64,000 nucleotides of DNA from Burkholderia puraquae (GTDB lineage Bacteria > Pseudomonadota > Gammaproteobacteria > Burkholderiales > Burkholderiaceae). A program made the translations under genes and the position numbers. The stretch's first letter is position 1. Every line of letters begins with the position of its first letter. Below are positions 1-64,000 of this stretch, in pieces. Where the stretch lies: positions 248,001 through 312,000 of the forward strand of contig NZ_NBYX01000003.1 in the NCBI RefSeq assembly GCF_002099195.1, given 5' to 3'. The notes beneath the pieces were generated by a model, which saw only the letters and a program-made list of their open reading frames with translations, made no database searches and was not told where the DNA came from.

Positions 1-924
1 AGCGGGATCGTCGGCGCATTTCCGGCGCTCAACGCGCGGCTCAGCGCGCAACTCGGCGACTGGATCGACACGATCGACGGCACGCTGCGTGCGTACCGGG
101 ACGCCCATCCCGATGCGCCGGTCGGCCCGTATGCGGTCAACCACATCTGCCATCCGTCGAATCCGCGCGTCGAACAGGACCTGCGCATCTGCATCGAGCG
201 GCGTGTGCCGCTGATGATCACGAGCCTGCGCGCACCGTCGCGCGACATCGTCGACGCGATCCACGCGTACGGCGGAATCGTGCTGCACGACGTCACGACG
301 GTGCGGCATGCGCAGAAGGCGCTGGAAGCCGGCGTCGACGGCCTCGTTCTCGTCGCGGCGGGTGCGGGCGGCCACGCCGGCACGCTGTCGCCGTTCGCGC
401 TGGTCACGGAAGTACGGCGCTTCTACGACGGCTTCATCGCACTGTCCGGCGCGATCGCGACGGGCGACGCGATCGCCGCCGCACGCGCGCTCGGCGCCGA
501 CTTCGCGTACATCGGCACGCGCTTCCTGGCATCGCACGAAGCAAACGTGGTGCAGCGATACAAGGACACGATCGTCGAAGCCAGCGCCGCGGACATCGTC
601 TATACCGACGCGTTCACCGGCGTCCACGGCAACTACCTGCGCCAGAGCATCGAGGCGGCCGGGCTCGACGCGCGCCGGCTCGCGCGGGTCGACGGCGCGC
701 AGCTCGATTTCTCGCCGGAAGGCGGCGCGAAGCAGTGGCGCGACATCTGGGGGGCCGGCCAGGGCGTCGGCGCAATGGACGCGGTACTCAGCGTCGCCGA
801 GATCGTCGAACGGCTCGCGGCCGAATACGAGCGCGCCGTCGCGCGCGTGCAGCCGGGTGCGGCCGCGCACGTCGCAGCACACCGGCCGGCCGTTTCCTCG
901 ACTTCACGGATCGAAACGCCATGA
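1..924 (+). CDS. Nitronate monooxygenase-like flavoprotein (5' partial)
   Basis: The frame is open from base 1, so the start lies outside the window; about 307 residues are visible. The sequence is the C-terminal part of an NMO/2-nitropropane dioxygenase-type FMN TIM barrel. The family signature around GAGGHAGT, which carries the catalytic His, is present, as are the phosphate-binding GAIATG and IGTRF segments. The family oxidises nitronates, but relatives also act as enoyl reductases or pathway oxidases, so the substrate is not known. The stop overlaps the pheA start by 4 bp (ATGA), so it belongs to the same operon as the shikimate-pathway genes. The last ~20 residues look like a disordered tail. 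Confidence 0.85.
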   Translation, partial: SGIVGAFPALNARLSAQLGDWIDTIDGTLRAYRDAHPDAPVGPYAVNHICHPSNPRVEQDLRICIERRVPLMITSLRAPSRDIVDAIHAYGGIVLHDVTTVRHAQKALEAGVDGLVLVAAGAGGHAGTLSPFALVTEVRRFYDGFIALSGAIATGDAIAAARALGADFAYIGTRFLASHEANVVQRYKDTIVEASAADIVYTDAFTGVHGNYLRQSIEAAGLDARRLARVDGAQLDFSPEGGAKQWRDIWGAGQGVGAMDAVLSVAEIVERLAAEYERAVARVQPGAAAHVAAHRPAVSSTSRIETP

Positions 925-2060
925 CGCCGTCCGAACTTGCCGCCCCGTCGTCCGTCGACGATGCGATCGCACGCCGCCGCGCTCAGATCGACGTGATCGA
1001 CGACGAACTTCTCGCGCTGATCGGCCAGCGCATCGTGCACGCAACCGAGATTGGTCATCTCAAGCGGCATGCGGGGCTCGCGGTGCAGCAGCCCGCCCGC
1101 GAAGCGTCGATCGTCGCCGAGCTGGCCACGCGCGCGCCGTGGGGGCTGCGCGACCGTGACCTGAAGGCCATCTGGCAAACGCTGTTCCGCGCGAGCCGCG
1201 ACGCGCAATCGCTGCCGTGCGTCGCGTTCCTCGGCCCGTCGGGCACCTATACCGAAGCCGCGATGCTGCGGCACTTCGGCGAGTTCGCCCGCGGGCAGGC
1301 ACATGAAACGATCGACGCAGTCTTCGAAGCGCTCGCGCGCGGCGACGCGGAATGCGCGGTCGTGCCGGTCGAGAATTCCTCCGAAGGCAGCGTGACCCGC
1401 ACGCTCGACCTGCTGATCGCGCAAGCGGCACCCGTCACGGGCGAGATCGAGCTGCCGGTCGCGCACTGCCTGCTGAGCGCCAGCGGATCGCTCGCCGGCG
1501 TCGACAGCGTGATCGGCCATCCGCAGGCACTCGCGCAATGCCGCGCATGGCTCGACACGCATGCGCCCGGCCTGCGCCGCATCCCCGTTTCCAGCAACGC
1601 GGTGGCCGCGCGCGAGGCCGCGCACCTGTATGACTGCGCGGCGATCGCCGGCGAACCGGCGGCCGCACTTTACGGACTGCGAATCGTATCCCGCGCGATC
1701 CAGGACCACCCGGACAACCGCACGCGCTTCGTGATCGTCGGCGGCCAGATGCCCGTCCCGACCGGCCACGACCGCACGAGCATCGTGCTGCGGCCGACCG
1801 ATGCGCCCGACGCGCTCGCGCGCGTATTCGATGCGCTCGCCCACCACCGCGCACCGCTGCTGTGGGTCGACGTGCGTCCGGCACGGGCGGCGGGCCATGC
1901 GTATCGGTACTGCATCGATTTCGGCGGGCACCCGCTCGATCCGAACGTGCGCGCGGCGCTCGACGAGATCGCGCTCGCCGCTGCCGAACTGCGCGTCCTC
2001 GGCGCCTATCCGCGTGCCGCAAGCGGCACGGACGCGCACGCCGACGGTATGGCCGCGTGA
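921..2060 (+). CDS. pheA: Bifunctional chorismate mutase/prephenate dehydratase
   Basis: A 379-residue P-protein that converts chorismate to prephenate and then to phenylpyruvate. An AroQ chorismate mutase helix bundle lies at about 15-95. The dehydratase domain at about 98-275 carries PVENSSEGSV (149-158) and the catalytic TRF motif (268-270). An ACT domain follows at 283-365. The ACT effector motifs are altered: DALA (297-300) stands where GAL(V/L) is usual and WVDVRP (315-320) where ESRP is usual, which suggests weak phenylalanine feedback (inference). The ATG at 921 overlaps the upstream stop, which is why I chose it over a longer in-frame extension. It is probably a pathway-dedicated paralogue of the housekeeping pheA. 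Confidence 0.93.
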   Translation: MTPSELAAPSSVDDAIARRRAQIDVIDDELLALIGQRIVHATEIGHLKRHAGLAVQQPAREASIVAELATRAPWGLRDRDLKAIWQTLFRASRDAQSLPCVAFLGPSGTYTEAAMLRHFGEFARGQAHETIDAVFEALARGDAECAVVPVENSSEGSVTRTLDLLIAQAAPVTGEIELPVAHCLLSASGSLAGVDSVIGHPQALAQCRAWLDTHAPGLRRIPVSSNAVAAREAAHLYDCAAIAGEPAAALYGLRIVSRAIQDHPDNRTRFVIVGGQMPVPTGHDRTSIVLRPTDAPDALARVFDALAHHRAPLLWVDVRPARAAGHAYRYCIDFGGHPLDPNVRAALDEIALAAAELRVLGAYPRAASGTDAHADGMAA

Positions 2061-2731
2061 TGACGACGGTCCCCGCTTCGTCCCGCGTCGCCGCCCGGCT
2101 GCTCGCGATTCGCGACGGTCGCGACGATCGCCTGCTCGTGCTGTGCGGCATCGCGTCGGCGGGATGCTTGCCGCTCGCCGCCGGACGATGGCTGCGCGCG
2201 CTGCGCGCCGAATACGACGACGAACTGGAATTGCTGCCGTTCGTGCGCGGCATGCCGGACGCCGCCGACACCACGTGCCTGCTGCGGCGCTGCGCGCGTC
2301 TCCAGCTTCCGGCGGTAGCGATCGGCGACACCGCGGCAACCGCCTACGGCCGCTGGCGCGCCTGCCTGCCCGCAGCGCCGCTGACCTGGCGGGTGCTCGA
2401 ATCGGCAGCGGCACGGCCCGCAGCACCGCTGCCCGGCGGCCTGCTGGCGCGCTGGCCGGCACGCCAGGCCGAGCCGGTCGACTGGCCGCGCTCGCGCCGC
2501 GTCGTCGCCGATCTCGGCGCTGCGTCGCCGGCGCTTGGCGCCCGGATCGGCGCGCTCGCCGACGCCCTGTACGACGGCACGCTCGTCATCGCCGGCATTG
2601 CGCTGGACACCGCCCCTGGCGCGCCTCACACCTTCATCACCGATGCACTGGATCCGCTCGCCAACTTCGTCCGGATGCAGCGGATCGCTGCCGTGACACG
2701 TCGCGCCCCGTCGCTGCGGAGCCGCCTGTGA
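2060..2731 (+). CDS. Degenerate DAHP synthase-like protein, probably non-catalytic
   Basis: A 223-residue protein overlapping pheA by 1 bp and aroK by 4 bp. It aligns by eye with type I DAHP synthase, including the aroG product of this window. Residues 22-63 match the first barrel strand region (DDRLLVLCG against DDRLALIVG), and 146-213 match the C-terminal barrel (RRVVADL against YVVIDAS; TLVIAGIALD against RAIVGVMIES; FITDAL against SITDAC). The middle is compressed, giving 223 residues instead of ~350. The catalytic GPCSIHD reads GIASAGC, and the KPRTT, SHGNSGK and IES residues are absent. It cannot plausibly catalyse the aldol reaction. A regulatory or scaffolding partner of AroG or AroK is an inference. 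The homology itself is a reading by eye and needs a profile search. Confidence 0.7.
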   Translation: MTTVPASSRVAARLLAIRDGRDDRLLVLCGIASAGCLPLAAGRWLRALRAEYDDELELLPFVRGMPDAADTTCLLRRCARLQLPAVAIGDTAATAYGRWRACLPAAPLTWRVLESAAARPAAPLPGGLLARWPARQAEPVDWPRSRRVVADLGAASPALGARIGALADALYDGTLVIAGIALDTAPGAPHTFITDALDPLANFVRMQRIAAVTRRAPSLRSRL

Positions 2732-3252
2732 GCCCGCGCTCGCAGGCCGGCCCGACGCGCATCGCGCTCGTCGGGATGCCCGGCGCCGGCAAGACGACCC
2801 TCGGCTGCGCACTGGCCGGCGCGCTCGGGTTGCCGTTCGTCGACGCCGACCGCGAACTCGAACGCCGCTTCGGTGCCCCCGTCGCGGCGCAATTCCATGC
2901 GGGCGACTTCCGCGCGCGTGAAGCCGACGTCATCGACGCGCTGACGCGCGGGCCAGCGCTCGTGCTCGCGACCGGCGGCGGCGCGGTGCTGCGCGACGAT
3001 ACACGCGCCCGGCTCGGCCAGCGCTGTTTCGTGATCCATCTCGCGAGCGATCTCGACACCCTGTGGCGCCGCACGCGCGACGACGCGTCCCGCCCGCTGC
3101 TGAACGTCGCCGACCCGCGCGCGGCGCTCGCCGCGCTGCACGACGCGCGCGAATCGCTGTACCGCGCATGCGCGCACTGCCGCATCGACACATCAGGCCA
3201 GTCCGTCGCACAAACGCTCGCGGCAGCGCTCGACGCGCTTGCGATGGCGTAA
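2728..3252 (+). CDS. aroK: Shikimate kinase
   Basis: A 174-residue kinase that phosphorylates shikimate at the 3-OH using ATP. Visible motifs are the Walker A GMPGAGKT (16-23), the shikimate-binding DADRE (39-43) and FRARE region (61-65), the GGGA loop (83-86) and the lid motif SRPLL (121-125). The length is normal for the family. It starts with GTG, whose G overlaps the upstream TGA, so translation is probably coupled to the DAHP-synthase-like gene. As the last gene before the efflux operon, it supports the view that this operon raises flux through the shikimate pathway for a dedicated product. Confidence 0.93.
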   Translation: MSPRSQAGPTRIALVGMPGAGKTTLGCALAGALGLPFVDADRELERRFGAPVAAQFHAGDFRAREADVIDALTRGPALVLATGGGAVLRDDTRARLGQRCFVIHLASDLDTLWRRTRDDASRPLLNVADPRAALAALHDARESLYRACAHCRIDTSGQSVAQTLAAALDALAMA

Positions 3253-3310
3253 CCCGCCCCCCGATCTGCCCCCTTTCAGCTGCTTCAACGACGCCGGCCG
3301 GTTCGGCCGA

Positions 3311-3326
3311 CTGCCATTTCTACCAG
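3311..3326. promoter_or_regulatory. Candidate lux-type box
   Basis: CTG-N10-CAG followed by TTG, with TACCAG in the right half, in the 150-bp gap before the efflux genes. The geometry is that of LuxR-family operators. Two similar dyads occur in the aroG/thioesterase divergent promoter. This is a pattern match only. Confidence 0.35.
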
Positions 3327-3343
3327 TTGCCGATCGCCAAATA

Positions 3344-3369
3344 ATATCTAAAGATATATTTTTAGATAT
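3344..3369. promoter_or_regulatory. AT-rich inverted repeat upstream of the efflux operon
   Basis: Perfect 9-bp arms ATATCTAAA and TTTAGATAT are separated by 8 bp and lie 35 bp before the first efflux gene, in otherwise GC-rich DNA. This is a plausible operator for a MarR/TetR-type or LysR-type regulator of the pump. No regulator of the MarR or TetR type is seen in the visible part of the cluster. Confidence 0.45.
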
Positions 3370-3403
3370 ACATCGTTCGCCCTCGCGCGACAGGAAACCG
3401 ACC

Positions 3404-4849
3404 ATGCCCTTCCTCATCGACCGAGCGCGCGGCTCCCACCGCCTGGTTCCCGCGCTCGCCGCGCTCGCGATCGCCGGCTGTGCGCCGTTCGGCTCGCAAC
3501 GCCCGGCGGCCCGGATGACGCCCGTCGAGCAACTCGATGCGGGCGCCGCGATCCACGCCGCCGGCGCCGGCACGCCGACGATCGCCGAACGCTGGTGGAC
3601 CGCGTTCGGCGATGCGCAGCTGGATCGCCTCGTCGACGATGCCCTGGCCGGCGCACCGACGCTGCAAGCGCAGCGCGAACGCGTCGCGCAGGCGCTCGCC
3701 GACGCCGACGTCGAAAGCGCCGCACTGCTGCCGCAACTCGGCGCGACGGTGAGCGCCGTGCCGACGCGCCTGCCCGGCAGCTACCGGACGCCGCCGCCCG
3801 CGGCCGGGCACTGGCAGGTCGACGCGCAGGCGCTCCTCGGGGCATCGTGGAATCTCGACATCGCCGGCCGGCAGCACGCGCTGGCGCGGGCCGCCGCGCT
3901 GCGCGCGGACCAGCAGCGCGCGCTCGAGCACGCGGCCGCCGTGTCGCTGCAGGCGGCGATCGTCGAAACCTATCTGCAGCTCGTGCTCGAACAGCAACTG
4001 CTCGCGATCTCGCGCGATACGCTGCAGCAACACAGCTATCTGCTCCGCCTCACGTCGCAACGCGCCGACGCCGGTCTCGACATGCAGGTCGCCGTGCTCA
4101 GGGCGAGCGAACCCATTCCGCACGCGCAGGCCGACATCGACACGCATGCGGCCGCATCGGCCCGGCTGCGCCACCGGCTCGCCGCGCTCGTCGGCCGGGG
4201 GCCCGGTTACGCCGATGCCCTGACGCCGGCCGCGCCGCCCGCCGCCGAGCTGCCGATGCCGGCCGTCCTGCCCGCGGCGCTGATCGGCCGCCGGCCGGAC
4301 GTACTGGCCGCGCGCTACCAGGTCGAAGCCGAAGCGGCGAACATCGACGCGGCGCGCGCCGCGTTCTATCCGGACGTCAACCTGATGGCCTTCGCCGGCG
4401 TGCAGAGCTTCGGCTTCCGTGCACTGTTCCACGGCAACAGCGGCACGTTCGGCGCGGGCCCCGCGATCACGCTGCCGATTTTCGAGGGTGGCCGGCTGCG
4501 TGCCGGCCTGCGCGCGCAAACCGCCGCCTACAACGCCGCCGTCGCGGTGTACGACGACACGGTCGTCAACGCGCTTGCACAGGTGAGCGACACCCTCGTC
4601 CAGATCGACACGCTCCGCCGGCAGCGCGCGCTTCAGCGCGAGGCGCTGTCGCGCGCGCAACAAACCTACGCCGTCGAAACGCAGCGCTACCGGAAAGGCA
4701 TCTCCGGCTACCTCGACGTCCTGCTCGCCGAAGGCCGGCTGCTCGAGGATCGCGCATCGGTCGCCCGTGCGGACGCGTCGTTCGCGATCGAGCACGCCCG
4801 CCTGATCGCCGCGCTCGGCGGCGCCACTTCCACTGGAGTCACGCAATGA
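3404..4849 (+). CDS. OprM/NodT-family outer-membrane efflux lipoprotein
   Basis: A 481-residue outer-membrane channel of the TolC/OprM class. The lipoprotein signal ends in AIAGC with the acylated Cys at 26. Two outer-membrane-factor repeats follow, including the family-typical LIGRRPDVLAARY stretch and the second-repeat LPIFEGGRL. The length is normal. The start at 3404 was chosen because it gives a proper lipoprotein signal; longer extensions run into the promoter. Its stop overlaps the start of the adaptor gene (ATGA), so the three pump genes form one operon. It should trim to an exit duct for the MFS pump encoded two genes downstream. Confidence 0.92.
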   Translation: MPFLIDRARGSHRLVPALAALAIAGCAPFGSQRPAARMTPVEQLDAGAAIHAAGAGTPTIAERWWTAFGDAQLDRLVDDALAGAPTLQAQRERVAQALADADVESAALLPQLGATVSAVPTRLPGSYRTPPPAAGHWQVDAQALLGASWNLDIAGRQHALARAAALRADQQRALEHAAAVSLQAAIVETYLQLVLEQQLLAISRDTLQQHSYLLRLTSQRADAGLDMQVAVLRASEPIPHAQADIDTHAAASARLRHRLAALVGRGPGYADALTPAAPPAAELPMPAVLPAALIGRRPDVLAARYQVEAEAANIDAARAAFYPDVNLMAFAGVQSFGFRALFHGNSGTFGAGPAITLPIFEGGRLRAGLRAQTAAYNAAVAVYDDTVVNALAQVSDTLVQIDTLRRQRALQREALSRAQQTYAVETQRYRKGISGYLDVLLAEGRLLEDRASVARADASFAIEHARLIAALGGATSTGVTQ

Positions 4850-6045
4850 ACCGTCCCGAATCCCCCGCCGCCGAGCCGTCGCTGCAACGCGCGCGCCGGC
4901 GCTACTTCCGCTGGTTCTTCATCGCACTCGCCGGTGCCGCCGGCATCGGCGTCGCCGCGTGGGCCACCACGCGCGGCACCGAGACGACCGACGATGCATA
5001 CGTGTCCGGCGACGTCGTGCAGATCTCGCCGCAGATCGGCGGCACCGTCGACGCCGTGCGCGTGCAGAACGCCGACTGGGTCGGTCCGGGCGACCTGCTC
5101 TTCAGCGTCGACAAGACCGATGCGCGGCTCGCGCTGGACGAAGCGGTCGCCCAGCTCGCCCACGCGGTGCGCGAATACCGCACCGCGCATGCGGACGCGG
5201 CGCGCGAGGAAGCGCAGATCCGGCTGCGGCGTGCCGAATGGTCCAAGGCGAATGACGACCTGCAGCGCCGGCAGAGCCTCGCACCGGACGGCGGCGTGTC
5301 GCGCGAGGATCTTCGCCATGCGCGGGATGCGATGGACGGCGCGACGGCCGCGCTGAACGCGCAGCAGGCCGCCTACGACGCGACGCTCGCGCACACCGAC
5401 GGCACGTCGATCGACACGAACCCGCTCGTGCGCGCGGCGGCATCCCGGGTCCGCAGCGCGGCGCTCGCGCTGCGCCGCACCGAAATCCGCGCGCCGCTCG
5501 GCGGGCTCGTCACGCGCCGGGTCGTGCAGGTCGGCCAGCACGTCTCGCCCGGCACGCCGTCGATGGCGCTCGTGCCGCTCGATCACGTGTGGGTCGAAGC
5601 CAACTTCAAGGAATCGCAGCTGCGCGGCATGCGCGCCGGGCAGCCGGTCGAGCTGTTCTCGGACCTGTACGGCAGCGACGTGGTATTCCACGGGCGCGTC
5701 GTCGGGCTCGAAGCCGGCACGGGCGCCGCCTTCGCGGCCGTGCCCGCACAGAACGCGACCGGCAACTGGATCAAGGTCGTTCAGCGCGTGCCGGTCCGGA
5801 TCGCGCTCGACCCCGCCGAGCTGCGCGCGCACCCGCTACGCATCGGCCTGTCGATGACGGCATCGGTGCCGGTCGAACACGGCCGCGGCACCGCATCGGC
5901 GTCGCCGTCCGCCCGTCCGCCCGAAGTGCGCAGGTCGATCGACGCCACGTCGATCTACCGTGACGACGACGAAGCGGGCAATGCGCTCGTCGCCGAGACG
6001 ATTCGCGCGAACAGCGGCGTGCGCCCGCTCGCACCGGGAGCCTGA
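4846..6045 (+). CDS. EmrA/HlyD-family membrane-fusion protein
   Basis: A 399-residue periplasmic adaptor. It has a short cytoplasmic N-terminus, one membrane helix at about 22-42 and the TTDDAYVSGD motif typical of EmrA-type proteins. A split lipoyl/barrel-sandwich domain flanks an alpha-helical hairpin at about 95-190, and a beta-barrel segment contains WVEANFKE. It connects the inner-membrane MFS pump to the outer-membrane channel. The C-terminal ~50 residues are charged, low complexity and probably disordered. It overlaps the upstream gene by 4 bp and ends 2 bp before the pump gene. Confidence 0.93.
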   Translation: MNRPESPAAEPSLQRARRRYFRWFFIALAGAAGIGVAAWATTRGTETTDDAYVSGDVVQISPQIGGTVDAVRVQNADWVGPGDLLFSVDKTDARLALDEAVAQLAHAVREYRTAHADAAREEAQIRLRRAEWSKANDDLQRRQSLAPDGGVSREDLRHARDAMDGATAALNAQQAAYDATLAHTDGTSIDTNPLVRAAASRVRSAALALRRTEIRAPLGGLVTRRVVQVGQHVSPGTPSMALVPLDHVWVEANFKESQLRGMRAGQPVELFSDLYGSDVVFHGRVVGLEAGTGAAFAAVPAQNATGNWIKVVQRVPVRIALDPAELRAHPLRIGLSMTASVPVEHGRGTASASPSARPPEVRRSIDATSIYRDDDEAGNALVAETIRANSGVRPLAPGA

Positions 6046-6047
6046 CG

Positions 6048-7586
6048 ATGCCCTTTTTCGCCCGGAACGCGGCACCGAAACTGCCGCTGGAGCCGCTCGC
6101 CGGCATGCCGCTGGCGCTCGTCGCGATCGCGGTCAGCGTCGCGAATTTCATGCAGACGCTCGACCTGACGATCGCGAACGTCGCCGTCCCGACCATCGCG
6201 GGCGATCTCGGCGTCGCGCCCGACATGGGCACCTGGATGCTGACCTCGTTCGCGACGCCGCTCGCGATCACGCTGCCGCTCACCGGCTGGCTCACGCAGC
6301 GCTTTGGCCAGGTGCGGCTGTTTCGCCTGTCGGTGCTGCTCTTCGTGCTCACGTCGGTCCTGTGCGGGATGGCGCCGAACTTCGAGTCGCTGCTGCTGTT
6401 TCGCGCGCTTCAGGGCGCCGCGTCGGGCCCGATCACCGCGCTGTCCCAGGCGCTGCTGATGGCGGTGTTCCCGTCGACGCGCCGCCACGTCGCGCTGGCC
6501 GTGTGGCAGACCACGACGTTCGTCGCACCGGTGCTCGGACCGATCGCCGGCGGCTGGATCACCGACAACCTGAGCTGGCCGTACATCTTCTACGTGAACG
6601 TACCGCCGGGCGTGCTCGTGCTGGGCGTACTCGCGCGGCTGCTGGCGGGACGCGACAACGCGACGCGGCGCCTGCCGGTCGACGTCGTCGGGCTGCTGTT
6701 GCTCACCGCCGCGTTCGGTTCGTTCCAGCTGCTGCTCGATCGCGGCCAGAACCTCGACTGGTTCGCCTCCGGCGAAATCCGCGGGCTGGCGGTCGTGGCG
6801 GTCGTGTCGTTCATCGCGCTGATCCTCTGGGAGCTGACCGACGACCATCCGATCGTCGACCTGCGGCTGTTCGCGGACCGCAACTTCTCGACGAGCACGC
6901 TCGCGATCACGGTCGGCTTCGGGCTCTACTTCGGTGCGCTGGTGCTCGTGCCGCTGTGGCTGCAGACCCAGCAGGGCTACACCGCCACCTGGGCCGGCAT
7001 CGCCACCGCGCCGCTCGGCGTCGCGGGGATCGTGATCGCGCCGCTGCTCGGCCGCTTCCAGGGCCGCACCGACCCGCGCCTGCTCGCAACCGTCGCACTC
7101 GTCGGCTGGGGCGCCGCATCGTTCTGGCGCATGCATTTCAACACCGACGTGACCCTCGGCGACATCGCCGCCAATTCGCTGCTGATGGGCGCCGCCACCG
7201 CATTCTTCATCACGCCGCTCGTGTCGCTTTCGCTCGCCGGGCTGCCCCGCGAGCGGCTGCCCGCGGCATCCGGGTTGCAGAACGCGCTGCGACGGATCGG
7301 CACCAGCGTCGCGACTTCGGTCGCGCCGACCTACTTCGAACGCCGTTCCCGCGTGCACAACACCTATCTCGTCGACCACATCACGCCGTACGATTTCGCG
7401 TCCGGCGACTGGTTCGCGCGGCTCGATCATGCGGGGCTGTCGCCGGCCGGTGCGCTTGCATCCGTCTCGCACGCGATCGACGTCGAAGCGCACATGCTCG
7501 CGCTGAACGACTTTTCGTTCGGCTGCCTGCTGCTGTTCGGCGCGACGCTGCTGACGGTCTGGTCGATCCGCTACCGCCACGCATGA
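6048..7586 (+). CDS. DHA2-family (EmrB-like) MFS drug exporter
   Basis: A 512-residue protein with about 14 hydrophobic segments. It carries the 14-TM family motif LDLTIANVAVP near residue 35, the motif-C-like GPIAGGWITD and the PPG loop after TM6. It is a proton-driven exporter of small hydrophobic or aromatic compounds. With the preceding adaptor and outer-membrane lipoprotein it forms a complete tripartite pump. Its position between two aromatic-biosynthesis operons suggests that it exports the cluster's product or gives self-resistance; that role is inferred from context. Confidence 0.93.
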   Translation: MPFFARNAAPKLPLEPLAGMPLALVAIAVSVANFMQTLDLTIANVAVPTIAGDLGVAPDMGTWMLTSFATPLAITLPLTGWLTQRFGQVRLFRLSVLLFVLTSVLCGMAPNFESLLLFRALQGAASGPITALSQALLMAVFPSTRRHVALAVWQTTTFVAPVLGPIAGGWITDNLSWPYIFYVNVPPGVLVLGVLARLLAGRDNATRRLPVDVVGLLLLTAAFGSFQLLLDRGQNLDWFASGEIRGLAVVAVVSFIALILWELTDDHPIVDLRLFADRNFSTSTLAITVGFGLYFGALVLVPLWLQTQQGYTATWAGIATAPLGVAGIVIAPLLGRFQGRTDPRLLATVALVGWGAASFWRMHFNTDVTLGDIAANSLLMGAATAFFITPLVSLSLAGLPRERLPAASGLQNALRRIGTSVATSVAPTYFERRSRVHNTYLVDHITPYDFASGDWFARLDHAGLSPAGALASVSHAIDVEAHMLALNDFSFGCLLLFGATLLTVWSIRYRHA

Positions 7587-7593
7587 CGTATGC

Positions 7594-7614
7594 GCCACGG
7601 CCGGCGGCCGTGGC
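7594..7614 (+). terminator. Hairpin after efflux operon
   Basis: GCCACGGCC and GGCCGTGGC with a 3-nt loop, 8 bp after the pump stop codon. There is no clear U-tract, so termination is only likely. Confidence 0.45.
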
Positions 7615-7934
7615 ACGCACCGCCTGCGACACGTTCGGCTCCGGCTACTTCGGCGCACGCGCGCCGCAGCCGTGGCACGTTCGAACACGACAGGGCCTTG
7701 ACTTGACACCCCTCCCGCACCGTCAAGCACGCCCTCGCATGCGCAACCTCTGCATGCATCGGGCAACGGCATGGGTGAAAACGCGCGCGGGAAATGTCCG
7801 AAACCCGTCACGCTCGACCGGAGCGACTGACCGGGTAACCGGCCCGCCGGCAGACGGCGGGGGGATCCGGCGGATCGCATCGCCTTTACGGCCGAACCGA
7901 TGTCGCCGGTCCCGCTCGACTGCATGCGTGAACG

Positions 7935-7975
7935 AAAAAAGGGGCTCCGCGCCGAACGATCCGGCGCGGAGCCCC
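7935..7975 (-). terminator. Rho-independent terminator of the Rieske operon
   Basis: A perfect 14-bp stem (7941-7954 with 7962-7975) with a 7-nt loop. On the minus strand it is followed by six Ts (7940-7935), 14 bp past the DUF1330 stop. This is a classic intrinsic terminator. Confidence 0.9.
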
Positions 7976-7989
7976 TTGACCTTCACCGC

Positions 7990-8301
7990 TCAACGCGGAT
8001 CGCTGGCGACCGGCACGTATCCTTCGGCGAGGATGCCGGTCGTCCGGGCGGCCGGCTCGCGCAGCAGCTTCGCCGCCTGATAGCCCTCGGACCGGTACCA
8101 CGCGCGGGCGCGCTCCGCCGATTCGAATTCGAGCACGACGACGCGCTTCGGCGACCAGTCTCCTTCCAGCGTTTCGACTTCGACGCCGCGCACCAGGAAG
8201 CGCCCGCCGTACTCGGCCACCGTCGGCGCGCCGAGCCGGCGGTACGCCTGGTATGCGTCGACGTCGTGCACGTCGATATCGAACACCACGTACGCGCTCA
8301 T
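7990..8301 (-). CDS. DUF1330 family protein
   Basis: A 103-residue ferredoxin-like alpha/beta-barrel (dimeric) small protein beginning [13 protein letters not shown], with the family's RAxxWYxSxEY-type segment ([11 protein letters not shown]). DUF1330 proteins have no assigned general reaction; related EthD/ABM-fold proteins act as small oxygenases or accessory factors. It is the last gene of the Rieske operon, and its ATG overlaps the ferredoxin stop by 4 bp, so it probably acts on the same aromatic compound. Its function is not known. Confidence 0.8.
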
Positions 8302-8648
8302 GACCGTGCCTCCGCCGGCGCCGCCGCATCGGCCGCCGCAAGCTGCACGAACACGCGGCCGTTCTCGATCTTCACCGGATAGGTACGCACGCACGTCGTC
8401 AGCGGCGCGCACAGCGCAATGCCGGTCCGCACGCTGAAGCGCCCCTGATGCAGCGGGCACTCGATCTCGTCGTCGAGCAGGAACCCATCGCTCAGCCGCG
8501 CGTCGCCGTGCGTGCACTGGTTCTCGGTCGCAAAAATCTCGTCGCCGACCGCATACAGCGCGATGTCGCGGCCGCCCACCCAGACACCGAGTATTCCGTC
8601 GGTGCGCACCGCTTCCGGCGCGACCGCGTCGATCCAATTCGTCGTCAC
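8298..8648 (-). CDS. Rieske-type [2Fe-2S] ferredoxin (NagAb-like)
   Basis: A 116-residue electron-transfer protein. The cluster ligands are CTH (C45, H47) and CPLH (C64, H67), 16 residues apart as expected. It resembles NagAb/naphthalene-dioxygenase ferredoxins (TTNWIDAVA start, [19 protein letters not shown] end). I chose the GTG start at 8648 because it matches the family N-terminus and is preceded by GAGG; it follows the beta-subunit stop by 14 bp. It should pass electrons from a reductase to the oxygenase encoded upstream. No reductase gene is visible in the window. Confidence 0.9.
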
Positions 8649-8662
8649 TTTCTGCACCTCGC

Positions 8663-9190
8663 TCAAACCGGGAAAATCAGCGAATTCGGAATCATCTCGC
8701 TGTCGTAGACGCAGATGCGCGACTCGAAACGCAGCCCCTGCGGCGTACGCACGATCCGGTCCAGGTAGCGCCCGGTGTTGTAGACGTCGCTCATCTGCTC
8801 GGTCTTCGTGCGAAGCACCGCGTAGTTGGTCTCGGCCTCGATCACCGTGTCGTCGAGATACGTGACGAGCGGCAGCCCGATCACGTGGCGCTGGTAGTAC
8901 GGATCGAAGAACAGCGTCTCCTTGATGCCGTAGACACGATCCTTCAGCATGCCCTTGCTCTCGAAGTCCATCACCGCGAGCGGCAGGTTGCGCTCGTGGT
9001 TCTCGCGCGGCACCACCGTGTACCGGCATTGCTCGACGAAGAATTCCGGCCACGCGTCCCAGTCGCCGCCGTCGAGCACGGCCGCATACCGTGCATTGAG
9101 CTGGACGAGCGCGTAGAAATCCTCGAAGCTCGCGCCGCCCTGGTGCGGCTCGGCGGCCGGCCGGCCCGTTCGTGTCGTGATCGTGCTCAT
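8663..9190 (-). CDS. Aromatic-ring-hydroxylating oxygenase small (beta) subunit
   Basis: A 175-residue SnoaL/NTF2-fold beta subunit resembling NagH-type subunits. Typical segments are [19 protein letters not shown] near the start, [16 protein letters not shown] and a C-terminal [18 protein letters not shown]. It gives structural support to the catalytic alpha subunit in the alpha3-beta3 hexamer and has no metal site. The ATG directly abuts the alpha-subunit TGA, which indicates translational coupling and equimolar production. Confidence 0.92.
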
Positions 9191-10450
9191 TCAGGCCTCC
9201 ATCACTTGGCGCCAATACTGGTACATGCCGCGCACCAGCGTTTCACTGACCATATGGTCGGTTTGCTCGTCGACCTGCCGGCCGCCGAGTTCGTTGTAGA
9301 CGTTGCCGTGCTGGATCTGCTCGAAACTCTGCTGCACGCATTCGATGACTTCGCCATCGTCCGCCGACACGAAGCCGGCCGGCCCGAACAGATTGGCCTG
9401 GCGCAGACGGCGCCGCGTCATCTCTTCGGTGTCGGTCTCGAAGCCGAAATGCGTCCATACGTAGTCGAACACGCCCGGGCTGACCGGCCGGATGCGCCGC
9501 GTCGACAGTGCATTGACCTGCTGCTGGATGATGACGCTCGGCATCAGCGTGAGCATCACGACGGTCGGATCGCCCCACCACGGTTCGTGCACGACATCGA
9601 GGAAGCGGTCGTCGTTCAGCGTCATGCGCTCCTTGAAGCTCGTCACGTTGTGGGTCACTTCGCCGCCGCCGCCGCCGCTGCGGATCGACACCATCGCGCC
9701 GTGCCGGTGATGCTCGTCGGTCACGAGCTTCGCGGGATTGTCCGCGCGCCACAGGCCGAAATTGACGAACCAGGTATGCAGCAGCCCCGCGTGATAGGGA
9801 TCCTTGATGTTCTCGACCATCAGCTTCCAGTTGCTCGGCACGCGCTGCCGCGTGTAGCCGAGCACGGTCAGCTTCGGGCCGTGGAACAGGCGATCGTAGT
9901 AAGGCAGGATGCGCGGCCCGAGGAAGTCCTCGAACGATTCGACATTCTCGTCGAACGACGCGAACACCGCGCCGCCGCGCGTCGATACGCGCAGGCGCCG
10001 CAACGCATGCTTGCCCGGATCGAAATCCGCCGGCATGCCGCCGTTGATCGTGCCGCCCTGACGCACGCCGCGCCGGAACGGCACGCCGATCAGGTTGCCC
10101 TTCAGGTCGTAGTTCCACTGGTGATAAGGGCAGTGGAAATCCTTCGCTTTCCCCGAACGTTCGCGGCAAAACTGCATGCCGCGGTGCGCGCACGCATTTT
10201 CGAAGACGACGACTTCGCCGTCCTCCGTGCGCGTCATCACGACGGAACGCTCGCCGACCTCCGTGCGCTGGAAATCGCCGGGAGACGGCACTTCGGCTTC
10301 AAGGCCGATGTAGCACCAGTGATTCGCGTAGAACAGGCGCTCGAGTTCGCGCTGATACAGCGCTTCACTCGTGTACGCCTCGTACGGCGTGCGGCTGGCG
10401 CCGTCGCCTTTCCAGTCGAGCGCGCGGGCGATGTCGATGGGTGAGTTCAA
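9191..10450 (-). CDS. Rieske oxygenase large (alpha) subunit, salicylate-5-hydroxylase (NagG)-like
   Basis: A 419-residue catalytic subunit. The Rieske cluster ligands are C87/H89 and C107/H110. The mononuclear iron site is in DPYH-AGLLH (H220, H225), with the bridging Asp at 217. Stretches such as [19 protein letters not shown] and [16 protein letters not shown] follow the NagG pattern as I recall it, so a hydroxylated or carboxylated aromatic ring is the likely substrate. The start is a TTG at 10450 with a perfect AAGGAG five bases upstream; the in-frame upstream extension overlaps aroG and lacks the family N-terminus. In context it probably hydroxylates the pathway product. The exact substrate is not determined. 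Confidence 0.92.
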
Positions 10451-10461
10451 GAGAGCTCCTT

Positions 10462-11568
10462 TCAGTAAGAAACAGCCTGCAGCGCAACGGCGGCGCCGTG
10501 CGCGATGAAGCCGGCTGGCGAACGCCGCCGCGCAACCACCGCGGCAGCCAACTGCTCGACGAGCTCGGCTGTGTGATCCCAGCCGAGACATGCGTCGGTA
10601 ATGCTTTGGCCGAACACCGGTGGCGTGCCCGGCACCACGTCCTGCCGCCCCTCGACGAGGAACGACTCGATCATCACGCCCACGATGGCGCGCTCGCCGC
10701 GATGCAGTTGCGCGGCGAGATTGCCGCAGACATCGATCTGCGCGCGCGTCTGCTTGCCGCTGTTGCCGTGGCTCGCGTCGATCACGACATACGGGGGGAG
10801 ATGCGCGTCGCGCAGCGCGGCGCAGGCTGCCGCAACGCTCGCGGCGTCGTAGTTCGGGGTCTTGCCGCCGCGCAGGACGACATGCGTGTCGGGATTGCCG
10901 GGCGTGGTCGCTATTTCCACGCCGCCGGAAACGGACGGTCTCAGGTAGCAGTGCGAAACACGCGACGCGCGGATCGCGTCGATCGCGACCTTCACGTTGC
11001 CGTCGGTACCGTTCTTGAAGCCGACCGGCAGGTCGAGCCCCGACGCCGCCTGGCGATGGATCTGCGATTCGGTCGTCCGGGCGCCGATCGCGCCCCAGGA
11101 TACGAGGTCGTCGAGATACGGCGCGGTCATCGGATCGAGAAACTCCGTCGCGGCCGGCAAGCCCAGCGCGTTGATGCCGAGCAGCACCTTGCGCGCCACG
11201 CGCAGGCCGTCCTCGATCCGGAAACTGCCGTCGAGATACGGATCGTTCAACAGTCCTTTCCAGCCGACCGTGGTGCGGGGCTTCTCGAAATAGACGCGCA
11301 TCACGATCTCGAGCACATCGGCGTACCGCTCGCGCAGCGGCGCGAGCCGGCGCGCGAACGCCAGCGCGGCCTCTGCGTCATGGATCGAACACGGGCCGAC
11401 GATCAGCGCAAGCCGATCGTCCTCGCCCGCGATGATCTGCGCCAATGCACGCCGCGCATCGCCGATCGAGCGTGCCAGGCCGGGATCGCGTGGCAATTCG
11501 GCGCGCAACCGCTGCGCACTGATCACCGCCACGCCTTGCGTCAACGCTGCCTCAACGGATTTTTCCAT
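10462..11568 (-). CDS. aroG: 3-deoxy-7-phosphoheptulonate (DAHP) synthase, type I
   Basis: A 368-residue enzyme condensing PEP and erythrose-4-phosphate, the first step of the shikimate pathway. All core motifs are intact: GPCSIHD (58-64), KPRTTVGWKG, ARTTESQ, RGGKTPNYD, DASHGNSGK and GVMIESFLVEGRQ. The length fits the AroF/G/H family. It is the first gene of a minus-strand operon with the Rieske oxygenase (11 bp gap), so it is co-expressed with a tailoring enzyme rather than with housekeeping aro genes. Which amino acid, if any, inhibits it cannot be read here. Confidence 0.95.
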   Translation of the reverse strand: MEKSVEAALTQGVAVISAQRLRAELPRDPGLARSIGDARRALAQIIAGEDDRLALIVGPCSIHDAEAALAFARRLAPLRERYADVLEIVMRVYFEKPRTTVGWKGLLNDPYLDGSFRIEDGLRVARKVLLGINALGLPAATEFLDPMTAPYLDDLVSWGAIGARTTESQIHRQAASGLDLPVGFKNGTDGNVKVAIDAIRASRVSHCYLRPSVSGGVEIATTPGNPDTHVVLRGGKTPNYDAASVAAACAALRDAHLPPYVVIDASHGNSGKQTRAQIDVCGNLAAQLHRGERAIVGVMIESFLVEGRQDVVPGTPPVFGQSITDACLGWDHTAELVEQLAAAVVARRRSPAGFIAHGAAVALQAVSY

Positions 11569-11637
11569 TTATCACTCCACTCTCGCTGATCGGATGCCGA
11601 TTTACGGAGCAATTAGAGCGCGGTCAAATCCGGGGTG

Positions 11638-11697
11638 ATACTGTCATTTATCGCAGAAGCATTTCGCATAGTGAATATCTGTGATTTCCGACAGTAT
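11638..11697. promoter_or_regulatory. Divergent promoter with two lux-type dyads
   Basis: Two CTG-N10-CAG sites, 11641-11656 and 11679-11694, lie in the 206-bp gap between aroG and the thioesterase gene. The second is a full CTGT-N8-ACAG dyad. The outer half-sites also form an 8-bp inverted repeat, ATACTGTC (11638-11645) with GACAGTAT (11690-11697). LuxR-family or LysR-family binding is an inference from geometry. Confidence 0.45.
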
Positions 11698-11774
11698 TCC
11701 AATATGCGGTTCACGTCTAACTTAACTCCTGAACAAACACGTTCTCACCTGCCGTTCTGCCAAGGAGCCTCACT

Positions 11775-12215
11775 ATGACAAGAAAATATTTTGAAACCAG
11801 AATCGACGTGAAATATCGGGAGACGGACGCAATGGGCCACGTGAGCAGCCCGGTCTATTACGATTATCTGCAGCATGCATACCTGACCTACATGCACGAT
11901 CTGCTCGAACTGCCCTATTCGGAAAAGCTGCCGCACATCATGGTCAAGACGTCGTGCGAGTATCTGAAGCCCGCCCAGTACGGCGATACGATCACGGTCC
12001 GCAGCAGCGTCACGCGCTTCGGCTCGAAGAGCTTCGAACTGGAATACCTGATGGTGCGCGACGCGCAGGCGGCCAGCGAGAATTCGGACGACGATCAGGC
12101 GGTGGTTGCGCGGGCCGTGTCCACGCACGTGATGTTCGACTATGGCAGCAAGACCACGGTGCCGGTGCCGGAAGAGTTCAGGACGCGCGTGCTGTCGTTC
12201 CAGGGCGCGATCTGA
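11775..12215 (+). CDS. Hotdog-fold acyl-CoA thioesterase (4HBT/YbgC type)
   Basis: A 146-residue single hotdog domain with the 4-hydroxybenzoyl-CoA thioesterase pattern YRETDAMGHVSSPVYYDYL near residues 15-33, where an Asp acts in related enzymes. It hydrolyses acyl- or aryl-CoA thioesters. A good AAGGAG ribosome site lies 7-8 bases upstream. It is transcribed divergently from the aroG-Rieske operon across a shared regulatory region. In this cluster it may release a CoA-bound aromatic intermediate, which would fit a phenylacetyl-CoA-derived product; that is inference. Confidence 0.88.
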   Translation: MTRKYFETRIDVKYRETDAMGHVSSPVYYDYLQHAYLTYMHDLLELPYSEKLPHIMVKTSCEYLKPAQYGDTITVRSSVTRFGSKSFELEYLMVRDAQAASENSDDDQAVVARAVSTHVMFDYGSKTTVPVPEEFRTRVLSFQGAI

Positions 12216-12222
12216 TGTCGCA

Positions 12223-12242
12223 ACCGGGGCGAACGCCCCGGT
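12223..12242. terminator. Hairpin between convergent genes
   Basis: ACCGGGGC and GCCCCGGT with a GAAC tetraloop, between the thioesterase stop and the convergent LuxR-type gene. It has no U-tract on either side, so it may be a weak bidirectional terminator. Confidence 0.5.
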
Positions 12243-12247
12243 GCCGT

Positions 12248-12499
12248 TCATGCAAACACGATCAGGCCCATCAACACGGCCTTCACGACCGCATTGGTCT
12301 TGTTGGACGCGTTGAGCTTCGCGATCGATCGCGAAATATGGAAATTGATCGTCCGCTCGGTCAAGCCGAGAATGATGCCGATCTCATACGCGGTCTTCCC
12401 CTCCGCCGCCCATCGCAATACCTCGCATTCCCGCATACTCAGCGTGACATCATCGGGAGTCGCGATATTCGCCGCACACTGAACCATTCGTTTCTCCAT
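12248..12499 (-). CDS. Stand-alone LuxR-type (GerE) DNA-binding domain protein
   Basis: A protein of only 83 residues, nearly all of it the LuxR-family helix-turn-helix (about 19-80): LSMRECEVLRWAAEGKTAYE, then ILGLTERTINFHI and NKTNAVVKAVLMGLI, very like the C-terminus of CepR-type quorum-sensing regulators. The acyl-homoserine-lactone-binding domain is absent, and the next upstream DNA is a LysR gene, so this is not simply a cut-off frame. An internal ATG four codons in (12487) has a better GGAG spacing and may be the true start. It could activate or compete at lux-type sites in this cluster. Confidence 0.8.
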   Translation of the reverse strand: MEKRMVQCAANIATPDDVTLSMRECEVLRWAAEGKTAYEIGIILGLTERTINFHISRSIAKLNASNKTNAVVKAVLMGLIVFA

Positions 12500-12775
12500 C
12501 CATAATAAGACGCCAATATTTCAGATTCACGATTTCCAATGTTCACCTCAATTCACTACCCCTCGGATTGGATATTTATTATTTAAAGGCGTCACGAATG
12601 TTCGGCGAATTCAAAAGCAATAAACGTCCCACCCATTATCTCCGGTGTTGTCCAACCGGAATCGAGCATACCGAATCGATTTACGCTTCGGAAGATGCAT
12701 GAAACGCAATGTATCAATGACGTTGACGCACGCCACCAGACTTGCATGACGCGTCACATCGAAACGGCCACGAAA
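12500..12775. other. Intergenic region upstream of the LuxR-type gene
   Basis: 276 bp, visibly AT-rich at 12,490-12,640, which fits the promoter of the LuxR-type gene and the 3' end of the LysR gene. I see no clear dyad or small gene in it. Confidence 0.4.
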
Positions 12776-13690
12776 CTAGCGGGCGTTCGCATCGGCAACG
12801 CGTGGCGCGCAGATATTGCGCACGCAATCGCGCAGCCATCGATGCGCGGGGTCGCGATCGAAACGCGGGTGCCAGATCTGCGAGACGGTCAGGTCTGCGA
12901 TCGGCACCGGCAGCGTAAAGCTGTGCATGCCGACGCGGGACCGCTCGGTCTGCCGCTCCGGCACGCTGGCGACGAAGTCCGAGCCGCGCGCAAGCGAGAG
13001 CGCGGTCGGGAAGCTCGACACGACGGTGGTCACCGAGCGCGCGATGCCGAGGGAATTGAGCAGCGTATCGATCGGCCCGTTGAACTGCCCGCGGCGCGAC
13101 ACGCCCACCTGCGGAAACGACGCGAAGCGCTCCGGCGTCATTTCGCCGGACGCCAGCGGATGATTCGCGCGGACCACGCCGATGAAGCGGTCGCGAAACA
13201 GCGCCTGCACGCGCAACTCCGGGCCGGCCTGGCCGATCACGCCGACCTCGAGATCGATGTCGCCATTGCGCAATGCGTCGACATGCTTGTTGGGTTTGGG
13301 TGCGAAGCGCAGCCGCACGTCGGGTGCCGTACCGGACGCGTGCTCGAGCAGCGCCGGCGCAAACGTCTCGACGAACGCCTCGTTCGCGCGAATCGAGAAC
13401 GTGCGCTTGAGCGTACTCATGTCGACCCGTTCGCACGGGCACATGACCGATTGCGCCTCCACAACGAGCGCATGCACCCTGTCGCGCAACTCGAGCGCGC
13501 GCGGGGTCGGGACGAGGTCCCGCCCTGCCCGCACCAGCAACGGGTCTCCCGTCATCACCCGCAACCGCGCGAGCGAGCGGCTGAGTGCGGACGGGCTGAG
13601 GCCGAGCGCGTTGGCCGCGCCCACTACGCTGTTCTCGGACAGCAATGCGTCCAGAACGACAAGAAGATTGAGGTCGATGGAAGTCGCCAT
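12776..13690 (-). CDS. LysR-family transcriptional regulator
   Basis: A 304-residue regulator: winged HTH at about 3-62 (DLNLLVVLDALL, AANALGLSPSALSRSLARLR) and a periplasmic-binding-protein-like effector domain at 90-300. The HTH style (DPLLVRAGRDLVPTPRA) is that of the NahR/NodD-like branch that senses aromatic compounds. The start at 13690 was chosen from the usual family N-terminus. It ends the aromatic cluster and probably controls it, but its target sites cannot be fixed from the sequence alone. Confidence 0.88.
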   Translation of the reverse strand: MATSIDLNLLVVLDALLSENSVVGAANALGLSPSALSRSLARLRVMTGDPLLVRAGRDLVPTPRALELRDRVHALVVEAQSVMCPCERVDMSTLKRTFSIRANEAFVETFAPALLEHASGTAPDVRLRFAPKPNKHVDALRNGDIDLEVGVIGQAGPELRVQALFRDRFIGVVRANHPLASGEMTPERFASFPQVGVSRRGQFNGPIDTLLNSLGIARSVTTVVSSFPTALSLARGSDFVASVPERQTERSRVGMHSFTLPVPIADLTVSQIWHPRFDRDPAHRWLRDCVRNICAPRVADANAR

Positions 13691-14569
13691 GATGCGCCCA
13701 TGCTGTACTGTCGGGACCGGCCGGCCGATGGGCCAACGGCATCGTGCCTCGAGCGCAGGTGCTCCGTGATCGCGATATACCGGAAATCGGCAGTCGCGCC
13801 GCCGAGCCTGGCGCACGATCGTGCGTCCGCCTGAGAGGCGTGCCGTGAATGGCGGGGAGAATTTCTGCCGCTGAGAAAATCCGCTGCGGATTTATTGCAC
13901 TTGTGAACGATTGTGCACCGCGTTGCAACAAACCGCAACCCGACTCGACGGATATTCGGTTTAAATGAAACGATGCGCACGAATGAACAATAAAACAAAC
14001 CGATTCCATTGCGTCGATCCGCGAATCGCGCACGCAAACCGGCCGGCCGATGAAGCAGAGCCCGCCGCAGCAAGCCTGCGCCGGCCTCACCAGCCCCTGC
14101 GCGAGCGCCCGCCGGCACGGCTTCCGCGCAAAGTACGGCACGTTCTGCGCACCGGGACTGAATACCAGAACTTTTAAACTCTTCTATTGACTTTCACACC
14201 GACATTCCGCTTTGACGGTCAATCGTTTCACAAAACAAATCTGGATCGGATGATTCGCGTATGTCTCTCCGCCATCCGGGAAAATCCGTTTGATTGCCCG
14301 GCCCGCCCCTTTTCTCGACTCGATCGGCATTTCACGAAAATTCGGCCGGCGCGATGTATCCGGACGAGCGGTATGTGCGTCAAACCTGCAACCGCTTCGC
14401 CCGTTTCTCGTTGCGCGTGTCGATCCGGCGGACGGCCAGGGCCACGCGTCCAACGGCACGCCGTCCCGGCACCCGTTCCCGGCCAACCCGATCCTGCATT
14501 ACCATCGTGCGTCCGCCGCAGTTGCCCGCTTGCCGCAAGCAAGCCCAGCCACTTCCCCGTCCCGCACCC
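13691..14569. other. Long intergenic region between the LysR and TauE/SafE genes
   Basis: About 880 bp with an AT-rich core around 13,850-14,350. It must hold the divergent promoters of the LysR regulator and the permease. Several short open frames exist, but none has convincing codon bias or a recognisable product. I see no RNA gene. Confidence 0.4.
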
Positions 14570-15307
14570 ATGCTCGCTCTCGTCATCCTCGCCGGCCTCT
14601 GGGCCGGACTGCAGAACACGCTGGCGGGCGGCGGCTCGTTCGTCACGCTGCCCGCGCTGATCGTGTCGGGCATGTCGCCGCTCGCGGCAAACATCACGTC
14701 GACGGTCGCGCTGTTTCCCGCGCAGGTCACGACCGGCTGGGCGAGTCGCAACATGGTGCGCGGCGTGGGCAGGCTGTCGTTTCGCGCGATGTTCTTCATC
14801 AGCGTGGTCGGCGGCGCGCTCGGCGGGCTGCTGTTGCTGAAGACCCCGTCGTCGATCTTCTCGCGCCTCGTGCCGTGGCTCGTGCTGTTCGCGACGATCG
14901 TGTTCGCATGGGGCAGCTTTTTCCGCAAGCCGAGCGAAGGCACGGCCCATCTCGGCACCGTCCCCGCTGCGCTCTCGCAGTTCATGATCGCGATCTACGG
15001 CGGCTACTTCGGTGGCGGGCTCGGCTTCCTGATGATGGCCGTGCTGACGATGGCCGGCCTGTCGCCACGCCACGCGATGTCGACGAAGAACGCGCTCGCG
15101 GGCGTGATGAACGCATCGGCCGTCGTGCTGTTCCTGACGTCGCCGCACCTGCACTGGGGCAAGGCGCTCGCGCTCGGCGGCGGCGCGATCGTCGGCGGCC
15201 TGCTCGGCACGTGGGCGCTGCATCGCGTGAACGAACGCGTGCTGCGGATCGGGATCGTCTGCATCGGCGCGGTGCTGACCGTCGGGTTGTTCGTCAAGCC
15301 GATCTGA
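14570..15307 (+). CDS. TauE/SafE-family membrane transporter
   Basis: A 245-residue polytopic protein with about 8 hydrophobic segments in two halves, each beginning with a Gly-rich/Asn-containing re-entrant segment (LQNTLAGGGSFVTLP and YGGYFGGGLGFLMM). This is the hallmark of the TauE/SafE (DUF81) permeases that move sulfite, sulfoacetate or other small organic anions. I started it at 14570, where the first membrane helix begins; the upstream extension is Arg/Pro-rich and unlikely to be translated. The substrate is unknown. Confidence 0.88.
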   Translation: MLALVILAGLWAGLQNTLAGGGSFVTLPALIVSGMSPLAANITSTVALFPAQVTTGWASRNMVRGVGRLSFRAMFFISVVGGALGGLLLLKTPSSIFSRLVPWLVLFATIVFAWGSFFRKPSEGTAHLGTVPAALSQFMIAIYGGYFGGGLGFLMMAVLTMAGLSPRHAMSTKNALAGVMNASAVVLFLTSPHLHWGKALALGGGAIVGGLLGTWALHRVNERVLRIGIVCIGAVLTVGLFVKPI

Positions 15308-15607
15308 CGAACGCACCGGCCTGCCGCCGCTGCGGCAATTGATGAGCAAACCGCAAGACGTCTTTCGCATATCTCGTTTGCCGCGACGACGGTGTCCGCC
15401 CACAATCCGGGGTGGCCGTCGTCATCGCCCTCTCGCGGGCACCGACCGGCACTTCGCGGCCGCCATTCCGATTCACCGCCGGCGGCCCGGCACATCGCGT
15501 CACACACGCTCTCTCGACATCGGCGCCCTTTGCGGCGGCAGAACGCTTGCCGCCGCGCCGCCCGATGCGTTCCCGGCAAACGGGCCAACAATAACTAGAG
15601 GTAGGAG
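15308..15607. other. Intergenic region upstream of the amino-acid permease
   Basis: 300 bp of GC-rich DNA ending in a ribosome site (GAGGTAGGAG) for the permease. No recognisable gene or strong hairpin was seen. Confidence 0.4.
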
Positions 15608-16987
15608 ATGCAGGACAACTCGTTGAGGCAAAGCCTCAAGCAACGTCACATCACGATGATCGCGCTTGGCGGCGTGATCGGCGCGGGCCTGTTCGTCGGC
15701 TCCGGCGCCATCATCGCGACAGCCGGCCCCGCGGCGATCCTGTCGTACCTGATCGGCGGCGTGATCGTCACGCTGGTCATGTTCATGCTCGGCGAAATGG
15801 CCTCCCGCAATCCCGACAGCGGGTCGTTCTCCACCTACACGAGCAGCTATCTCGGCGAATGGGCCGGCTTCTCGGTCGGCTGGCTGTACTGGTTCAAGTC
15901 GATGATGACGATCACCGTCGAGGCGATCCTGCTCGGTGCGATCCTCCACGATTTCCTGCCGTGGCTGCCCGTGTGGGGCGGCGCGCTGTTCATGCTCGTC
16001 ACGCTGATCGCGAGCAACGCGTACTCGGTGCGATCGTTCGGCGAAGCCGAATACTGGCTGTCGTTCGCGAAGGTCGCGACGATCATCGTCTTCATGGCGC
16101 TCGGGGCATCGATCCTGCTCGGCTTCCAGCCGCGCATTCCCGCGCCCGGGCTCGTGAACCTCACCGATCACGGCGGCTTCATGCCGAACGGCATTTCGCC
16201 CGTGCTCGCCGGCGTGATGGTCGTGATCTTCTCGCTCGGCGGCAGCGAAATCGCGGCCGTTGCGGCAGGCGAATCCGAGAACCCGAGCAAGAACGTGATC
16301 CGCGCGATCAAGAGCGTGATCGTGCGCGTGATGGTGTTCTACGTCGGCTCGGTGTCGATCCTGATCCTGTGCATGCCATGGACCGACAAGGCCAACCTGA
16401 AATCGCCGTACGTGTCGCTGTTCAGCATGGCAGGCTTCACGGGCGCGGCTGTCGCGATGAAAATCGTGCTGTTCGTGTCGTTCATGTCGGTGATGAACTC
16501 GTTCCTGTTCTCGAACTCGCGCATGCTGTTCTCGCTCAGCCAGCGCGGCCACGCGCCCGCGATGTTCGGCCGCACCAACGCGAAAGGCGTGCCGATGAAT
16601 GCTCTCGTGCTGTGCCTCGCGATCTGCGTGTCGATCCTCGGCATCCACTTCCTGAGCGGCGGCGACCTGTTCCTGATGCTCGCGAAGAGCAGCGGCGCGT
16701 TCGTGATGATCGTGTGGATCTTCATCATCGTCGCGCACTTCGCGATGCGCCGGCAGGAGAAGCACGCACCACGCGATCCGCAGGCGTTCCGCGCGTGGTT
16801 CTATCCGGTGTCGAACTGGATCGCGCTGCTGGCACTCGTTGCCGTGCTCGGCTCACAGGCATTCAACCCGGATTCGCGCTTCCAGTTCTGGTTCACGGTA
16901 TTGACGGCGCTTGCGATCGTCGCAGCGTATTTCCTGCGCCGTAAACCGGCACAACTCGGCGAAGCGGCCGGCGCGAAGCTGCGCTGA
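15608..16987 (+). CDS. Amino-acid permease, AAT/APC family (GabP/AnsP-like)
   Basis: A 459-residue transporter with 12 predicted membrane segments. The N-terminal LKQRHITMIALGGVIGAGLFVGSG holds the GxIGxGLF substrate-binding motif, and AAGESENPSKNVIRAI is the conserved cytoplasmic loop of the AAT family. It is a proton-coupled importer; the relatives carry GABA, asparagine, proline or aromatic amino acids, and the exact substrate is not readable here. It stands alone, flanked by a convergent NnrU gene. Confidence 0.92.
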   Translation: MQDNSLRQSLKQRHITMIALGGVIGAGLFVGSGAIIATAGPAAILSYLIGGVIVTLVMFMLGEMASRNPDSGSFSTYTSSYLGEWAGFSVGWLYWFKSMMTITVEAILLGAILHDFLPWLPVWGGALFMLVTLIASNAYSVRSFGEAEYWLSFAKVATIIVFMALGASILLGFQPRIPAPGLVNLTDHGGFMPNGISPVLAGVMVVIFSLGGSEIAAVAAGESENPSKNVIRAIKSVIVRVMVFYVGSVSILILCMPWTDKANLKSPYVSLFSMAGFTGAAVAMKIVLFVSFMSVMNSFLFSNSRMLFSLSQRGHAPAMFGRTNAKGVPMNALVLCLAICVSILGIHFLSGGDLFLMLAKSSGAFVMIVWIFIIVAHFAMRRQEKHAPRDPQAFRAWFYPVSNWIALLALVAVLGSQAFNPDSRFQFWFTVLTALAIVAAYFLRRKPAQLGEAAGAKLR

Positions 16988-17050
16988 CCGTTGCTCTTGG
17001 CGAGCGAGCGGCGCGCTGGCCGCCGCTCGGTCGCTCGGTCGCTCGGTGGC

Positions 17051-17629
17051 TCAGCCGAACGGCCGCACGCCGATCAGCCAGCCGTGCAGGAACAGCGCGA
17101 AGACGGCCCACACGACGAGCCCGGCCACGATCGCCACGACGTCGCCCGACAGCCTGCCCGCCGGATAGCGAACGCCTTCGCGGCGGTCACGCGCGCGCCA
17201 CACGACGAAATCGACGAGCGACCACACGAAGAAGGCGCCGAACAGCACGACTGCGTGCAGCGTGCCGTTCGCGAGCAGGTGCGCGATCGCCCAGACCGCC
17301 ACGCCGGCCACCATCGGATGGCCGACGAGTGTCTTGATGCGGTTGCCAGGAACGTAGGAGGCGGCGATCAGCACGAATGCGATCGCGGTCAGCATGCCGG
17401 TGAGGTGGCGCACACCGACGGGCGACACCCACAGCTGCGTCGCGCCCTGGCGCGCCATGCCGTAACCCCAGATGATCAGCACGAAGCCGACGATCGACGC
17501 GATCGCATAGGGGCCCTTCCAGCCTTTCTCGCCGATCCGCTCGATCGTTGCTGACCGCCAGCCGTCCGCGACGATCCGGATCGAGTGCACACCGAGGAAG
17601 ATCGCTAAACCGAGAATCAGGACGAGCAT
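17051..17629 (-). CDS. NnrU family membrane protein
   Basis: A 192-residue protein with about five to six membrane helices, starting MLVLILGLAIFLGVHSIRI, with the conserved RHLTGMLTAIAFVLI and VGHPMVAGVAVWAIAHLLANG segments. NnrU was first linked to nitric-oxide/denitrification regulons, but most homologues have no tested function; the fold resembles isoprenylcysteine-methyltransferase-like membrane proteins. No nitrogen-oxide genes are nearby. The start at 17629 places the first helix at the N-terminus; the 5' extension is Arg-rich non-membrane sequence. Confidence 0.85.
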   Translation of the reverse strand: MLVLILGLAIFLGVHSIRIVADGWRSATIERIGEKGWKGPYAIASIVGFVLIIWGYGMARQGATQLWVSPVGVRHLTGMLTAIAFVLIAASYVPGNRIKTLVGHPMVAGVAVWAIAHLLANGTLHAVVLFGAFFVWSLVDFVVWRARDRREGVRYPAGRLSGDVVAIVAGLVVWAVFALFLHGWLIGVRPFG

Positions 17630-17926
17630 CGGCTGTCTCCGTCTGGAATGATGAGTGGGGAAGCGTTCCGCGCGGCGGACGATGCGCCGTTCGCGGGGCC
17701 GGCGGCGAGGCCGGTGCGGGTCGCGCCGGGCACGGGCGCAATCGCGCCGATCATAAACGCCGGGGCTGCCGTTGTGAAGCGCGGGGAATGTGCGGTGCGG
17801 CAAGCCGGGGGGTTTTGCGCACCTGTACGGGCGCACCGACGGGCACCACGCGAATCGCCCGGACACGTTCGAGATCGAAAGAAAGGAAAGCGAAATTTGC
17901 GAAGCTGCCGCTTCGTTCGATCGGTA

Positions 17927-18496
17927 TTAAGTTTGCTTGCGCTTCGCCACTGGTTTGGCTGCTGGTTTGGCTGCTGGTTTGGCTGCTGGTTTGGCTGCTG
18001 GTTTGGCTGCTGGTTTCGCCGCTGGTTTCGCTGCTGGCTTCGCCGCCCGTTTCATTGTCGGCTTCGCTACCGATTTCACTACCGATTTCGCCCCTCGCTT
18101 CGCCGCCGCGCCGCCTTCCGCCACCGGTTTCACCACCGCCCGCGCCTTGCGCTTCGGCGGCCCCGCCAGCAACGCCGCGCGATACGCGCTGCGGCACCAG
18201 TCGAACAGCGCCCCCGCATCCTCGAGCACGTCGGCCGGCGTTTCGTAGTAGCCCTCGAGCGCGACGGTCCGCGTGGGCCTCGCATACGAGAACGGCCCCA
18301 TCCCCGCCGCAACGAACGCCGGACGGTTCACGTCGTCGACGCGCAGAAACAGCGACCCGCGCGACATGAAGCCGAACATCACGCCGTCGAGCCGCATCGC
18401 CGCCCCGCTGAAGAAACGCGCAACCTCGACCTTGCCGAGCGGCGCGAGCTGATAAGCGATCTCCTCGCCGTGCGCCTTCTCCGACTGCCAGCTCAT
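17927..18496 (-). CDS. TfoX N-terminal-domain protein with Ala/Lys/Pro-repeat tail
   Basis: A 189-residue protein. Residues 1-110 are a TfoX N-terminal domain (FFSGAAMRLDGVMFGFMS, PFSYARP and a C-terminal DWCRSAYRAAL). Residues ~113-189 form a strongly basic, Ala/Pro-rich tail with consecutive AKPA units resembling histone-H1-like or AlgP-like DNA-binding tails. The tail is encoded by near-perfect 12-bp DNA repeats, so its length should vary between strains. Its start overlaps the stop of the upstream dehydrogenase gene by 4 bp. A nucleic-acid-binding role is inferred from charge; TfoX links to competence regulation in other bacteria. Confidence 0.85.
   Translation of the reverse strand: MSWQSEKAHGEEIAYQLAPLGKVEVARFFSGAAMRLDGVMFGFMSRGSLFLRVDDVNRPAFVAAGMGPFSYARPTRTVALEGYYETPADVLEDAGALFDWCRSAYRAALLAGPPKRKARAVVKPVAEGGAAAKRGAKSVVKSVAKPTMKRAAKPAAKPAAKPAAKPAAKPAAKPAAKPAAKPVAKRKQT
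17949..18030. repeat. 12-bp tandem repeat encoding AKPA units
   Basis: About six to seven near-perfect head-to-tail copies of GGTTTGGCTGCT (plus strand), in frame within the TfoX-domain gene. The array continues in degenerate form to about 18,100. Being a multiple of three, copy-number changes would keep the frame. Confidence 0.85.
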
Positions 18497-19602
18497 GCGC
18501 GCTCCGTGCAGCGCTGCGTCCACGCATCGAGCGCCGCGTCGTCGAAGCCGACCGCCGCCGCGCTCTCGCGAATCTGCCGCCATGTCGCGCGATCAACCGG
18601 AATGCCGCCGGCACCGCGCGCCGCGCGGCTCGCCTCTTCCGGTTCGCCGGGCACCTGCACCGGCGCATCGCCGGCCTGCGGCGACGCCTTCGCCCATGCG
18701 ACGAACGCATCGGCTTCGCGCTCGGCATCAGCCGCATCGAACGCGTTCGGATCGATCAGCACCGACAGCATCCCGTTGACGATCGCACTCGTCTTCTGCA
18801 GCGTGTCGCCGTAGGTCGTATGCCCGCCGACGAGCGCGCCGCCGAAAATCTCGCACATCGCTGCCAGCGCGTACCCCTTGTGCAGCCCGAACGGCAGCAG
18901 CGCACCGAACGGCTGCTCGTGCATCACGGCCGGATCGTCGGTCGGCTGGCCGCGATGGTCGATCAGCGACCCGGCCGGCGCGCGCTTGCCCTGGTTGTAT
19001 GCGACGCGCGTCTTGCCATACGCGATTGCACTCGTCGCAAAATCGAGCAGCAGCGGCGGCCTGCCCGCACGCGGATACGCGGCGCAGAACGGGTTCGTGC
19101 CGAAGCGCGGATCGGTGCCGTGCAGCGGCGCGACCAGCAGGTCGCCCGGCACGTTGACGAAGTGAAACGACACGAGCCCCGAGCGCGCGCACTGCTCGGC
19201 CCAGTGCCCGATGCGGCCGAGATGATGCACGTCGCGCAGCCCGATCGCGCAGATACCCATGCGCCGTGCGCGCTCGATCCCTTCGACCATCGCCTCGAAC
19301 GCGATGACCTGGCCGAAGCCGCGCCCGCCGTCGATCGTCAGCACCGCACCGCCATCGCGGACGATCGACGCGTGCCCGTTCAGCTGCAACTGCCCTTCCC
19401 GCCACGACGCGACGTAGTTCGGGATCATCCCGATCCCGTGCGAATCGTGGCCCGCGAGATTCGCGCCGACCAGGTGGTCCGCAACGAGCGTTGCCTCGCG
19501 CTGGCTGCTGCCGGCCCGTTCCCAGAGTGCCGCGACGAATGCATGCAGCGGTTCGGCGCGCATGCGCAGCGGGTCGGTGTCGGGCGTCGGCAGTGCGGTC
19601 AT
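18493..19602 (-). CDS. Ldh2-family (malate/L-lactate-type) NAD(P)-dependent dehydrogenase
   Basis: A 369-residue member of the YlbC/Ldh2 oxidoreductase family, which reduces or oxidises 2-keto/2-hydroxy acids and imino acids. The family catalytic segment SHG (54-56, in GHDSHGIGM) is present, as are HLGRIGHWAE, DFATSAIAYGK and LPFGLHKGYALA. The length is normal. It is coupled by a 4-bp overlap to the TfoX-domain gene and follows the M20 peptidase by 55 bp, so the three may form one transcript. The substrate is unresolved. Confidence 0.9.
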   Translation of the reverse strand: MTALPTPDTDPLRMRAEPLHAFVAALWERAGSSQREATLVADHLVGANLAGHDSHGIGMIPNYVASWREGQLQLNGHASIVRDGGAVLTIDGGRGFGQVIAFEAMVEGIERARRMGICAIGLRDVHHLGRIGHWAEQCARSGLVSFHFVNVPGDLLVAPLHGTDPRFGTNPFCAAYPRAGRPPLLLDFATSAIAYGKTRVAYNQGKRAPAGSLIDHRGQPTDDPAVMHEQPFGALLPFGLHKGYALAAMCEIFGGALVGGHTTYGDTLQKTSAIVNGMLSVLIDPNAFDAADAEREADAFVAWAKASPQAGDAPVQVPGEPEEASRAARGAGGIPVDRATWRQIRESAAAVGFDDAALDAWTQRCTERA

Positions 19603-19657
19603 CGGCAAGGTTCCGTCAGGTCGGGTTGAGCAGTTGTCACTGCCAAGCGCCAAGCGA

Positions 19658-21112
19658 TCAGCGCGCGGTCGCGATCACGTCCGCGACTGCCGCCGTCAGC
19701 TTCTTCGCATACGGCACGTGCAGGAATTCGTTCGGGCCGTGCGCGTTCGACTTCGGCCCGAGCACGCCGCACACCATGAACTGGGCGGACGGGAAGCCTT
19801 CCTGCAGCACGTTCATCAGCGGGATCGTGCCGCCGAGGCCCATATACGCGCAGTCGGCGCCGAAGTGGCGGCGCGACGCCGCATCGAGCGACGATGCGAG
19901 CCACGGCGCGAGATCCGGCGCGCTCCAGCCCGTCGCGGCACCCGCGTCCGGCTTGAACGTGACCTTCGCGTTGTACGGCGGATCGAGTTCGAGCAGTTCT
20001 TTCAGTTGCTGCACGGCCTGCGCGGCGTCGACGAGCGGCGGCAGGCGCAGCGACAGCTTGAACGCGGTACGCGGACGCAGCACGTTGCCCGCATCGGCGA
20101 GCGCCGGCAGGCCGGCGGCGCCGGTAACCGACAGCGACGGACGCCACGTCGAATTCAGCAGCGCCTCGCGCGGATCGGTCGTGGTCGGCAGCACCGGCTT
20201 GCCGTCCGCACCGCACGCCCACGGCAGCCCCTTCCACACGGCGTCGCCGAGGATCTCGGCGGCTGCGGCCGCTTCGCGCACGCGGCTGTCGGGAATCTCG
20301 CAATGGAACGCGCCCGGCAGCAGGTTGCCGTTCTTCGCATCTTCCAGGCGCTCGAACAGCTGGCGCATCACGCGGAAGCTCGACGGCGCGATGCCGCCGA
20401 ACACGCCCGAATGAACGCCTTCCTCGAGCACTTCGACCTGCAGGTCGCCAGAAACCAGTCCGCGCAGCGACGTGGTGAGCCACATCTGGTCGTAGTTGCC
20501 GGCGCCCGAATCGAGGCACACGACGAGCGACACCTGGCCGAGCCGGTCGCGCAGCGCATCGACGTACGGCAGCAGGTCGTAGCTGCCCGATTCCTCGCAG
20601 GTCTCGATCAGGCCGACACAACGCGGCCGCTCGATGCCCTGCTCGTCGAGCGCGCCGAGCGCCGCGAGGCTCGCGTAGATCGCATAGCCGTCGTCCGCGC
20701 CGCCGCGGCCGTACAGCTTGCCGTTCTCGTACTTCGGCGTCCACGGGCCGAGATCCGCGCGCCAGCCGTCGAATTCGGGCTGCTTGTCGAGGTGGCCGTA
20801 CAGCAGGATCGTGTCGGTGCTGCCCGAACGCGTGGCGGGCGATTCGAAGAAGATCACCGGCGTGCGGCCGGCCAAGCGCACGATCTCGAGCTTCAGGCCC
20901 TTCACGGGCTGCCGCTCGGCCCACTGCGCGGCATCGGTGACGACGCGCTCGAGATAGCCGCGCTTCGCCCAGTCGGGGTCGAATGCGGGGCTCTTCGCGG
21001 GGATCGCGATGTAGTCGGTCAGTGCGTGGAGGATTTCATCGTTCCACTTGCGCTCGATGAAGGTAACGAGCTTGTCATGGTCGAGGACGGGGGTAGTGTC
21101 GACGGAGGTCAT
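19658..21112 (-). CDS. M20-family metallopeptidase (dipeptidase-like)
   Basis: A 484-residue di-zinc exopeptidase. The metal ligands are visible as H107 (YGHLDKQPEFDGW), the bridging D140 (GRGGADDGYA) and the Glu pair E173/E174 (ETCEESGSYD), with later D and H residues in CLDSGAGN and HSG. A lid/dimerisation domain is inserted in the second third. It resembles carnosinase/CPG2-type M20 enzymes that release C-terminal amino acids from di- or acyl-peptides. I started it at MTSVDTTP (21112). It lies upstream of the Ldh2 dehydrogenase, suggesting joint amino-acid catabolism. Confidence 0.9.
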   Translation of the reverse strand: MTSVDTTPVLDHDKLVTFIERKWNDEILHALTDYIAIPAKSPAFDPDWAKRGYLERVVTDAAQWAERQPVKGLKLEIVRLAGRTPVIFFESPATRSGSTDTILLYGHLDKQPEFDGWRADLGPWTPKYENGKLYGRGGADDGYAIYASLAALGALDEQGIERPRCVGLIETCEESGSYDLLPYVDALRDRLGQVSLVVCLDSGAGNYDQMWLTTSLRGLVSGDLQVEVLEEGVHSGVFGGIAPSSFRVMRQLFERLEDAKNGNLLPGAFHCEIPDSRVREAAAAAEILGDAVWKGLPWACGADGKPVLPTTTDPREALLNSTWRPSLSVTGAAGLPALADAGNVLRPRTAFKLSLRLPPLVDAAQAVQQLKELLELDPPYNAKVTFKPDAGAATGWSAPDLAPWLASSLDAASRRHFGADCAYMGLGGTIPLMNVLQEGFPSAQFMVCGVLGPKSNAHGPNEFLHVPYAKKLTAAVADVIATAR

Positions 21113-21194
21113 GGTGGGGGTGCCTGGATCGGGCTGACGAAAACCCAGATGATACGCCGATGCTCCCACGCCGGCGCCCCCTGCCCGGGGTCGT

Positions 21195-22265
21195 TCAGAC
21201 CGCCTGCGGGAAGGCGTCGCGCAGCCCTGCCGCGCACGCCAGCGCGTCGCGCCACAGGCGCCGCGTCAGTTCGCCCGCATCCTCTTCGCGTGCGAGCGCC
21301 GCGGCCTCGCCCGACCACAGCAGCGAAAAGTCGTCGCGGCCCTGCCGCTCGAACGCGCCGCGCAGCGGATCGACCGCGGCCGTCGCGAGCGGGAACGCCG
21401 GCGCGAGCGCACTCATCGGCCCCTGCTCGCGCATGAAGCGCGTCAGCAGCCCGCGCGCGGGGCGGCCCGTGTACAGGTTGGTCATGCGCGTGCCGTCGTC
21501 GCGCGCGGTGCGCACCGCCGCGCGATGCTGCGCCGAGCGGCCGGCCTGCGGCGTGAGCAGGTAGCCCGTGCCGATCTGCACCGTGCGCGCGCCGAGCGCG
21601 AACGCAGCCGCGATGCCACGTCCGTCGGCGATTGCGCCGGCCGCAATCACCGGCGCGCGCACCGCGTCGACGATCTGCGGCAGCAATGCGAACAGGCCCG
21701 GTTGCGCGTGGATGTCGTCGGTCAGGAACATCCCGCGATGGCCGCCGGCCTCCGCGCCTTGCGCGACGATCGCGTCGACGCCGCGCGCATCCAGCCAGCG
21801 CGCTTCCTCCACGGTCGTCGCGGACGACACGACCAGCGCGCCCGTGCGCCGCACGCGGTCGAGCAGCGCGTCGTCCGGCAGCCCGAAATGGAAACTCACG
21901 ACGGCCGGCCGCAGCTCCTCGACGACCGCGCACATCGCATCGTCGAACGGCGCACGGCCGGGGCCGCCCTTCACGCCGGCCGGATCGAGCCCGGCTTGCG
22001 CGTAGTAGCCGGCGAGCGCCGCGCGCCAGCGTGCGTCGACCTCGGCGTCGGGCGCCGGCGGCGTATGGCAGAAGAAGTTCACGTTGAACGGCGCGGGCGT
22101 GCGCGCGCGGATCGCCGCGATCTCGTCGCGCAGTTGCTGCGGGCCGAGCGCCGCGCACGCGAGCGAGCCGAGCCCGCCGGCTTCGCACACCGCGATCGCG
22201 AGCGGGCTCAGCGAACCGACCATCGGGGCCTGGATGAGCGGCAAACGGGAAGGCAGCGTCGTCAT
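21195..22265 (-). CDS. Nitronate monooxygenase (second copy)
   Basis: A 356-residue FMN-dependent NMO: N-terminal PLIQAPMVG, glycine loop, catalytic AEAGGHRG near 195 and phosphate-binding AAGAIADGRG and LGARTVQIGTGYL. It detoxifies propionate-3-nitronate and other alkyl nitronates. It is clearly different from the partial NMO at the left edge of the window and is not in a biosynthetic operon. The start at MTTLPSR was preferred over a longer Arg-rich extension. Confidence 0.92.
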   Translation of the reverse strand: MTTLPSRLPLIQAPMVGSLSPLAIAVCEAGGLGSLACAALGPQQLRDEIAAIRARTPAPFNVNFFCHTPPAPDAEVDARWRAALAGYYAQAGLDPAGVKGGPGRAPFDDAMCAVVEELRPAVVSFHFGLPDDALLDRVRRTGALVVSSATTVEEARWLDARGVDAIVAQGAEAGGHRGMFLTDDIHAQPGLFALLPQIVDAVRAPVIAAGAIADGRGIAAAFALGARTVQIGTGYLLTPQAGRSAQHRAAVRTARDDGTRMTNLYTGRPARGLLTRFMREQGPMSALAPAFPLATAAVDPLRGAFERQGRDDFSLLWSGEAAALAREEDAGELTRRLWRDALACAAGLRDAFPQAV

Positions 22266-22707
22266 CGGAATCGTCCTCGGGGAAGAAGCGGTAGTCGCGC
22301 GGTGGTCGCGCGCGCCGGCGGCGCGCATTCAATGCGCTCGATATTACCCGACAAACTCAATCCCGATTGCCGCGCCATTTACCTCACGAATTGATTTAAC
22401 CGATTCGGAAAAACGATTATTCAGGGAAGCTTCGGCGGCGTGACCTCATCTTCCAGGATCGAGGCCAGAAAAAACGCCATCCAGCCTTGCTGCACGGGAC
22501 ACCCAAGTACAAATTCAAACACCGATTCACCGGTTTCAATGACATTCATCAATATTCAAGTTATTAAATACCGGCGTTTACCCTTATTGGAAATCATCCA
22601 GGCGATAACATGAACACGTCAATTAAAACGACGATTCACAGCGGAATCGTCGACCGGCGCCACGCCGCGCCACCTCAACCGCAACACGTCTCGTCAAGGA
22701 GCGTCGC
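22266..22707. other. Promoter region of the acid-resistance pair
   Basis: About 440 bp, AT-rich from 22,340 to 22,660, between the NMO gene and the antiporter. It presumably carries divergent promoters. No regulator gene and no convincing dyad were seen. Confidence 0.4.
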
Positions 22708-24240
22708 ATGTCCGATGCCAGCTCGTCCTCCTCCCGCGCCGCCGCCACGCCGGCCGCGGCTTCCGCGCCGAAAATCGGCGTCATCCCCGCCACGCTGATG
22801 GTCGCGGGCAACATGATGGGCTCCGGCGTCTTCATGCTGCCCGCGAACCTCGCCGCCACCGGCGGCATCGCGATCTTCGGCTGGCTGATCACCGTCGTCG
22901 GCGCCGTATCGCTCGCGCTCGTGTTCGCGAAGCTCGCCGCGATCGACCCGGCCGCCGGCGGCCCGTATGCGTATGCACGCAAATCGTTCGGCCCGTACAT
23001 GGGCTACCAGACCAACCTGATCTACTGGCTCGCGAACGTGCTCGGCAACGTCGGCCTCGCGGTCGCCGGCCTCGGCTACCTCACGCATTTCTTCCCGGTA
23101 CTGAAGGACCCGCTCGTGTTCGCGCTCGCGCAGATCTTCGTGATCTGGCTGTTCACCTACGCGAACATCCTCGGGCCGAACGTCGTCGGCCGCGTGCAGT
23201 CGGTCACGACAATCTTCGCGCTCGTGCCGATCCTCGGGATGGCCGTGTTCGGCTGGTTCTGGTTCAGCAAGGACGTGTATTTCGCCGGCTGGAATGTGTC
23301 GGGCACCAACAGCTTCAGCGCGATCGGCGCGACGCTGAACTTCACGCTGTGGGCGTTCATCGGCGTCGAGAGTGCGTCCGTATCGGCCGGCGTCGTCGAG
23401 AACCCGTCGCGCAACGTGCCGATCGCAACCGTCGGCGGCGTCGTGCTCGCAGCCGTGTGCTACGTGCTCAGCTCGACCGTGATCATGGGGATGATCCCGA
23501 ACAAGGCGCTGCTCGCATCGAGCGCACCGTTCGCGGATGCCGCGCGCCTCGCGCTCGGCAATACGGCCGCGAACGCGGTCGCGCTGTGCGCGGCGCTCGG
23601 CTGCCTCGGCTCGCTCGCGGGCTGGACGCTGCTGGTCGGCCAGACCGCGAAGGCGGCCGCCGACGACGGCCTGTTCGCCAGCGTGTTCGCACGCGTGAAC
23701 TCGAAGAACGTGCCGTCGGCCGGCCTCGCGATCGTCGCGCTGATCATGTCCGTGCAGGTGCTCGCGACGATGTCGCCAAGCGCCAGCGAGCAGTTCGGCA
23801 AGATCGCGTCGATCGCCGTGATCATGACGCTGCTGCCGTACATCTACTCGTGCATCGCGATCAAGGTGCTCGGCTACGGCAAGATGCCGTCGCACCAGTT
23901 CACGTTCTACACGATCGTCGGCCTGATCGGCGCCGTCTACGCGCTGTGGGCGATGGTCGGCTCCGACGGCCAGCAGACGCGCTGGTCGCTGATCTTCGTC
24001 GTCGCGACGATCGTCTTCTACGAGCTGTCGATCAACCGCCAGCGCGAAATCGAGGAAACCCATATCCATCCGGGCGGCCGCTCGCCGCGCTGGGTGCGCT
24101 ATCTCGCGCTCGGCGTGACCATCGCCGCGCTCGCCGCCACCTTCTGGATCTCCGTGGGCCGTCACCAGGCCGACACCCTTCACACGCGCTCGCCGGCCGT
24201 TGCCGCGAGCGTCCAGGCAACCCAGCAAACGGGGAATTAA
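22708..24240 (+). CDS. adiC: Basic amino acid/polyamine antiporter (AdiC-like)
   Basis: A 510-residue APC-family exchanger with 12 hydrophobic segments plus an extra C-terminal helix. The substrate-site motif GNMMGSGVFMLP matches AdiC, as do GGPYAYARKSFGP and ESASVSAGVVENPSRNVPIAT. It exchanges external arginine for internal agmatine. It lies 3 bp upstream of the decarboxylase gene, which decides between AdiC and the related CadB and PotE. Together they consume protons and resist acid. The C-terminal ~70 residues are longer than usual in E. coli AdiC. Confidence 0.88.
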   Translation: MSDASSSSSRAAATPAAASAPKIGVIPATLMVAGNMMGSGVFMLPANLAATGGIAIFGWLITVVGAVSLALVFAKLAAIDPAAGGPYAYARKSFGPYMGYQTNLIYWLANVLGNVGLAVAGLGYLTHFFPVLKDPLVFALAQIFVIWLFTYANILGPNVVGRVQSVTTIFALVPILGMAVFGWFWFSKDVYFAGWNVSGTNSFSAIGATLNFTLWAFIGVESASVSAGVVENPSRNVPIATVGGVVLAAVCYVLSSTVIMGMIPNKALLASSAPFADAARLALGNTAANAVALCAALGCLGSLAGWTLLVGQTAKAAADDGLFASVFARVNSKNVPSAGLAIVALIMSVQVLATMSPSASEQFGKIASIAVIMTLLPYIYSCIAIKVLGYGKMPSHQFTFYTIVGLIGAVYALWAMVGSDGQQTRWSLIFVVATIVFYELSINRQREIEETHIHPGGRSPRWVRYLALGVTIAALAATFWISVGRHQADTLHTRSPAVAASVQATQQTGN

Positions 24241-24243
24241 ACC

Positions 24244-26583
24244 ATGACCGCTTCCTTGACCCAACCGGCCTTCCGCCGCCTCGGCATGAAGGCCCTGCTC
24301 GTGCAGCACGACATCGATGAACGCACGGCCACCGGGCGCGCCGCGACGGCGCTCGCCGAGGAACTGCGCACGCGGCTCGTCGACGTCGTGATCGCAACGT
24401 CCGCCGACGATGCCTGCGCGGTGGTCGCCGCCGATCCGGCGATCCAGTGCCTGCTGCTCAACTGGGAACTCGGCAACGATGCCGGCCACGCGCCCGCGCA
24501 GGCCGTGCTCGACGCGATGCGCGCGCGCAACGCGACCATCCCCGTGTTCCTGCTCGCGAGCCGCGCGAGCGCGTCCGCGATTCCCGTCGACGCGATGCGC
24601 AAGGCCGACGACTTCATCTGGATGCTGGAGGACACCACGGCGTTCATCGGCGGCCGGATCGTCGCCGCGATCGAGCGCTACCGCGAAACCGTGCTGCCGC
24701 CGATGTTCCGCGCGCTCGCGAAATTCTCGCGCGTGTACGAGTATTCGTGGCATACGCCCGGCCACACGGGCGGCACCGCGTTCCTGAAATCGCCGGTCGG
24801 CCGCGCGTACTTCGAATTCTTCGGCGAATCGCTGTTCCGTTCGGACCTGTCGATCTCGGTCGGCGAACTCGGCTCGCTGCTCGACCATTCGGGCCCGATC
24901 GGTGAAAGCGAACGCTATGCGGCGCGCGTGTTCGGCGCACATCGCACGTATCACGTGACGAACGGCTCGTCGATGTCGAACCGCGTGATCCTGATGGCGA
25001 GCGTCACGCGCAACCAGGTCGCGCTGTGCGACCGCAACTGCCACAAGTCGGCCGAGCACGCGATGACGATGTCCGGCGCGATTCCGACCTACCTGATTCC
25101 GTCGCGCAACCACTACGGGATCATCGGCCCGATCATGCCCGAGCGGCTGACGGCCGCCGCCGTGCGGCTCGCCATCGACGCGAACCCGCTCGTGCGCGGC
25201 CGCGACGGCATCGATCCGACGCCCGTGCATGCACTGATCACGAACTCGACGTACGACGGCCTCTGCTACAACGTCGCGCGCGTCGAGGCGCTGCTCGGCC
25301 AGAGCGTGGATCGATTACATTTCGACGAGGCGTGGTACGGCTACGCGCGCTTCAACCCGATCTATCGCGACCGTCACGCGATGCACGGCGATCCCGCGCA
25401 ACACGACGCGAGCAAGCCGACCGTGTTCGCGACGCAATCGACGCACAAGCTGCTCGCCGCGCTGTCGCAGGCGTCGTTCATTCATGTCCGCGACGGCCGC
25501 AACCCGATCGAGCACGCCCGCTTCAACGAGGCGTACATGATGCATGCGTCGACGTCACCGAACTACGCGATCATCGCGTCGAACGACGTGAGCGCCGCGA
25601 TGATGGACGGCCCCGGCGGCGAGGCGCTGACGACCGACGCGATCCGCGAGGCCGTCGCGTTCCGCCAGATGCTGGCGCGCCTGCATACGGAATGCGCGGA
25701 GAACAACGACTGGTTCTTCAACGGCTGGCAGCCCGATAGCGTCGTCGATCGCAAGACGGGCCGCCGCGTGCGCTTCCACGAAGCGGACGAGACGCTGCTC
25801 GCCACCGACCCGTCGTGCTGGGTGCTGCATCCGGGCGACACGTGGCACGGCTTCGGCGAGATCGAGGACGACTACTGCATGCTCGACCCGATCAAGGTGT
25901 CGATCGTCACGCCGGGCGTCGCATCGCACGGCGGGCTGATGCCGGTCGGCATTCCGGCGTCGGTCGTCACCGCGTATCTCGACCGGCACGGGATCGTCGT
26001 CGAGAAGACGACCGACTTCACGATCCTGTTCCTGTTCTCGCTCGGCGTGACGAAGGGCAAGTGGGGCACGCTCGTCAACACGCTGCTCGACTTCAAGCGC
26101 GACTACGATGCGAACGCGCCGCTCGAACAGGCGCTGCCCGAACTCGTTGCGCGCTTTCCGGAGCGCTACGGCAAGCTCGGCCTGCGCGACCTGTGCGACC
26201 TGATGTTCAGCGCGATGAGCGACCTGAAGACGACCGAAATGATGTCGCGCGGCTTCTCGACGCTGCCGAAGCCCGATTACAGCCCGGCCGAGGCGTTCGA
26301 GCATCTCGTGCACAACGACATCGAGATGCTGGAGCTGTCGGAAATGGAAGGCCGCACCGTCGCGACGGGCGTCGTGCCCTATCCGCCGGGCATTCCGCTG
26401 CTGATGCCCGGCGAGAACGCGGGGCCGGCCGACGGCCCGCTGCTCGGCTACCTGAAGGCGCTCGAGCAGTACGACCTGCGTTTCCCGGGCTTCACGCACG
26501 ACACGCACGGTGTCGAAGTCGAGGATGGCGTGTATCGCATCGCGTGCATCAAGCTGAACGCGCACGATACCCGCACGCGCTGA
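24244..26583 (+). CDS. adiA: Inducible PLP-dependent arginine decarboxylase (AdiA-like)
   Basis: A 779-residue Orn/Lys/Arg decarboxylase of the large decameric type. An N-terminal response-regulator-like wing domain (about 1-130) precedes the PLP-binding core with STHK (Lys402 is the Schiff-base lysine), then a C-terminal domain. The segment SQASFIHVRDGRNPIE and MMHASTSPNYAIIASNDV follow the AdiA pattern rather than CadA or SpeC. It converts arginine to agmatine and CO2. The 3-bp gap to the antiporter indicates one operon. Lysine or ornithine specificity cannot be fully excluded from sequence alone. Confidence 0.9.
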   Translation: MTASLTQPAFRRLGMKALLVQHDIDERTATGRAATALAEELRTRLVDVVIATSADDACAVVAADPAIQCLLLNWELGNDAGHAPAQAVLDAMRARNATIPVFLLASRASASAIPVDAMRKADDFIWMLEDTTAFIGGRIVAAIERYRETVLPPMFRALAKFSRVYEYSWHTPGHTGGTAFLKSPVGRAYFEFFGESLFRSDLSISVGELGSLLDHSGPIGESERYAARVFGAHRTYHVTNGSSMSNRVILMASVTRNQVALCDRNCHKSAEHAMTMSGAIPTYLIPSRNHYGIIGPIMPERLTAAAVRLAIDANPLVRGRDGIDPTPVHALITNSTYDGLCYNVARVEALLGQSVDRLHFDEAWYGYARFNPIYRDRHAMHGDPAQHDASKPTVFATQSTHKLLAALSQASFIHVRDGRNPIEHARFNEAYMMHASTSPNYAIIASNDVSAAMMDGPGGEALTTDAIREAVAFRQMLARLHTECAENNDWFFNGWQPDSVVDRKTGRRVRFHEADETLLATDPSCWVLHPGDTWHGFGEIEDDYCMLDPIKVSIVTPGVASHGGLMPVGIPASVVTAYLDRHGIVVEKTTDFTILFLFSLGVTKGKWGTLVNTLLDFKRDYDANAPLEQALPELVARFPERYGKLGLRDLCDLMFSAMSDLKTTEMMSRGFSTLPKPDYSPAEAFEHLVHNDIEMLELSEMEGRTVATGVVPYPPGIPLLMPGENAGPADGPLLGYLKALEQYDLRFPGFTHDTHGVEVEDGVYRIACIKLNAHDTRTR

Positions 26584-26704
26584 GCATGCTCAGGCAGCCG
26601 GCCGCCTCGGCAGCCGGCCGAACCACGCGGCAAGCTGCCGCTCACCCGCTGCGCCGCATTCACGGTACCGATCGCGCGATGGAATCAGCCGGACGCGGCG
26701 CTCG

Positions 26705-27667
26705 CTATCTCGCGCCACGATCCATCCCGCGCCGGTACGCGGCCGGGCTCGTCGCCGCGACGCGCCGGAAATGCCGGCGCAGCGATTCCTCGGAACCGAA
26801 CCCCGCGCGCGCCGCAACCTGCGCGAGCGACAGCGCGGGATGCGCTTCGAGCATGTCCTTCGCAACGTTCACGCGTTCGCGGATCAGCCACGCGAGCGGC
26901 GACATCCCCGTCGCATCCGCGAACTGACGCTGCAGCGTGCGTGTGCTCATCGCGGCCTGCGCGGCGAGCGACGCGAGCGTGTGCGGCTCGGCCGCGTGCG
27001 CGCGCATCCAGTCGATCAGCTTCGCGAGCCGGTCGGTGCCGCCCGGCGCAACCGGGCGCGGCACGAACTGCGCCTGCCCGCCGTCGCGATGCGGCGGCAG
27101 CACGAGGCGCTGCGCGACCCGGTTCGCGATCGCGCCGCCGTAGTCTCGGCGCACGAGATGCAGCAGCATGTCGAGCCCCGCCGCCGACCCGGCCGACGTG
27201 ACGACCTGCCCTTCGTCGACATAAAGCGCATCGGGATTCACGCGCAGCGCCGGATAGCGCGCCTGCAGCTTTTCCGCGTAGCGCCAGTGGGTCGTCACCG
27301 TGAGGCCGTCGAGCACGCCGGCCGCCGCCAGCACGAACACGCCCGAGCAGATCGAGCAGAGCCGCGCGCCGCGGCGATGCGCGGCCCGCAGTTTCTTCAG
27401 CAACGGTTCCGGCGGCGGTTCGTCCGGATCGCGCCAGCCAGGAATCACGATGGTATCGGCACGATCGAGCGTCGCGAGCCGATAAGGCGCGGCGACCGTG
27501 ATGCCGCCCGCCGCGCGCACGGGCCCCGGCTCGCTCGCACAGACCGCGAAGCGATACCAGTCGACCCCGAGCTCGGGGCGTTCGAGGGCGAACAATTCGA
27601 CCACGCAGCCGAATTCGAACGTGCAGAGGCGATCGTAGGCGAGCGCGGCGACGAGATGATTATGCAT
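26705..27667 (-). CDS. ftrA: FtrA-type GlxA-family transcriptional regulator
   Basis: A 320-residue protein: a DJ-1/PfpI-like sensor domain at 1-185 with the nucleophile-elbow Cys in SICSGVFVLAAAG, and a C-terminal AraC HTH at about 215-315 (LASLAAQAAMSTRTLQRQF, AARAGFGSEESLRRHFRR). FtrA/GlxA regulators respond to small metabolites. It is divergent from the rhodanese gene across ~110 bp, a pairing common in Burkholderia and related genera, so the rhodanese gene is the likely target. Confidence 0.88.
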   Translation of the reverse strand: MHNHLVAALAYDRLCTFEFGCVVELFALERPELGVDWYRFAVCASEPGPVRAAGGITVAAPYRLATLDRADTIVIPGWRDPDEPPPEPLLKKLRAAHRRGARLCSICSGVFVLAAAGVLDGLTVTTHWRYAEKLQARYPALRVNPDALYVDEGQVVTSAGSAAGLDMLLHLVRRDYGGAIANRVAQRLVLPPHRDGGQAQFVPRPVAPGGTDRLAKLIDWMRAHAAEPHTLASLAAQAAMSTRTLQRQFADATGMSPLAWLIRERVNVAKDMLEAHPALSLAQVAARAGFGSEESLRRHFRRVAATSPAAYRRGMDRGAR

Positions 27668-27778
27668 GGCGCGATGTTACCGGAACTTGTCGATCGCGCC
27701 ACTGCCGCGAAACGGGCCGAACCGCGATACTGCCCCTCATTCCAGCGCGTTTTGCGCCACCTTCAGGAGAACCCGCTC

Positions 27779-28198
27779 ATGTCCTGCGTCACCGACCTGC
27801 CCGCCGCCGACAGCCCCGCCGCCCTCGCCCATTTCGAGGCGTCGCTGCGCTTCGAGACCGATTGCTGGGACGTGCACGACGCGCTCGCATCGGGTGCGCC
27901 CGATTTCGTGCTGCTCGACGTGCGCGGCCCTGACCAGTTCGCCGCCGGCCACGTACCCGGCGCGCGCAACCTGCCACGCCGCAAGATCATCGAGAGCAAG
28001 CTTGCCGGGTATCCGGCCGGCACGCTGTTCGTCGTCTACTGCGCGGGCCCGCACTGCAACGGCGCCGCGCGCGCGGCGATCCAGCTCGCGCGCCTCGGCC
28101 GGCCGGTCAAGCTGATGATCGGCGGCGTGACGGGCTGGCTCGACGAAGGTTTCGCGCTGAGCAACGAAACGCAGCCGGCGGCCGCCGAAGCCGGCTGA
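27779..28198 (+). CDS. Rhodanese-like domain protein
   Basis: A 139-residue single rhodanese domain with DVRGPDQFAAGHVPGARNLP (47-66) and the active-site loop VYCAGPHCNGA. C88 is the candidate persulfide Cys and C93 a second Cys in the loop. Rhodaneses transfer sulfane sulfur. The ATG at 27779 follows a CAGGAGA ribosome site. It is divergently transcribed from ftrA and is probably under its control. Confidence 0.88.
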   Translation: MSCVTDLPAADSPAALAHFEASLRFETDCWDVHDALASGAPDFVLLDVRGPDQFAAGHVPGARNLPRRKIIESKLAGYPAGTLFVVYCAGPHCNGAARAAIQLARLGRPVKLMIGGVTGWLDEGFALSNETQPAAAEAG

Positions 28199-28299
28199 TC
28201 GTCATTAAAAACGCAACAATCAATTGCCAGCGCACGGCCTGCACGCGAACGGAAAAAGCGCGACAATCAGTCCCATTGCAGTTCGGATGGAGCAGCAAC

Positions 28300-28626
28300 A
28301 TGCAGAACGCAGTCCTGATTCAAGTGGCCGGTTCGGTGGCCGCGATCGCGATCTATTTTCTGCCGGCGGTCATTGCCGACCGGCGTGGCCGGCACGACAA
28401 GCTGACGGTCGCGATGTTCAACGCGCTGTTCGGGTGGACCGGCATCGGCTGGCTGATGACGCTGTACTGGGCCTGCCAGCCGAACCCGCGCACCGATGTC
28501 GCGCAGACGATCCTCGCCAAGCGCCGCGGCATCAGCATGCGGACCTTCTCGACCGGTCTCGTCGAGCGCGTGCAGCGCCGCGTTGCCGCCCAGGAACAAT
28601 GGGCGGAGAAGCAAGGCTGCCGTTAA
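28300..28626 (+). CDS. Superinfection-immunity-family small membrane protein
   Basis: A 108-residue protein with two hydrophobic helices (about 5-25 and 40-60) joined by a basic loop (DRRGRHDKL), and the NALFGWTGIGWLMTLYWA segment typical of the phage T4 Imm-like superinfection immunity family. In phage the family blocks DNA entry; chromosomal copies are common and mostly untested. No phage genes are nearby. I chose the start at 28300 because GGAG lies upstream. Confidence 0.75.
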   Translation: MQNAVLIQVAGSVAAIAIYFLPAVIADRRGRHDKLTVAMFNALFGWTGIGWLMTLYWACQPNPRTDVAQTILAKRRGISMRTFSTGLVERVQRRVAAQEQWAEKQGCR

Positions 28627-28641
28627 GTCCCTCTTTCCCGT

Positions 28642-29811
28642 TCAGCCCGCTGCGTCGAACTTCGGCATCCTGACGTTGGTCGACGCACGGTAATGCCACG
28701 CCAGCGCGTCGCGCGGCGGCCCGCCGCCCGCACGCAGCCACGCCCCGAATGCCCCCATCGTCACTGCCTGCGCGATCCGCTCGCCCGGGCAACCATGCGG
28801 CCCCGTGCCGAAGCCGAAATTCGGCCCGGTCGCACGGCCACGCATGAATCGGTGCGGATCGCGATGCACGGCCGGGTCGCGGTTCGCGGCGGCGAGCACG
28901 ACGAGGATCGCGTCGCCGGCTTCGACGGTCACGCCTTCGATCGTCGTGCGCGACGCGACGAAGCGGCGCGTGTTCTGCACCGGTGAGTCGAAGCGTCCGA
29001 CTTCGGCAACGAATGCATCGAGCGCGGCATCGTCCGGCGCGACGCGCGCGGCGCCCGCCTCCCCGCTCCACGCCACCAGCGCATTGCCGAGCCACGCGGC
29101 GGTCGCTTCGCAGGTTTGCGACAACAACCCGACGAGATTCGCGACCAGCGCGCCGCTCGCCTGCCAGCCCGACGCGCGGGCCGCCTGCTGCACCGCGGCG
29201 ACGAGCGTACCGTCGTGCGCCTGCGTCTGCGCGACGCGCTCGGTCATCCGGTCGAGCAACTCTCGCGCGGCGGCGCTCGCGCGAGCCAGCGCCACGGCAT
29301 CCGACAACGGCGACAGCGCGGCGACGAAGTCGACGACCAGCGCCGAGATCCCGTCGAGCTGGGCCTCGTCGAAGCCGAGCAGATCGGCAACCGCACAGAC
29401 GGGCACCGTCATGCACCAAGCGTTCAGCGCGCCGGCGTCGCCCGGTGCCGGCAAGCGCCGCGCGGCAAGCTGCGCGGCACGGTCGCACAACGCAGCCGTG
29501 TCGATCGGTGCGAACGCCGTGCGCAGCGCCTGCTTCGGCACGTCGTGCCGCAGCGCCCCGTCGTTCATGCGCACCAGCTCGCCGAACAGCGCGCCCGCCG
29601 TCGTGCCGCGCAACGCCGGCGGCACGGGCGCGTCCAGCGGGCGCACCCGGCAGGCCGGATGGCCGAGCACGGCAGTCACGGCGGCCGCGCGGCTCGCGAC
29701 CCACAGGCCGAGCGTGGCGTCGAACGCGAGCGGCGGCCCGTCGACGAGCGCCGCATAGTAGGGATAGGGATCGCGGTGCGTAACCGCTGTGATGGGATCG
29801 GTCGGGTTCAT
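28642..29811 (-). CDS. Cytochrome P450
   Basis: A 389-residue soluble bacterial P450. The heme loop NFGFGTGPHGCPGE gives the axial ligand C341, and ExxR is E270-R273. The I-helix segment at 229-238 reads LLSQTCEATA, so the usual AGxET(T) acid-alcohol pair is changed: Glu235 is kept but the following Thr is Ala236. No ferredoxin partner or biosynthetic genes adjoin it. The natural substrate is unknown. Confidence 0.92.
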   Translation of the reverse strand: MNPTDPITAVTHRDPYPYYAALVDGPPLAFDATLGLWVASRAAAVTAVLGHPACRVRPLDAPVPPALRGTTAGALFGELVRMNDGALRHDVPKQALRTAFAPIDTAALCDRAAQLAARRLPAPGDAGALNAWCMTVPVCAVADLLGFDEAQLDGISALVVDFVAALSPLSDAVALARASAAARELLDRMTERVAQTQAHDGTLVAAVQQAARASGWQASGALVANLVGLLSQTCEATAAWLGNALVAWSGEAGAARVAPDDAALDAFVAEVGRFDSPVQNTRRFVASRTTIEGVTVEAGDAILVVLAAANRDPAVHRDPHRFMRGRATGPNFGFGTGPHGCPGERIAQAVTMGAFGAWLRAGGGPPRDALAWHYRASTNVRMPKFDAAG

Positions 29812-29912
29812 GCGGACAGTATCGGCGCAGCGCGCCGCCGCATGTTTCGGGCTGGCGTGAAATATCGCGGCGCGGGCACCGCGTGCGGCCGCATCGCGAC
29901 GCCAGGTCAACG

Positions 29913-30179
29913 TCAGGCAGCCGACCGGTAGCGATACGACTGCATGCGCACGCGTACACGCCCGGCCGAAATCGCGCGCGGCTCGGGCACCACCGTGTCG
30001 TGAGGGAACATTTCCTGGCGGAATTCGCCATTCTCGTCGAACCACTGGCAGATCAGCCAGTCGCCGTCGTCGAATACGACCGGCCCGGCATAAGTGACGG
30101 TCATGCGCGGCCCGCCCGTCTTCAGCGTCACGACATCGCCGACGCGAAACTTGACGCGTTGATTTTCTCGGATCGTCAT
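29913..30179 (-). CDS. YodC-family (DUF2158) small protein
   Basis: An 88-residue protein with the family pattern FRVGDVVTLKTGGPRMTV near the start and CQWFDENGEFRQEMF in the middle; it folds as a small beta-barrel in relatives. DUF2158 proteins are widespread and have no established function. An AT-rich promoter lies just upstream (30,180-30,215). Confidence 0.85.
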   Translation of the reverse strand: MTIRENQRVKFRVGDVVTLKTGGPRMTVTYAGPVVFDDGDWLICQWFDENGEFRQEMFPHDTVVPEPRAISAGRVRVRMQSYRYRSAA

Positions 30180-30517
30180 CGCTCTCTCAGCATTTTTATA
30201 TATCGATATTCCCGGCGGCTCACCAACCGTTCATTCGAACGTGCCGAAGATTATCAATCCAAAAACCAGCCGGCAACTCCCGTGTTCAAAAATTCACTGA
30301 CCGGGAAAATGCAACAATGCGCGGCATCGACGCGCACGGTGGATTCCCGATCGCCCGACCCGGTGCGGCTTTCGCACCGGGCACCGGTCGAACGGGCAGA
30401 ATGCGGAGAATAGACGATGTATTTTGCGTCGTCACGGACGTTTAATTCGGACGCGAAATCGATTGATTATTGTCAATCAACCTTTCGACTGGGCACGATC
30501 CCACGATTTAATTTCGC
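30180..30517. other. Intergenic region with an inverted repeat
   Basis: 338 bp between the YodC-type gene and the isocitrate-lyase-family gene, both on the minus strand. It holds an AT-rich YodC promoter, a 7-bp-stem hairpin near 30,360-30,380, and the inverted repeat TTGATT-N6-AATCAA at 30,463-30,480. No gene was seen. Confidence 0.45.
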
Positions 30518-31378
30518 TCATTCTCCGAACAAAACCGGTGAATTATCGGGCGATGCAAACCAGCGGTTGATATCGCGCCCCGGCACGGCCGCTTGCGTGA
30601 ATGTAAACGTGCCCTCCTGCGCCATTTCCTTCGCGGCGCGCAGGAACGCTCCGAGCGCGGCCCGCGCCAGTGCGCCGCCGACGCTCACGCGCTTCACCCC
30701 AAGCGCCGCCAGCGCATCGAGACTCAGCAACCCGCCCTGCAGCCCCATCACGACGTTCACGGGCGCGCCGACCGCCTGCGTCACCGCCGCGATTTCGTCC
30801 GCATCGGTGATGCCCGGCGCATACAGCACGTCGGCGCCCGCGTCGCGATAGGCGACGAGCCGCGCGATCGTGTCGGCGAGGTCGTGGCGGCCATGCAGGT
30901 AGTTTTCGCAGCGCGCGGTCAGCGTGAACGGGAACGGCAGCGCGCGCGCCGCTTCGACGGCGGCCGCGATGCGCTCGATCGCCGCTTCGCGCGGATAGAT
31001 CGGCGCGTCGGCGCGGCCCGTCGCATCCTCGATCGAGCCGCCGACCGCGCCGGCCTCGGCCGCGAGCCGGATCGTTTCGGCCACCGTGCCGGGCGCATCG
31101 CCGAAGCCGTTCTCGAGATCGGCGCTGACGGGCAGGCCGCCCGCGGCGACGATCTCGGCGATGTGATCGAGCATCGCGTCGCGGTCGATCGCGTTGTCGG
31201 GCTGACCTTTCGAAAAGGCGTAGCCGGCACTCGTGGTCGCGAGCGCTTCGAAACCGGCCATCGCGAGCAGGCGCGCGGTGCCGGCGTCCCACGGGTTCGG
31301 AATGATGAAGGCGCCGGGGCGCGCATGCAGTGCACGGAAGGCTTCGGCTTGGCGGGCTTGCAGGTCGGAACGGGGCAT
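30518..31378 (-). CDS. Isocitrate lyase/PEP mutase-family enzyme
   Basis: A 286-residue TIM-barrel protein of the PEP mutase/isocitrate lyase superfamily. Visible family segments are PNPWDAGTARLL, SADLENGFGD (Mg-binding acidic loop), GSIEDATGR and ADVLYAPGI. The KKCGH motif of true isocitrate lyase is absent, so it is more like oxaloacetate decarboxylase, 2-methylisocitrate lyase-like or PEP-mutase-like members. The reaction is not assignable from sequence. The start at MPRSDLQ was chosen for fit with the family. Confidence 0.87.
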   Translation of the reverse strand: MPRSDLQARQAEAFRALHARPGAFIIPNPWDAGTARLLAMAGFEALATTSAGYAFSKGQPDNAIDRDAMLDHIAEIVAAGGLPVSADLENGFGDAPGTVAETIRLAAEAGAVGGSIEDATGRADAPIYPREAAIERIAAAVEAARALPFPFTLTARCENYLHGRHDLADTIARLVAYRDAGADVLYAPGITDADEIAAVTQAVGAPVNVVMGLQGGLLSLDALAALGVKRVSVGGALARAALGAFLRAAKEMAQEGTFTFTQAAVPGRDINRWFASPDNSPVLFGE

Positions 31379-31550
31379 CGTGGACTCCGGAAGGAAGTTG
31401 ACGGCTGAGCTTACGCCGGTCGTGCACACGACGTTTCAGCGTTCGCCGAAATGTCGCCGCGCGACAGGAAAACCGGTGCGCCGACCGCGCACCGGCAGCC
31501 GGCAACGAGCGAGCCGGCGTCGCCATCCGTCCGTTGCCGGCCCGCGATCG

Positions 31551-31927
31551 CTACTTCGCTGCGGGCGGCCCGCCGTCGATGCCGAGCAACACGTCGGTGA
31601 CGGCTTCGGAGAAGCGCATCGCGCGACCGTCGATCAGCACGCCGTCCGGATTCGACGGATCGTGCGCGGCTTGCGGCACGCCGCGCGCGAGCAGCACGCG
31701 TGCGCCCCCTCCCAATCGGACGCGCCGACCTGCTCCGGTTCGTTGACGGATGCCCAGGACAACGTGCCGAGCGCGAGCGCTTCGTCGTGCGTGCGGTTCG
31801 CGGCAGCAGGGAGAAACCGGACAAAGCGCGCGACGGCATCGGCGTCACCCTGCCGGTACAGGCGCAACAATGCCTTGGCCTGCTTTTTCAGATGATCGGG
31901 ATGGGCCCTGGGAGGCAGCTTTTTCAT
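31551..31927 (-). pseudogene. Decayed ankyrin-type/hypothetical gene with internal deletion and frameshift
   Basis: The minus strand starts with a well-conserved N-terminus (MKKLPPRAHPDHLKKQAKA, ~54 residues) of a family in which a short helical start precedes ankyrin-like repeats. After LGTLSWASVNEPEQ the frame breaks near 31,690. In another frame the C-terminal part continues (RVLLARGVPQAAHDPSNPDG... to GGPPAAK) and stops at 31551. The total length is too short for the family, so a large internal deletion plus a frameshift is the simplest reading. The family name is tentative. Confidence 0.55.
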
Positions 31928-32119
31928 GCGAATCCTCGTGCAGTCATGGCCGAAGGTCCGCAATACCGCCAGCACAAAGGACAGGAGGAAGACTGGATTT
32001 GCTGCGACAGGTGGGTTCAACCCTTTCCGCGGACCCGGAAGCGACCTGCATCGCTGCCCCGTATCCCAGGCGACGGCCGGCAACCTCGTCAATCGTGCCG
32101 CGCCATGCGGCGGCGCCAC

Positions 32120-32545
32120 TCAGCCCGCAAGCTTCTTCGTCAGGAAAATGCGCGTGTGCCCGGCCGGATAATCCGGCAGCGCGCCGAAGCGGACATAGCC
32201 GCGTTTCTCGTAGAACGGCCGAGCCTGGAAGTCGAACGTGTCGAGCCACGCGCCGTGGCATCCGCGCGCGACGGCTTCCGCTTCGGCCAGATCCATGATG
32301 CGCGTGCCCGCGCCCTGGCCGCGCGCGGCCTCGGGCACCACGAGCAGGTCGACATGCAGCCAGCCGTACGCCGTGCTGCCCCACAGGCCACCAACCACCG
32401 CGCCCTCGCCATCGGTCACGACCACGGCCAGCGAACGGAAGTCGTTCGGGCCCGCCTGGCTCTCGTTGAACCGGATGAGCGGCGCGACGATCTGCTTGCG
32501 AACGTCCGCGTCGCCCGCGTCGGTCACCTCGTATGTGAACGTCAT
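32120..32545 (-). CDS. GNAT-family N-acetyltransferase
   Basis: A 141-residue single GNAT domain with the acetyl-CoA loop ARGQGAGTRIMDLAE (Q/RxxGxG/A pattern) and the later beta-bulge DTFDFQARPFYEKRGYVRFG. The closest pattern is the small acetyltransferases of general or antibiotic-like substrates. The acceptor is unknown. The start at MTFTYEV fits the family. A single-gene unit. Confidence 0.88.
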   Translation of the reverse strand: MTFTYEVTDAGDADVRKQIVAPLIRFNESQAGPNDFRSLAVVVTDGEGAVVGGLWGSTAYGWLHVDLLVVPEAARGQGAGTRIMDLAEAEAVARGCHGAWLDTFDFQARPFYEKRGYVRFGALPDYPAGHTRIFLTKKLAG

Positions 32546-32600
32546 CGGTCGAATCCGCTTGAATCGTGAATGAGGAAGGGTTGAAGCCGCACTTATCGCG

Positions 32601-33461
32601 TCAAACGACGTAGGCGCCCTTCGCATGCAGTTCCGCTTCCGTGCGCTCGAGCGCGGCGATCGCATCGCTGCCTTCGAGCGCGAGCAACTGCGCGACCAGC
32701 GCTTCGGCCATCGCGTGCGCGGCCACCAGCGACGGGAAGAACGACGGGCTGTCGTGCGTGAAGATCAGTTGCGCATCCGCGTGCAGCGCGATCGGCGACA
32801 CCGCGCTGTCGGTGATCGCGACGATCCGGCTGCCCTGCGCCTTCGCGGCCTGCGCGACGCGCGTCGCTTCCGCCGAATACGGCGCGAAGCTGACGACGAC
32901 GGTCACGCTCTGTTTCGCGATCGTCCGCAGCTCCATTTCGAGCGAACCGGCAACGCCGTTGAGCAGCGACACGGTCGGACGGAACAGCCGGTAGCCGTAC
33001 ACGAAACCGAACGCGACCGGATAGCACGAGCGAAACCCCGCGACGTGCACGTGCGACGCCTTGCGGATCAGTTTCGCGGCATCGGCAAGCGCGTGCTCGT
33101 TCTGCGCGGCGGTGGCCGACAGGTTGTGTTGTTGCGCGGCAAGCAGGTCGTGCGCGAGCGACGCCTTCGCGTCGGGCCGCACGAGCGAGCGCGCCCGCTG
33201 CGTGAGCGGCTCGGGGCGCGTGCGCACGCGCGCGACGCACAGGTCGCGCAGCTCGTTCCAGCCGGGGAAGCCGAATTGCTGCGCGAGCCGCACGAGCGAC
33301 GCAGGCTGCACCTGGGCGCGCTGTGCGACCTTGCGCATCGACGAGGTGGCGACTTCGTCGGGATGATCGAGCAGGAAGGCCGCGCCCGCCTGGAATTGCG
33401 GGCTCAGCTCGGAAAATTGCGCCCGGATCCGGGACGCGAGTTCGTCGAAATTGGCGGCCAT
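32601..33461 (-). CDS. RpiR/MurR-family transcriptional regulator
   Basis: A 286-residue regulator: N-terminal HTH_6 domain at about 1-78 (SSMRKVAQRAQVQPASLVRLAQQFGFPGW) and a SIS sugar-isomerase domain at about 125-260 that binds phosphosugars. RpiR proteins control sugar and amino-sugar catabolism, but no sugar genes are adjacent, so the regulon is not evident. Confidence 0.9.
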   Translation of the reverse strand: MAANFDELASRIRAQFSELSPQFQAGAAFLLDHPDEVATSSMRKVAQRAQVQPASLVRLAQQFGFPGWNELRDLCVARVRTRPEPLTQRARSLVRPDAKASLAHDLLAAQQHNLSATAAQNEHALADAAKLIRKASHVHVAGFRSCYPVAFGFVYGYRLFRPTVSLLNGVAGSLEMELRTIAKQSVTVVVSFAPYSAEATRVAQAAKAQGSRIVAITDSAVSPIALHADAQLIFTHDSPSFFPSLVAAHAMAEALVAQLLALEGSDAIAALERTEAELHAKGAYVV

Positions 33462-33516
33462 CTTGGTGGGAACGGGAACCGGTCGTCCATGGTATCACCG
33501 GCCCCGCGCGCACCGG

Positions 33517-33870
33517 TCAGCGCAGCACTTCGACGTGATCGGCGTCGACCTTCACGCTGCCCGACCATTTGCGCTCGAATTCGCCGGTCACCTTCACTTC
33601 GTTCTTGTCGCTGACGGGCTGGCCGGCTGCCCACAGCTTGTGGTCGATCTCGACGCGGATCGTACCGGTCGCATCGGCGAATTCGTAATCCTCGCCGCCG
33701 ACATGCTTGACGATGCGCCCCTGCAGCTGCACGTGCTGGTCGTCCTTGCCGTTCGCGAGCAGCTCCTTCACGGTGGTCGTGGTCAACGCGGACGGCCCCG
33801 TGTATTGCGCATGGACGACAGCAGGCAGCGTGGCAAGTGCAATCGTCAGGATTCTGGCCAGGTGTTTCAT
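33517..33870 (-). CDS. ygiW: Periplasmic OB-fold (BOF/YgiW-family) stress protein
   Basis: A 117-residue protein with a signal peptide ending near AVVHA-Q and one OB-fold domain of the YgiW/YdeI type (VKELLANGKDDQHVQLQGRIV, YEFADATGTIRVEID). In enterobacteria ygiW lies next to qseBC and is stress-induced. Here it is divergent from the qseBC-like pair across 232 bp, so co-regulation by the response regulator is likely. Confidence 0.87.
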   Translation of the reverse strand: MKHLARILTIALATLPAVVHAQYTGPSALTTTTVKELLANGKDDQHVQLQGRIVKHVGGEDYEFADATGTIRVEIDHKLWAAGQPVSDKNEVKVTGEFERKWSGSVKVDADHVEVLR

Positions 33871-33928
33871 GATCTCGTTCCTCTTGTTCGATGTGACGCC
33901 GCGCCCCGTTGAACGCGACGGCCCCAGA

Positions 33929-33941
33929 TTACGGACCGTAA
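33929..33941. promoter_or_regulatory. Palindrome in the ygiW/qseB gap
   Basis: TTACGG-A-CCGTAA, a perfect 6-bp-arm palindrome 59 bp before the ygiW start, adjoining the first direct-repeat box. Possible operator; the binding protein is unknown. Confidence 0.35.
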
Positions 33942-33942
33942 G

Positions 33943-34040
33943 ATTAAGCAAACCTGAAGGTCGCGCCAAAGCGACACGCTGCCGCATAGGACGTGTACGA
34001 AAGCCCGCCGCCCGCCGCCCGCATTTAAGCTCCGCCTAAG
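33943..34040. promoter_or_regulatory. Two PmrA/QseB-type direct-repeat boxes
   Basis: ATTAAG-N5-CTGAAG at 33943-33959 and TTTAAG-N5-CCTAAG at 34024-34040. Both keep the hexamer-5 bp-hexamer spacing of PmrA/QseB-type boxes; one lies toward ygiW and one 63 bp before the response regulator start. Assignment is by pattern. Confidence 0.45.
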
Positions 34041-34102
34041 ACGCGGGCGCTTATCATGGGAACCCCGGGCGCCGCGGCGCCCCGTTGAAGAGGCACGAAT
34101 CC

Positions 34103-34765
34103 ATGCGCGTATTGCTCGTCGAGGACGATCCGCTGATCGGCAGCGGGCTCGAACAGGGCCTCAAACAGGAAGGCTTCGCGGTCGACTGGGTGAAGGACGG
34201 CGACGCCGCGTCGCTCGCCCTGCGCGCGACCGGCTACGGCCTGCTCCTGCTCGATCTCGGATTGCCGAACCGCGACGGCCTGTCGGTGCTCGCCGCGCTG
34301 CGCCGCCGCGACGAAACCTTGCCCGCGATCATCATCACCGCGCGCGACGGCGTGCCCGACCGCATCGCGGGCCTCGACAGCGGCGCGGACGATTATCTCG
34401 TCAAGCCGTTCGAGCTCGACGAATTGCTCGCCCGCATCCGCGCGGTCAACCGCCGCCATGCGGGCCGCGCGCAGACGACGCTCGCGATCGGCCCGCTGCG
34501 CCTCGACCCCGTCAAGCACCTCGTCTGGCTCAATGACGACGAAGTACCGCTGTCGCCGAAGGAATTCGTGCTGCTGCACGAGCTGATGCGCGACCCGGGC
34601 GCGGTGATTTCTCGCGAGCAGTTCGAGGAGCGGCTGTACAGCTGGGGCGAGGAAATCGAGAGCAACGCCGTGCAGGTGCATATCCACAACCTGCGCAAGA
34701 AGCTCGGCCACGACATGATCCGCACGGTGCGCGGCGTCGGCTACCGGATCGGTGACGGCGCATGA
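34103..34765 (+). CDS. qseB: OmpR-family response regulator (QseB/PmrA-like)
   Basis: A 220-residue regulator. The receiver domain (1-118) has acidic DD at 8-9, phospho-acceptor D51 (LLLDLGLP) and the conserved Lys in DDYLVKPFE. A winged-helix effector domain follows (125-220; VQVHIHNLRKKLG). The ATG at 34103 is used, with GAAGAGG upstream. It overlaps the kinase gene by 4 bp. The pairing with a ygiW gene supports the QseB name; PmrA/TctD-type remains possible. Confidence 0.88.
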   Translation: MRVLLVEDDPLIGSGLEQGLKQEGFAVDWVKDGDAASLALRATGYGLLLLDLGLPNRDGLSVLAALRRRDETLPAIIITARDGVPDRIAGLDSGADDYLVKPFELDELLARIRAVNRRHAGRAQTTLAIGPLRLDPVKHLVWLNDDEVPLSPKEFVLLHELMRDPGAVISREQFEERLYSWGEEIESNAVQVHIHNLRKKLGHDMIRTVRGVGYRIGDGA

Positions 34766-36138
34766 CGCGCATGCAACGCGCGATCGCGCGCTGGCGCAAC
34801 GCGTCGCTGCGGCGGCGCCTGCTGACGTGGCTGATGCCGGCCGCGTGCGTGATCGGCCTCGTCGCGAGTGCGGGCACCTATTGGGGCGCGCTGCGCGAAC
34901 TCGACGACCTGCTCGACGACCAGATGCGCAGCATGTCGAAGCAGATCGTCGTCGGCCCGAACGGCGAGCTGTCGTTCAGCAACCACGCCAACGGCAAGCA
35001 CGGCTTCGAAGCGAGCGACCCCGACGCCGTGCTGCTGCAGGTCTGGCGCAACGGCACGCTCGTGTATTCGACCGATCGCGATTCGAAACTGCCGCCGCCC
35101 GCGCAGAAAGGCATCGCGAGCGTCGACGTCGGCGACCAGCCGTGGCGCACCTATGTGACCGAGCGCGGCGGCACGACGATCCGGCTCGCGCAGGCACGCC
35201 ATGCGCGCTGGGAAGCGATCGCGGGCATCGCCGTGCACCTGCTGTGGCCGGTGTTCTCGATGCTGCCGCTGCTCGCGATCGGCCTGTGGTTCGGTATCGG
35301 CGCGGGGTTGCGGCCGCTGCGCACGATTGCATCCGGGCTCAAACGCAGGAATGCGAACAATCTCGAGCCGGTCGACGTCGGCTCGATGCCGAACGAAGTC
35401 CGCCCGCTCGCCGAAGCGATCAACGACCTGCTCGCGCGCCTCGACCGCTCGTTCACGCTGCAGCGGCACTTCATCGCCGATGCCGCGCACGAATTGCGCA
35501 CGCCGATCATGGGGCTGTCGATCCAGTCGCAGTTACTGCGGCGCGCGTCGACCGTCGAGGAACGCGAGCGCATCCTCGCGCAGATCCATGCGGGTACGAC
35601 ACGCCTCGGCCACCTCGCCGAGCAGTTGCTGACGCTCGCGCGCCTCGAACCCGACGCGCAGGCGGCCACCTCCGCGTCGGCGCCCGTCGATCTCGCCGCG
35701 CTGTGCCGGTCGGTGGTGTCGGATCGCGCGCGCGTCGCCGATGCGCACCGGATCGATCTCGGCGCGATCGTGTCGTCGCCCGTGATGACCGCGGGCAATG
35801 CCGACACGTTGCGCGTGCTGCTGAACAACCTCGTCGACAATGCGATCCGCTATGCGGGCGACGGCGCGCGCGTCGACGTGTCCGCGCGGATCGACGGCAC
35901 GACGCCCGTGCTCGAAGTCGCCGACGACGGCCCCGGGATCCCGGAAGCCGAACGCAACGACGTGTGGGAGCGCTTCTATCGCGGCGAGGGCGCGCAAGCC
36001 GTCACGTCGTCGGGCAGCGGGCTCGGGCTGTCGATCGTCAAGCGGATCGCCGAACAGCATCGCGCGACGGTCGCGCTCGGCACCACGCGCGGCGGGCGCG
36101 GGCTGACCGTCACGGTGCGGTTTCCGCTGCCGGCCTGA
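34762..36138 (+). CDS. qseC: Sensor histidine kinase (QseC-like)
   Basis: A 458-residue membrane kinase: membrane helices at about 20-40 and 155-180 enclosing a ~110-residue periplasmic 2CSK_N-type sensor domain, HAMP-like linker, phospho-acceptor H243 in DAAHELRTP, and an ATPase domain with the N box NLVDNAIRYAG, DDGPGI and SGSGLGLSIV. It phosphorylates the response regulator encoded just upstream. The ligand is unknown; QseC in enterobacteria has been linked to catecholamines and AI-3. Confidence 0.9.
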   Translation: MTRMQRAIARWRNASLRRRLLTWLMPAACVIGLVASAGTYWGALRELDDLLDDQMRSMSKQIVVGPNGELSFSNHANGKHGFEASDPDAVLLQVWRNGTLVYSTDRDSKLPPPAQKGIASVDVGDQPWRTYVTERGGTTIRLAQARHARWEAIAGIAVHLLWPVFSMLPLLAIGLWFGIGAGLRPLRTIASGLKRRNANNLEPVDVGSMPNEVRPLAEAINDLLARLDRSFTLQRHFIADAAHELRTPIMGLSIQSQLLRRASTVEERERILAQIHAGTTRLGHLAEQLLTLARLEPDAQAATSASAPVDLAALCRSVVSDRARVADAHRIDLGAIVSSPVMTAGNADTLRVLLNNLVDNAIRYAGDGARVDVSARIDGTTPVLEVADDGPGIPEAERNDVWERFYRGEGAQAVTSSGSGLGLSIVKRIAEQHRATVALGTTRGGRGLTVTVRFPLPA

Positions 36139-36942
36139 CGCGCGCATCGCGCGGCTTTTCCACAGATTGTGTTGGCAAGCTTGTGGACAACCTTCCATTA
36201 ACGGCACCAAGCCTTTGATCGGAAAGGGTTTGCCGGTCGTGCGCGGCAAATGCGCCCGGCCGGGTCGGCCCACTACCCGACTCGGTTGTCGTCGACGATT
36301 CGCGCGATCCGCAGGCCGGTCGAGGTTTCGGCGAGGCGGCCTGTCAGGCCATGGTCGGGCAGTGGCAACGGCATGTCCGCGACATCGCCGGCGGACGCGA
36401 TCCGGGAATCGACCGAAGCGTTTCGCGCAGCCTTCACGCATCCGGCGTTCGTCGCCAAGCTCTCGGCCTATCCGACGTCCGCCGTCGCGAGCCCGCACCT
36501 GTTCCAGAAAGTCGGCGTGGCCGGTATCTGCACGGCGTGAGGGCATGACCTGCCCGGCGAAGTTTAAGAAAACATCCTGGCGGCTGGTTGTCCGGTCCAG
36601 TAATCAATCGTCCCTGGCGGGCAGCCCAACCCGATTGCAGAAGCACATTGTACCCATCCCGGTTGGGTGGCTGGATCGTCCCCGGCGGCAAATACCCTAC
36701 CCCGCAAACACCGATGCGGCTGTTCGGCGTAGCCAAGTGCGTTGCTCTGATCACGCGTCAAAGTAAGACGCGAAAGCGTGAAGAACTTTGCCTGCGGCCA
36801 CACAAACGGCAGCCACCCCGCCCTGTCTAGTATTGAGTGGCATGCGAACAGCGACAAGCTGCGGCGACTCAGCGGACGCCGATGCGTCACCCGGTGCATG
36901 TCTGCCTGGAAGTTGAATCATGGCGTGCTTTCCCTGTTCCGC
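36139..36942. other. Intergenic region with repeat copy 1 and possible gene remnants
   Basis: About 800 bp between qseC and the type VI island. It holds one 65-bp repeat, and a short plus-strand frame (36,373-36,540, 55 residues) with strong GC3 bias but no recognisable family, possibly the end of a decayed gene. From ~36,560 the composition falls toward that of the island; short frames there look like debris. Confidence 0.4.
36156..36220 (+). repeat. 65-bp dispersed repeat, copy 1
   Basis: TTTTCCACA, 17-bp spacer containing GTTGGCAAGCT, TGTGGACAA, and a tail ending TTGATC. Same 65-bp length as the eight copies at 48-52 kb but more diverged; lies 18 bp after qseC. Confidence 0.85.
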
Positions 36943-37197
36943 TCAATCAAGCAACCAGCCGTTATCGCCCTCGACCAGCGTGCCGCCGTGGCTGGTGGTG
37001 TCACCCTCGCGGGCAACCTCCCGGCCGCCAAACGTGGTCACGGCCCCGGTGACGATGACTGCACCGCAGCTCGTAGAGTCACCGACACAGGCCACTTTTC
37101 TCCCCCCGACTGTCACGCCGTCCGTGCCGCTGATAACAGTCCCAGGTCCATGCACCGGACAGACATGGCGATGGCCGACGAGCACAACTGGTCGCAT
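36943..37197 (-). CDS. PAAR-domain protein
   Basis: An 84-residue single PAAR domain: VCPVHGPGTVISG, GRKVACVGDSTSCG and GREVAREGDTTSHGGTLVEG. PAAR proteins form the sharp tip on the VgrG spike of the type VI secretion system and can carry effectors. It is the last gene of the minus-strand island, 30 bp after the fourth candidate immunity gene, with a GGGGAT ribosome-site-like sequence upstream. It has no extra toxin domain. Confidence 0.88.
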   Translation of the reverse strand: MRPVVLVGHRHVCPVHGPGTVISGTDGVTVGGRKVACVGDSTSCGAVIVTGAVTTFGGREVAREGDTTSHGGTLVEGDNGWLLD

Positions 37198-37227
37198 AAA
37201 ATCCCCGATGGTGATATTGATCAGCCG

Positions 37228-38196
37228 TTACTTTCCAGTGGACGCACTCTGTTCGCCCACGTACTTCCACTGGAAGCTGAAGGGGTCCACGCCCCGGTCC
37301 CCCGGCAGGTTCGGCAGTGAATCCCCTTCCTTGACGAACACTTCGTAATAGCCGCCGAGCCGTTCGATGCTTTTGCCCGTCGCGGCCCAGTAGCCGGTCT
37401 TTGGCGCGTAGTCACCCGGACGGGCGTACGGCAGCGCGGGGACCTGCGTACGGGCATCCACTTCGCCGAGGAATTCAATGTGCCGCCCCTCACGCACTTC
37501 TTCATCGGTCGGCTTGTAGACCCTGAAATAGAGGCGGTTCGACGGCGCGTTGTCAGTAATCGGGTACATCATCCTGCCTTTGCCCGTATCGGTACGGTCC
37601 AGAACCTCGCGCACGTCGATCCAGTCGAGCTGGGTTTGCCAGTAGACGACTTCGTAAATGTGTGTGCCCGTAAGAAACTGGGTATTCAAGATCACAAATT
37701 CGTCTGCAACCTCGCCTACCCATTTCTCCTTTGCCTTCATCACATAGGTAGATCGCTTTATATCTTCGTCCCGGGGAGCGGCGACATAAGGCTCGATGTC
37801 ACGGTGTTTGGGCGGGGCAGGCAGAACCTCCTTACCCTCGGAATATAGCCGCATCATCGGACCATCCGGCGTGGGCTTGCCTGTTGTCTTAACGTCCCCA
37901 TCGCTCGGATTTATGTATGTGGTGTAGTACCGTATTTTTACACTGTCATTACGCACAATTGCGTCATGAAACCTGATCTGCGTGATCAGCGGATTCTTGA
38001 CCCAGGTTACCCGCTCAATCGGCACGACGCCCGTCTGGTTTCCACTTTGCTTGTCGGTCATAGAACTTTTCGTAGTTTGGTTCGAAGGCGGCGCCGCTTG
38101 CTGTTCCGCAACGGACGAGCAGCCGACCAGTGCCACCATCCCTCCAATCGAAATAATGGCGCGAACGCCGTTCATTGTCAGACGGTCAGGTTTCAT
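37228..38196 (-). CDS. Candidate T6SS immunity lipoprotein, tandem copy 4 (distal)
   Basis: A 322-residue lipoprotein with the lipobox ALVGC (acyl Cys26) after a short signal, then a periplasmic domain of no family I recognise. The N-terminal ~70 and C-terminal ~140 residues are almost identical to those of the other three copies; the central part differs (KIRYYTTYINPSDGDV type, like the copy at 39324). The position downstream of a periplasm-acting effector suggests an immunity role (inference). The start at MKPDRLT, rather than 13 codons upstream, was chosen because in the copy next to the effector this ATG overlaps the effector's stop. The C-terminal end reads SASTGK instead of SAAAGK. Confidence 0.8.
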   Translation of the reverse strand: MKPDRLTMNGVRAIISIGGMVALVGCSSVAEQQAAPPSNQTTKSSMTDKQSGNQTGVVPIERVTWVKNPLITQIRFHDAIVRNDSVKIRYYTTYINPSDGDVKTTGKPTPDGPMMRLYSEGKEVLPAPPKHRDIEPYVAAPRDEDIKRSTYVMKAKEKWVGEVADEFVILNTQFLTGTHIYEVVYWQTQLDWIDVREVLDRTDTGKGRMMYPITDNAPSNRLYFRVYKPTDEEVREGRHIEFLGEVDARTQVPALPYARPGDYAPKTGYWAATGKSIERLGGYYEVFVKEGDSLPNLPGDRGVDPFSFQWKYVGEQSASTGK

Positions 38197-38275
38197 CCTT
38201 CGCGCTCTCGATAAAAAATGCAATACTTTCGGCATTAGCTAATGCCCTGTTGGGCGTGAACTCGGCGAGTACCCG

Positions 38276-39244
38276 TTACTTTCCAGCGGCGGCACTCTGT
38301 TCGCCCACGTACTTCCACTGGAAGCTGAAGGGATCCACGCCCCTGTCCCCCGGCAGGTTCGGCAGTGAATCCCCTTCCTTGACGAACACTTCGTAATAGC
38401 CGCCGAGCCGTTCGATGCTCTTGCCTGTCGCGGCCCAGTAGCCGGTCTTTGGCGCATAGTCACCCGGACGGGCGTACGGCAGCGCGGGGACCTGCGTACG
38501 GGCATCCACTTCGCCGAGGAATTCAATGTGCCGCCCCTCACGCACTTCTTCATCGGTCGGCTTGTAGACCCTGAAATAGAGGCGGTTCGACGGCGCGTTG
38601 TCAGTAATCGGGTACATCATCCTGCCTTTGCCCGTATCGGTACGGTCCAGAACCTCGCGCACGTCGATCCAGTCAAGTTGCGTATGCCAGTAGACCATCT
38701 CGTAAACGTGCGTGCCGGTGAGGAACTGGGTATTCAAGATTACAAATTCGTCTGCAACCTCGCCTACCCATTTTTCCTTTGCCTTCATCACATGAGTAGA
38801 TCGCTTTATATCCTCGTCCCGGGGAGCCGCGACATAAGGCTCAATGCCACTGTACTTAGGCGGGGCAGGCTTAATCTCATTGCCCCCCGAATACAGCCGC
38901 ATTGCAGGACCATCAGGTGTCGGTTTACCAGTCCATTTAACGTCCTGTTTACTTGGATTGGTATAAGAAAGGTAGTACCGAATTTTAATGCTATCGTCAC
39001 GTACGATTGCGTCATGGAACCTGATCTGGGTGATCAACGGATTCTTGAACCAGGTTACCCGCTCATTCGGCACGACGCCCGTCTGGTTTCCACTTTGCTT
39101 GTCGGTCATAGAACTTTTCGTAGTTTGGTTCGAAGGCGGCGCCGCTTGCTGTTCCGCAAGGGACGAGCAGCCGACCAGTGCCACCATCCCTCCAATCGAA
39201 ATAATGGCGCGAACGCCGTTCATTGTCAGACGGTCAGGTTTCAT
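38276..39244 (-). CDS. Candidate T6SS immunity lipoprotein, tandem copy 3
   Basis: A 322-residue copy with lipobox ALVGC. Its central section starts KIRYYLSYTNPSKQDVKW, like the effector-proximal copy, but then reads NEIKPAPPKYSGIEPY and KRSTHVMKAKEKWVGEVADEF like the others, so it looks like a mosaic. Preceded by a 91-bp remnant of the effector 3' end (39,234-39,324). Same spacing (1,048 bp) as its neighbours. Function inferred as for the other copies. Confidence 0.8.
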   Translation of the reverse strand: MKPDRLTMNGVRAIISIGGMVALVGCSSLAEQQAAPPSNQTTKSSMTDKQSGNQTGVVPNERVTWFKNPLITQIRFHDAIVRDDSIKIRYYLSYTNPSKQDVKWTGKPTPDGPAMRLYSGGNEIKPAPPKYSGIEPYVAAPRDEDIKRSTHVMKAKEKWVGEVADEFVILNTQFLTGTHVYEMVYWHTQLDWIDVREVLDRTDTGKGRMMYPITDNAPSNRLYFRVYKPTDEEVREGRHIEFLGEVDARTQVPALPYARPGDYAPKTGYWAATGKSIERLGGYYEVFVKEGDSLPNLPGDRGVDPFSFQWKYVGEQSAAAGK

Positions 39245-39323
39245 CCTTTGCGCTCTCGATAAAAAATGCAATACTTTCGGCATTAGCTAACGCCCTGTTG
39301 GGCGTGAACTCGGCGAGTACCCG

Positions 39324-40292
39324 TTACTTTCCAGCGGCGGCACTCTGTTCGCCCACGTACTTCCACTCGAAGCTGAAGGGGTCCACGCCCCGGTCCCCCG
39401 GCAAGTTCGGCAGTGAATCCCCTTCCTTGACGAACACTTCGTAATAGCCGCCGAGCCGTTCGATGCTTTTGCCCGTCGCGGCCCAATAGCCGGTCTTTGG
39501 CGCATAGTCACCCGGACGGGCGTACGGCAGCGCGGGGACCTGCGTACGGGCATCCACTTCGCCAAGGAATTCAATGTGCCGCCCCTTGCTCGCTTCTTCA
39601 TCGGTCGGCTTGTAGACCCTGAAATAGAGGCGGTTCGACGGCGCGTTATCCGTGATCGGATACATCATCCTGCCTTTGCCCGTATCGGTACGGTCCAGAA
39701 CCTCGCGCACGTCAATCCAGTCGAGCTGGGTTTGCCAGTAGACGACTTCGTAAATGTGTGTGCCAGTAAGAAACTGGGTATTCAAGATCACAAATTCGTC
39801 TGCAACCTCGCCTACCCATTTCTCCTTTGCCTTCATCACATGAGTAGATCGCTTTATATCCTCGTCCCGGGGAGCCGCGACATAAGGCTCAATGTCACGA
39901 TGCTTAGGCGGAGCAGGCTTAATCTCCTTGCCCTCCGAATACAACCGCATTGCAGGACCATCCGGCGTGGGCTTGCCTGTTGTCTTGACGTCCGCATCGC
40001 TCGGATTTATGTATGTGGTGTAGTACCGTATTTCGACATAGTTGCTGCCAAGCTTTCCGTCACGAAACCTGATCTGTGTGATCAGCGGATTCTTGACCCA
40101 GGTTACCCGCTCATTCGGCACGACGCCCGTCTGGTTTCCACTTTGCTTGTCGGTCATAGAACTTTTCGTAGTTTGGTTCGAAGGCGGCGCCGCTTGCTGT
40201 TCTGCAACGGACGAGCAGCCGACCAGTGCCACCATCCCTCCAATCGAAATAATGGTGCGAACGCCGTTCATTGTCAGACGGTCAGGTTTCAT
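39324..40292 (-). CDS. Candidate T6SS immunity lipoprotein, tandem copy 2
   Basis: A 322-residue copy with lipobox ALVGC. The central part has its own variant (RFRDGKLGSNYVEIRYYTT) and then follows the distal copy (YINPSDADVKTTGKP). The C-terminal half is nearly identical to the others, with EEASKGRH in place of EEVREGRH. Preceded by an effector 3' remnant at 40,282-40,372. Same family, orientation and inferred role. Confidence 0.8.
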   Translation of the reverse strand: MKPDRLTMNGVRTIISIGGMVALVGCSSVAEQQAAPPSNQTTKSSMTDKQSGNQTGVVPNERVTWVKNPLITQIRFRDGKLGSNYVEIRYYTTYINPSDADVKTTGKPTPDGPAMRLYSEGKEIKPAPPKHRDIEPYVAAPRDEDIKRSTHVMKAKEKWVGEVADEFVILNTQFLTGTHIYEVVYWQTQLDWIDVREVLDRTDTGKGRMMYPITDNAPSNRLYFRVYKPTDEEASKGRHIEFLGEVDARTQVPALPYARPGDYAPKTGYWAATGKSIERLGGYYEVFVKEGDSLPNLPGDRGVDPFSFEWKYVGEQSAAAGK

Positions 40293-40371
40293 CCTTTGCG
40301 CTCTCGATAAAAAATGCAATACTTTCGGCATTAGCTAATGCCCTGTTGGGCGTGAACTCGGCGAGTACCCG

Positions 40372-41343
40372 TTACTTTCCAGCGGCGGCACTCTGTTCGC
40401 CCACGTACTTCCACTGGAAGCTGAAGGGATCCACGCCTCTGTCCCCCGGCAGGTTCGGCAGTGAATCCCCTTCCTTGACGAACACTTCGTAATAGCCGCC
40501 GAGCCGTTCGATGCTTTTGCCCGTCGCGGCCCAGTAGCCGGTCTTTGGCGCATAGTCACCCGGACGGGCGTACGGCAGCGCGGGGACCTGCGTACGGGCA
40601 TCCACTTCGCCGAGGAATTCAATGTGCCGCCCCTTGCTCGCTTCTTCATCGGTCGGCTTGTAGACCCTGAAATAGAGACGGTTCGACGGCGCGTTATCCG
40701 TGATCGGATACATCATCCTGCCTTTGCCCGTATCGGTACGGTCCAGAACCTCGCGCACGTCGATCCAGTCGAGCTGGGTTTGCCAGTAGACGACTTCGTA
40801 AATGTGTGTGCCCGTAAGGAACTGAGTATTTTCGATTACAAATTGGGTTGGCCCATCTGTCGTCCATTTCTCCTTTGCCTTTAAAACGTAGGAATACAAT
40901 CTAATGTCCTCATCTCGTGGAGACGCCACATATGGCTCAATGCCATTCGACTTGCGTGGAGGCTCAAGTTGAATTTCATGCCCCTCTGAATACAGCCGTA
41001 TTTCGGGGGCGTCAGGAGTCGGCTTACCGGTCCATTTAACGTCCTGTTTACTTGGATTGATATAGGAAAGGTAGTACCGCATTTTAATACTGTCGTCACG
41101 TACGATTGCGTCATGGAATCTGATCTGTGTGATCAGCGGATTCTTGATCCAGGTTACCCGCTCATTCGGCACGACACCCGTCTGGTTTCCACTTTGCTTG
41201 TCGGTCATAGAACTTTTCGTAGTTTGGTTCGAAGGCGGCGCCGCTTGCTGTTCTGCAACGGACGAGCAGCCGAGCAGCGCCACCATCCCTCCAATCGAAA
41301 TAATGGTGCGAACGCCGTTCATTGTCAGACGGTCAGGTTTCAT
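40372..41343 (-). CDS. Candidate T6SS immunity lipoprotein, copy 1 (next to the effector)
   Basis: A 323-residue lipoprotein (signal ends ALLGC). Its ATG overlaps the effector stop codon (ATGAAACCTGA), so the two genes are translationally coupled, the usual arrangement of an effector and its cognate immunity protein. Its centre (about 70-180) is the most diverged of the four: MRYYLSYINPSKQDVKWTG, LEPPRKSNGIEPY, RLYSYVLKAKEKWTTDGP. It is the best candidate for the true cognate immunity protein. An outer- or inner-membrane-anchored periplasmic location fits a cell-wall or periplasmic target. Confidence 0.82.
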   Translation of the reverse strand: MKPDRLTMNGVRTIISIGGMVALLGCSSVAEQQAAPPSNQTTKSSMTDKQSGNQTGVVPNERVTWIKNPLITQIRFHDAIVRDDSIKMRYYLSYINPSKQDVKWTGKPTPDAPEIRLYSEGHEIQLEPPRKSNGIEPYVASPRDEDIRLYSYVLKAKEKWTTDGPTQFVIENTQFLTGTHIYEVVYWQTQLDWIDVREVLDRTDTGKGRMMYPITDNAPSNRLYFRVYKPTDEEASKGRHIEFLGEVDARTQVPALPYARPGDYAPKTGYWAATGKSIERLGGYYEVFVKEGDSLPNLPGDRGVDPFSFQWKYVGEQSAAAGK

Positions 41344-43882
41344 CCTTTGCGCTCTCGATAAAAAATGCAATACTTTCGGCATTAGCTAACGCCCTGTTGG
41401 GCGTGAACTCGGCGAGTACCCGTGCCGCGTGTGCCCCATAGGCAGTCTTTCCGTTGTATTTGCCAGGGTCATGTGCCCCGTTAACATCGATCTTCTGGTC
41501 CTTGGCATGAGCGGTATTCTGCAAATGCGCCACCTCGTGCAACTGGATTTCCATACGGTTCTGATTGACCGGATCCCTGCTATTAAAGCTTCGGAAGAAT
41601 GGACCATACTGGCAAGCGATATTGACGTATTCCATCCGGAAGCCAGATTGGGCAGGCTTGAGCGCCTTGGCCGGATACACCCCCGGCTGCACATAGGCAC
41701 CTGCCTCAAAACCCAGTGCGCCCTTGACCACCCGTTGCATGGATATATGGCGGAAGAACTCACGCATGCCTTTCAGGTAGTTATGGACGTGATGCCCAGC
41801 AGGCTTGGCTGCAAGCTGTCCGTGCAACGTTTCCGGGGCAGCGATGTCATTGGGCGTTACGCCAAACCAGTATTCGAAGTTTGACCAGAGATCGTGATGA
41901 GCAACATTGTGAATCGTTTGCAGGGTCGCATATTCCCTGACGACTGGCGCCCGCGCCGAGGGCGCATCAGGCATGGCAGCATTGGCGTCCGCCCAGGGTT
42001 CGAGTTGTTTGAGGCGCTTCTCGATCAGCTTCAGGCAGGTTATCCAGCTCTGCCTAATTTCCAGTTCGAACGCCTCCTCGGACAGCGTTGCGTCCGTTGC
42101 GAGACATTCCCGCATCTGGGCCAGAAAGCCCACTGGGTGGAAATGCCAGTTCTTCGCATCCATCGGCGTGGATAGCGGCCTCATGGCATTGTTCACACCG
42201 TCCTGCTGTACCTTTGCTTCGCTCCAGAACTGCTGACGCTGAATATCCTGCAAGAACGCCTTGAACTGGCTGTCGGATAATTGCGGAAGCGGCGGATGGC
42301 CACCTTGCTGAAGTTTGCTATATCGCTTGCTGTTGTTACTGCTGTCCCATTCAGTGTGGAACCGGACAGCGGCGGTGCGCAAGATCGCGTCAACGCCATC
42401 AGCGTGAAGATCATCGAGACTCAGGCTCGCAGAAGACTTATGTGCGGCAGACAGGATTTTCTGCATGACTGCATCGTCGTCCTCAACGAAGCCATCGTCT
42501 GTCGTATTCAGTTCGCTATCCTCATAGGTCTGCCATCCCCGCGCTACCCAGTCGCTATCGGTAGTCAGCGTCACCCACGCGTCGCGGACAAATTCCCGCC
42601 CATCGGCTACGGCCCTCGCTTGATCGGCGTACGCGTAGTAGGTGCTTCCATTCATGCCAAATAGCTTGAAACATATCAGGTCGCTAACCAAATCAGGCTT
42701 CTTTCCATCCACCCCGCAGGGTATCGCTGCAAAAAAGCAGGAGCCGGCTGGAAACGCTTGCATGCTTGACGCGGATAATCCACCCTCACTTGAAAAAACA
42801 TCTTTTGCCAGCGTCGCATTCCGCGTCAACCACACCTTCCCCATACCATCGCTTTTCTGTCCATCCGCATATTCCTGGTACGACGAACTTGGGTTGATAA
42901 TGTTCAGCGGAACAAGCGGCTTCATCTGCTTCACCAACTTATTCTCGCCCGTAAAAATCTCGAAGTGGAAGCTGTCCGCCACCGAGCCAAGATCGCCGTC
43001 CGTTATCCCGGCGTAACCAATCACCTGCCCGGCCCTGACCGGATACTCCAATGAGAAGGTGCAATCCAACGGCATCCACCGCTTTTCCGTAGGATGGCAG
43101 CAATACATGAACGAAATGGGGTATCCCAGCCGGATTTTCTGCTCGGGCCTCAGTGGAGCGCCTGGCTCCACGTCCAGATACATGCGCTCGATCCATCCCT
43201 CTCCACTGTTGCGGGTATTGATGTCAGTAATCCTGATCTTGACCATGTGATGCGCATCATCAATCACCGCGCTTACCGTTACTTCGTCCCCACGCAACGC
43301 GGCAACCGGAACAGTTGTATTGGTGGTCGTGAGAAACGGCGGCAGGACTGCCTTGTTCTGCAACTGCTTCTGCGGCAGCAGATTCGCGTAGAGCGAGTAG
43401 AAGTGCGCCCCGATGTATCTGGGGATGCTCGCGCTGACACCCCGCGAAACGCCCTCCACGGGCTGCATTTCACCGCCCCCTCTATTGACCTCGCACTCGT
43501 GCCGAATCAGTACAAAGCTGCTGCCGAACTGCCGGGGCGGTGACTGCTGCGATTTGGCTTTCGACGCTGACGCCTTCACGGGTGCGGCCGCCTTGATCTG
43601 CCGGTCGAGTTCGCTGTCGATATAGTCCCGATCCAGTCGGAACGCGACGATGGTACCGTCCGCGATCGCGCGCACCGGCTTTTTCCCACTCAGGTGTACG
43701 CCGCCGTGCCAGAAGCGGTTGCGCCCTACCGGGAATACACCTCCCGCGACGTGCTTCGTGAGATCAATATATTTGCGGACAAGTGCTGGCGTACTCAGCG
43801 CGGCACTGGCTGACTGCGGGTAAGACGCTGGCTGCGGAGCGCTGTAATAAGGATCGTCTTCAAATGGGAAAGTCACAATCAC
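41333..43882 (-). CDS. T6SS effector with M23-like and M35 (aspzincin)-like peptidase domains
   Basis: An 849-residue protein with a GTG start 35 bp after vgrG. Residues ~50-310 follow the M23 peptidase outline: HGGVHL (59-64), ADGTIVA (74-80), HFYSLYANL (160-168), GQVIGYAG (285-292) and SFHFEIF (304-310). Two usual ligands are changed: His63 replaces Asp, and the first His of HxH is Ser304. The middle (~330-650) is unrecognised. The C-terminus has HEVAH (782-786), a downstream Asp (805) and TAYG (813-816) followed by a helical end, as in M35/peptidyl-Lys metalloendopeptidases. There is no signal peptide, which fits VgrG-dependent delivery. The target could be peptidoglycan or periplasmic proteins (inference). 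Confidence 0.8.
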   Translation of the reverse strand: MIVTFPFEDDPYYSAPQPASYPQSASAALSTPALVRKYIDLTKHVAGGVFPVGRNRFWHGGVHLSGKKPVRAIADGTIVAFRLDRDYIDSELDRQIKAAAPVKASASKAKSQQSPPRQFGSSFVLIRHECEVNRGGGEMQPVEGVSRGVSASIPRYIGAHFYSLYANLLPQKQLQNKAVLPPFLTTTNTTVPVAALRGDEVTVSAVIDDAHHMVKIRITDINTRNSGEGWIERMYLDVEPGAPLRPEQKIRLGYPISFMYCCHPTEKRWMPLDCTFSLEYPVRAGQVIGYAGITDGDLGSVADSFHFEIFTGENKLVKQMKPLVPLNIINPSSSYQEYADGQKSDGMGKVWLTRNATLAKDVFSSEGGLSASSMQAFPAGSCFFAAIPCGVDGKKPDLVSDLICFKLFGMNGSTYYAYADQARAVADGREFVRDAWVTLTTDSDWVARGWQTYEDSELNTTDDGFVEDDDAVMQKILSAAHKSSASLSLDDLHADGVDAILRTAAVRFHTEWDSSNNSKRYSKLQQGGHPPLPQLSDSQFKAFLQDIQRQQFWSEAKVQQDGVNNAMRPLSTPMDAKNWHFHPVGFLAQMRECLATDATLSEEAFELEIRQSWITCLKLIEKRLKQLEPWADANAAMPDAPSARAPVVREYATLQTIHNVAHHDLWSNFEYWFGVTPNDIAAPETLHGQLAAKPAGHHVHNYLKGMREFFRHISMQRVVKGALGFEAGAYVQPGVYPAKALKPAQSGFRMEYVNIACQYGPFFRSFNSRDPVNQNRMEIQLHEVAHLQNTAHAKDQKIDVNGAHDPGKYNGKTAYGAHAARVLAEFTPNRALANAESIAFFIESAKDET

Positions 43883-43917
43883 GAGGCACGGTTCCTTGAT
43901 GGAATAAGCGGCAGGCG

Positions 43918-46140
43918 TCAGCCTGAAAACGGGAAGTAGTCCGGCGTGAACGGATCGCCCTTGTTCACGTCTGAGCGCAGGTCCAGGGCATTCTTGACCC
44001 AGCCTGTCTCGGTCTGGACCGGCCCCTTCAGCTTGATCCGGACTCCTTCAATCGTGACGCCCTCACCGTCGAGCGTGATCTTTCCGGCCGGGCCGATGAT
44101 TTCAGCCTTGTCGCCCGCCTGTAGCTGGTAGATACGGGTCTTTCGCTCAATAGCCTGCCCCGCCTCGACCTGGTGGCGCCCCTGCACCTTGTGTTCGGCG
44201 TTGCCGCCAGTCGTGACCAGGAAGTTGGCCGCAATGGTGTCCTTGCGATTGTTGCCCGTTTCCTCGATTCGATCCTTGCCGATCTGGATGCGGTGATCGC
44301 GCCCAACCGAAAGAAACGCATCCTGGCCAATGGTGTGACGACGATCTACACCAATATCGACCTGTTCGCCTCGGCCGACTTTTTCCGTGCGATCGTTGTC
44401 AATCGTCACCGATTCATCATGTCCGACTGTCTTCGCGCGATCATGCCCAACCGTATGCGATTCATCGTTTTCAACTTCGGTTCGCATATCCCTTTCGGCA
44501 TGGAACCATACTTCCTCCCTGCCTTTCCTGTCCTCGAACCGCAGCGCGTTGGCGGTTTCGTAGCCGCCCTGATCGGTGGAGCGCGTCAGTGTGCCGCTCT
44601 GGGTCGCATTGGCGGGCAACTCCCACGGCGGCATGTTGTGTGCGTTGTAGTGCCGCCCCGTCACAAATGGCCGGTCAGGGTCGCCGTTCTCGAAGTCCAC
44701 TATCACTTCCGAGCCGACCCGCGGAACGCTGATGGTCCCGTAGTTGTTGCCTGCCCACGGATAGGAGACCCGCAGCCAGCAGGATGATGTCTGATCATGT
44801 ACTGGCGAGCGGTCCCAGTGGAACTTCACCTTCACCCGGCCGTACTGGTCCGTGTAGATTTCGCTCCCGTCGGCCCCCGTGACAATGGCTGTCTGCGGGC
44901 CGGTTGTGCGTGGCTTGCTGACCGTGCGCGGTGGACGGAAAACGGTTGTGGCCGGCTGCACTTCAAACCGTGTCCGAATCCGGTATTCGCCGGTATCGGT
45001 TGCCCCGTCGAGTTCAGCCGCATCCAGCCGAGCCCGGATAACAAGGTATTCGCGGTTTGCATCGGCTTGCGGAAAACCCGCCAGCGTAAAAGTCGTCCCA
45101 CAGACGACGTTCCGCACATTCCCACCGCCAGTGCCCCGCTCGCCCAGGGCACGCATTTCCTGCATGCGTATCCGTGCAAACTGCTCACCGGCCTTCAGTT
45201 CGGTGTAGTCGCCGGGCCACTCGTAGCGTTCAAGCGCATTGTGCGAGGTGTCCTGTGGCAACTGAACCTGCGCCTCCAGATTTGCCCTTGGCCGGGTAAA
45301 GTCGAAATCGTTCGTGGTCCACTGACCTGACTGGATACGCGCAGTCGTATCGAAGTTGTCGATGTGCTCCATGTCAACCCTGCGGCCCGGCGGATAGTAC
45401 GACAGCGTCTGATAGGCTTCACTGTCAACCGGCTTGTGCGCCCCCAACTGGTCCACCAGGACCATGCGGTGCACCGTATCCGAATGCTCGAAGAACCAGT
45501 AAATCCCGTTTTCTTCCATTAGACGCTGGATAAAATGAAAGTCGGTTTCGCCATACTGGACCTGATAGACCAGCTTCGGATAGGACTCGCTTAGCCGCAT
45601 GTCCCACGAGTAGAGGTAGTGGTCGCTCAGCACTTCGTGAATGATTTCAATTACAGACTTATTCTGGAAAATCCTGTAATCCGAGCGTTTCTCAGCCAGC
45701 GCGATCCACGGTTGCAATTTGAGTCGATACCTACTCTGTCGGTCTGACTGCCCGGCAAAACTCACTGCCGTGATAATCCCGCTGATTTCGCGTAACCCGC
45801 GTCCGATGTTTGCTGCACCGGTCGTCCCTGGCATTCCAGGGACAAATGTGCCCATCCCGTCAAGCTGGATGGTGGCGGTCAGTTCCCTCCCAATCATGTC
45901 GAGCGTATTGAGATTCGCCGCCTCTTCGTCACTCAATCCCGCGTCGAGCGAGGTTTTAACCTCCAAATCGTAGGTGTAGATTTTGGAAAGTTCTTCCTCG
46001 CCTTCGATCGCAACCAGTTGCAATATAGGCTCGCCATTGTGCGATAACGGGACAGCCGCCCCACTGATAGAGAGCGTTCGGGGCCGGCTGAATTTCTGCA
46101 TGACCGGATATAGCTTCCGAACATCAAACGCGTTGGACAT
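43918..46140 (-). CDS. vgrG: VgrG (TssI) spike protein
   Basis: A 740-residue T6SS needle-tip protein: gp27-like domains at about 20-420 (YGETDFHFIQRLMEENGIYWFFEH), gp5 OB-fold at about 430-520 (DQYGRVKVKFHWDR, SYPWAGNNYGTISVPRVGSEVIV, FENGDPDRPFVTG), and a C-terminal beta-helix/DUF2345-type stretch with repeated VGHD/VGRD units (560-720). It ends without an extra toxin domain, so its cargo is the separate effector encoded next. No tss structural genes are in the window, so it is an orphan VgrG served by an apparatus elsewhere. Confidence 0.95.
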   Translation of the reverse strand: MSNAFDVRKLYPVMQKFSRPRTLSISGAAVPLSHNGEPILQLVAIEGEEELSKIYTYDLEVKTSLDAGLSDEEAANLNTLDMIGRELTATIQLDGMGTFVPGMPGTTGAANIGRGLREISGIITAVSFAGQSDRQSRYRLKLQPWIALAEKRSDYRIFQNKSVIEIIHEVLSDHYLYSWDMRLSESYPKLVYQVQYGETDFHFIQRLMEENGIYWFFEHSDTVHRMVLVDQLGAHKPVDSEAYQTLSYYPPGRRVDMEHIDNFDTTARIQSGQWTTNDFDFTRPRANLEAQVQLPQDTSHNALERYEWPGDYTELKAGEQFARIRMQEMRALGERGTGGGNVRNVVCGTTFTLAGFPQADANREYLVIRARLDAAELDGATDTGEYRIRTRFEVQPATTVFRPPRTVSKPRTTGPQTAIVTGADGSEIYTDQYGRVKVKFHWDRSPVHDQTSSCWLRVSYPWAGNNYGTISVPRVGSEVIVDFENGDPDRPFVTGRHYNAHNMPPWELPANATQSGTLTRSTDQGGYETANALRFEDRKGREEVWFHAERDMRTEVENDESHTVGHDRAKTVGHDESVTIDNDRTEKVGRGEQVDIGVDRRHTIGQDAFLSVGRDHRIQIGKDRIEETGNNRKDTIAANFLVTTGGNAEHKVQGRHQVEAGQAIERKTRIYQLQAGDKAEIIGPAGKITLDGEGVTIEGVRIKLKGPVQTETGWVKNALDLRSDVNKGDPFTPDYFPFSG

Positions 46141-46204
46141 GGTGATTCCGACGATAAGGTGGATCGTATTGGGCTACTCGGCCAAGCGTATGCAGACTGA
46201 CACG

Positions 46205-46888
46205 TCAGGACGTTTCGCTATCAGGCAACAGCCCGACTGGCAGGGACACAGGGCTATCCATTGCGACCATTTGATGTTCACGTCGCGTCAGTTCGGGTAG
46301 CCGCTGGGCAGCAAGGCGTGATGCGGCTGCAATGAATTCGGCAGGCGCGAACAGACCCAGCACGTCGTTCCGTTGCTCCGGTTCACAGAGGTCCGGTACC
46401 CCACTGAGGTCGCCGAACAGCTGTTCAAGTTTGACCGGAGGCCTGAGTAGCTCCGTGATCCTCTGGGGCTTGGCAACCGACTTAACCGGTTGCGGCGGCA
46501 ACGCCACCATAGTGAGCAAACCCAATCCCGGTTCAGCCTGCACGGGCAACGCAGATGGAGTCGCTTCCTGTGTATGAGGGATTGCCCACTCGGCCAATGA
46601 AAGCGGATCATCGAGAAATCTAAGGTATTGACTGTACAGTGACGCAATAATATTTACGTCCTCCACAGCACCGTTATTGTGATCGAGTTGGCGAAGGGCC
46701 TCGCTGCCACGAAGGGACGCTGATGATTCAAGCAGGCCAAATACTGCCCCACCGCCGCATTCGTCACCAATGGACAGCGCCCGAAATCCCCCGCATATAA
46801 AATTGTCTGCGACGTGAACAACCGTGCCGCCGTGATCCGTTGAATCGCCAAAGCGAGCGACATCCTTGCCTGAGGTATTGTCTTTCAC
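46205..46888 (-). CDS. PAAR-like N-terminal fragment fused to an unknown domain
   Basis: A 227-residue protein with a GTG start preceded by GGAG. The first ~50 residues resemble the second half of a PAAR domain (GKDVARFGDSTDHGGTVVHVADNFICGG; compare GREVAREGDTTSHGG in the intact PAAR of the island). The first half of a PAAR domain seems replaced or lost. The remainder (about 75-227) is unrecognised, helical and Pro-rich in the centre. It is the first gene of the island, 64 bp before vgrG. It may be a chaperone, adaptor or an altered tip protein. Confidence 0.65.
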   Translation of the reverse strand: MKDNTSGKDVARFGDSTDHGGTVVHVADNFICGGFRALSIGDECGGGAVFGLLESSASLRGSEALRQLDHNNGAVEDVNIIASLYSQYLRFLDDPLSLAEWAIPHTQEATPSALPVQAEPGLGLLTMVALPPQPVKSVAKPQRITELLRPPVKLEQLFGDLSGVPDLCEPEQRNDVLGLFAPAEFIAAASRLAAQRLPELTRREHQMVAMDSPVSLPVGLLPDSETS

Positions 46889-47331
46889 GATTCATCTCCG
46901 TCGAACGGAATTTCTCCTGCGTCGAATTTACCGAACACATCGGGAAAATCACATAAGACGCGTCCGAAATTGACAAAACCTGGCAAAAATCACAGGGTGT
47001 GATTTTTTGTTGCGACAATGGACATGCCCCGCGTATAAGTTGCACACACAACGTCTGCCCAACCGGGGCTGGCTCAAGCGGACAACGGCAAGTGACTTGC
47101 TGCCTCACGCGAACCCAATCGGGCGGCACGGACATATTGCAGCCTTCTGGACGCTCCTCGATCATGGCTTGCGCCGTCTGCCGAAGCAAATTCACGCCAG
47201 CAGAACAACAACCAGCAGACCGAATCAACCACACGACAAGTCGAGATAGATCCTACCCATATCCATAGGTATCCTTACTTCTCGGGATAACAAGACGCAC
47301 TGCCAGCACATCGGACTCAGTGCTGGACGCC
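46889..47331. other. Region upstream of the type VI island
   Basis: About 440 bp of moderate GC between the first island gene and the IS remnant. It should hold the island's promoter. Short open frames exist on both strands but none is convincing. Confidence 0.4.
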
Positions 47332-48024
47332 TGGAGCAGCCCCCTGAAACGCCTGACACAGTCACCCACTTACAATAACGGGCAGGCATAAGACTATGTC
47401 TTTGACTAACACCTGGCAGGAAGTGATGGAAGTGTTGACGGGCCCGGAGCGCCGGCGGCGCCGGACGGCGGAGCAAAAGCTGGCGATGGTTCGCGAGAGT
47501 TTCGAGCCGGGGAAATCGGTTTCGATGTTCGCGCGCCAGCACGGCGTGAATCCGAACCAGCTGTTCCACTGGCGCAAGCTGTATCAGGATGGGAACCGTC
47601 AGCGGTCAAGGCTGGCGAGGAAGTAGTTCCGGCCTCGGAACTGGCCGACGCGCTCAAGCAGATACTTGCATACCCCGTCCGAAATCGAGTGGCTGAGCGA
47701 CAACGGTTCGGGCTACACGGCTGACGACACGCGCCGGTTCGCAGTGGCCATCGGCCTGAAGCCATTGACCACGCCGGTGTGCAGCCCGCAAAGTAACGGG
47801 ATGGCCGAGAGCTTCGTGAAGACGATGAAACGCGACTACGTCGCCTTCATACCGACGCCGGACGCAGCGACTGCTGCACGCAATTTGGCCATCGTGTTCG
47901 AGCATTACAACGAGAAGCACTCCCATAGCGCGCTGAAACATCGCTCGCCTCGCGAGTTCCGGCGCTCGATGGATTCAGCAATCCTTAGTGTGATGTCGCG
48001 TCCGGTATTTCAGAGGCAACTCCA
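47332..48024 (+). mobile_element. IS3-family (IS2-like) element remnant
   Basis: A 693-bp relic about half the length of a functional element. The left end starts TGGAGCAGCCCCCTGAAA and the right end, inverted, starts TGGAGTTGCCTCTGAAA, imperfect terminal repeats of IS2 type. Inside are a truncated orfA and the C-terminal part of orfB. The 5 bp on each side do not match, so no target duplication is left. Not mobile by itself. Confidence 0.75.
47396..47626 (+). pseudogene. IS3-family transposase OrfA, truncated
   Basis: A 76-residue frame with the IS3 OrfA HTH ([40 protein letters not shown], about 18-58). After WRKLYQDGN the family sequence is lost and the frame stops. DNA-binding part only. 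Confidence 0.8.
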
Positions 48025-48127
48025 GCGGGGTGTCATGTCAATTCGTCATGCGGGATGGGGGATCGTGTGGAAATGGCCTGAAGCAGCCACACCCCGTTTC
48101 GCCACATCGTCTATCTTGCCCGCCTGA
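47666..48127 (+). pseudogene. IS3-family transposase OrfB, C-terminal fragment
   Basis: Residues carry the end of the rve integrase catalytic core: [12 protein letters not shown] (second catalytic Asp), [22 protein letters not shown] (catalytic Glu) and [17 protein letters not shown]. The N-terminal half with the first Asp is missing. The frame runs out past the right inverted repeat to 48,127. Confidence 0.8.
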
Positions 48128-48152
48128 CAAGGGTTCGCTGCCACCGCCAAAG

Positions 48153-48217
48153 TTGTCCACAGAAAATGTTGGCAAGCTTGTGGATATCCTGCGCACCGCA
48201 GCGCTAAACCCTTGATC
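48153..48217 (+). repeat. 65-bp dispersed repeat, copy 2
   Basis: TTGTCCACA, 17-bp spacer, TGTGGATAT, then CCTGCGCA and a tail ending TTGATC. Lies 129 bp past the IS right end. Confidence 0.92.
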
Positions 48218-48357
48218 CGATGGACTTTGGCACGCGTGATGCAGACGAGGCCCTGGCGATGGCCGTCGCGTACACCGCTTCGCCGCACTTCGCATCACGA
48301 CGTCACGACGATGCACGCCGCAGCCGGTTCACACATGTTCGCCACGCGCTGCGCCAC

Positions 48358-48422
48358 TTACCCACAGATTTTGTTGGCAAGCTTGTGGATATCCTGCGCA
48401 AGCCTGCGCTAACCCGTTGATC
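48358..48422 (+). repeat. 65-bp dispersed repeat, copy 3
   Basis: Left nonamer is TTACCCACA; right nonamer TGTGGATAT; spacer 17 bp; ends TTGATC. Confidence 0.92.
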
Positions 48423-48656
48423 GGGCTACGGTTCATGCTCGGCGTCACGGTTGCGGCACCCGACGGCCCGGGCCTGCGCGCAAGCGCACGATCCCGCGCA
48501 ACAGCAGCGCATCACCGTCGCCTTGACGCCCGTGCACGTCACGCATCAAGATCATGCGAGCCGCACGCGGCTGCGCATCGACGGCGTCGCGCAGCGGCCC
48601 GCCGGGCCGGCCGCTGCGCCGGCGCCGCACCACGACACTTCACTCCGAGGAAGGCC

Positions 48657-48857
48657 ATGGAACACTTCACCGCGTGGCAGCTGGTCGTCTCACTCGTGCT
48701 CGTCGCCGTCGTCATCTATCCGTACGTCCGCATCGTCCGGCGCACCGGGCATTCGGGCTGGTGGATCCTGACCATGTTCGTCCCCGTCCTGAACTTCGTC
48801 ATGTTGTGGGTGTTCGCATTCGTGCGCTGGCCCGCTGTCGACGATCGGCAGCCCTGA
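48657..48857 (+). CDS. Small two-helix membrane protein
   Basis: A 66-residue protein with two hydrophobic helices (about 6-25 and 35-58) and a short basic loop (RIVRRTGHSGWW). The second segment, WWILTMFVPVLNFVMLWVFAFVRWP, resembles small inner-membrane proteins of the DUF805/PLDc_N kind, but I cannot assign a family with certainty. A good ribosome site (GAGGAAGG) precedes the ATG, and codon bias is strong. It sits amid the 65-bp repeats. Confidence 0.75.
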   Translation: MEHFTAWQLVVSLVLVAVVIYPYVRIVRRTGHSGWWILTMFVPVLNFVMLWVFAFVRWPAVDDRQP

Positions 48858-48881
48858 CCGTCGCCATCGCGGCCGCCAGGC

Positions 48882-48946
48882 TTGTCCACAGATTGTGTTG
48901 GCAAGCATGTGGATAGCCTGCGCATACCGCGACCAAGCGCTTGATC
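48882..48946 (+). repeat. 65-bp dispersed repeat, copy 4
   Basis: TTGTCCACA, 17-bp spacer, TGTGGATAG, ends TTGATC. Its right flank (to ~48,984) is repeated after copy 5. Confidence 0.92.
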
Positions 48947-49053
48947 CGAAAGACTTTGTCCGCGCTGCTTCAAATGCGGCACGCGGCCGGCAAAGTGCCG
49001 TTCGCACATCGTCTCGCCACGTGACGGGCCGCCTTCCGTGTGTGCGAACCTGC

Positions 49054-49118
49054 TTGTCCACAGATTTTGTTGGCAAGCGTGTGGATAGCCTGCGCATACC
49101 GCAGCCAAGCGCTTGATC
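49054..49118 (+). repeat. 65-bp dispersed repeat, copy 5
   Basis: TTGTCCACA, 17-bp spacer, TGTGGATAG, ends TTGATC. The following ~40 bp (CGAAAGACTTTGTCCGCGC and on) match the flank of copy 4. Confidence 0.92.
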
Positions 49119-49192
49119 CGAAAGACTTTGTCCGCGCCGCTTCAAACGCGGCACGGCGGCGCACGCGATGGGGAACGCGGCCGCACGCAGGC

Positions 49193-49257
49193 TTGTCCAC
49201 AATTTTTGTTGGCAAGCATGTGGATATCCTGAGCATGCGTGACCTAAGTCGTTGATC
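49193..49257 (+). repeat. 65-bp dispersed repeat, copy 6
   Basis: TTGTCCACA, 17-bp spacer, TGTGGATAT, ends TTGATC. Lies 75 bp from the beta-lactamase 3' end. Confidence 0.92.
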
Positions 49258-49331
49258 GCACAACGTTTGGTCACGCGGGTCACGACTGCGGCACGGCATG
49301 CATGCGGATCGCGTCACGCACGCCGCACCGC

Positions 49332-50270
49332 TCAACCGAACGTCTGCGCGACGATGCGCGCGACCGACGCGATCACGTCGTCCTTCGCCCGCGCATCGGC
49401 TTGCATCTGCGTGTAGTACACGACCAGCACGATCGGCGCGCCCGACGCCGGCCAGATGACGCCGGCATCGTTCGTCGTCCCGTAGTCGCCGGTTCCCGTC
49501 TTGTCGCCGACCTTCCACCCGGCCGGCACGCCCGCACGAATCCGCTTGTCGCCGACCTTGTTGCCGCGCAGCCAGCTGACGAGCTGCGCACGCTGCGCGG
49601 CCGGCAGCGCCTCGCCGAGCGTGAGCACGCGCATGCTCGCGGCCATCGCGGCGGGCGTCGTCGTGTCGCGCGGGTCGCCCGGCAGCGCGGTATTCAGTTC
49701 GGTCTCCCATCGATCGAGCCGGAACGCGTCGTCGCCGATCGAGCGCGCGAACGCGGTCACGGCGGACGGGCCGCCGATCAGCTTCATCAGCAGGTTCGCA
49801 GCCGAGTTGTCGCTGTACTGGATCGCGGCCTCGCACAGCGCGGCGACCGTCATGCCCGTGCCGACATGCTTCCCGGACACCGGCGAATAGTTGACGAGGT
49901 CGGCCTGCGTGTACGTGACGTGCTGTTGCAGCAGGCCGGGGCGATCGACGCTCTGCGCCAGCACCGCCGCGCTCAGCATCGCCTTGAACGTACTGCAGAA
50001 CGGGAATCGCTCACTCGAGCGATGTTCGACGATGCGGCCGCGCGCGGTGTCGATCGCACACACGCCGAGACGGCCGCCCGCGTCGCGCTCGAGATCGGCA
50101 AGCGCCGCCTCGGCAGCCGCGGGCGCCACGGCGTCCGCGGCTGCCGCCGCTGCCTGGCTGGCCGCATCCGGCGCCGCGGCCTGCCGCGACGCGCACGCGG
50201 TCACGGTGAGTACGAGCGGCGCCGTCGCGGCGGCCAGCAACAGGGTTCGACGTTTCGAGGAGTAGGTCAT
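49332..50270 (-). CDS. blaPEN: Class A beta-lactamase, PEN family
   Basis: A 312-residue serine beta-lactamase that hydrolyses penicillins and cephalosporins in the periplasm. Active-site motifs are S93-TFK, SDN (153-155), the omega-loop Glu in ETELN (E189) and KTG (257-259). The N-terminus has a twin-arginine start ([10 protein letters not shown]) and a lipobox-like LTVTAC (Cys26), consistent with the Tat-exported lipoprotein behaviour known for the B. pseudomallei homologue. A ~25-residue Ala-rich linker follows. The precise PEN subtype (PenA/PenB/PenD) is not assigned. Confidence 0.93.
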
Positions 50271-50350
50271 GTCGGTTGTCTCGTGGTGGAATGGCGGCGA
50301 ATCGAGGTTGAAAACGGCGGCCGCCGAGACAGCACTATCGAGACTTTACG

Positions 50351-50367
50351 GTTGCCTGACAAGCAAC
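50351..50367. promoter_or_regulatory. Candidate PenR/LysR operator
   Basis: GTTGC-N7-GCAAC inverted repeat in the 127-bp gap between the beta-lactamase and its divergent LysR regulator. It includes a T-N11-A core, the LysR-type geometry. 31 bp before the regulator start. Confidence 0.5.
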
Positions 50368-50397
50368 GATAATTGAGCGCTGACAAAAGAAATTCTT

Positions 50398-51288
50398 ATG
50401 ACCAAGCTCCGCCCTCATCTTCCGCTCAATGCGTTGCGCGCGTTCGAATCGTCTGCGCGCCACCTGAACTTCACGCGCGCCGGCCTCGAGCTGAGCGTGA
50501 CCCAGGCCGCGGTCAGCCAGCAGGTGCGCTCGCTCGAGGAGCGGCTCGGCTGCACGCTGTTTACACGGCTGCCGCGCGGCCTCGGGCTCACCGACGAAGG
50601 GCGTGCGCTGCTGCCCGTGCTGAGCGACGCGTTCAGCCGCATCGAGACGGTGCTCAAGCAGTTCGACGGCGGGCGCTTCCGCGAGGTGCTGACGCTCGGC
50701 GTCGTCGGCACCTTTGCCCTAGGCTGGCTAATGCCGCGACTGAAGCAATTCGGCGATACGCACCCGTTCGTCGAGCTGCGGCTGCGTACCAACAACAACG
50801 TCGTCGACCTGGCGGCCGAGGGTCTCGATTTCGCGATCCGTTTCGGCGAAGGCAACTGGCCGGCGACCCGCAACGAGCCGCTGCTCGATGCGCCGCTCAC
50901 CGCGCTGTGCGCGCCGGAAATCGCGCGGCGCCTCGCGCAGCCGGCCGATCTCGCCAATGAAACGCTGCTGCGCTCGTACCGCATCGACGAATGGCACGGC
51001 TGGTTCGACGCCGCGCAGCTCGCGCCGTGGGCGGTCAACGGGCCCGTGTTCGATTCGTCGCGGCTGATGGTCGAGGCCGCCATGCAGGGTGCGGGCGTCG
51101 CGCTCGCGCCGGCGTGCATGTTCGCGCGCGAACTGCAGCTCGGCCTGCTCGCGCGGCCGCTCGACATCGACGTGCGCGCCGGCGGCTACTGGCTCACCTC
51201 GCTGAAGTCGAAGCCGCTCACACCGGCGATGACGCTCTTTCGCGACTGGATCGCGGCCGAAGCGGCCGCCACGGCACGGGCCGAATGA
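50398..51288 (+). CDS. penR: AmpR-like LysR regulator of the beta-lactamase (PenR)
   Basis: A 296-residue LysR protein that follows AmpR closely at the N-terminus (LPLNALRAFESSARHLNFTRAGLELSVTQAAVSQQVRSLEERL; HTH at about 8-66), with a type 2 periplasmic-binding effector domain at 93-290. It is divergent from the beta-lactamase gene, the standard ampR-ampC/penR-pen arrangement in which muropeptides from cell-wall damage switch it from repressor to activator. Confidence 0.92.
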   Translation: MTKLRPHLPLNALRAFESSARHLNFTRAGLELSVTQAAVSQQVRSLEERLGCTLFTRLPRGLGLTDEGRALLPVLSDAFSRIETVLKQFDGGRFREVLTLGVVGTFALGWLMPRLKQFGDTHPFVELRLRTNNNVVDLAAEGLDFAIRFGEGNWPATRNEPLLDAPLTALCAPEIARRLAQPADLANETLLRSYRIDEWHGWFDAAQLAPWAVNGPVFDSSRLMVEAAMQGAGVALAPACMFARELQLGLLARPLDIDVRAGGYWLTSLKSKPLTPAMTLFRDWIAAEAAATARAE

Positions 51289-51299
51289 CGCGGCCCCGC

Positions 51300-51364
51300 T
51301 TGTCCACAGAAAGTGTTGGCAAGGATGTGGATATCCTGGGTACCCGGGACCTAAACCCTTGATC
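51300..51364 (+). repeat. 65-bp dispersed repeat, copy 7
   Basis: TTGTCCACA, 17-bp spacer, TGTGGATAT, ends TTGATC. Begins 12 bp after the penR stop. Confidence 0.92.
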
Positions 51365-51476
51365 GCGCACGAATTAGCGCGCCGATGCAGACATCGGGCA
51401 GCCCGTGTACACGGGGCTTCGCAAGCCGGCCTTCGGCAGGCCGATCCTCAACTGTCACGACGCAATCGATTGCGAG

Positions 51477-51541
51477 TTATCCACAGAATATGTTGGCAAG
51501 CCTGTGGATATCCCTCCAATGCGCCGCGTAACACCCTGATA
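51477..51541 (+). repeat. 65-bp dispersed repeat, copy 8
   Basis: The left nonamer is the perfect DnaA-box sequence TTATCCACA; right nonamer TGTGGATAT; tail more diverged (ends CTGATA). Confidence 0.9.
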
Positions 51542-51642
51542 CAAAAGGGGATTCGATATACGGACCTTGCGCGGTCAACCGTGTGGCAGCGCATGCGCTT
51601 TCGCACGGCACGCGCCGCACACCCGGCCCAGGGGCCGGAAGG

Positions 51643-51707
51643 TTCTCCACAGATTGTGTTGGCAAGCTTGTGGATATCCTGCGCATCGGCCATCTAACTC
51701 ATTGAGC
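51643..51707 (+). repeat. 65-bp dispersed repeat, copy 9
   Basis: TTCTCCACA, 17-bp spacer, TGTGGATAT, tail ending TTGAGC. Confidence 0.9.
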
Positions 51708-51787
51708 GCACGGGGTTTTGTGCTTCATCTGCAGAATCGGGCAGCGCCGGCGCAGCCCGTGCGGCTGACGCCGGCGCCATCCGGGCA

Positions 51788-52039
51788 TCAATGCCGGTCG
51801 AGCCCGCCGCGCAATTCGCTCGCCTTGTCGCGCAGCGCCTCGTATCCCGAGCGTGCATGCTCGGGCAGGTCGGGATCGCCGATCAGCGCGCCGAGCGTTT
51901 CGATCAGGCTGAACAGGATGCCCTTCGCCGCGCCGACCGCGATGCTCTGCGATTCGATCGACTTGTGCAGGTGGTCGACCGCCGCTTCGAGATTCTCGAG
52001 CTTGTGCTCGCTGTCGTCGGGCCGGTTGTCGGTCGTCAT
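51788..52039 (-). CDS. Small hypothetical helical protein
   Basis: An 83-residue, mostly helical, acidic protein (LENLEAAVDHLHKSIESQS, IGDPDLPEHARSGYEALRDK). No family recognised. Strong GC3 bias and an upstream GGAGGTAG ribosome site support it as a real gene. It lies ~95 bp downstream of the debranching-enzyme gene on the same strand. Confidence 0.7.
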   Translation of the reverse strand: MTTDNRPDDSEHKLENLEAAVDHLHKSIESQSIAVGAAKGILFSLIETLGALIGDPDLPEHARSGYEALRDKASELRGGLDRH

Positions 52040-52135
52040 CGTCTACCTCCGCCATCGTTCAAGGGTCATGTCACGATTCTATGCCGCTGCACGCGAACGT
52101 GGCGCGACATCGCGCAACGTTCGCGCAGCACCGCG

Positions 52136-54358
52136 CTACAGCACCGCGACCACCTTCACACGGCCCGGCTGCTCCGCCGATGCAACGACCTGGCCATCGA
52201 CGCGGCGGAAGGTGAGCGACACGGTTTCGTCGCCGACGCGCAACGCGTCGATCCGCAGCCAGTCGACACCTTCCGGCAACGCCGGGCGCTCGACCCGCAC
52301 CTCGTGGCGCGACGCGTCGATGCTCACGCCGAGGCAGGCCTGCAGCATCATGAACGGCGCACCGGCCGCCCACGCTTGCGGCAGGCAGGCCACCGGATAC
52401 GCGGTCGGCGGTTCGCCGCGCCGGCGCGGGAACCCGCAGAACAGCTCGGGCAGGCGCATCTCGAAGCTCACCGCCGCCTCGAACAGCGCGCGCAGCAGGT
52501 TCACGGCGGCCGTCTTGTCGCCGTAGCGCGCCAGCCCGCGCGCGATCAGCGCATTGTCGTGCGGCCACACCGAGCCGTTGTGATACGCCATCGGGTTGAA
52601 GCGCGGCTGGCCGGCCGCAAGCGTGCGGATGCCCCACCCCGTCTGGAACAGCGCCGAGCCGAGCACGCCGGCCACTGCCGCGCCGCGCTCGGCGTCGGGC
52701 AGCCCGAACGCGAGCAGGTGCCCCGCGTTCGACGCGAACACGCGGCACAGGTCGCCGTGACCGTCGAGCGCGATGCCGTAGAAATCGCCTTCCGGCATCC
52801 AGAACAGCGCGTCGACCTGCTCACGCAGCGCCTTCGCGCGCAGTGCGTAGCGCGTGGCATCGGCCGCGTGGCCGCGCCGGTGCGAGCATGTCGACATCGC
52901 ATCGAGCGCCGCGCACGCATACGCCTGCACTTCGACGAGCGCGATCGGCCCGTCCGGGAAGCGGCCGTCCGCGTGGAACACCGAATCGTGGCTGTCCTTC
53001 CAGCCCTGGTTCGCGAGGCCGCGCTCCGATGTGCGCTGGTAATCGAGCAGTCCGTAAGGATTGCGGTCGCACTTGTCGATCACCCATTGCGCGGCGCGCT
53101 CGAGCGCGGGCCACAGCTCGTCGATCAGCGCATCGTCGCCGGTGCGTTCGACATACGCGCCCGCGAGCACGATGAACAGCGGCGTCGTATCGACACCGCC
53201 GTAGTACAGCGCGAACGGCACCTCGCCCGTCGCGGCCATCTCGCTGCGGCGGAACTCGTGCATGATCTTGCCGGGCTCCGCATCGCGGAACGCGGAAGTC
53301 TCGCGCGCCTGATGCTCGGCCAGGAACCGCAGCACGCCGCGCGCGAGCGACGGCTGCAGCCACAGCATCTGCAGCGACGTGATCACCGCGTCGCGGCCGA
53401 ACGGTGTCGAGAACCACGGAATGCCCGCATACGGGTAAGGCCCCGTGTCGAGCTGCGTCGTGAGCAGCCCGAGATCCGCGAGCGAGCGGTCGAGCCACGC
53501 GTCGAACAAGGGATTGCCGGTGTTCACGCGCGCCATCGATTCGCGCCGCGCACGCATCTCGCGGTGCACGCCGACGAGCGCGGTGCGCAGCGCGACGCGG
53601 CCGCATCCCGGTCCTTCCGCATGCACCGGGCCGAGCGTCGCATCGACGGTCAGGTAGATCGACACGCATGCCTGCGCGGCGATCGTCAGCGTGTAGTCGG
53701 CACGATCGACCGACAGCGCATCGGGCGCCGGCGAGAAATGCACGGTCACGTTGCGCTCGACACTGTCGAGGCCGTCATAGCGCAGCCGCACCGTGCCTCC
53801 GTCGACGCGCGGCGCCGCCACGGTGCCGCGCTTCGGGCGCTGCGTGCCGCGCACCTCGAACATGTCCTTGAAATCGGCCGCGAACGACAGCGACAGCGGC
53901 ACCTCGGCTTCGCTCGCACCGTAGTTCGTCAGCGTCAGCGCTTCGTAAAGCACGTCGCCCGCAAGCACACGCATCCGCTCGATGTGGATCACGCCCTCGG
54001 GCGTTTCGTGGCCGCCGAGCGGCGGCAGCGGGCGGTTCGTCAGGTGCGCGGTGAACGAGGCGTTGTCGGCGCTCGTCGCGCCCGACAGCAGCGACGGCGC
54101 GCGGCCGCCGAACGTCAGGCGCCACGTCGACAGCACGCGCATGTCGTCGACGAACAGGCCGTCGTCATGACCGCCGATGTCGCCGAGCGCGTCGCTGACC
54201 ACGAACGCGTCGCCGGATTTCAGGACGTACTGGTTGTTGCGCGCCAGCGCCTGCGGATCGGCTTCGGGCGCGATGAATGCGGGGCCCGACGCGAGGGTCG
54301 GGGCAACAGGCGCGACTTGCGGCGCCTGTGTCGTCGTGGCTTCGGCGTGATTCGGCAT
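52136..54358 (-). CDS. Amylo-alpha-1,6-glucosidase (glycogen debranching-type) protein
   Basis: A 740-residue cytoplasmic enzyme. An N-terminal beta-sandwich (bacterial GDE_N; about 30-225, beginning NNQYVLKSGDAFVVSDALGDI) precedes an (alpha/alpha)6 catalytic barrel at about 270-690 with IPWFSTPFGRDAVITSLQ, ALYYGGVDTTPLF and NPMAYHNGSVWPHDNALIA. Such enzymes trim alpha-1,6 branches or related glucosides. No glycogen or trehalose genes adjoin it, so the physiological substrate is uncertain. Confidence 0.88.
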   Translation of the reverse strand: MPNHAEATTTQAPQVAPVAPTLASGPAFIAPEADPQALARNNQYVLKSGDAFVVSDALGDIGGHDDGLFVDDMRVLSTWRLTFGGRAPSLLSGATSADNASFTAHLTNRPLPPLGGHETPEGVIHIERMRVLAGDVLYEALTLTNYGASEAEVPLSLSFAADFKDMFEVRGTQRPKRGTVAAPRVDGGTVRLRYDGLDSVERNVTVHFSPAPDALSVDRADYTLTIAAQACVSIYLTVDATLGPVHAEGPGCGRVALRTALVGVHREMRARRESMARVNTGNPLFDAWLDRSLADLGLLTTQLDTGPYPYAGIPWFSTPFGRDAVITSLQMLWLQPSLARGVLRFLAEHQARETSAFRDAEPGKIMHEFRRSEMAATGEVPFALYYGGVDTTPLFIVLAGAYVERTGDDALIDELWPALERAAQWVIDKCDRNPYGLLDYQRTSERGLANQGWKDSHDSVFHADGRFPDGPIALVEVQAYACAALDAMSTCSHRRGHAADATRYALRAKALREQVDALFWMPEGDFYGIALDGHGDLCRVFASNAGHLLAFGLPDAERGAAVAGVLGSALFQTGWGIRTLAAGQPRFNPMAYHNGSVWPHDNALIARGLARYGDKTAAVNLLRALFEAAVSFEMRLPELFCGFPRRRGEPPTAYPVACLPQAWAAGAPFMMLQACLGVSIDASRHEVRVERPALPEGVDWLRIDALRVGDETVSLTFRRVDGQVVASAEQPGRVKVVAVL

Positions 54359-54514
54359 CGATGCTCCTGTGTCGAGGCGCAACGCGCGTCGCGCGTCGCG
54401 TGGTTCGCACAGGATAGGACAGAACGGGGAACGTGCGCAGCGACGAACAGGACGCGACGCCATGCGACGTTGTCGTCGCCGCCTGGCGTCGCGCACAGGT
54501 ACATCACGTGCAGG

Positions 54515-57500
54515 TCAGAACTTCCACAGGATGTTGCCGAGGATGGCGTTGTCGCGCACGCCGCTGCCGTACTGGCCGCTGTACGTGAGACCCAGCGTCA
54601 GGCGCTTCGTGATGTTCGCGTCGATGCCGGCCTCGAGCACGGCGCTGTCGCGAGCAATCGGCACGCCCGATACCTGGAACGACGTACCGCCGTTCGCGAA
54701 CGTGAACGCCGACGACGGCCGCACGTTGCCGAACGCATGCCGCCAGCCGACCGTCCCGCGCGCGGTGAACGTGCCGCTCGCGATCGAGCCGAGCTGCGAC
54801 GCCGCGCGCAAACCGAGGGTCGAGAAGCCGACGTGGGTCGTCTCGCCGCCGGCACGCAGCGCGGCCGCGCCGCCTGTTTCCGTATAGCCGTCGGTATGCA
54901 GGCTCACATACGCGAGGCCCGCAAACGGTTCGATCGCCACGGGCCCGACCGGCAGCGCATAGCCGACTTCGCCGAATACCTGCGCCGAATGTGCGTCGTA
55001 GCCGGCCGAGTCATGATCGGAGAAGCCCGCGAAGCCCGGGGAACGGTCGCTGTTGATCCGGTACCACGTGTACGACGCGCCGCCGCGCACGCCGAGCGCA
55101 CCGTATTGCGCGCCGCCGTACAGCGACAGGTAGTAGCTGTTCACCGACGCCGACGAACTCTGGTCGTTGTCGAGCGAGCTGTGCGTGACGCCTGCTGCCA
55201 GGCCCGCACGCCACTTGTCGTTGAGCGCCATGTCGGCACCGGCGATGAAGCCCGTCATGCTGCGGTTGATCGTCGACGCGTTGCCGTCGCCGGTGAGCCG
55301 GCTGCGGCCGCCGAACGCCTGCCCCCAGACAACCGGCTGGTAAGGCGTGCCGCCGTAGCAGCCGTCGCGCGAGCCGATCCGGCGTTCCGGCGGCAGCGTC
55401 GGGTCGGCCACGCCGGCCGTGTTGTCGCCGCACAAGGCTGCGCCACCCGACGACAGCGCGGCGAGCGGGCCCGATCCAGGCGCGAGGCCCTGGCGGACGC
55501 GATCGGTCACCGCGTCGCGCACATAGCGGCTGTCGAGCAGCAGCATGCTCTTCAGGCTGGCCTGCAGTTCGCCGTCGAGCAGCCCGTATGCGCGGCGTGC
55601 GGTCGTCGCGTCGGCCGTCACCACCGCGTCGTACAGCGGGTTGCCTGCGCCGAGCCCGCCGAGCGCGGCCGCGACCGAGCGCTGGTTCGGCGTCGTCGCG
55701 ACATCGGGAAACGCGGTGCCGTTCGAGACCAGCCGCAGGTACACGTGATCCGGATCGTAGCTGAGCGTCGGCGCGAGGAATGCGTAGTTCGCATTCACCT
55801 GGCTGAACGTGCCCTGTACGCCCGACGATGCGGAGAGGATCGTATAGGTCGTGCTCGGCTGGTAGCCGCTCTGGTTCGCGAGCACCTGCACGGTGCCGCC
55901 GTTCAGCGTCGCCGTGCCGCCCGCCGCGAGGCTGCCGCTTTGCTGCGGCGTGGCCGCGACCTGGAACGTCGAACCCGGCTGGAACGTGACGTTGCCGCCC
56001 ACGTTCAGCGCCGCGCCCGGCTGCGATGCAGCCGCCGTCGCGCCGCCCTGCACCACGAGGCCGCCGATCGTGCCGGTGCCCGTGACCGTCGCACCGTTCT
56101 GCACGGTCACCGTCGACTGGCCGAGCGAACCATTGACGGCGAGCGTGCCCGCGCCAACCGTAGTCGGGCCGCTCAGCGTGCTGGTGCCCGTCAACGTCAG
56201 TTGCCCGCTGCCGGCCTGCGTCAGCGAGCCGGTGCCGGACAGCACGCTTGCAATCGTCACGTTGCCGGATTGATTGACGATCAGCGCGCCGTTGTCGACG
56301 ACATTGCCGACGATGCTGCCCGACGTGCCGCCATTGCCGAGTTGCAGCGCGCCGCCGGCCGCGATCGTGGTGCCGCCCGTGTACGTGTTCGCGCCCGTCA
56401 GCGTCTGCGTACCGGTGCCGGCGATCGTTACCCCACCGGCCCCGCCGATCGTCCCGCCGAATGTGCCGTTGCCGCTCCCGTTCAAGGTCAGCGCATTGGC
56501 GCCGAGATTGACGGTCGCGCCGGCCGCGCCGTTCAGCGTGCCGATCGTCTGGGCGCCGGTCGCGCCGCTCGCGTCGAACGTCGCGCCCGTGCCCGCGAGA
56601 TTCACCGCGCCCGTCGACGCGAGGCTGCCGCCCGCGCCGAGCGCCAGCGTGCTGCCGCCGTTGATGGTCGTGCCGCCCGTGTACGTGTTCGCCCCCGTCA
56701 GCGTTTGCGTGCCGCTACCGGCAACTGTCACGCCGCCCGCCCCGCCGATCGTCCCGCCGAACGTGCCGTTGGTGCTGCCGTTCAAGGTCAGCGCATTCGT
56801 GCCGAGGTTCACGTTCGTGCCAGCGCTGCCGCTTAGCGCACCGATCGTCTGTGCGCCCGTCGCGCCACTCACGTTGAACGTCGCGCCCGTGCCCGCGAGA
56901 TTCACCGCGCTGCCCGACGCGAGGCTGCCGCCTGCGCCGAGCGCCAGCGTACTGCCGCCGTTGATGGTCGTGCCGCCCGTGTAGGTGTTCGCGCCCGTCA
57001 GCGTTTGCGTACCGGTACCCGCGAACGTCACGCCGCCCGTGCCGCCGATCGCGCCGCCGAACGTGCCATTGGTGCTGCCGTTCAACGTCAGCGCATTCGC
57101 GCCGAGATTGACGGTCGTGCCAGTGACGCCGCTCAGCGTACCGAGCGTCTGCGCGCCCGATGCGCCGCTCAGGTTGAATGTTGCACCCGCGCCGGCCAGA
57201 TTCACCGCACTGCCCGATGCGAGGCTGCCGCCCGCGCCGAGCGCCAGCGTGCTGCCGCCGTTGATGGTCGTGCCGCCCGTGTAGGTGTTCGCGCCCGTCA
57301 GCGTTTGCGTGCCGGCACCCGCGAACGTCACGCCGCCCGTGCCACCGATCGTGCCGCCGAATGTTCCGCCGCTTCCGCTCAACGTCAGTGCGTTCGCGCC
57401 AAGCGTCACGTTCGTGCCGGCCGCGCCGTTCAACGCGCCGATCGTTTGCGCACCCGTCGCGCCGCTCAGGTTGAACGTCGCGCCCGTACCGGCCAGATTC

Positions 57501-60500
57501 ACCGCACCGCCCGATGCGAGGCTGCCGCCTGCGCCAAGCGCCAGCGTGCTGCCGCCGTTGATGGTCGTGCCTCCCGTGTACGTGTTCGCGCCCGTCAGCG
57601 TTTGCGTGCCGGCACCCGCGAACGTCACGCCGCCCGTACCGCCGATCACGCCGCCGAACGTGCCGTTGCCGCCGCCGTTCAACGTCAGCGCATTCGCGCC
57701 GAGATTCACGTTCGTGCCGGTGGCACCGTTCAGCGTACCGAGCGTCTGCGCGCCCGATGCGCCGCTCAGGTTGAACGTCGCACCCGTGCCGGCCAGATTC
57801 ACCGCGCTGCCCGATGCGAGGCTGCCGCCCGCGCCCAATGCCAACGTGCTGCCGCCGTTGATGGTCGTGCCGCCCGTATACGTGTTCGCCCCCGTCAGCG
57901 TCTGCGTGCCGGTGCCTGCGAACGTCACACCACCCGTGCCGCCGATCACGCCGCCGAACGTGCCATTGGTGCTGCCGTTCAACGTCAGCGCATTCGCGCC
58001 GAGATTGACGTTCGTGCCGGCCGCGCCGCTCAGCGTACCGAGCGTCTGCGCGCCCGATGCGCCGCTCAGGTTGAACGTCGCGCCCGTGCCGGCCAGATTC
58101 ACCGCACTGCCCGACGCGAGGCTGCCGCCCGCGCCAAGCGCCAGCGTGCTGCCGCCGTTGATGGTCGTGCCGCCCGTGTACGTGTTCGCCCCCGTCAGCG
58201 TCTGCGTGCCGGTGCCTGCGAACGTCACACCACCCGTGCCGCCGATCGCGCCGCCGAACGTACCGCTGGCGGTTCCGCTCAGCGTCAGCGCGTTCGCGCC
58301 GAGATCCACGTTCGTGCCGGCCGCGCCGTTCAACGCGCCGATCGTTTGCGCACCCGATGCGCCGCCCAGGTTGAACGTCGCGCCTGTGCCCGCGAGATTC
58401 ACCGTGCCCGTCGACGCGAGGCTGCCGTTCGCACCCAGCGCCAGCGTGCTGCCGCCGTTGATCGTCGTGCCGCCCGTGTACGTGTTCGCGCCCGTCAACG
58501 TCTGCGTCCCGGTGCCCGCGAACGTCACACCGCCCGCGCCGCCGATCGCGCCGCCGAACGTGCCATTGGTGCTGCCGTTCAACGTCAGCGCATTCGCGCC
58601 GAGATTGACGTTCGTGCCGGCCGCGCCGCTCAGCGTGCCGAGCGTCTGCGCGCCCGACGCGCCGCTCACATCGAATGTCGCGCCCGTGCCGGCCAGATCC
58701 ACTGCGCTACCCGCAGCCAGGCTGCCGCCCGCGCCAAGCGCGAGCGTACTGCCGCCGTTGATCGTCGTGCCGCCCGTGTAGGTGTTCGCGCCCGTCAGTG
58801 TCTGCGTGCCCGTGCTCGCGAACGTCACACCGCCCGTGCCGCCGATCGCGCCGCCGAACGTGCCGCTGGCGGTCCCGCTCAACGTCAGCGCATTCGCGCC
58901 AAGCGTCACGTTCGTGCCGCCCGCGCCGCTCAACGCGCCGATCGTCTGCGCGCCCGATGCGCCGCTCACGTCGAATGTCGCGCCCGTGCCGGCCAGATTC
59001 ACCGCGCCCGTTGCGGCCAGGCTGCCACCCGCATCGAGCGCGAGCGTGCCGCCGGCGCCGATCGTCGTGCCGCCCGTGTAGGTGTTCGCGCCCGTCAGCG
59101 TTTGCGTCCCGGTGCCCGCGAACGTCACGCCGCCCGTGCCGCCGATCGCCCCGCCGAACGTATGGTTGCCGCTGTCGCTCAATGTCAGCGCATTCGCGCC
59201 GAGGTTCACGTTCGTGCCGGCCACACCGGTCAGCGCGCCGATCGCCTGCGCGCCCGATGCGCCGCCCAGGTTGAACGTCGCACCCGCACCGGCGAGGTTC
59301 ACCGTCCCGGTCGACGCGAGGCTGCCGCCCGCGCCGAGCGCCAGCGTGCTGCCGCCGTTGATGGTCGTGCCGCCGGTGTACGTGTTCGTGCCGGACAGTG
59401 TTTGCGTGCCCGTGCCGGCCACGGTCAGGCCGCCGGTACCGCCGATCGTGCCGCTGAACGTGCCGCTGGCGGTCCCGCTCAGCGTCAGCCCGTTGCCGCC
59501 GAGGTTCACGGCCGAGCCGGCAATACCGCTCAGTGCGCCGATCGTCTGCGCACCTGTCGCGCCGCTCAGGTCGAACGTCGCGCCCGCGCCGGCCACGTTT
59601 ACTGCGCCCGTCGCCGCCAGGCTGCCGCCCGCGCCCAGCGCCAGCGTGCCGGCGTTGATCGTCGTGCCGCCCGTGTACGTGTTCGCGGCCGTCAGCGTCG
59701 TCGTCGCCGCGCCGTCCTTGACGAGACCGCCCGCGCCGGCGATGCCGCCATTCAGCGTGAGCGCGTTGCTGCCGCCGAGCGTCAGCGTCGCGCCCGTGCC
59801 GAGATTGACCGCGTTGTTGACCGACAGGCTCGCGCTCGTGTCGAGTGTCGCCGCGCCGCCGACGTTCAGCGCGCCGGAACCGAGCGCCCCGCCGTTGCCG
59901 AGCACGAGGCCGCCGCTGTTCAGGTTCGTGCCGCCCGTATAGACGTTCGCGCCCGTCAGTGTCTGCGTGCCGGTGCCGGACAGCGTCAGGCTGCCCGCCC
60001 CGCCGATCACGCCGCTGAAGGTGCCGCTGGCGGTCCCGCCCAGCGTCAGTCCGTTGCCGCCCATATTGACGACTGTCCCGGCGACGCCCGACAGCGCGCC
60101 GATCGTCTGGGCACTGGTCGCCGAGCCCAGGTCGAGCGCCGCACCGGCGTTGGCGAGGTTCACCGCACCGGTCGCCGCCAGGCTGCCGCCCGCACCCACC
60201 GCCAGCGTGCCCGCGTTGATCGTCGTGCCGCCCGTGTAGGTATTCGCGCCCGTCAGCGTCGTGGTCGCCGGGCCGTTCTTCACGAGACCGCCCGCGCCGG
60301 CGATACCACCGCTCAAAGCAAGCGCATTGCTGCCGCCCAGCGTCAGCGTCGATCCGTTGGCAAGATTGACCGCGTTGGCAACCGACAGGTTCGCGTTCGT
60401 GTCGAGCGCTGCCGCGCCCGCCACGTTCACCGTGCCGGTACCGAGCGCGCTGTTGTTGCCGAGCACCACGCTGCTGCCGCCGTTCAGGTTCGTGCCGCCC

Positions 60501-63121
60501 GAGTAGGTGCTCGCGCCGTTCAGCGTCTGCGTGCCGGTGCCGGCCAGCGTCAGGCTGCCGGTGCCGCCGATCGCGCCGCCGAAGGTGCCGCTGGCGGTCC
60601 CGCCCAACGTCAGCGCGTTGTTGCCCAGCGCGACGTTCGTCCCGGCGACGCCGCTCAGCGCACCGATTGACTGCGCCCCGGTCGCGGCGCTCACGTCGAG
60701 CGCCGCGACCGCGCCTGCCAGGTTCACCGCGCCGGTCGCCGCGAGGCTGCCGCCGCCGCTGATCGCCAGCGTGCCCGCGTTGATCGTCGTGCCGCCCGTG
60801 TAGGTATTTGCGGCCGTCAACGTCGTCGTCGCCGCGCCGTTCTTCACGAGACTGCCCGCGCCGGCGATGCCGCCGTTCAGCGTGAGGGCGTTGCTGCCGC
60901 CGAGCGTCAGCGCCGAACTGGTGGCGAGGTTGACTGCGTTGTTGACCGACACGTTCGCGCTCGTATCGAGCGTCGCTGCGCCGCCGACGTTCAGCGCGCC
61001 CGTGCCGAGCGCCGCATTGTTGCCGAGCACCAGCCCGCCGGCATTCAGCGTCGTGCCGCCGGTGTAGCTGTTCGCGCCGGACAGCGTCACGGTCGCCGCG
61101 CCGTTCTTCACGAGACCGCCGCCGCCCGAGACCGTGCCGCTCAGGCCGACATCGGCGCTGCCGACGACTGTCAGCGTCGTGCCGGTGGCAACGTTGACAT
61201 TGTTCGCGAGCGACACGTTGGCGGTCGCATCGAGCGTCGACGAGCCGTTCACGTTCACCGCGCCGGTGCCGAGCGCCGTGTTGCTGCCGACGGCGAGGTT
61301 GCCGCCGTTCAGGTTCGTGCCGCCCGTGTACACGTTCGTGCCGGTCAGCGCCTGCGTGCCGGTGCCGGACAGCGTCACGCTGCCCGTGCCGCCGATCGTG
61401 CCCCCATACGTCGTATTGCCGCTGCCGGTCAACGTCAGCGCATTCGCGCCGAGGTCCACGTTGGTGCCGGCCGCGCCCGCCAGCGCGCCGATCGTCTGCG
61501 CACCCGAGGCATTGCTCAGGTCGAACGTCGCGCCCGCACCGCTCAGGTTCACCGTGCCGGCCGCCGCGAGGCTGCCGCCCGCGCCCAGCGCGAGCGTGCC
61601 GCTATTGATCGTCGTGTCGCCGGTGAACGTGTTCGCGCCGGTCAGCGTCAGCGTCGCCGCACCGTTCTTCACGAGGCCGCCGTTGCCGTTGATGGAGCCC
61701 GCCAGCCCGAGATTGTTGCTGCCGCCCACCGTCAGCGTCGTGCCCGTGGCGAGATTGACGGTGTTGTTGAGCGTCGTGTTCGCACTCGAGTCGAGCGTGG
61801 CCGAACCGTTGACGTTCAGCGCGCCGGCGCCGAGCGCCCCGTTGTTGCCGACGACGATGCCGCCGGCGTTCAGGTTCGTGCCGCCCGTGTAGGTGTTCGC
61901 GCCGGACAGCGTCAGCGTGCCGCCGTCGTTCTTCGTCAGCGCGCCGCCGCCCGTCACCGTGCCCGACAGCGTGAGCCCGGTCGCGCCCTGCACCGTCAGG
62001 CCGCCCGCGCCGAGGCTCACGTTGTTGCTGACGTCAAGCCCGGCCGTGCCCGCCTGCAACGCGCCGCCGGTGGCCGTGATGGTGCCCGTGCCGAGCGATG
62101 CGTTGTTGTTGATGATCGCGACGCCGCCCGCCAGCGTCGCGTCCTGCGCAGTCGATGCGCCGTTGATCGTCCAGTTGCCGCTCTGGACGTCGACGTGATT
62201 GAAGTTGATGTAGTTGTTGACCGCGATCGTGCCGTTCGCGCCGGCCCCCTGCTGCAGCTTGAGCGTGTTGTCGCCGCCCGCGCCGCCGTCGACCGTGCCC
62301 GTTGCCGCGACGCCGAGCGTGACCGGGCCGACCGTGATGTTGAACCCGCCCCCGGTGCCGCCCGCGGTGTTGACCGACGAGCCCGTCACCGCGGTGAACG
62401 AGTTCGTGCTGTTCGCGCCCATCGATACGCTGCCGTTGATCGTGCCCGAGTTGACGAACGAGTTGCCCGCCCCGGGCGTGCCGTTCGAACCGAGCGACAC
62501 GCGGCCGACGATCGTCCCGCTGTTCGTCATGTTGACCGTGGCGCCGCCGTACGCGGCGACCACGGGCGCATCCGCACCGATGAGGGTCGCGCCGACCAGC
62601 GGGCTCGAGCCGATCGTGCCGGTGTTGTTGATCGTCGACGTGCCGCCCGTGCCGTTCTGGACCGACAGCGCCATGCCGGTCACGCCGCTGATCGCCACGC
62701 CGGTCGAGCCGTTCATCGTGCCGTTGTTGGTCACGCTGGTGCCGGCACTCGCCGCCGCGTTGCCGATCACCGCGCCGCTCGACAGCACGCCGAGCCCGCT
62801 GCCGAGTGCCGACGGGTCGATCGTGCCGTTGTTGGTCAGCTGGGTGTTGCTGCCCGTCAGCGACATCGCGGTGCCGCCGACGCCGAGCAGCACGCCGACG
62901 CTCGCGCCGGGGTTGACGGTCGCGTGGATGTTGTTCGCGCTGTTCGAATAGCTCGGCGCAAGCGGGTTGGCGACCCCGGAGCAGGTCACCGTCGTGCCCG
63001 CCGTGGAACAGGTCGCATTGGCGGGCACGATACCGGCCCCGGACAGCGCCAGGAAAACGCCCGTCGGCAACAACAGTCTCGGAAACGGTTCGCCGGCTTT
63101 TTTCGAACGCGCAAGATTCAT
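54515..63121 (-). CDS. Giant autotransporter with beta-strand (PATR) repeats
   Basis: A 2,868-residue type Va secreted protein. A signal peptide ends at IVPANA before TCSTAG (~35 residues). The passenger is built from autotransporter-associated beta-strand repeats (TGANTYTGGTTINGGSTLALG type), predicted to form a long beta-helix, with more diverse N-terminal repeats and about ten nearly identical ~100-residue units at ~1240-2240. The last ~270 residues form a 12-strand beta-barrel (GFIAGADMALND to the terminal WKF, ending in Phe). No protease or lipase catalytic motif was seen. An adhesin/biofilm role is likely by family. The start at MNLARSKK was chosen from the signal peptide. Confidence 0.93.
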   Translation of the reverse strand: MNLARSKKAGEPFPRLLLPTGVFLALSGAGIVPANATCSTAGTTVTCSGVANPLAPSYSNSANNIHATVNPGASVGVLLGVGGTAMSLTGSNTQLTNNGTIDPSALGSGLGVLSSGAVIGNAAASAGTSVTNNGTMNGSTGVAISGVTGMALSVQNGTGGTSTINNTGTIGSSPLVGATLIGADAPVVAAYGGATVNMTNSGTIVGRVSLGSNGTPGAGNSFVNSGTINGSVSMGANSTNSFTAVTGSSVNTAGGTGGGFNITVGPVTLGVAATGTVDGGAGGDNTLKLQQGAGANGTIAVNNYINFNHVDVQSGNWTINGASTAQDATLAGGVAIINNNASLGTGTITATGGALQAGTAGLDVSNNVSLGAGGLTVQGATGLTLSGTVTGGGALTKNDGGTLTLSGANTYTGGTNLNAGGIVVGNNGALGAGALNVNGSATLDSSANTTLNNTVNLATGTTLTVGGSNNLGLAGSINGNGGLVKNGAATLTLTGANTFTGDTTINSGTLALGAGGSLAAAGTVNLSGAGATFDLSNASGAQTIGALAGAAGTNVDLGANALTLTGSGNTTYGGTIGGTGSVTLSGTGTQALTGTNVYTGGTNLNGGNLAVGSNTALGTGAVNVNGSSTLDATANVSLANNVNVATGTTLTVVGSADVGLSGTVSGGGGLVKNGAATVTLSGANSYTGGTTLNAGGLVLGNNAALGTGALNVGGAATLDTSANVSVNNAVNLATSSALTLGGSNALTLNGGIAGAGSLVKNGAATTTLTAANTYTGGTTINAGTLAISGGGSLAATGAVNLAGAVAALDVSAATGAQSIGALSGVAGTNVALGNNALTLGGTASGTFGGAIGGTGSLTLAGTGTQTLNGASTYSGGTNLNGGSSVVLGNNSALGTGTVNVAGAAALDTNANLSVANAVNLANGSTLTLGGSNALALSGGIAGAGGLVKNGPATTTLTGANTYTGGTTINAGTLAVGAGGSLAATGAVNLANAGAALDLGSATSAQTIGALSGVAGTVVNMGGNGLTLGGTASGTFSGVIGGAGSLTLSGTGTQTLTGANVYTGGTNLNSGGLVLGNGGALGSGALNVGGAATLDTSASLSVNNAVNLGTGATLTLGGSNALTLNGGIAGAGGLVKDGAATTTLTAANTYTGGTTINAGTLALGAGGSLAATGAVNVAGAGATFDLSGATGAQTIGALSGIAGSAVNLGGNGLTLSGTASGTFSGTIGGTGGLTVAGTGTQTLSGTNTYTGGTTINGGSTLALGAGGSLASTGTVNLAGAGATFNLGGASGAQAIGALTGVAGTNVNLGANALTLSDSGNHTFGGAIGGTGGVTFAGTGTQTLTGANTYTGGTTIGAGGTLALDAGGSLAATGAVNLAGTGATFDVSGASGAQTIGALSGAGGTNVTLGANALTLSGTASGTFGGAIGGTGGVTFASTGTQTLTGANTYTGGTTINGGSTLALGAGGSLAAGSAVDLAGTGATFDVSGASGAQTLGTLSGAAGTNVNLGANALTLNGSTNGTFGGAIGGAGGVTFAGTGTQTLTGANTYTGGTTINGGSTLALGANGSLASTGTVNLAGTGATFNLGGASGAQTIGALNGAAGTNVDLGANALTLSGTASGTFGGAIGGTGGVTFAGTGTQTLTGANTYTGGTTINGGSTLALGAGGSLASGSAVNLAGTGATFNLSGASGAQTLGTLSGAAGTNVNLGANALTLNGSTNGTFGGVIGGTGGVTFAGTGTQTLTGANTYTGGTTINGGSTLALGAGGSLASGSAVNLAGTGATFNLSGASGAQTLGTLNGATGTNVNLGANALTLNGGGNGTFGGVIGGTGGVTFAGAGTQTLTGANTYTGGTTINGGSTLALGAGGSLASGGAVNLAGTGATFNLSGATGAQTIGALNGAAGTNVTLGANALTLSGSGGTFGGTIGGTGGVTFAGAGTQTLTGANTYTGGTTINGGSTLALGAGGSLASGSAVNLAGAGATFNLSGASGAQTLGTLSGVTGTTVNLGANALTLNGSTNGTFGGAIGGTGGVTFAGTGTQTLTGANTYTGGTTINGGSTLALGAGGSLASGSAVNLAGTGATFNVSGATGAQTIGALSGSAGTNVNLGTNALTLNGSTNGTFGGTIGGAGGVTVAGSGTQTLTGANTYTGGTTINGGSTLALGAGGSLASTGAVNLAGTGATFDASGATGAQTIGTLNGAAGATVNLGANALTLNGSGNGTFGGTIGGAGGVTIAGTGTQTLTGANTYTGGTTIAAGGALQLGNGGTSGSIVGNVVDNGALIVNQSGNVTIASVLSGTGSLTQAGSGQLTLTGTSTLSGPTTVGAGTLAVNGSLGQSTVTVQNGATVTGTGTIGGLVVQGGATAAASQPGAALNVGGNVTFQPGSTFQVAATPQQSGSLAAGGTATLNGGTVQVLANQSGYQPSTTYTILSASSGVQGTFSQVNANYAFLAPTLSYDPDHVYLRLVSNGTAFPDVATTPNQRSVAAALGGLGAGNPLYDAVVTADATTARRAYGLLDGELQASLKSMLLLDSRYVRDAVTDRVRQGLAPGSGPLAALSSGGAALCGDNTAGVADPTLPPERRIGSRDGCYGGTPYQPVVWGQAFGGRSRLTGDGNASTINRSMTGFIAGADMALNDKWRAGLAAGVTHSSLDNDQSSSASVNSYYLSLYGGAQYGALGVRGGASYTWYRINSDRSPGFAGFSDHDSAGYDAHSAQVFGEVGYALPVGPVAIEPFAGLAYVSLHTDGYTETGGAAALRAGGETTHVGFSTLGLRAASQLGSIASGTFTARGTVGWRHAFGNVRPSSAFTFANGGTSFQVSGVPIARDSAVLEAGIDANITKRLTLGLTYSGQYGSGVRDNAILGNILWKF
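56401..59397. repeat. 300-bp tandem repeat array within the autotransporter gene
   Basis: About ten head-to-tail copies, period 300 bp (one 297 bp) as seen from the recurring GCGT(T/C)TGCGT anchor at 56401, 56701, 57001, 57301, 57598, 57898, 58198, 58498, 58798 and 59098. The copies between 57.0 and 59.1 kb are the most alike. Recombination here would change passenger length in whole 100-residue steps. Confidence 0.92.
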
Positions 63122-63712
63122 GCTTTCCCTCGTTATGTTATTGGAATTGGCATTACCGTGAAATCGAACAGCCGACAGCAGAAAATCGCGGACAAAAGGG
63201 TGCAACCCGGCTGTCGCGACGCGACGTCGGTTTATTCATGGACGAATCTTTAATTGCCCCCGGAAGGCAGGCGTGAAACTAGTCGAATGACATGTCGGTG
63301 GCCCCTGTTTTTCTGCAGCGATTTTCTGGTTGATTTGATTACCGCCCTGCTTTTTGTCAGACAAGGCTATATCAAAAAAACAGGCTTTTCCAGTCGATCT
63401 TTCCCCTGTCAGATCAGGGGATCAGTGAGCGCGCACTTTTTACTTATCGGAGCACTTAAAACAGGTAAATTCGTATGTTGCCAGTCAGATTTTTTGAATT
63501 TCTTAAAAACACGGGAATCGACGGATCCGTGAAAACACCGATATCGGCGCGATTATCACGCTCCCTTTTCGCAACGCAATATCTGCACACCCGGGAAAGA
63601 GCGACGCGAGATAATCCGCACATTGCCATTCGTCAGACAAAAGCGGAAATATCCGGCACCTTCGAGGTCACTTCGATTTTCACCACGCACCGATCGGGAA
63701 ACCCGCACCGCG
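63122..63712. other. AT-rich promoter region of the autotransporter
   Basis: About 590 bp, clearly richer in A+T than the rest of the window, upstream of the autotransporter and downstream of the DUF218 gene. It includes an inverted repeat CCCCTG-N6-CAGGGG at 63,403-63,420. No gene with credible codon bias was seen. The unusual base composition suggests binding by H-NS-like silencers (inference). Confidence 0.5.
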
Positions 63713-64000
63713 TTACGAAAACAGGCTCATCAGATAAAGCATCGGCCGGAACGACACAGGCCGCGCATCGGGGTTCACCCACAACCGCACCGCATACACC
63801 GCGTAGGCCGGCACTTCGCGCCAGCTCGAATAGACATCGCGCAACTGGAAACGGCCCGGATACGCGGCGGAGATGTTCGCCCGCGCGATGCCGACGCGCT
63901 CGAACGCGAGGCGCGCCCGCGCGAGGTGGTAGTACTGGCTGACGATCAGCACGCGCGACAGGCGGTGTGCCTGCAGGTACGCGAGCGTGTGCTGCGCCGT
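63713..64000 (-). CDS. DUF218/YdcF-type protein (5' partial)
   Basis: The last 96 codons of a gene whose start lies beyond the right edge. The VLIVSQYYHLARARLAFERVGIA segment is the typical nucleotide-like-binding helix of the DUF218 (YdcF/SanA/ElyC) family, which affects envelope integrity in other bacteria. It ends PVSFRPMLYLMSLFS. It is in the same direction as the autotransporter but 590 bp upstream, so probably a separate unit. Confidence 0.75.
   Translation of the reverse strand, partial: TAQHTLAYLQAHRLSRVLIVSQYYHLARARLAFERVGIARANISAAYPGRFQLRDVYSSWREVPAYAVYAVRLWVNPDARPVSFRPMLYLMSLFS

Follow-up and report, generated by a model that had tools for sequence, protein, structure and literature searches.

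A shrunken, predicted non-catalytic homologue of DAHP synthase kept under purifying selection in tropolone-type gene clusters of Burkholderiaceae

How much carbon flows into aromatic compounds is determined by DAHP synthase, and the feedback control of this enzyme is a standard obstacle to producing them. Regulatory pseudoenzyme subunits with demonstrated interaction include HisZ (with HisG), plant PDX1.2 and the AdoMetDC prozyme. The DAHP synthase of M. tuberculosis is of another type than type I.

Putative TdaE-containing clusters with shikimate genes have been reported in B. plantarii and B. cenocepacia (PMC8283759, section 5), and DAHP synthase and prephenate dehydratase are named as possible precursor boosters in the tropolone clusters of Burkholderia, Trinickia and Pseudoduganella (PMC11481866, section 10). 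A second, dead DAHP synthase is not mentioned in these two sections, and a search of the open-licence PubMed Central literature for a pseudoenzyme DAHP synthase (DAH7PS) or an inactive paralogue found no description. Here we describe such a candidate, a mini-DAHP-synthase homologue (pseudo-DAHPS), in a 64,000-nucleotide stretch of the Burkholderia puraquae genome, hereafter the window.

Fold and active site of pseudo-DAHPS

Taken singly, the window protein had no match in Pfam, its PDB match was marginal (E = 0.038, residues 14-60) and it scored 11.4 bits against the NCBIfam aroFGH model (TIGR00034), below the curated cut-off of 173.2. A first protein search returned 13 proteins, the window's own and others including Burkholderia and Trinickia; since the named homologues bear the labels hypothetical or uncharacterized and the window protein goes unrecognised by Pfam, the family is easily missed. 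In contrast, a profile built from an alignment of 14 divergent members and run against the PDB matched E. coli AroG (E = 3.3e-12) over N- and C-terminal blocks, and all 21 distinct sequences among its matches there up to E = 10 were DAHP synthases. Searched against 5.8 billion proteins (7993 candidates scored), the profile found 53 proteins at E <= 0.01, of which 31 carried PF00793; the remaining 22, without a Pfam domain, were members of the family or fragments of members. Profile-profile comparison with 11 AroGs gave a probability of 97.7% (E = 1.4e-12), and a local repeat with hhalign gave 98.0%, against at most 0.5% for 20/20 column-shuffled AroG profiles and 3.4% for the reversed profile.

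The predicted structure agreed, the DAHP-synthase fold being found there as in the profile search: for each of two models, all of the best 50 matches listed were DAHP synthases. A preliminary description of the window had aligned two blocks of the protein with the start and end of the barrel; such blocks do appear in the profile match, but the homology is wider, the structural alignments spanning AroG from residue about 30 to 350. A chance resemblance might be argued from the marginal single-sequence match and from the long alignments that Foldseek itself made to DAHP synthases, which are loose (rmsd 8-12 A, TM-score 0.36-0.58), but the strength of the profile match, the uniform structural matches and above all the shuffled and reversed profile controls rule it out, and we give it practically no weight. 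Profiles and models together identify pseudo-DAHPS, in its predicted fold, as a type I-alpha DAHP synthase barrel that has been reduced to 223 residues from about 350.

Its residues 30-36 read GIASAGC where the AroG counterpart is GPCSIHD, a substitution already pointed out in the preliminary description and evident from both sequences. The further claim made there, that the PEP/phosphate, metal and catalytic motifs are erased, also stood, as none of the 11 AroG positions examined (E. coli numbering), which we take to be metal, PEP or E4P ligands or active-site residues, is matched. In the alignment with the AroG profile, which is uncertain in the variable middle, six are replaced (C61->A32, R92->F61, E143->I88, R234->P125, H268->A154 and E302->D183, the last by a similar residue) and five are unaligned or deleted (K97, R99, R165, K186 and D326). 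A TDA of the window protein can be aligned with the TDAC of AroG, which brings a D near D326, but that D is not retained in relatives.

The ends of the protein differ as well. Pseudo-DAHPS has no N-terminal extension, residue 3 of the model aligning with residue 30-32 of the bacterial solved enzymes; in Neisseria and related enzymes such an extension helps, along with a hairpin, to form the tight dimer and the Phe site (PMC4735112, passages on these elements). The amino-acid-site hairpin of the solved enzymes appears to fall in an unaligned gap. At the other end, a conserved basic tail takes the protein about 15 residues further than E. coli AroG; in the second model this tail prolongs helix 8 (residues 201-235), with confidence dropping to 55 at its end.

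Two loops are the most conserved elements across the 14 members, GRDDR ahead of strand 1 with a mean JS of 0.70 and YxDE ahead of strand 2 with 0.69; strands 8, 1 and 2 (0.60-0.62) and helix 8 (0.58) come next. These two best-conserved loops, a0-b1 and a1-b2, sit on the face opposite the catalytic one, whose loops are poorly conserved (mean JS 0.35-0.47) and hold no family-wide conserved polar residue among the 14 members. Polar residues D22, R24 and E57 are invariant and D23 and R208 nearly so, all of them located ahead of strand 1, where strand 2 begins or within helix 8; W110 of the barrel is invariant in 14/14 members. This pattern suits binding better than catalysis, although it is a trend rather than a rule because the other two opposite-face loops (JS 0.40 and 0.47) and helices 2, 3 and 7 (0.42-0.45) are equally poor.

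Cluster setting, distribution and selection

The gene is closely packed between its neighbours (Table 1). Its ATG shares the A of the stop codon of the chorismate mutase/prephenate dehydratase gene (CM-PDT; TGATG), with an alternative start, GTG, at 2057, and its stop overlaps the GTG start of aroK (GTGA, 2728-2731); the coordinates are as given in the preliminary description, which had the gene translationally coupled to pheA and aroK. Upstream of the window lies a putative gene of the TdaE kind, followed by the nitronate monooxygenase-like gene, CM-PDT, pseudo-DAHPS, aroK and a three-gene efflux set, whose membrane-fusion protein and major facilitator transporter are presumably EmrA-like and EmrB-like. 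Divergent from this operon lie AroG, the Rieske dioxygenase, the ferredoxin and the DUF1330 gene, and then the TdaD-like thioesterase and the LysR regulator; the intact aroG that had been reported in a sister operon is thereby located, with its motifs present.

Table 1 Features of the window cluster and of a second cluster in the same genome; positions are those of the window unless a locus is named
Feature	Position	Strand	Basis
Nitronate monooxygenase/FabK-like flavoprotein	1..924; whole gene L004:15551-16924, 5' part outside window	+	Pfam PF03060
Bifunctional chorismate mutase / prephenate dehydratase (CM-PDT)	921..2060	+	Pfam PF01817 + PF00800
Mini-DAHP-synthase homologue (pseudo-DAHPS), 223 aa	2060..2731	+	Profile, structure models, alignment, dN/dS
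Shikimate kinase (aroK), GTG start	2728..3252	+	Pfam PF01202
Outer-membrane efflux protein	3404..4849	+	Pfam PF02321; conserved cluster gene
Membrane-fusion protein	4846..6045	+	Pfam PF00529, PF16576, PF13437
Major facilitator efflux transporter	6048..7586	+	Pfam PF07690
DUF1330 protein, start provisional	7990..8297	-	Pfam PF07045 in frame 7990-8637; conserved in relatives
Rieske-type ferredoxin	8298..8675	-	Pfam PF00355
Ring-hydroxylating dioxygenase beta subunit	8663..9190	-	Pfam PF00866
Ring-hydroxylating dioxygenase alpha subunit (Rieske)	9191..10441	-	Pfam PF00355 + PF00848
Cluster DAHP synthase AroG, catalytic motifs intact, N-terminal DDxRI segment absent	10462..11568	-	Sequence motifs
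TdaD-like thioesterase	11775..12215	+	Pfam PF13279; conserved in relatives
LysR-type regulator, start provisional	12776..13816	-	Pfam PF00126 + PF03466
Second tropolone-like cluster, sulphur-type (TdaE homologue, AroG, aroK, TdaD-like, pseudo-DAHPS, PLP enzyme, GST, glutamate-cysteine ligase)	L003:11055-14168 and L086:1-12724, contig C24		

The gene two places upstream of CM-PDT (L004:14299-15447) has acyl-CoA dehydrogenase domains, as TdaE does, and from these domains and its cluster it is a putative TdaE. The TdaD thioesterase and the precursor genes (DAHPS, PDT) expected of tda clusters from PMC11481866 are present. The cluster resembles the Gram-negative tropolone clusters and its predicted product is of that type; the biosynthetic cluster in which a conserved, DAHP-synthase-derived protein without catalytic residues had been suspected, and is now borne out, would be a tropolone (tda) cluster. 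Elsewhere in the window, a VgrG-like gene (Phage_GPD and gp5 domains; 43918-46140, minus strand) is followed by an 849-residue ORF that matches no Pfam family and by a tandem of four lipoprotein-like ORFs (335-336 residues), three of them 91-93% identical to one another and the fourth 55-56% to those; judged by eye, this region (37228-46140, minus strand) resembles a type VI secretion effector accompanied by immunity-like genes in repeated copies.

The same genome holds a second pseudo-DAHPS on contig C24, of 215 aa and 30% identical to the window protein, which sits between aroK and a TdaD-like gene and has an AroG of its own and a TdaE homologue 15 kb away. Between it and TdaE lie an efflux set, a glutathione S-transferase, a Cys/Met PLP enzyme, an HpcH/HpaI aldolase-like gene and a glutamate-cysteine ligase, a gene set that appears to fit the sulphur-containing type described for B. 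cenocepacia (PMC8283759, section cited above). The genome thus has two tropolone-type clusters, each pairing one pseudo-DAHPS with one AroG.

A survey of 398 Burkholderiaceae genomes for TdaE (matches at E <= 1e-70) gave 37 loci in 30 genomes, and 33 pseudo-DAHPS genes in 26 genomes were found among the matches listed, 32 of them at E up to 1.2e-7 (a gene split over two contigs counted as one) and one more, in G126, by the better profile; weaker rows were taken as AroG frames or noise, and two of them (L030, L032) read as AroG. Among 399 genomes of the order, pseudo-DAHPS genes at E <= 1e-8 occurred in the B. puraquae genome only, the other 18 matches covering profile positions 5-117 of 243 in frames of 362-447 aa, as AroG would give. 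The preliminary description had asked whether homologues always accompany the cluster, and largely they do, a pseudo-DAHPS lying within 16 kb of TdaE at 30/37 loci, but three clusters of genus g20 do without and one copy is an orphan. The seven TdaE loci lacking it are four of genus g25, without AroG or PDT matches nearby, and the three of g20, which have AroG and PDT and therefore indicate that pseudo-DAHPS is not universally required. Conversely, 3 of the 33 copies among the matches listed have no TdaE nearby: one (G038) is on a contig of 12 kb whose start falls within the next cluster gene, one (G297) is split over frames in 3.2 kb read, and the orphan (G097) is an open 231-aa frame with an altered tail near which, among the genes sought, LysR alone was found.

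Two groups of these loci merit description of their own. The g20 clusters (L092, L093, L094) combine TdaE, AroG and PDT with glutamate-cysteine ligase and efflux genes, have no pseudo-DAHPS match and offer a natural comparison for its function. The g25 loci (L088, L089, L090, L091) carry TdaE homologues 56-58% identical and 0 shikimate genes in the 20 kb read, and therefore possibly belong to a different pathway.

Pairwise dN/dS values (NG86, against the window gene) of pseudo-DAHPS were 0.17-0.26 in 4/4 close Burkholderia and 0.48-0.62 in 4/4 distant relatives, hence below 1 in 8/8 comparisons. The corresponding close and distant values were 0.14-0.21 and 0.35-0.44 for CM-PDT, 0.13-0.25 and 0.31-0.33 for AroK (two distant pairs), 0.05-0.10 and 0.21-0.27 for AroG, and 0.12-0.16 and 0.25-0.29 for TdaE (three distant pairs), so that pseudo-DAHPS evolves faster than AroG yet is clearly constrained. 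This faster rate, the one copy of 33 among the matches listed that is split over frames (L026) and the one that is an orphan with an altered C-terminal tail (L028/L053) would be expected of a decaying pseudogene carried in the operon; that reading is ruled out by the dN/dS values, which among close species are like those of CM-PDT and AroK, and the frame is open in the clusters read, so that we consider decay very improbable. At the level of coding sequence, purifying selection keeps pseudo-DAHPS as a component of tropolone-type clusters.

Candidate partners and roles

Surroundings were read for 25 of the 33 loci, that is, all except seven type-B loci and that of G297. AroG was present in 21/25, the four without it being two at contig ends (L042, L050), the orphan (L053), and L051, with an open pseudo-DAHPS and no AroG in the 56 kb read, whose genome (G130) has another cluster with AroG. 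CM-PDT or PDT lay directly upstream in 19/25 loci, missing in five type-B loci and in L053; at these junctions the start of pseudo-DAHPS overlapped the stop in 17/19 and followed it by 2 bases in 2/19. Presence therefore favours AroG, then CM-PDT, and adjacency favours CM-PDT. The position between pheA and aroK noted in the preliminary description holds in the window but not as a rule in relatives, where AroK was found in 15/25 loci; being absent from 9/25, with a contig end in one more, AroK is an unlikely constant partner.

The cluster AroGs have a peculiarity of their own. The B. puraquae genome has four aroFGH-type synthases; DDVRI is found close to the N-terminus of the two encoded outside the clusters and is lacking from the two cluster ones. 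The DDxRI segment was absent in 14/14 AroGs examined from clusters with pseudo-DAHPS (21 found) and present in a second AroG of G183. From this absence the cluster AroGs may be insensitive to feedback. Since the segment was also missing in 3/3 AroGs from clusters without pseudo-DAHPS, its loss is not explained by pseudo-DAHPS, and we rejected it as a signature of the clusters that carry the gene. Extra C-terminal tails of cluster AroGs likewise occur in both groups of clusters; within a subtype these tails are conserved, types A and C sharing A(V/I)SY and type B having PLLACCA, for example.

Pseudo-DAHPS is probably a helper subunit rather than an enzyme, and for its being a non-catalytic partner subunit of the cluster AroG we see about an even chance. 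It would then associate with the cluster's own AroG, the gene that accompanies it most consistently, through its conserved segments, namely the DDR loop that precedes strand 1, the beginning of strand 2 and helix 8 together with the extra basic C-terminal tail, and would raise or deregulate carbon entry into the shikimate pathway towards phenylpyruvate and phenylacetate for the tropolone, while the translational overlap with CM-PDT would match its supply to the first dedicated step. The presence of AroG in 21/25 loci, with contig ends and a clusterless orphan accounting for three of the four misses, argues for this partnership, as do the one-to-one pairing in both B. puraquae clusters, the conservation of the opposite-face rather than the catalytic-face loops and the gained tail; the Phaeobacter PaaZ copy with a predicted dead domain gives a precedent for a non-catalytic paralogue (PMC8283759, PMC7497051, passages on this copy). 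Against it stand the three g20 clusters, which have AroG and PDT but no pseudo-DAHPS and whose AroGs lack DDxRI all the same, the locus L051, and the fact that pseudo-DAHPS directly follows CM-PDT and not AroG.

That last point is what recommends CM-PDT, whose chorismate mutase pseudo-DAHPS might activate or which it might hold in a channelling complex: CM-PDT or PDT is the immediate upstream neighbour in 19/25 loci read, and M. tuberculosis chorismate mutase is more than 100-fold more efficient when complexed with DAHP synthase (PMC4281200, abstract). We nevertheless find this partnership rather unlikely, as 5/5 type-B loci read (12 type-B in total) have pseudo-DAHPS and no CM-PDT match in the region read, and the matches in L049 and L051 cover 278 and 265 of 379 residues, so that the mutase domain may be absent there. 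A new role without AroG, whether in sensing small molecules, in handling tropolone or in catalysis at a different active site, strikes us as equally doubtful. The middle of the protein varies between subtypes and is partly conserved within type A, so that subtype-specific chemistry or binding is possible, W110 never varies, and the gene occurs in clusters with and without sulphur-type genes; but the catalytic-face loops lack any polar residue conserved throughout the family, and the invariant and near-invariant polar residues lie away from them. Carrying the AroG partnership further, we tentatively put forward a DAHP synthase pair in which an AroG without the N-terminal feedback segment works with a dead, shrunken subunit, obligate or activating, that would free chorismate supply from amino-acid feedback; this extended form we regard as possible but less than likely.

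Comparison with known systems

A dead paralogue that occurs separately in two tropolone-type clusters of the B. puraquae genome, and in the majority of such clusters across the family, suggests that these pathways have a component that has gone unrecognised. Were it to modulate AroG, it would be, within the open-licence papers searched, the first pseudoenzyme subunit described for DAHP synthase, and a true pair of AroG and dead subunit would mean that specialised-metabolite clusters control entry into the shikimate pathway by a new principle.

Among described proteins, the type I-alpha DAHP synthases (AroG/AroF/AroH; TIGR00034, PF00793) are closest: pseudo-DAHPS is homologous to them over most of its length, with the same barrel order, and retains GxDDRL, the LE at strand 2 and RR at the end of helix 8, where the window protein has QR, but it is about 130 residues shorter, has all of the 11 active-site positions replaced, unaligned or deleted, lacks the N-terminal regulatory extension and has an extra C-terminal tail. 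Like PaaZ2 of the Phaeobacter tda cluster, it is paralogous to a precursor enzyme, has a domain predicted to be dead and is kept inside a tropone cluster; in PaaZ2, however, one domain (aldehyde dehydrogenase) is thought dead and the hydratase retained, according to the same passages of PMC8283759 and PMC7497051, whereas pseudo-DAHPS is wholly without catalytic residues. The complex of DAHP synthase and chorismate mutase in M. tuberculosis resembles the arrangement considered here in that a DAHP synthase activates another shikimate enzyme (PMC4281200, same abstract), but there the synthase is active, whereas pseudo-DAHPS is a dead type I relic for which such a complex would be hypothetical. 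As a dead paralogue boosting an active relative or partner, pseudo-DAHPS would act like HisZ, PDX1.2 and the AdoMetDC prozyme, in a family unrelated to theirs.
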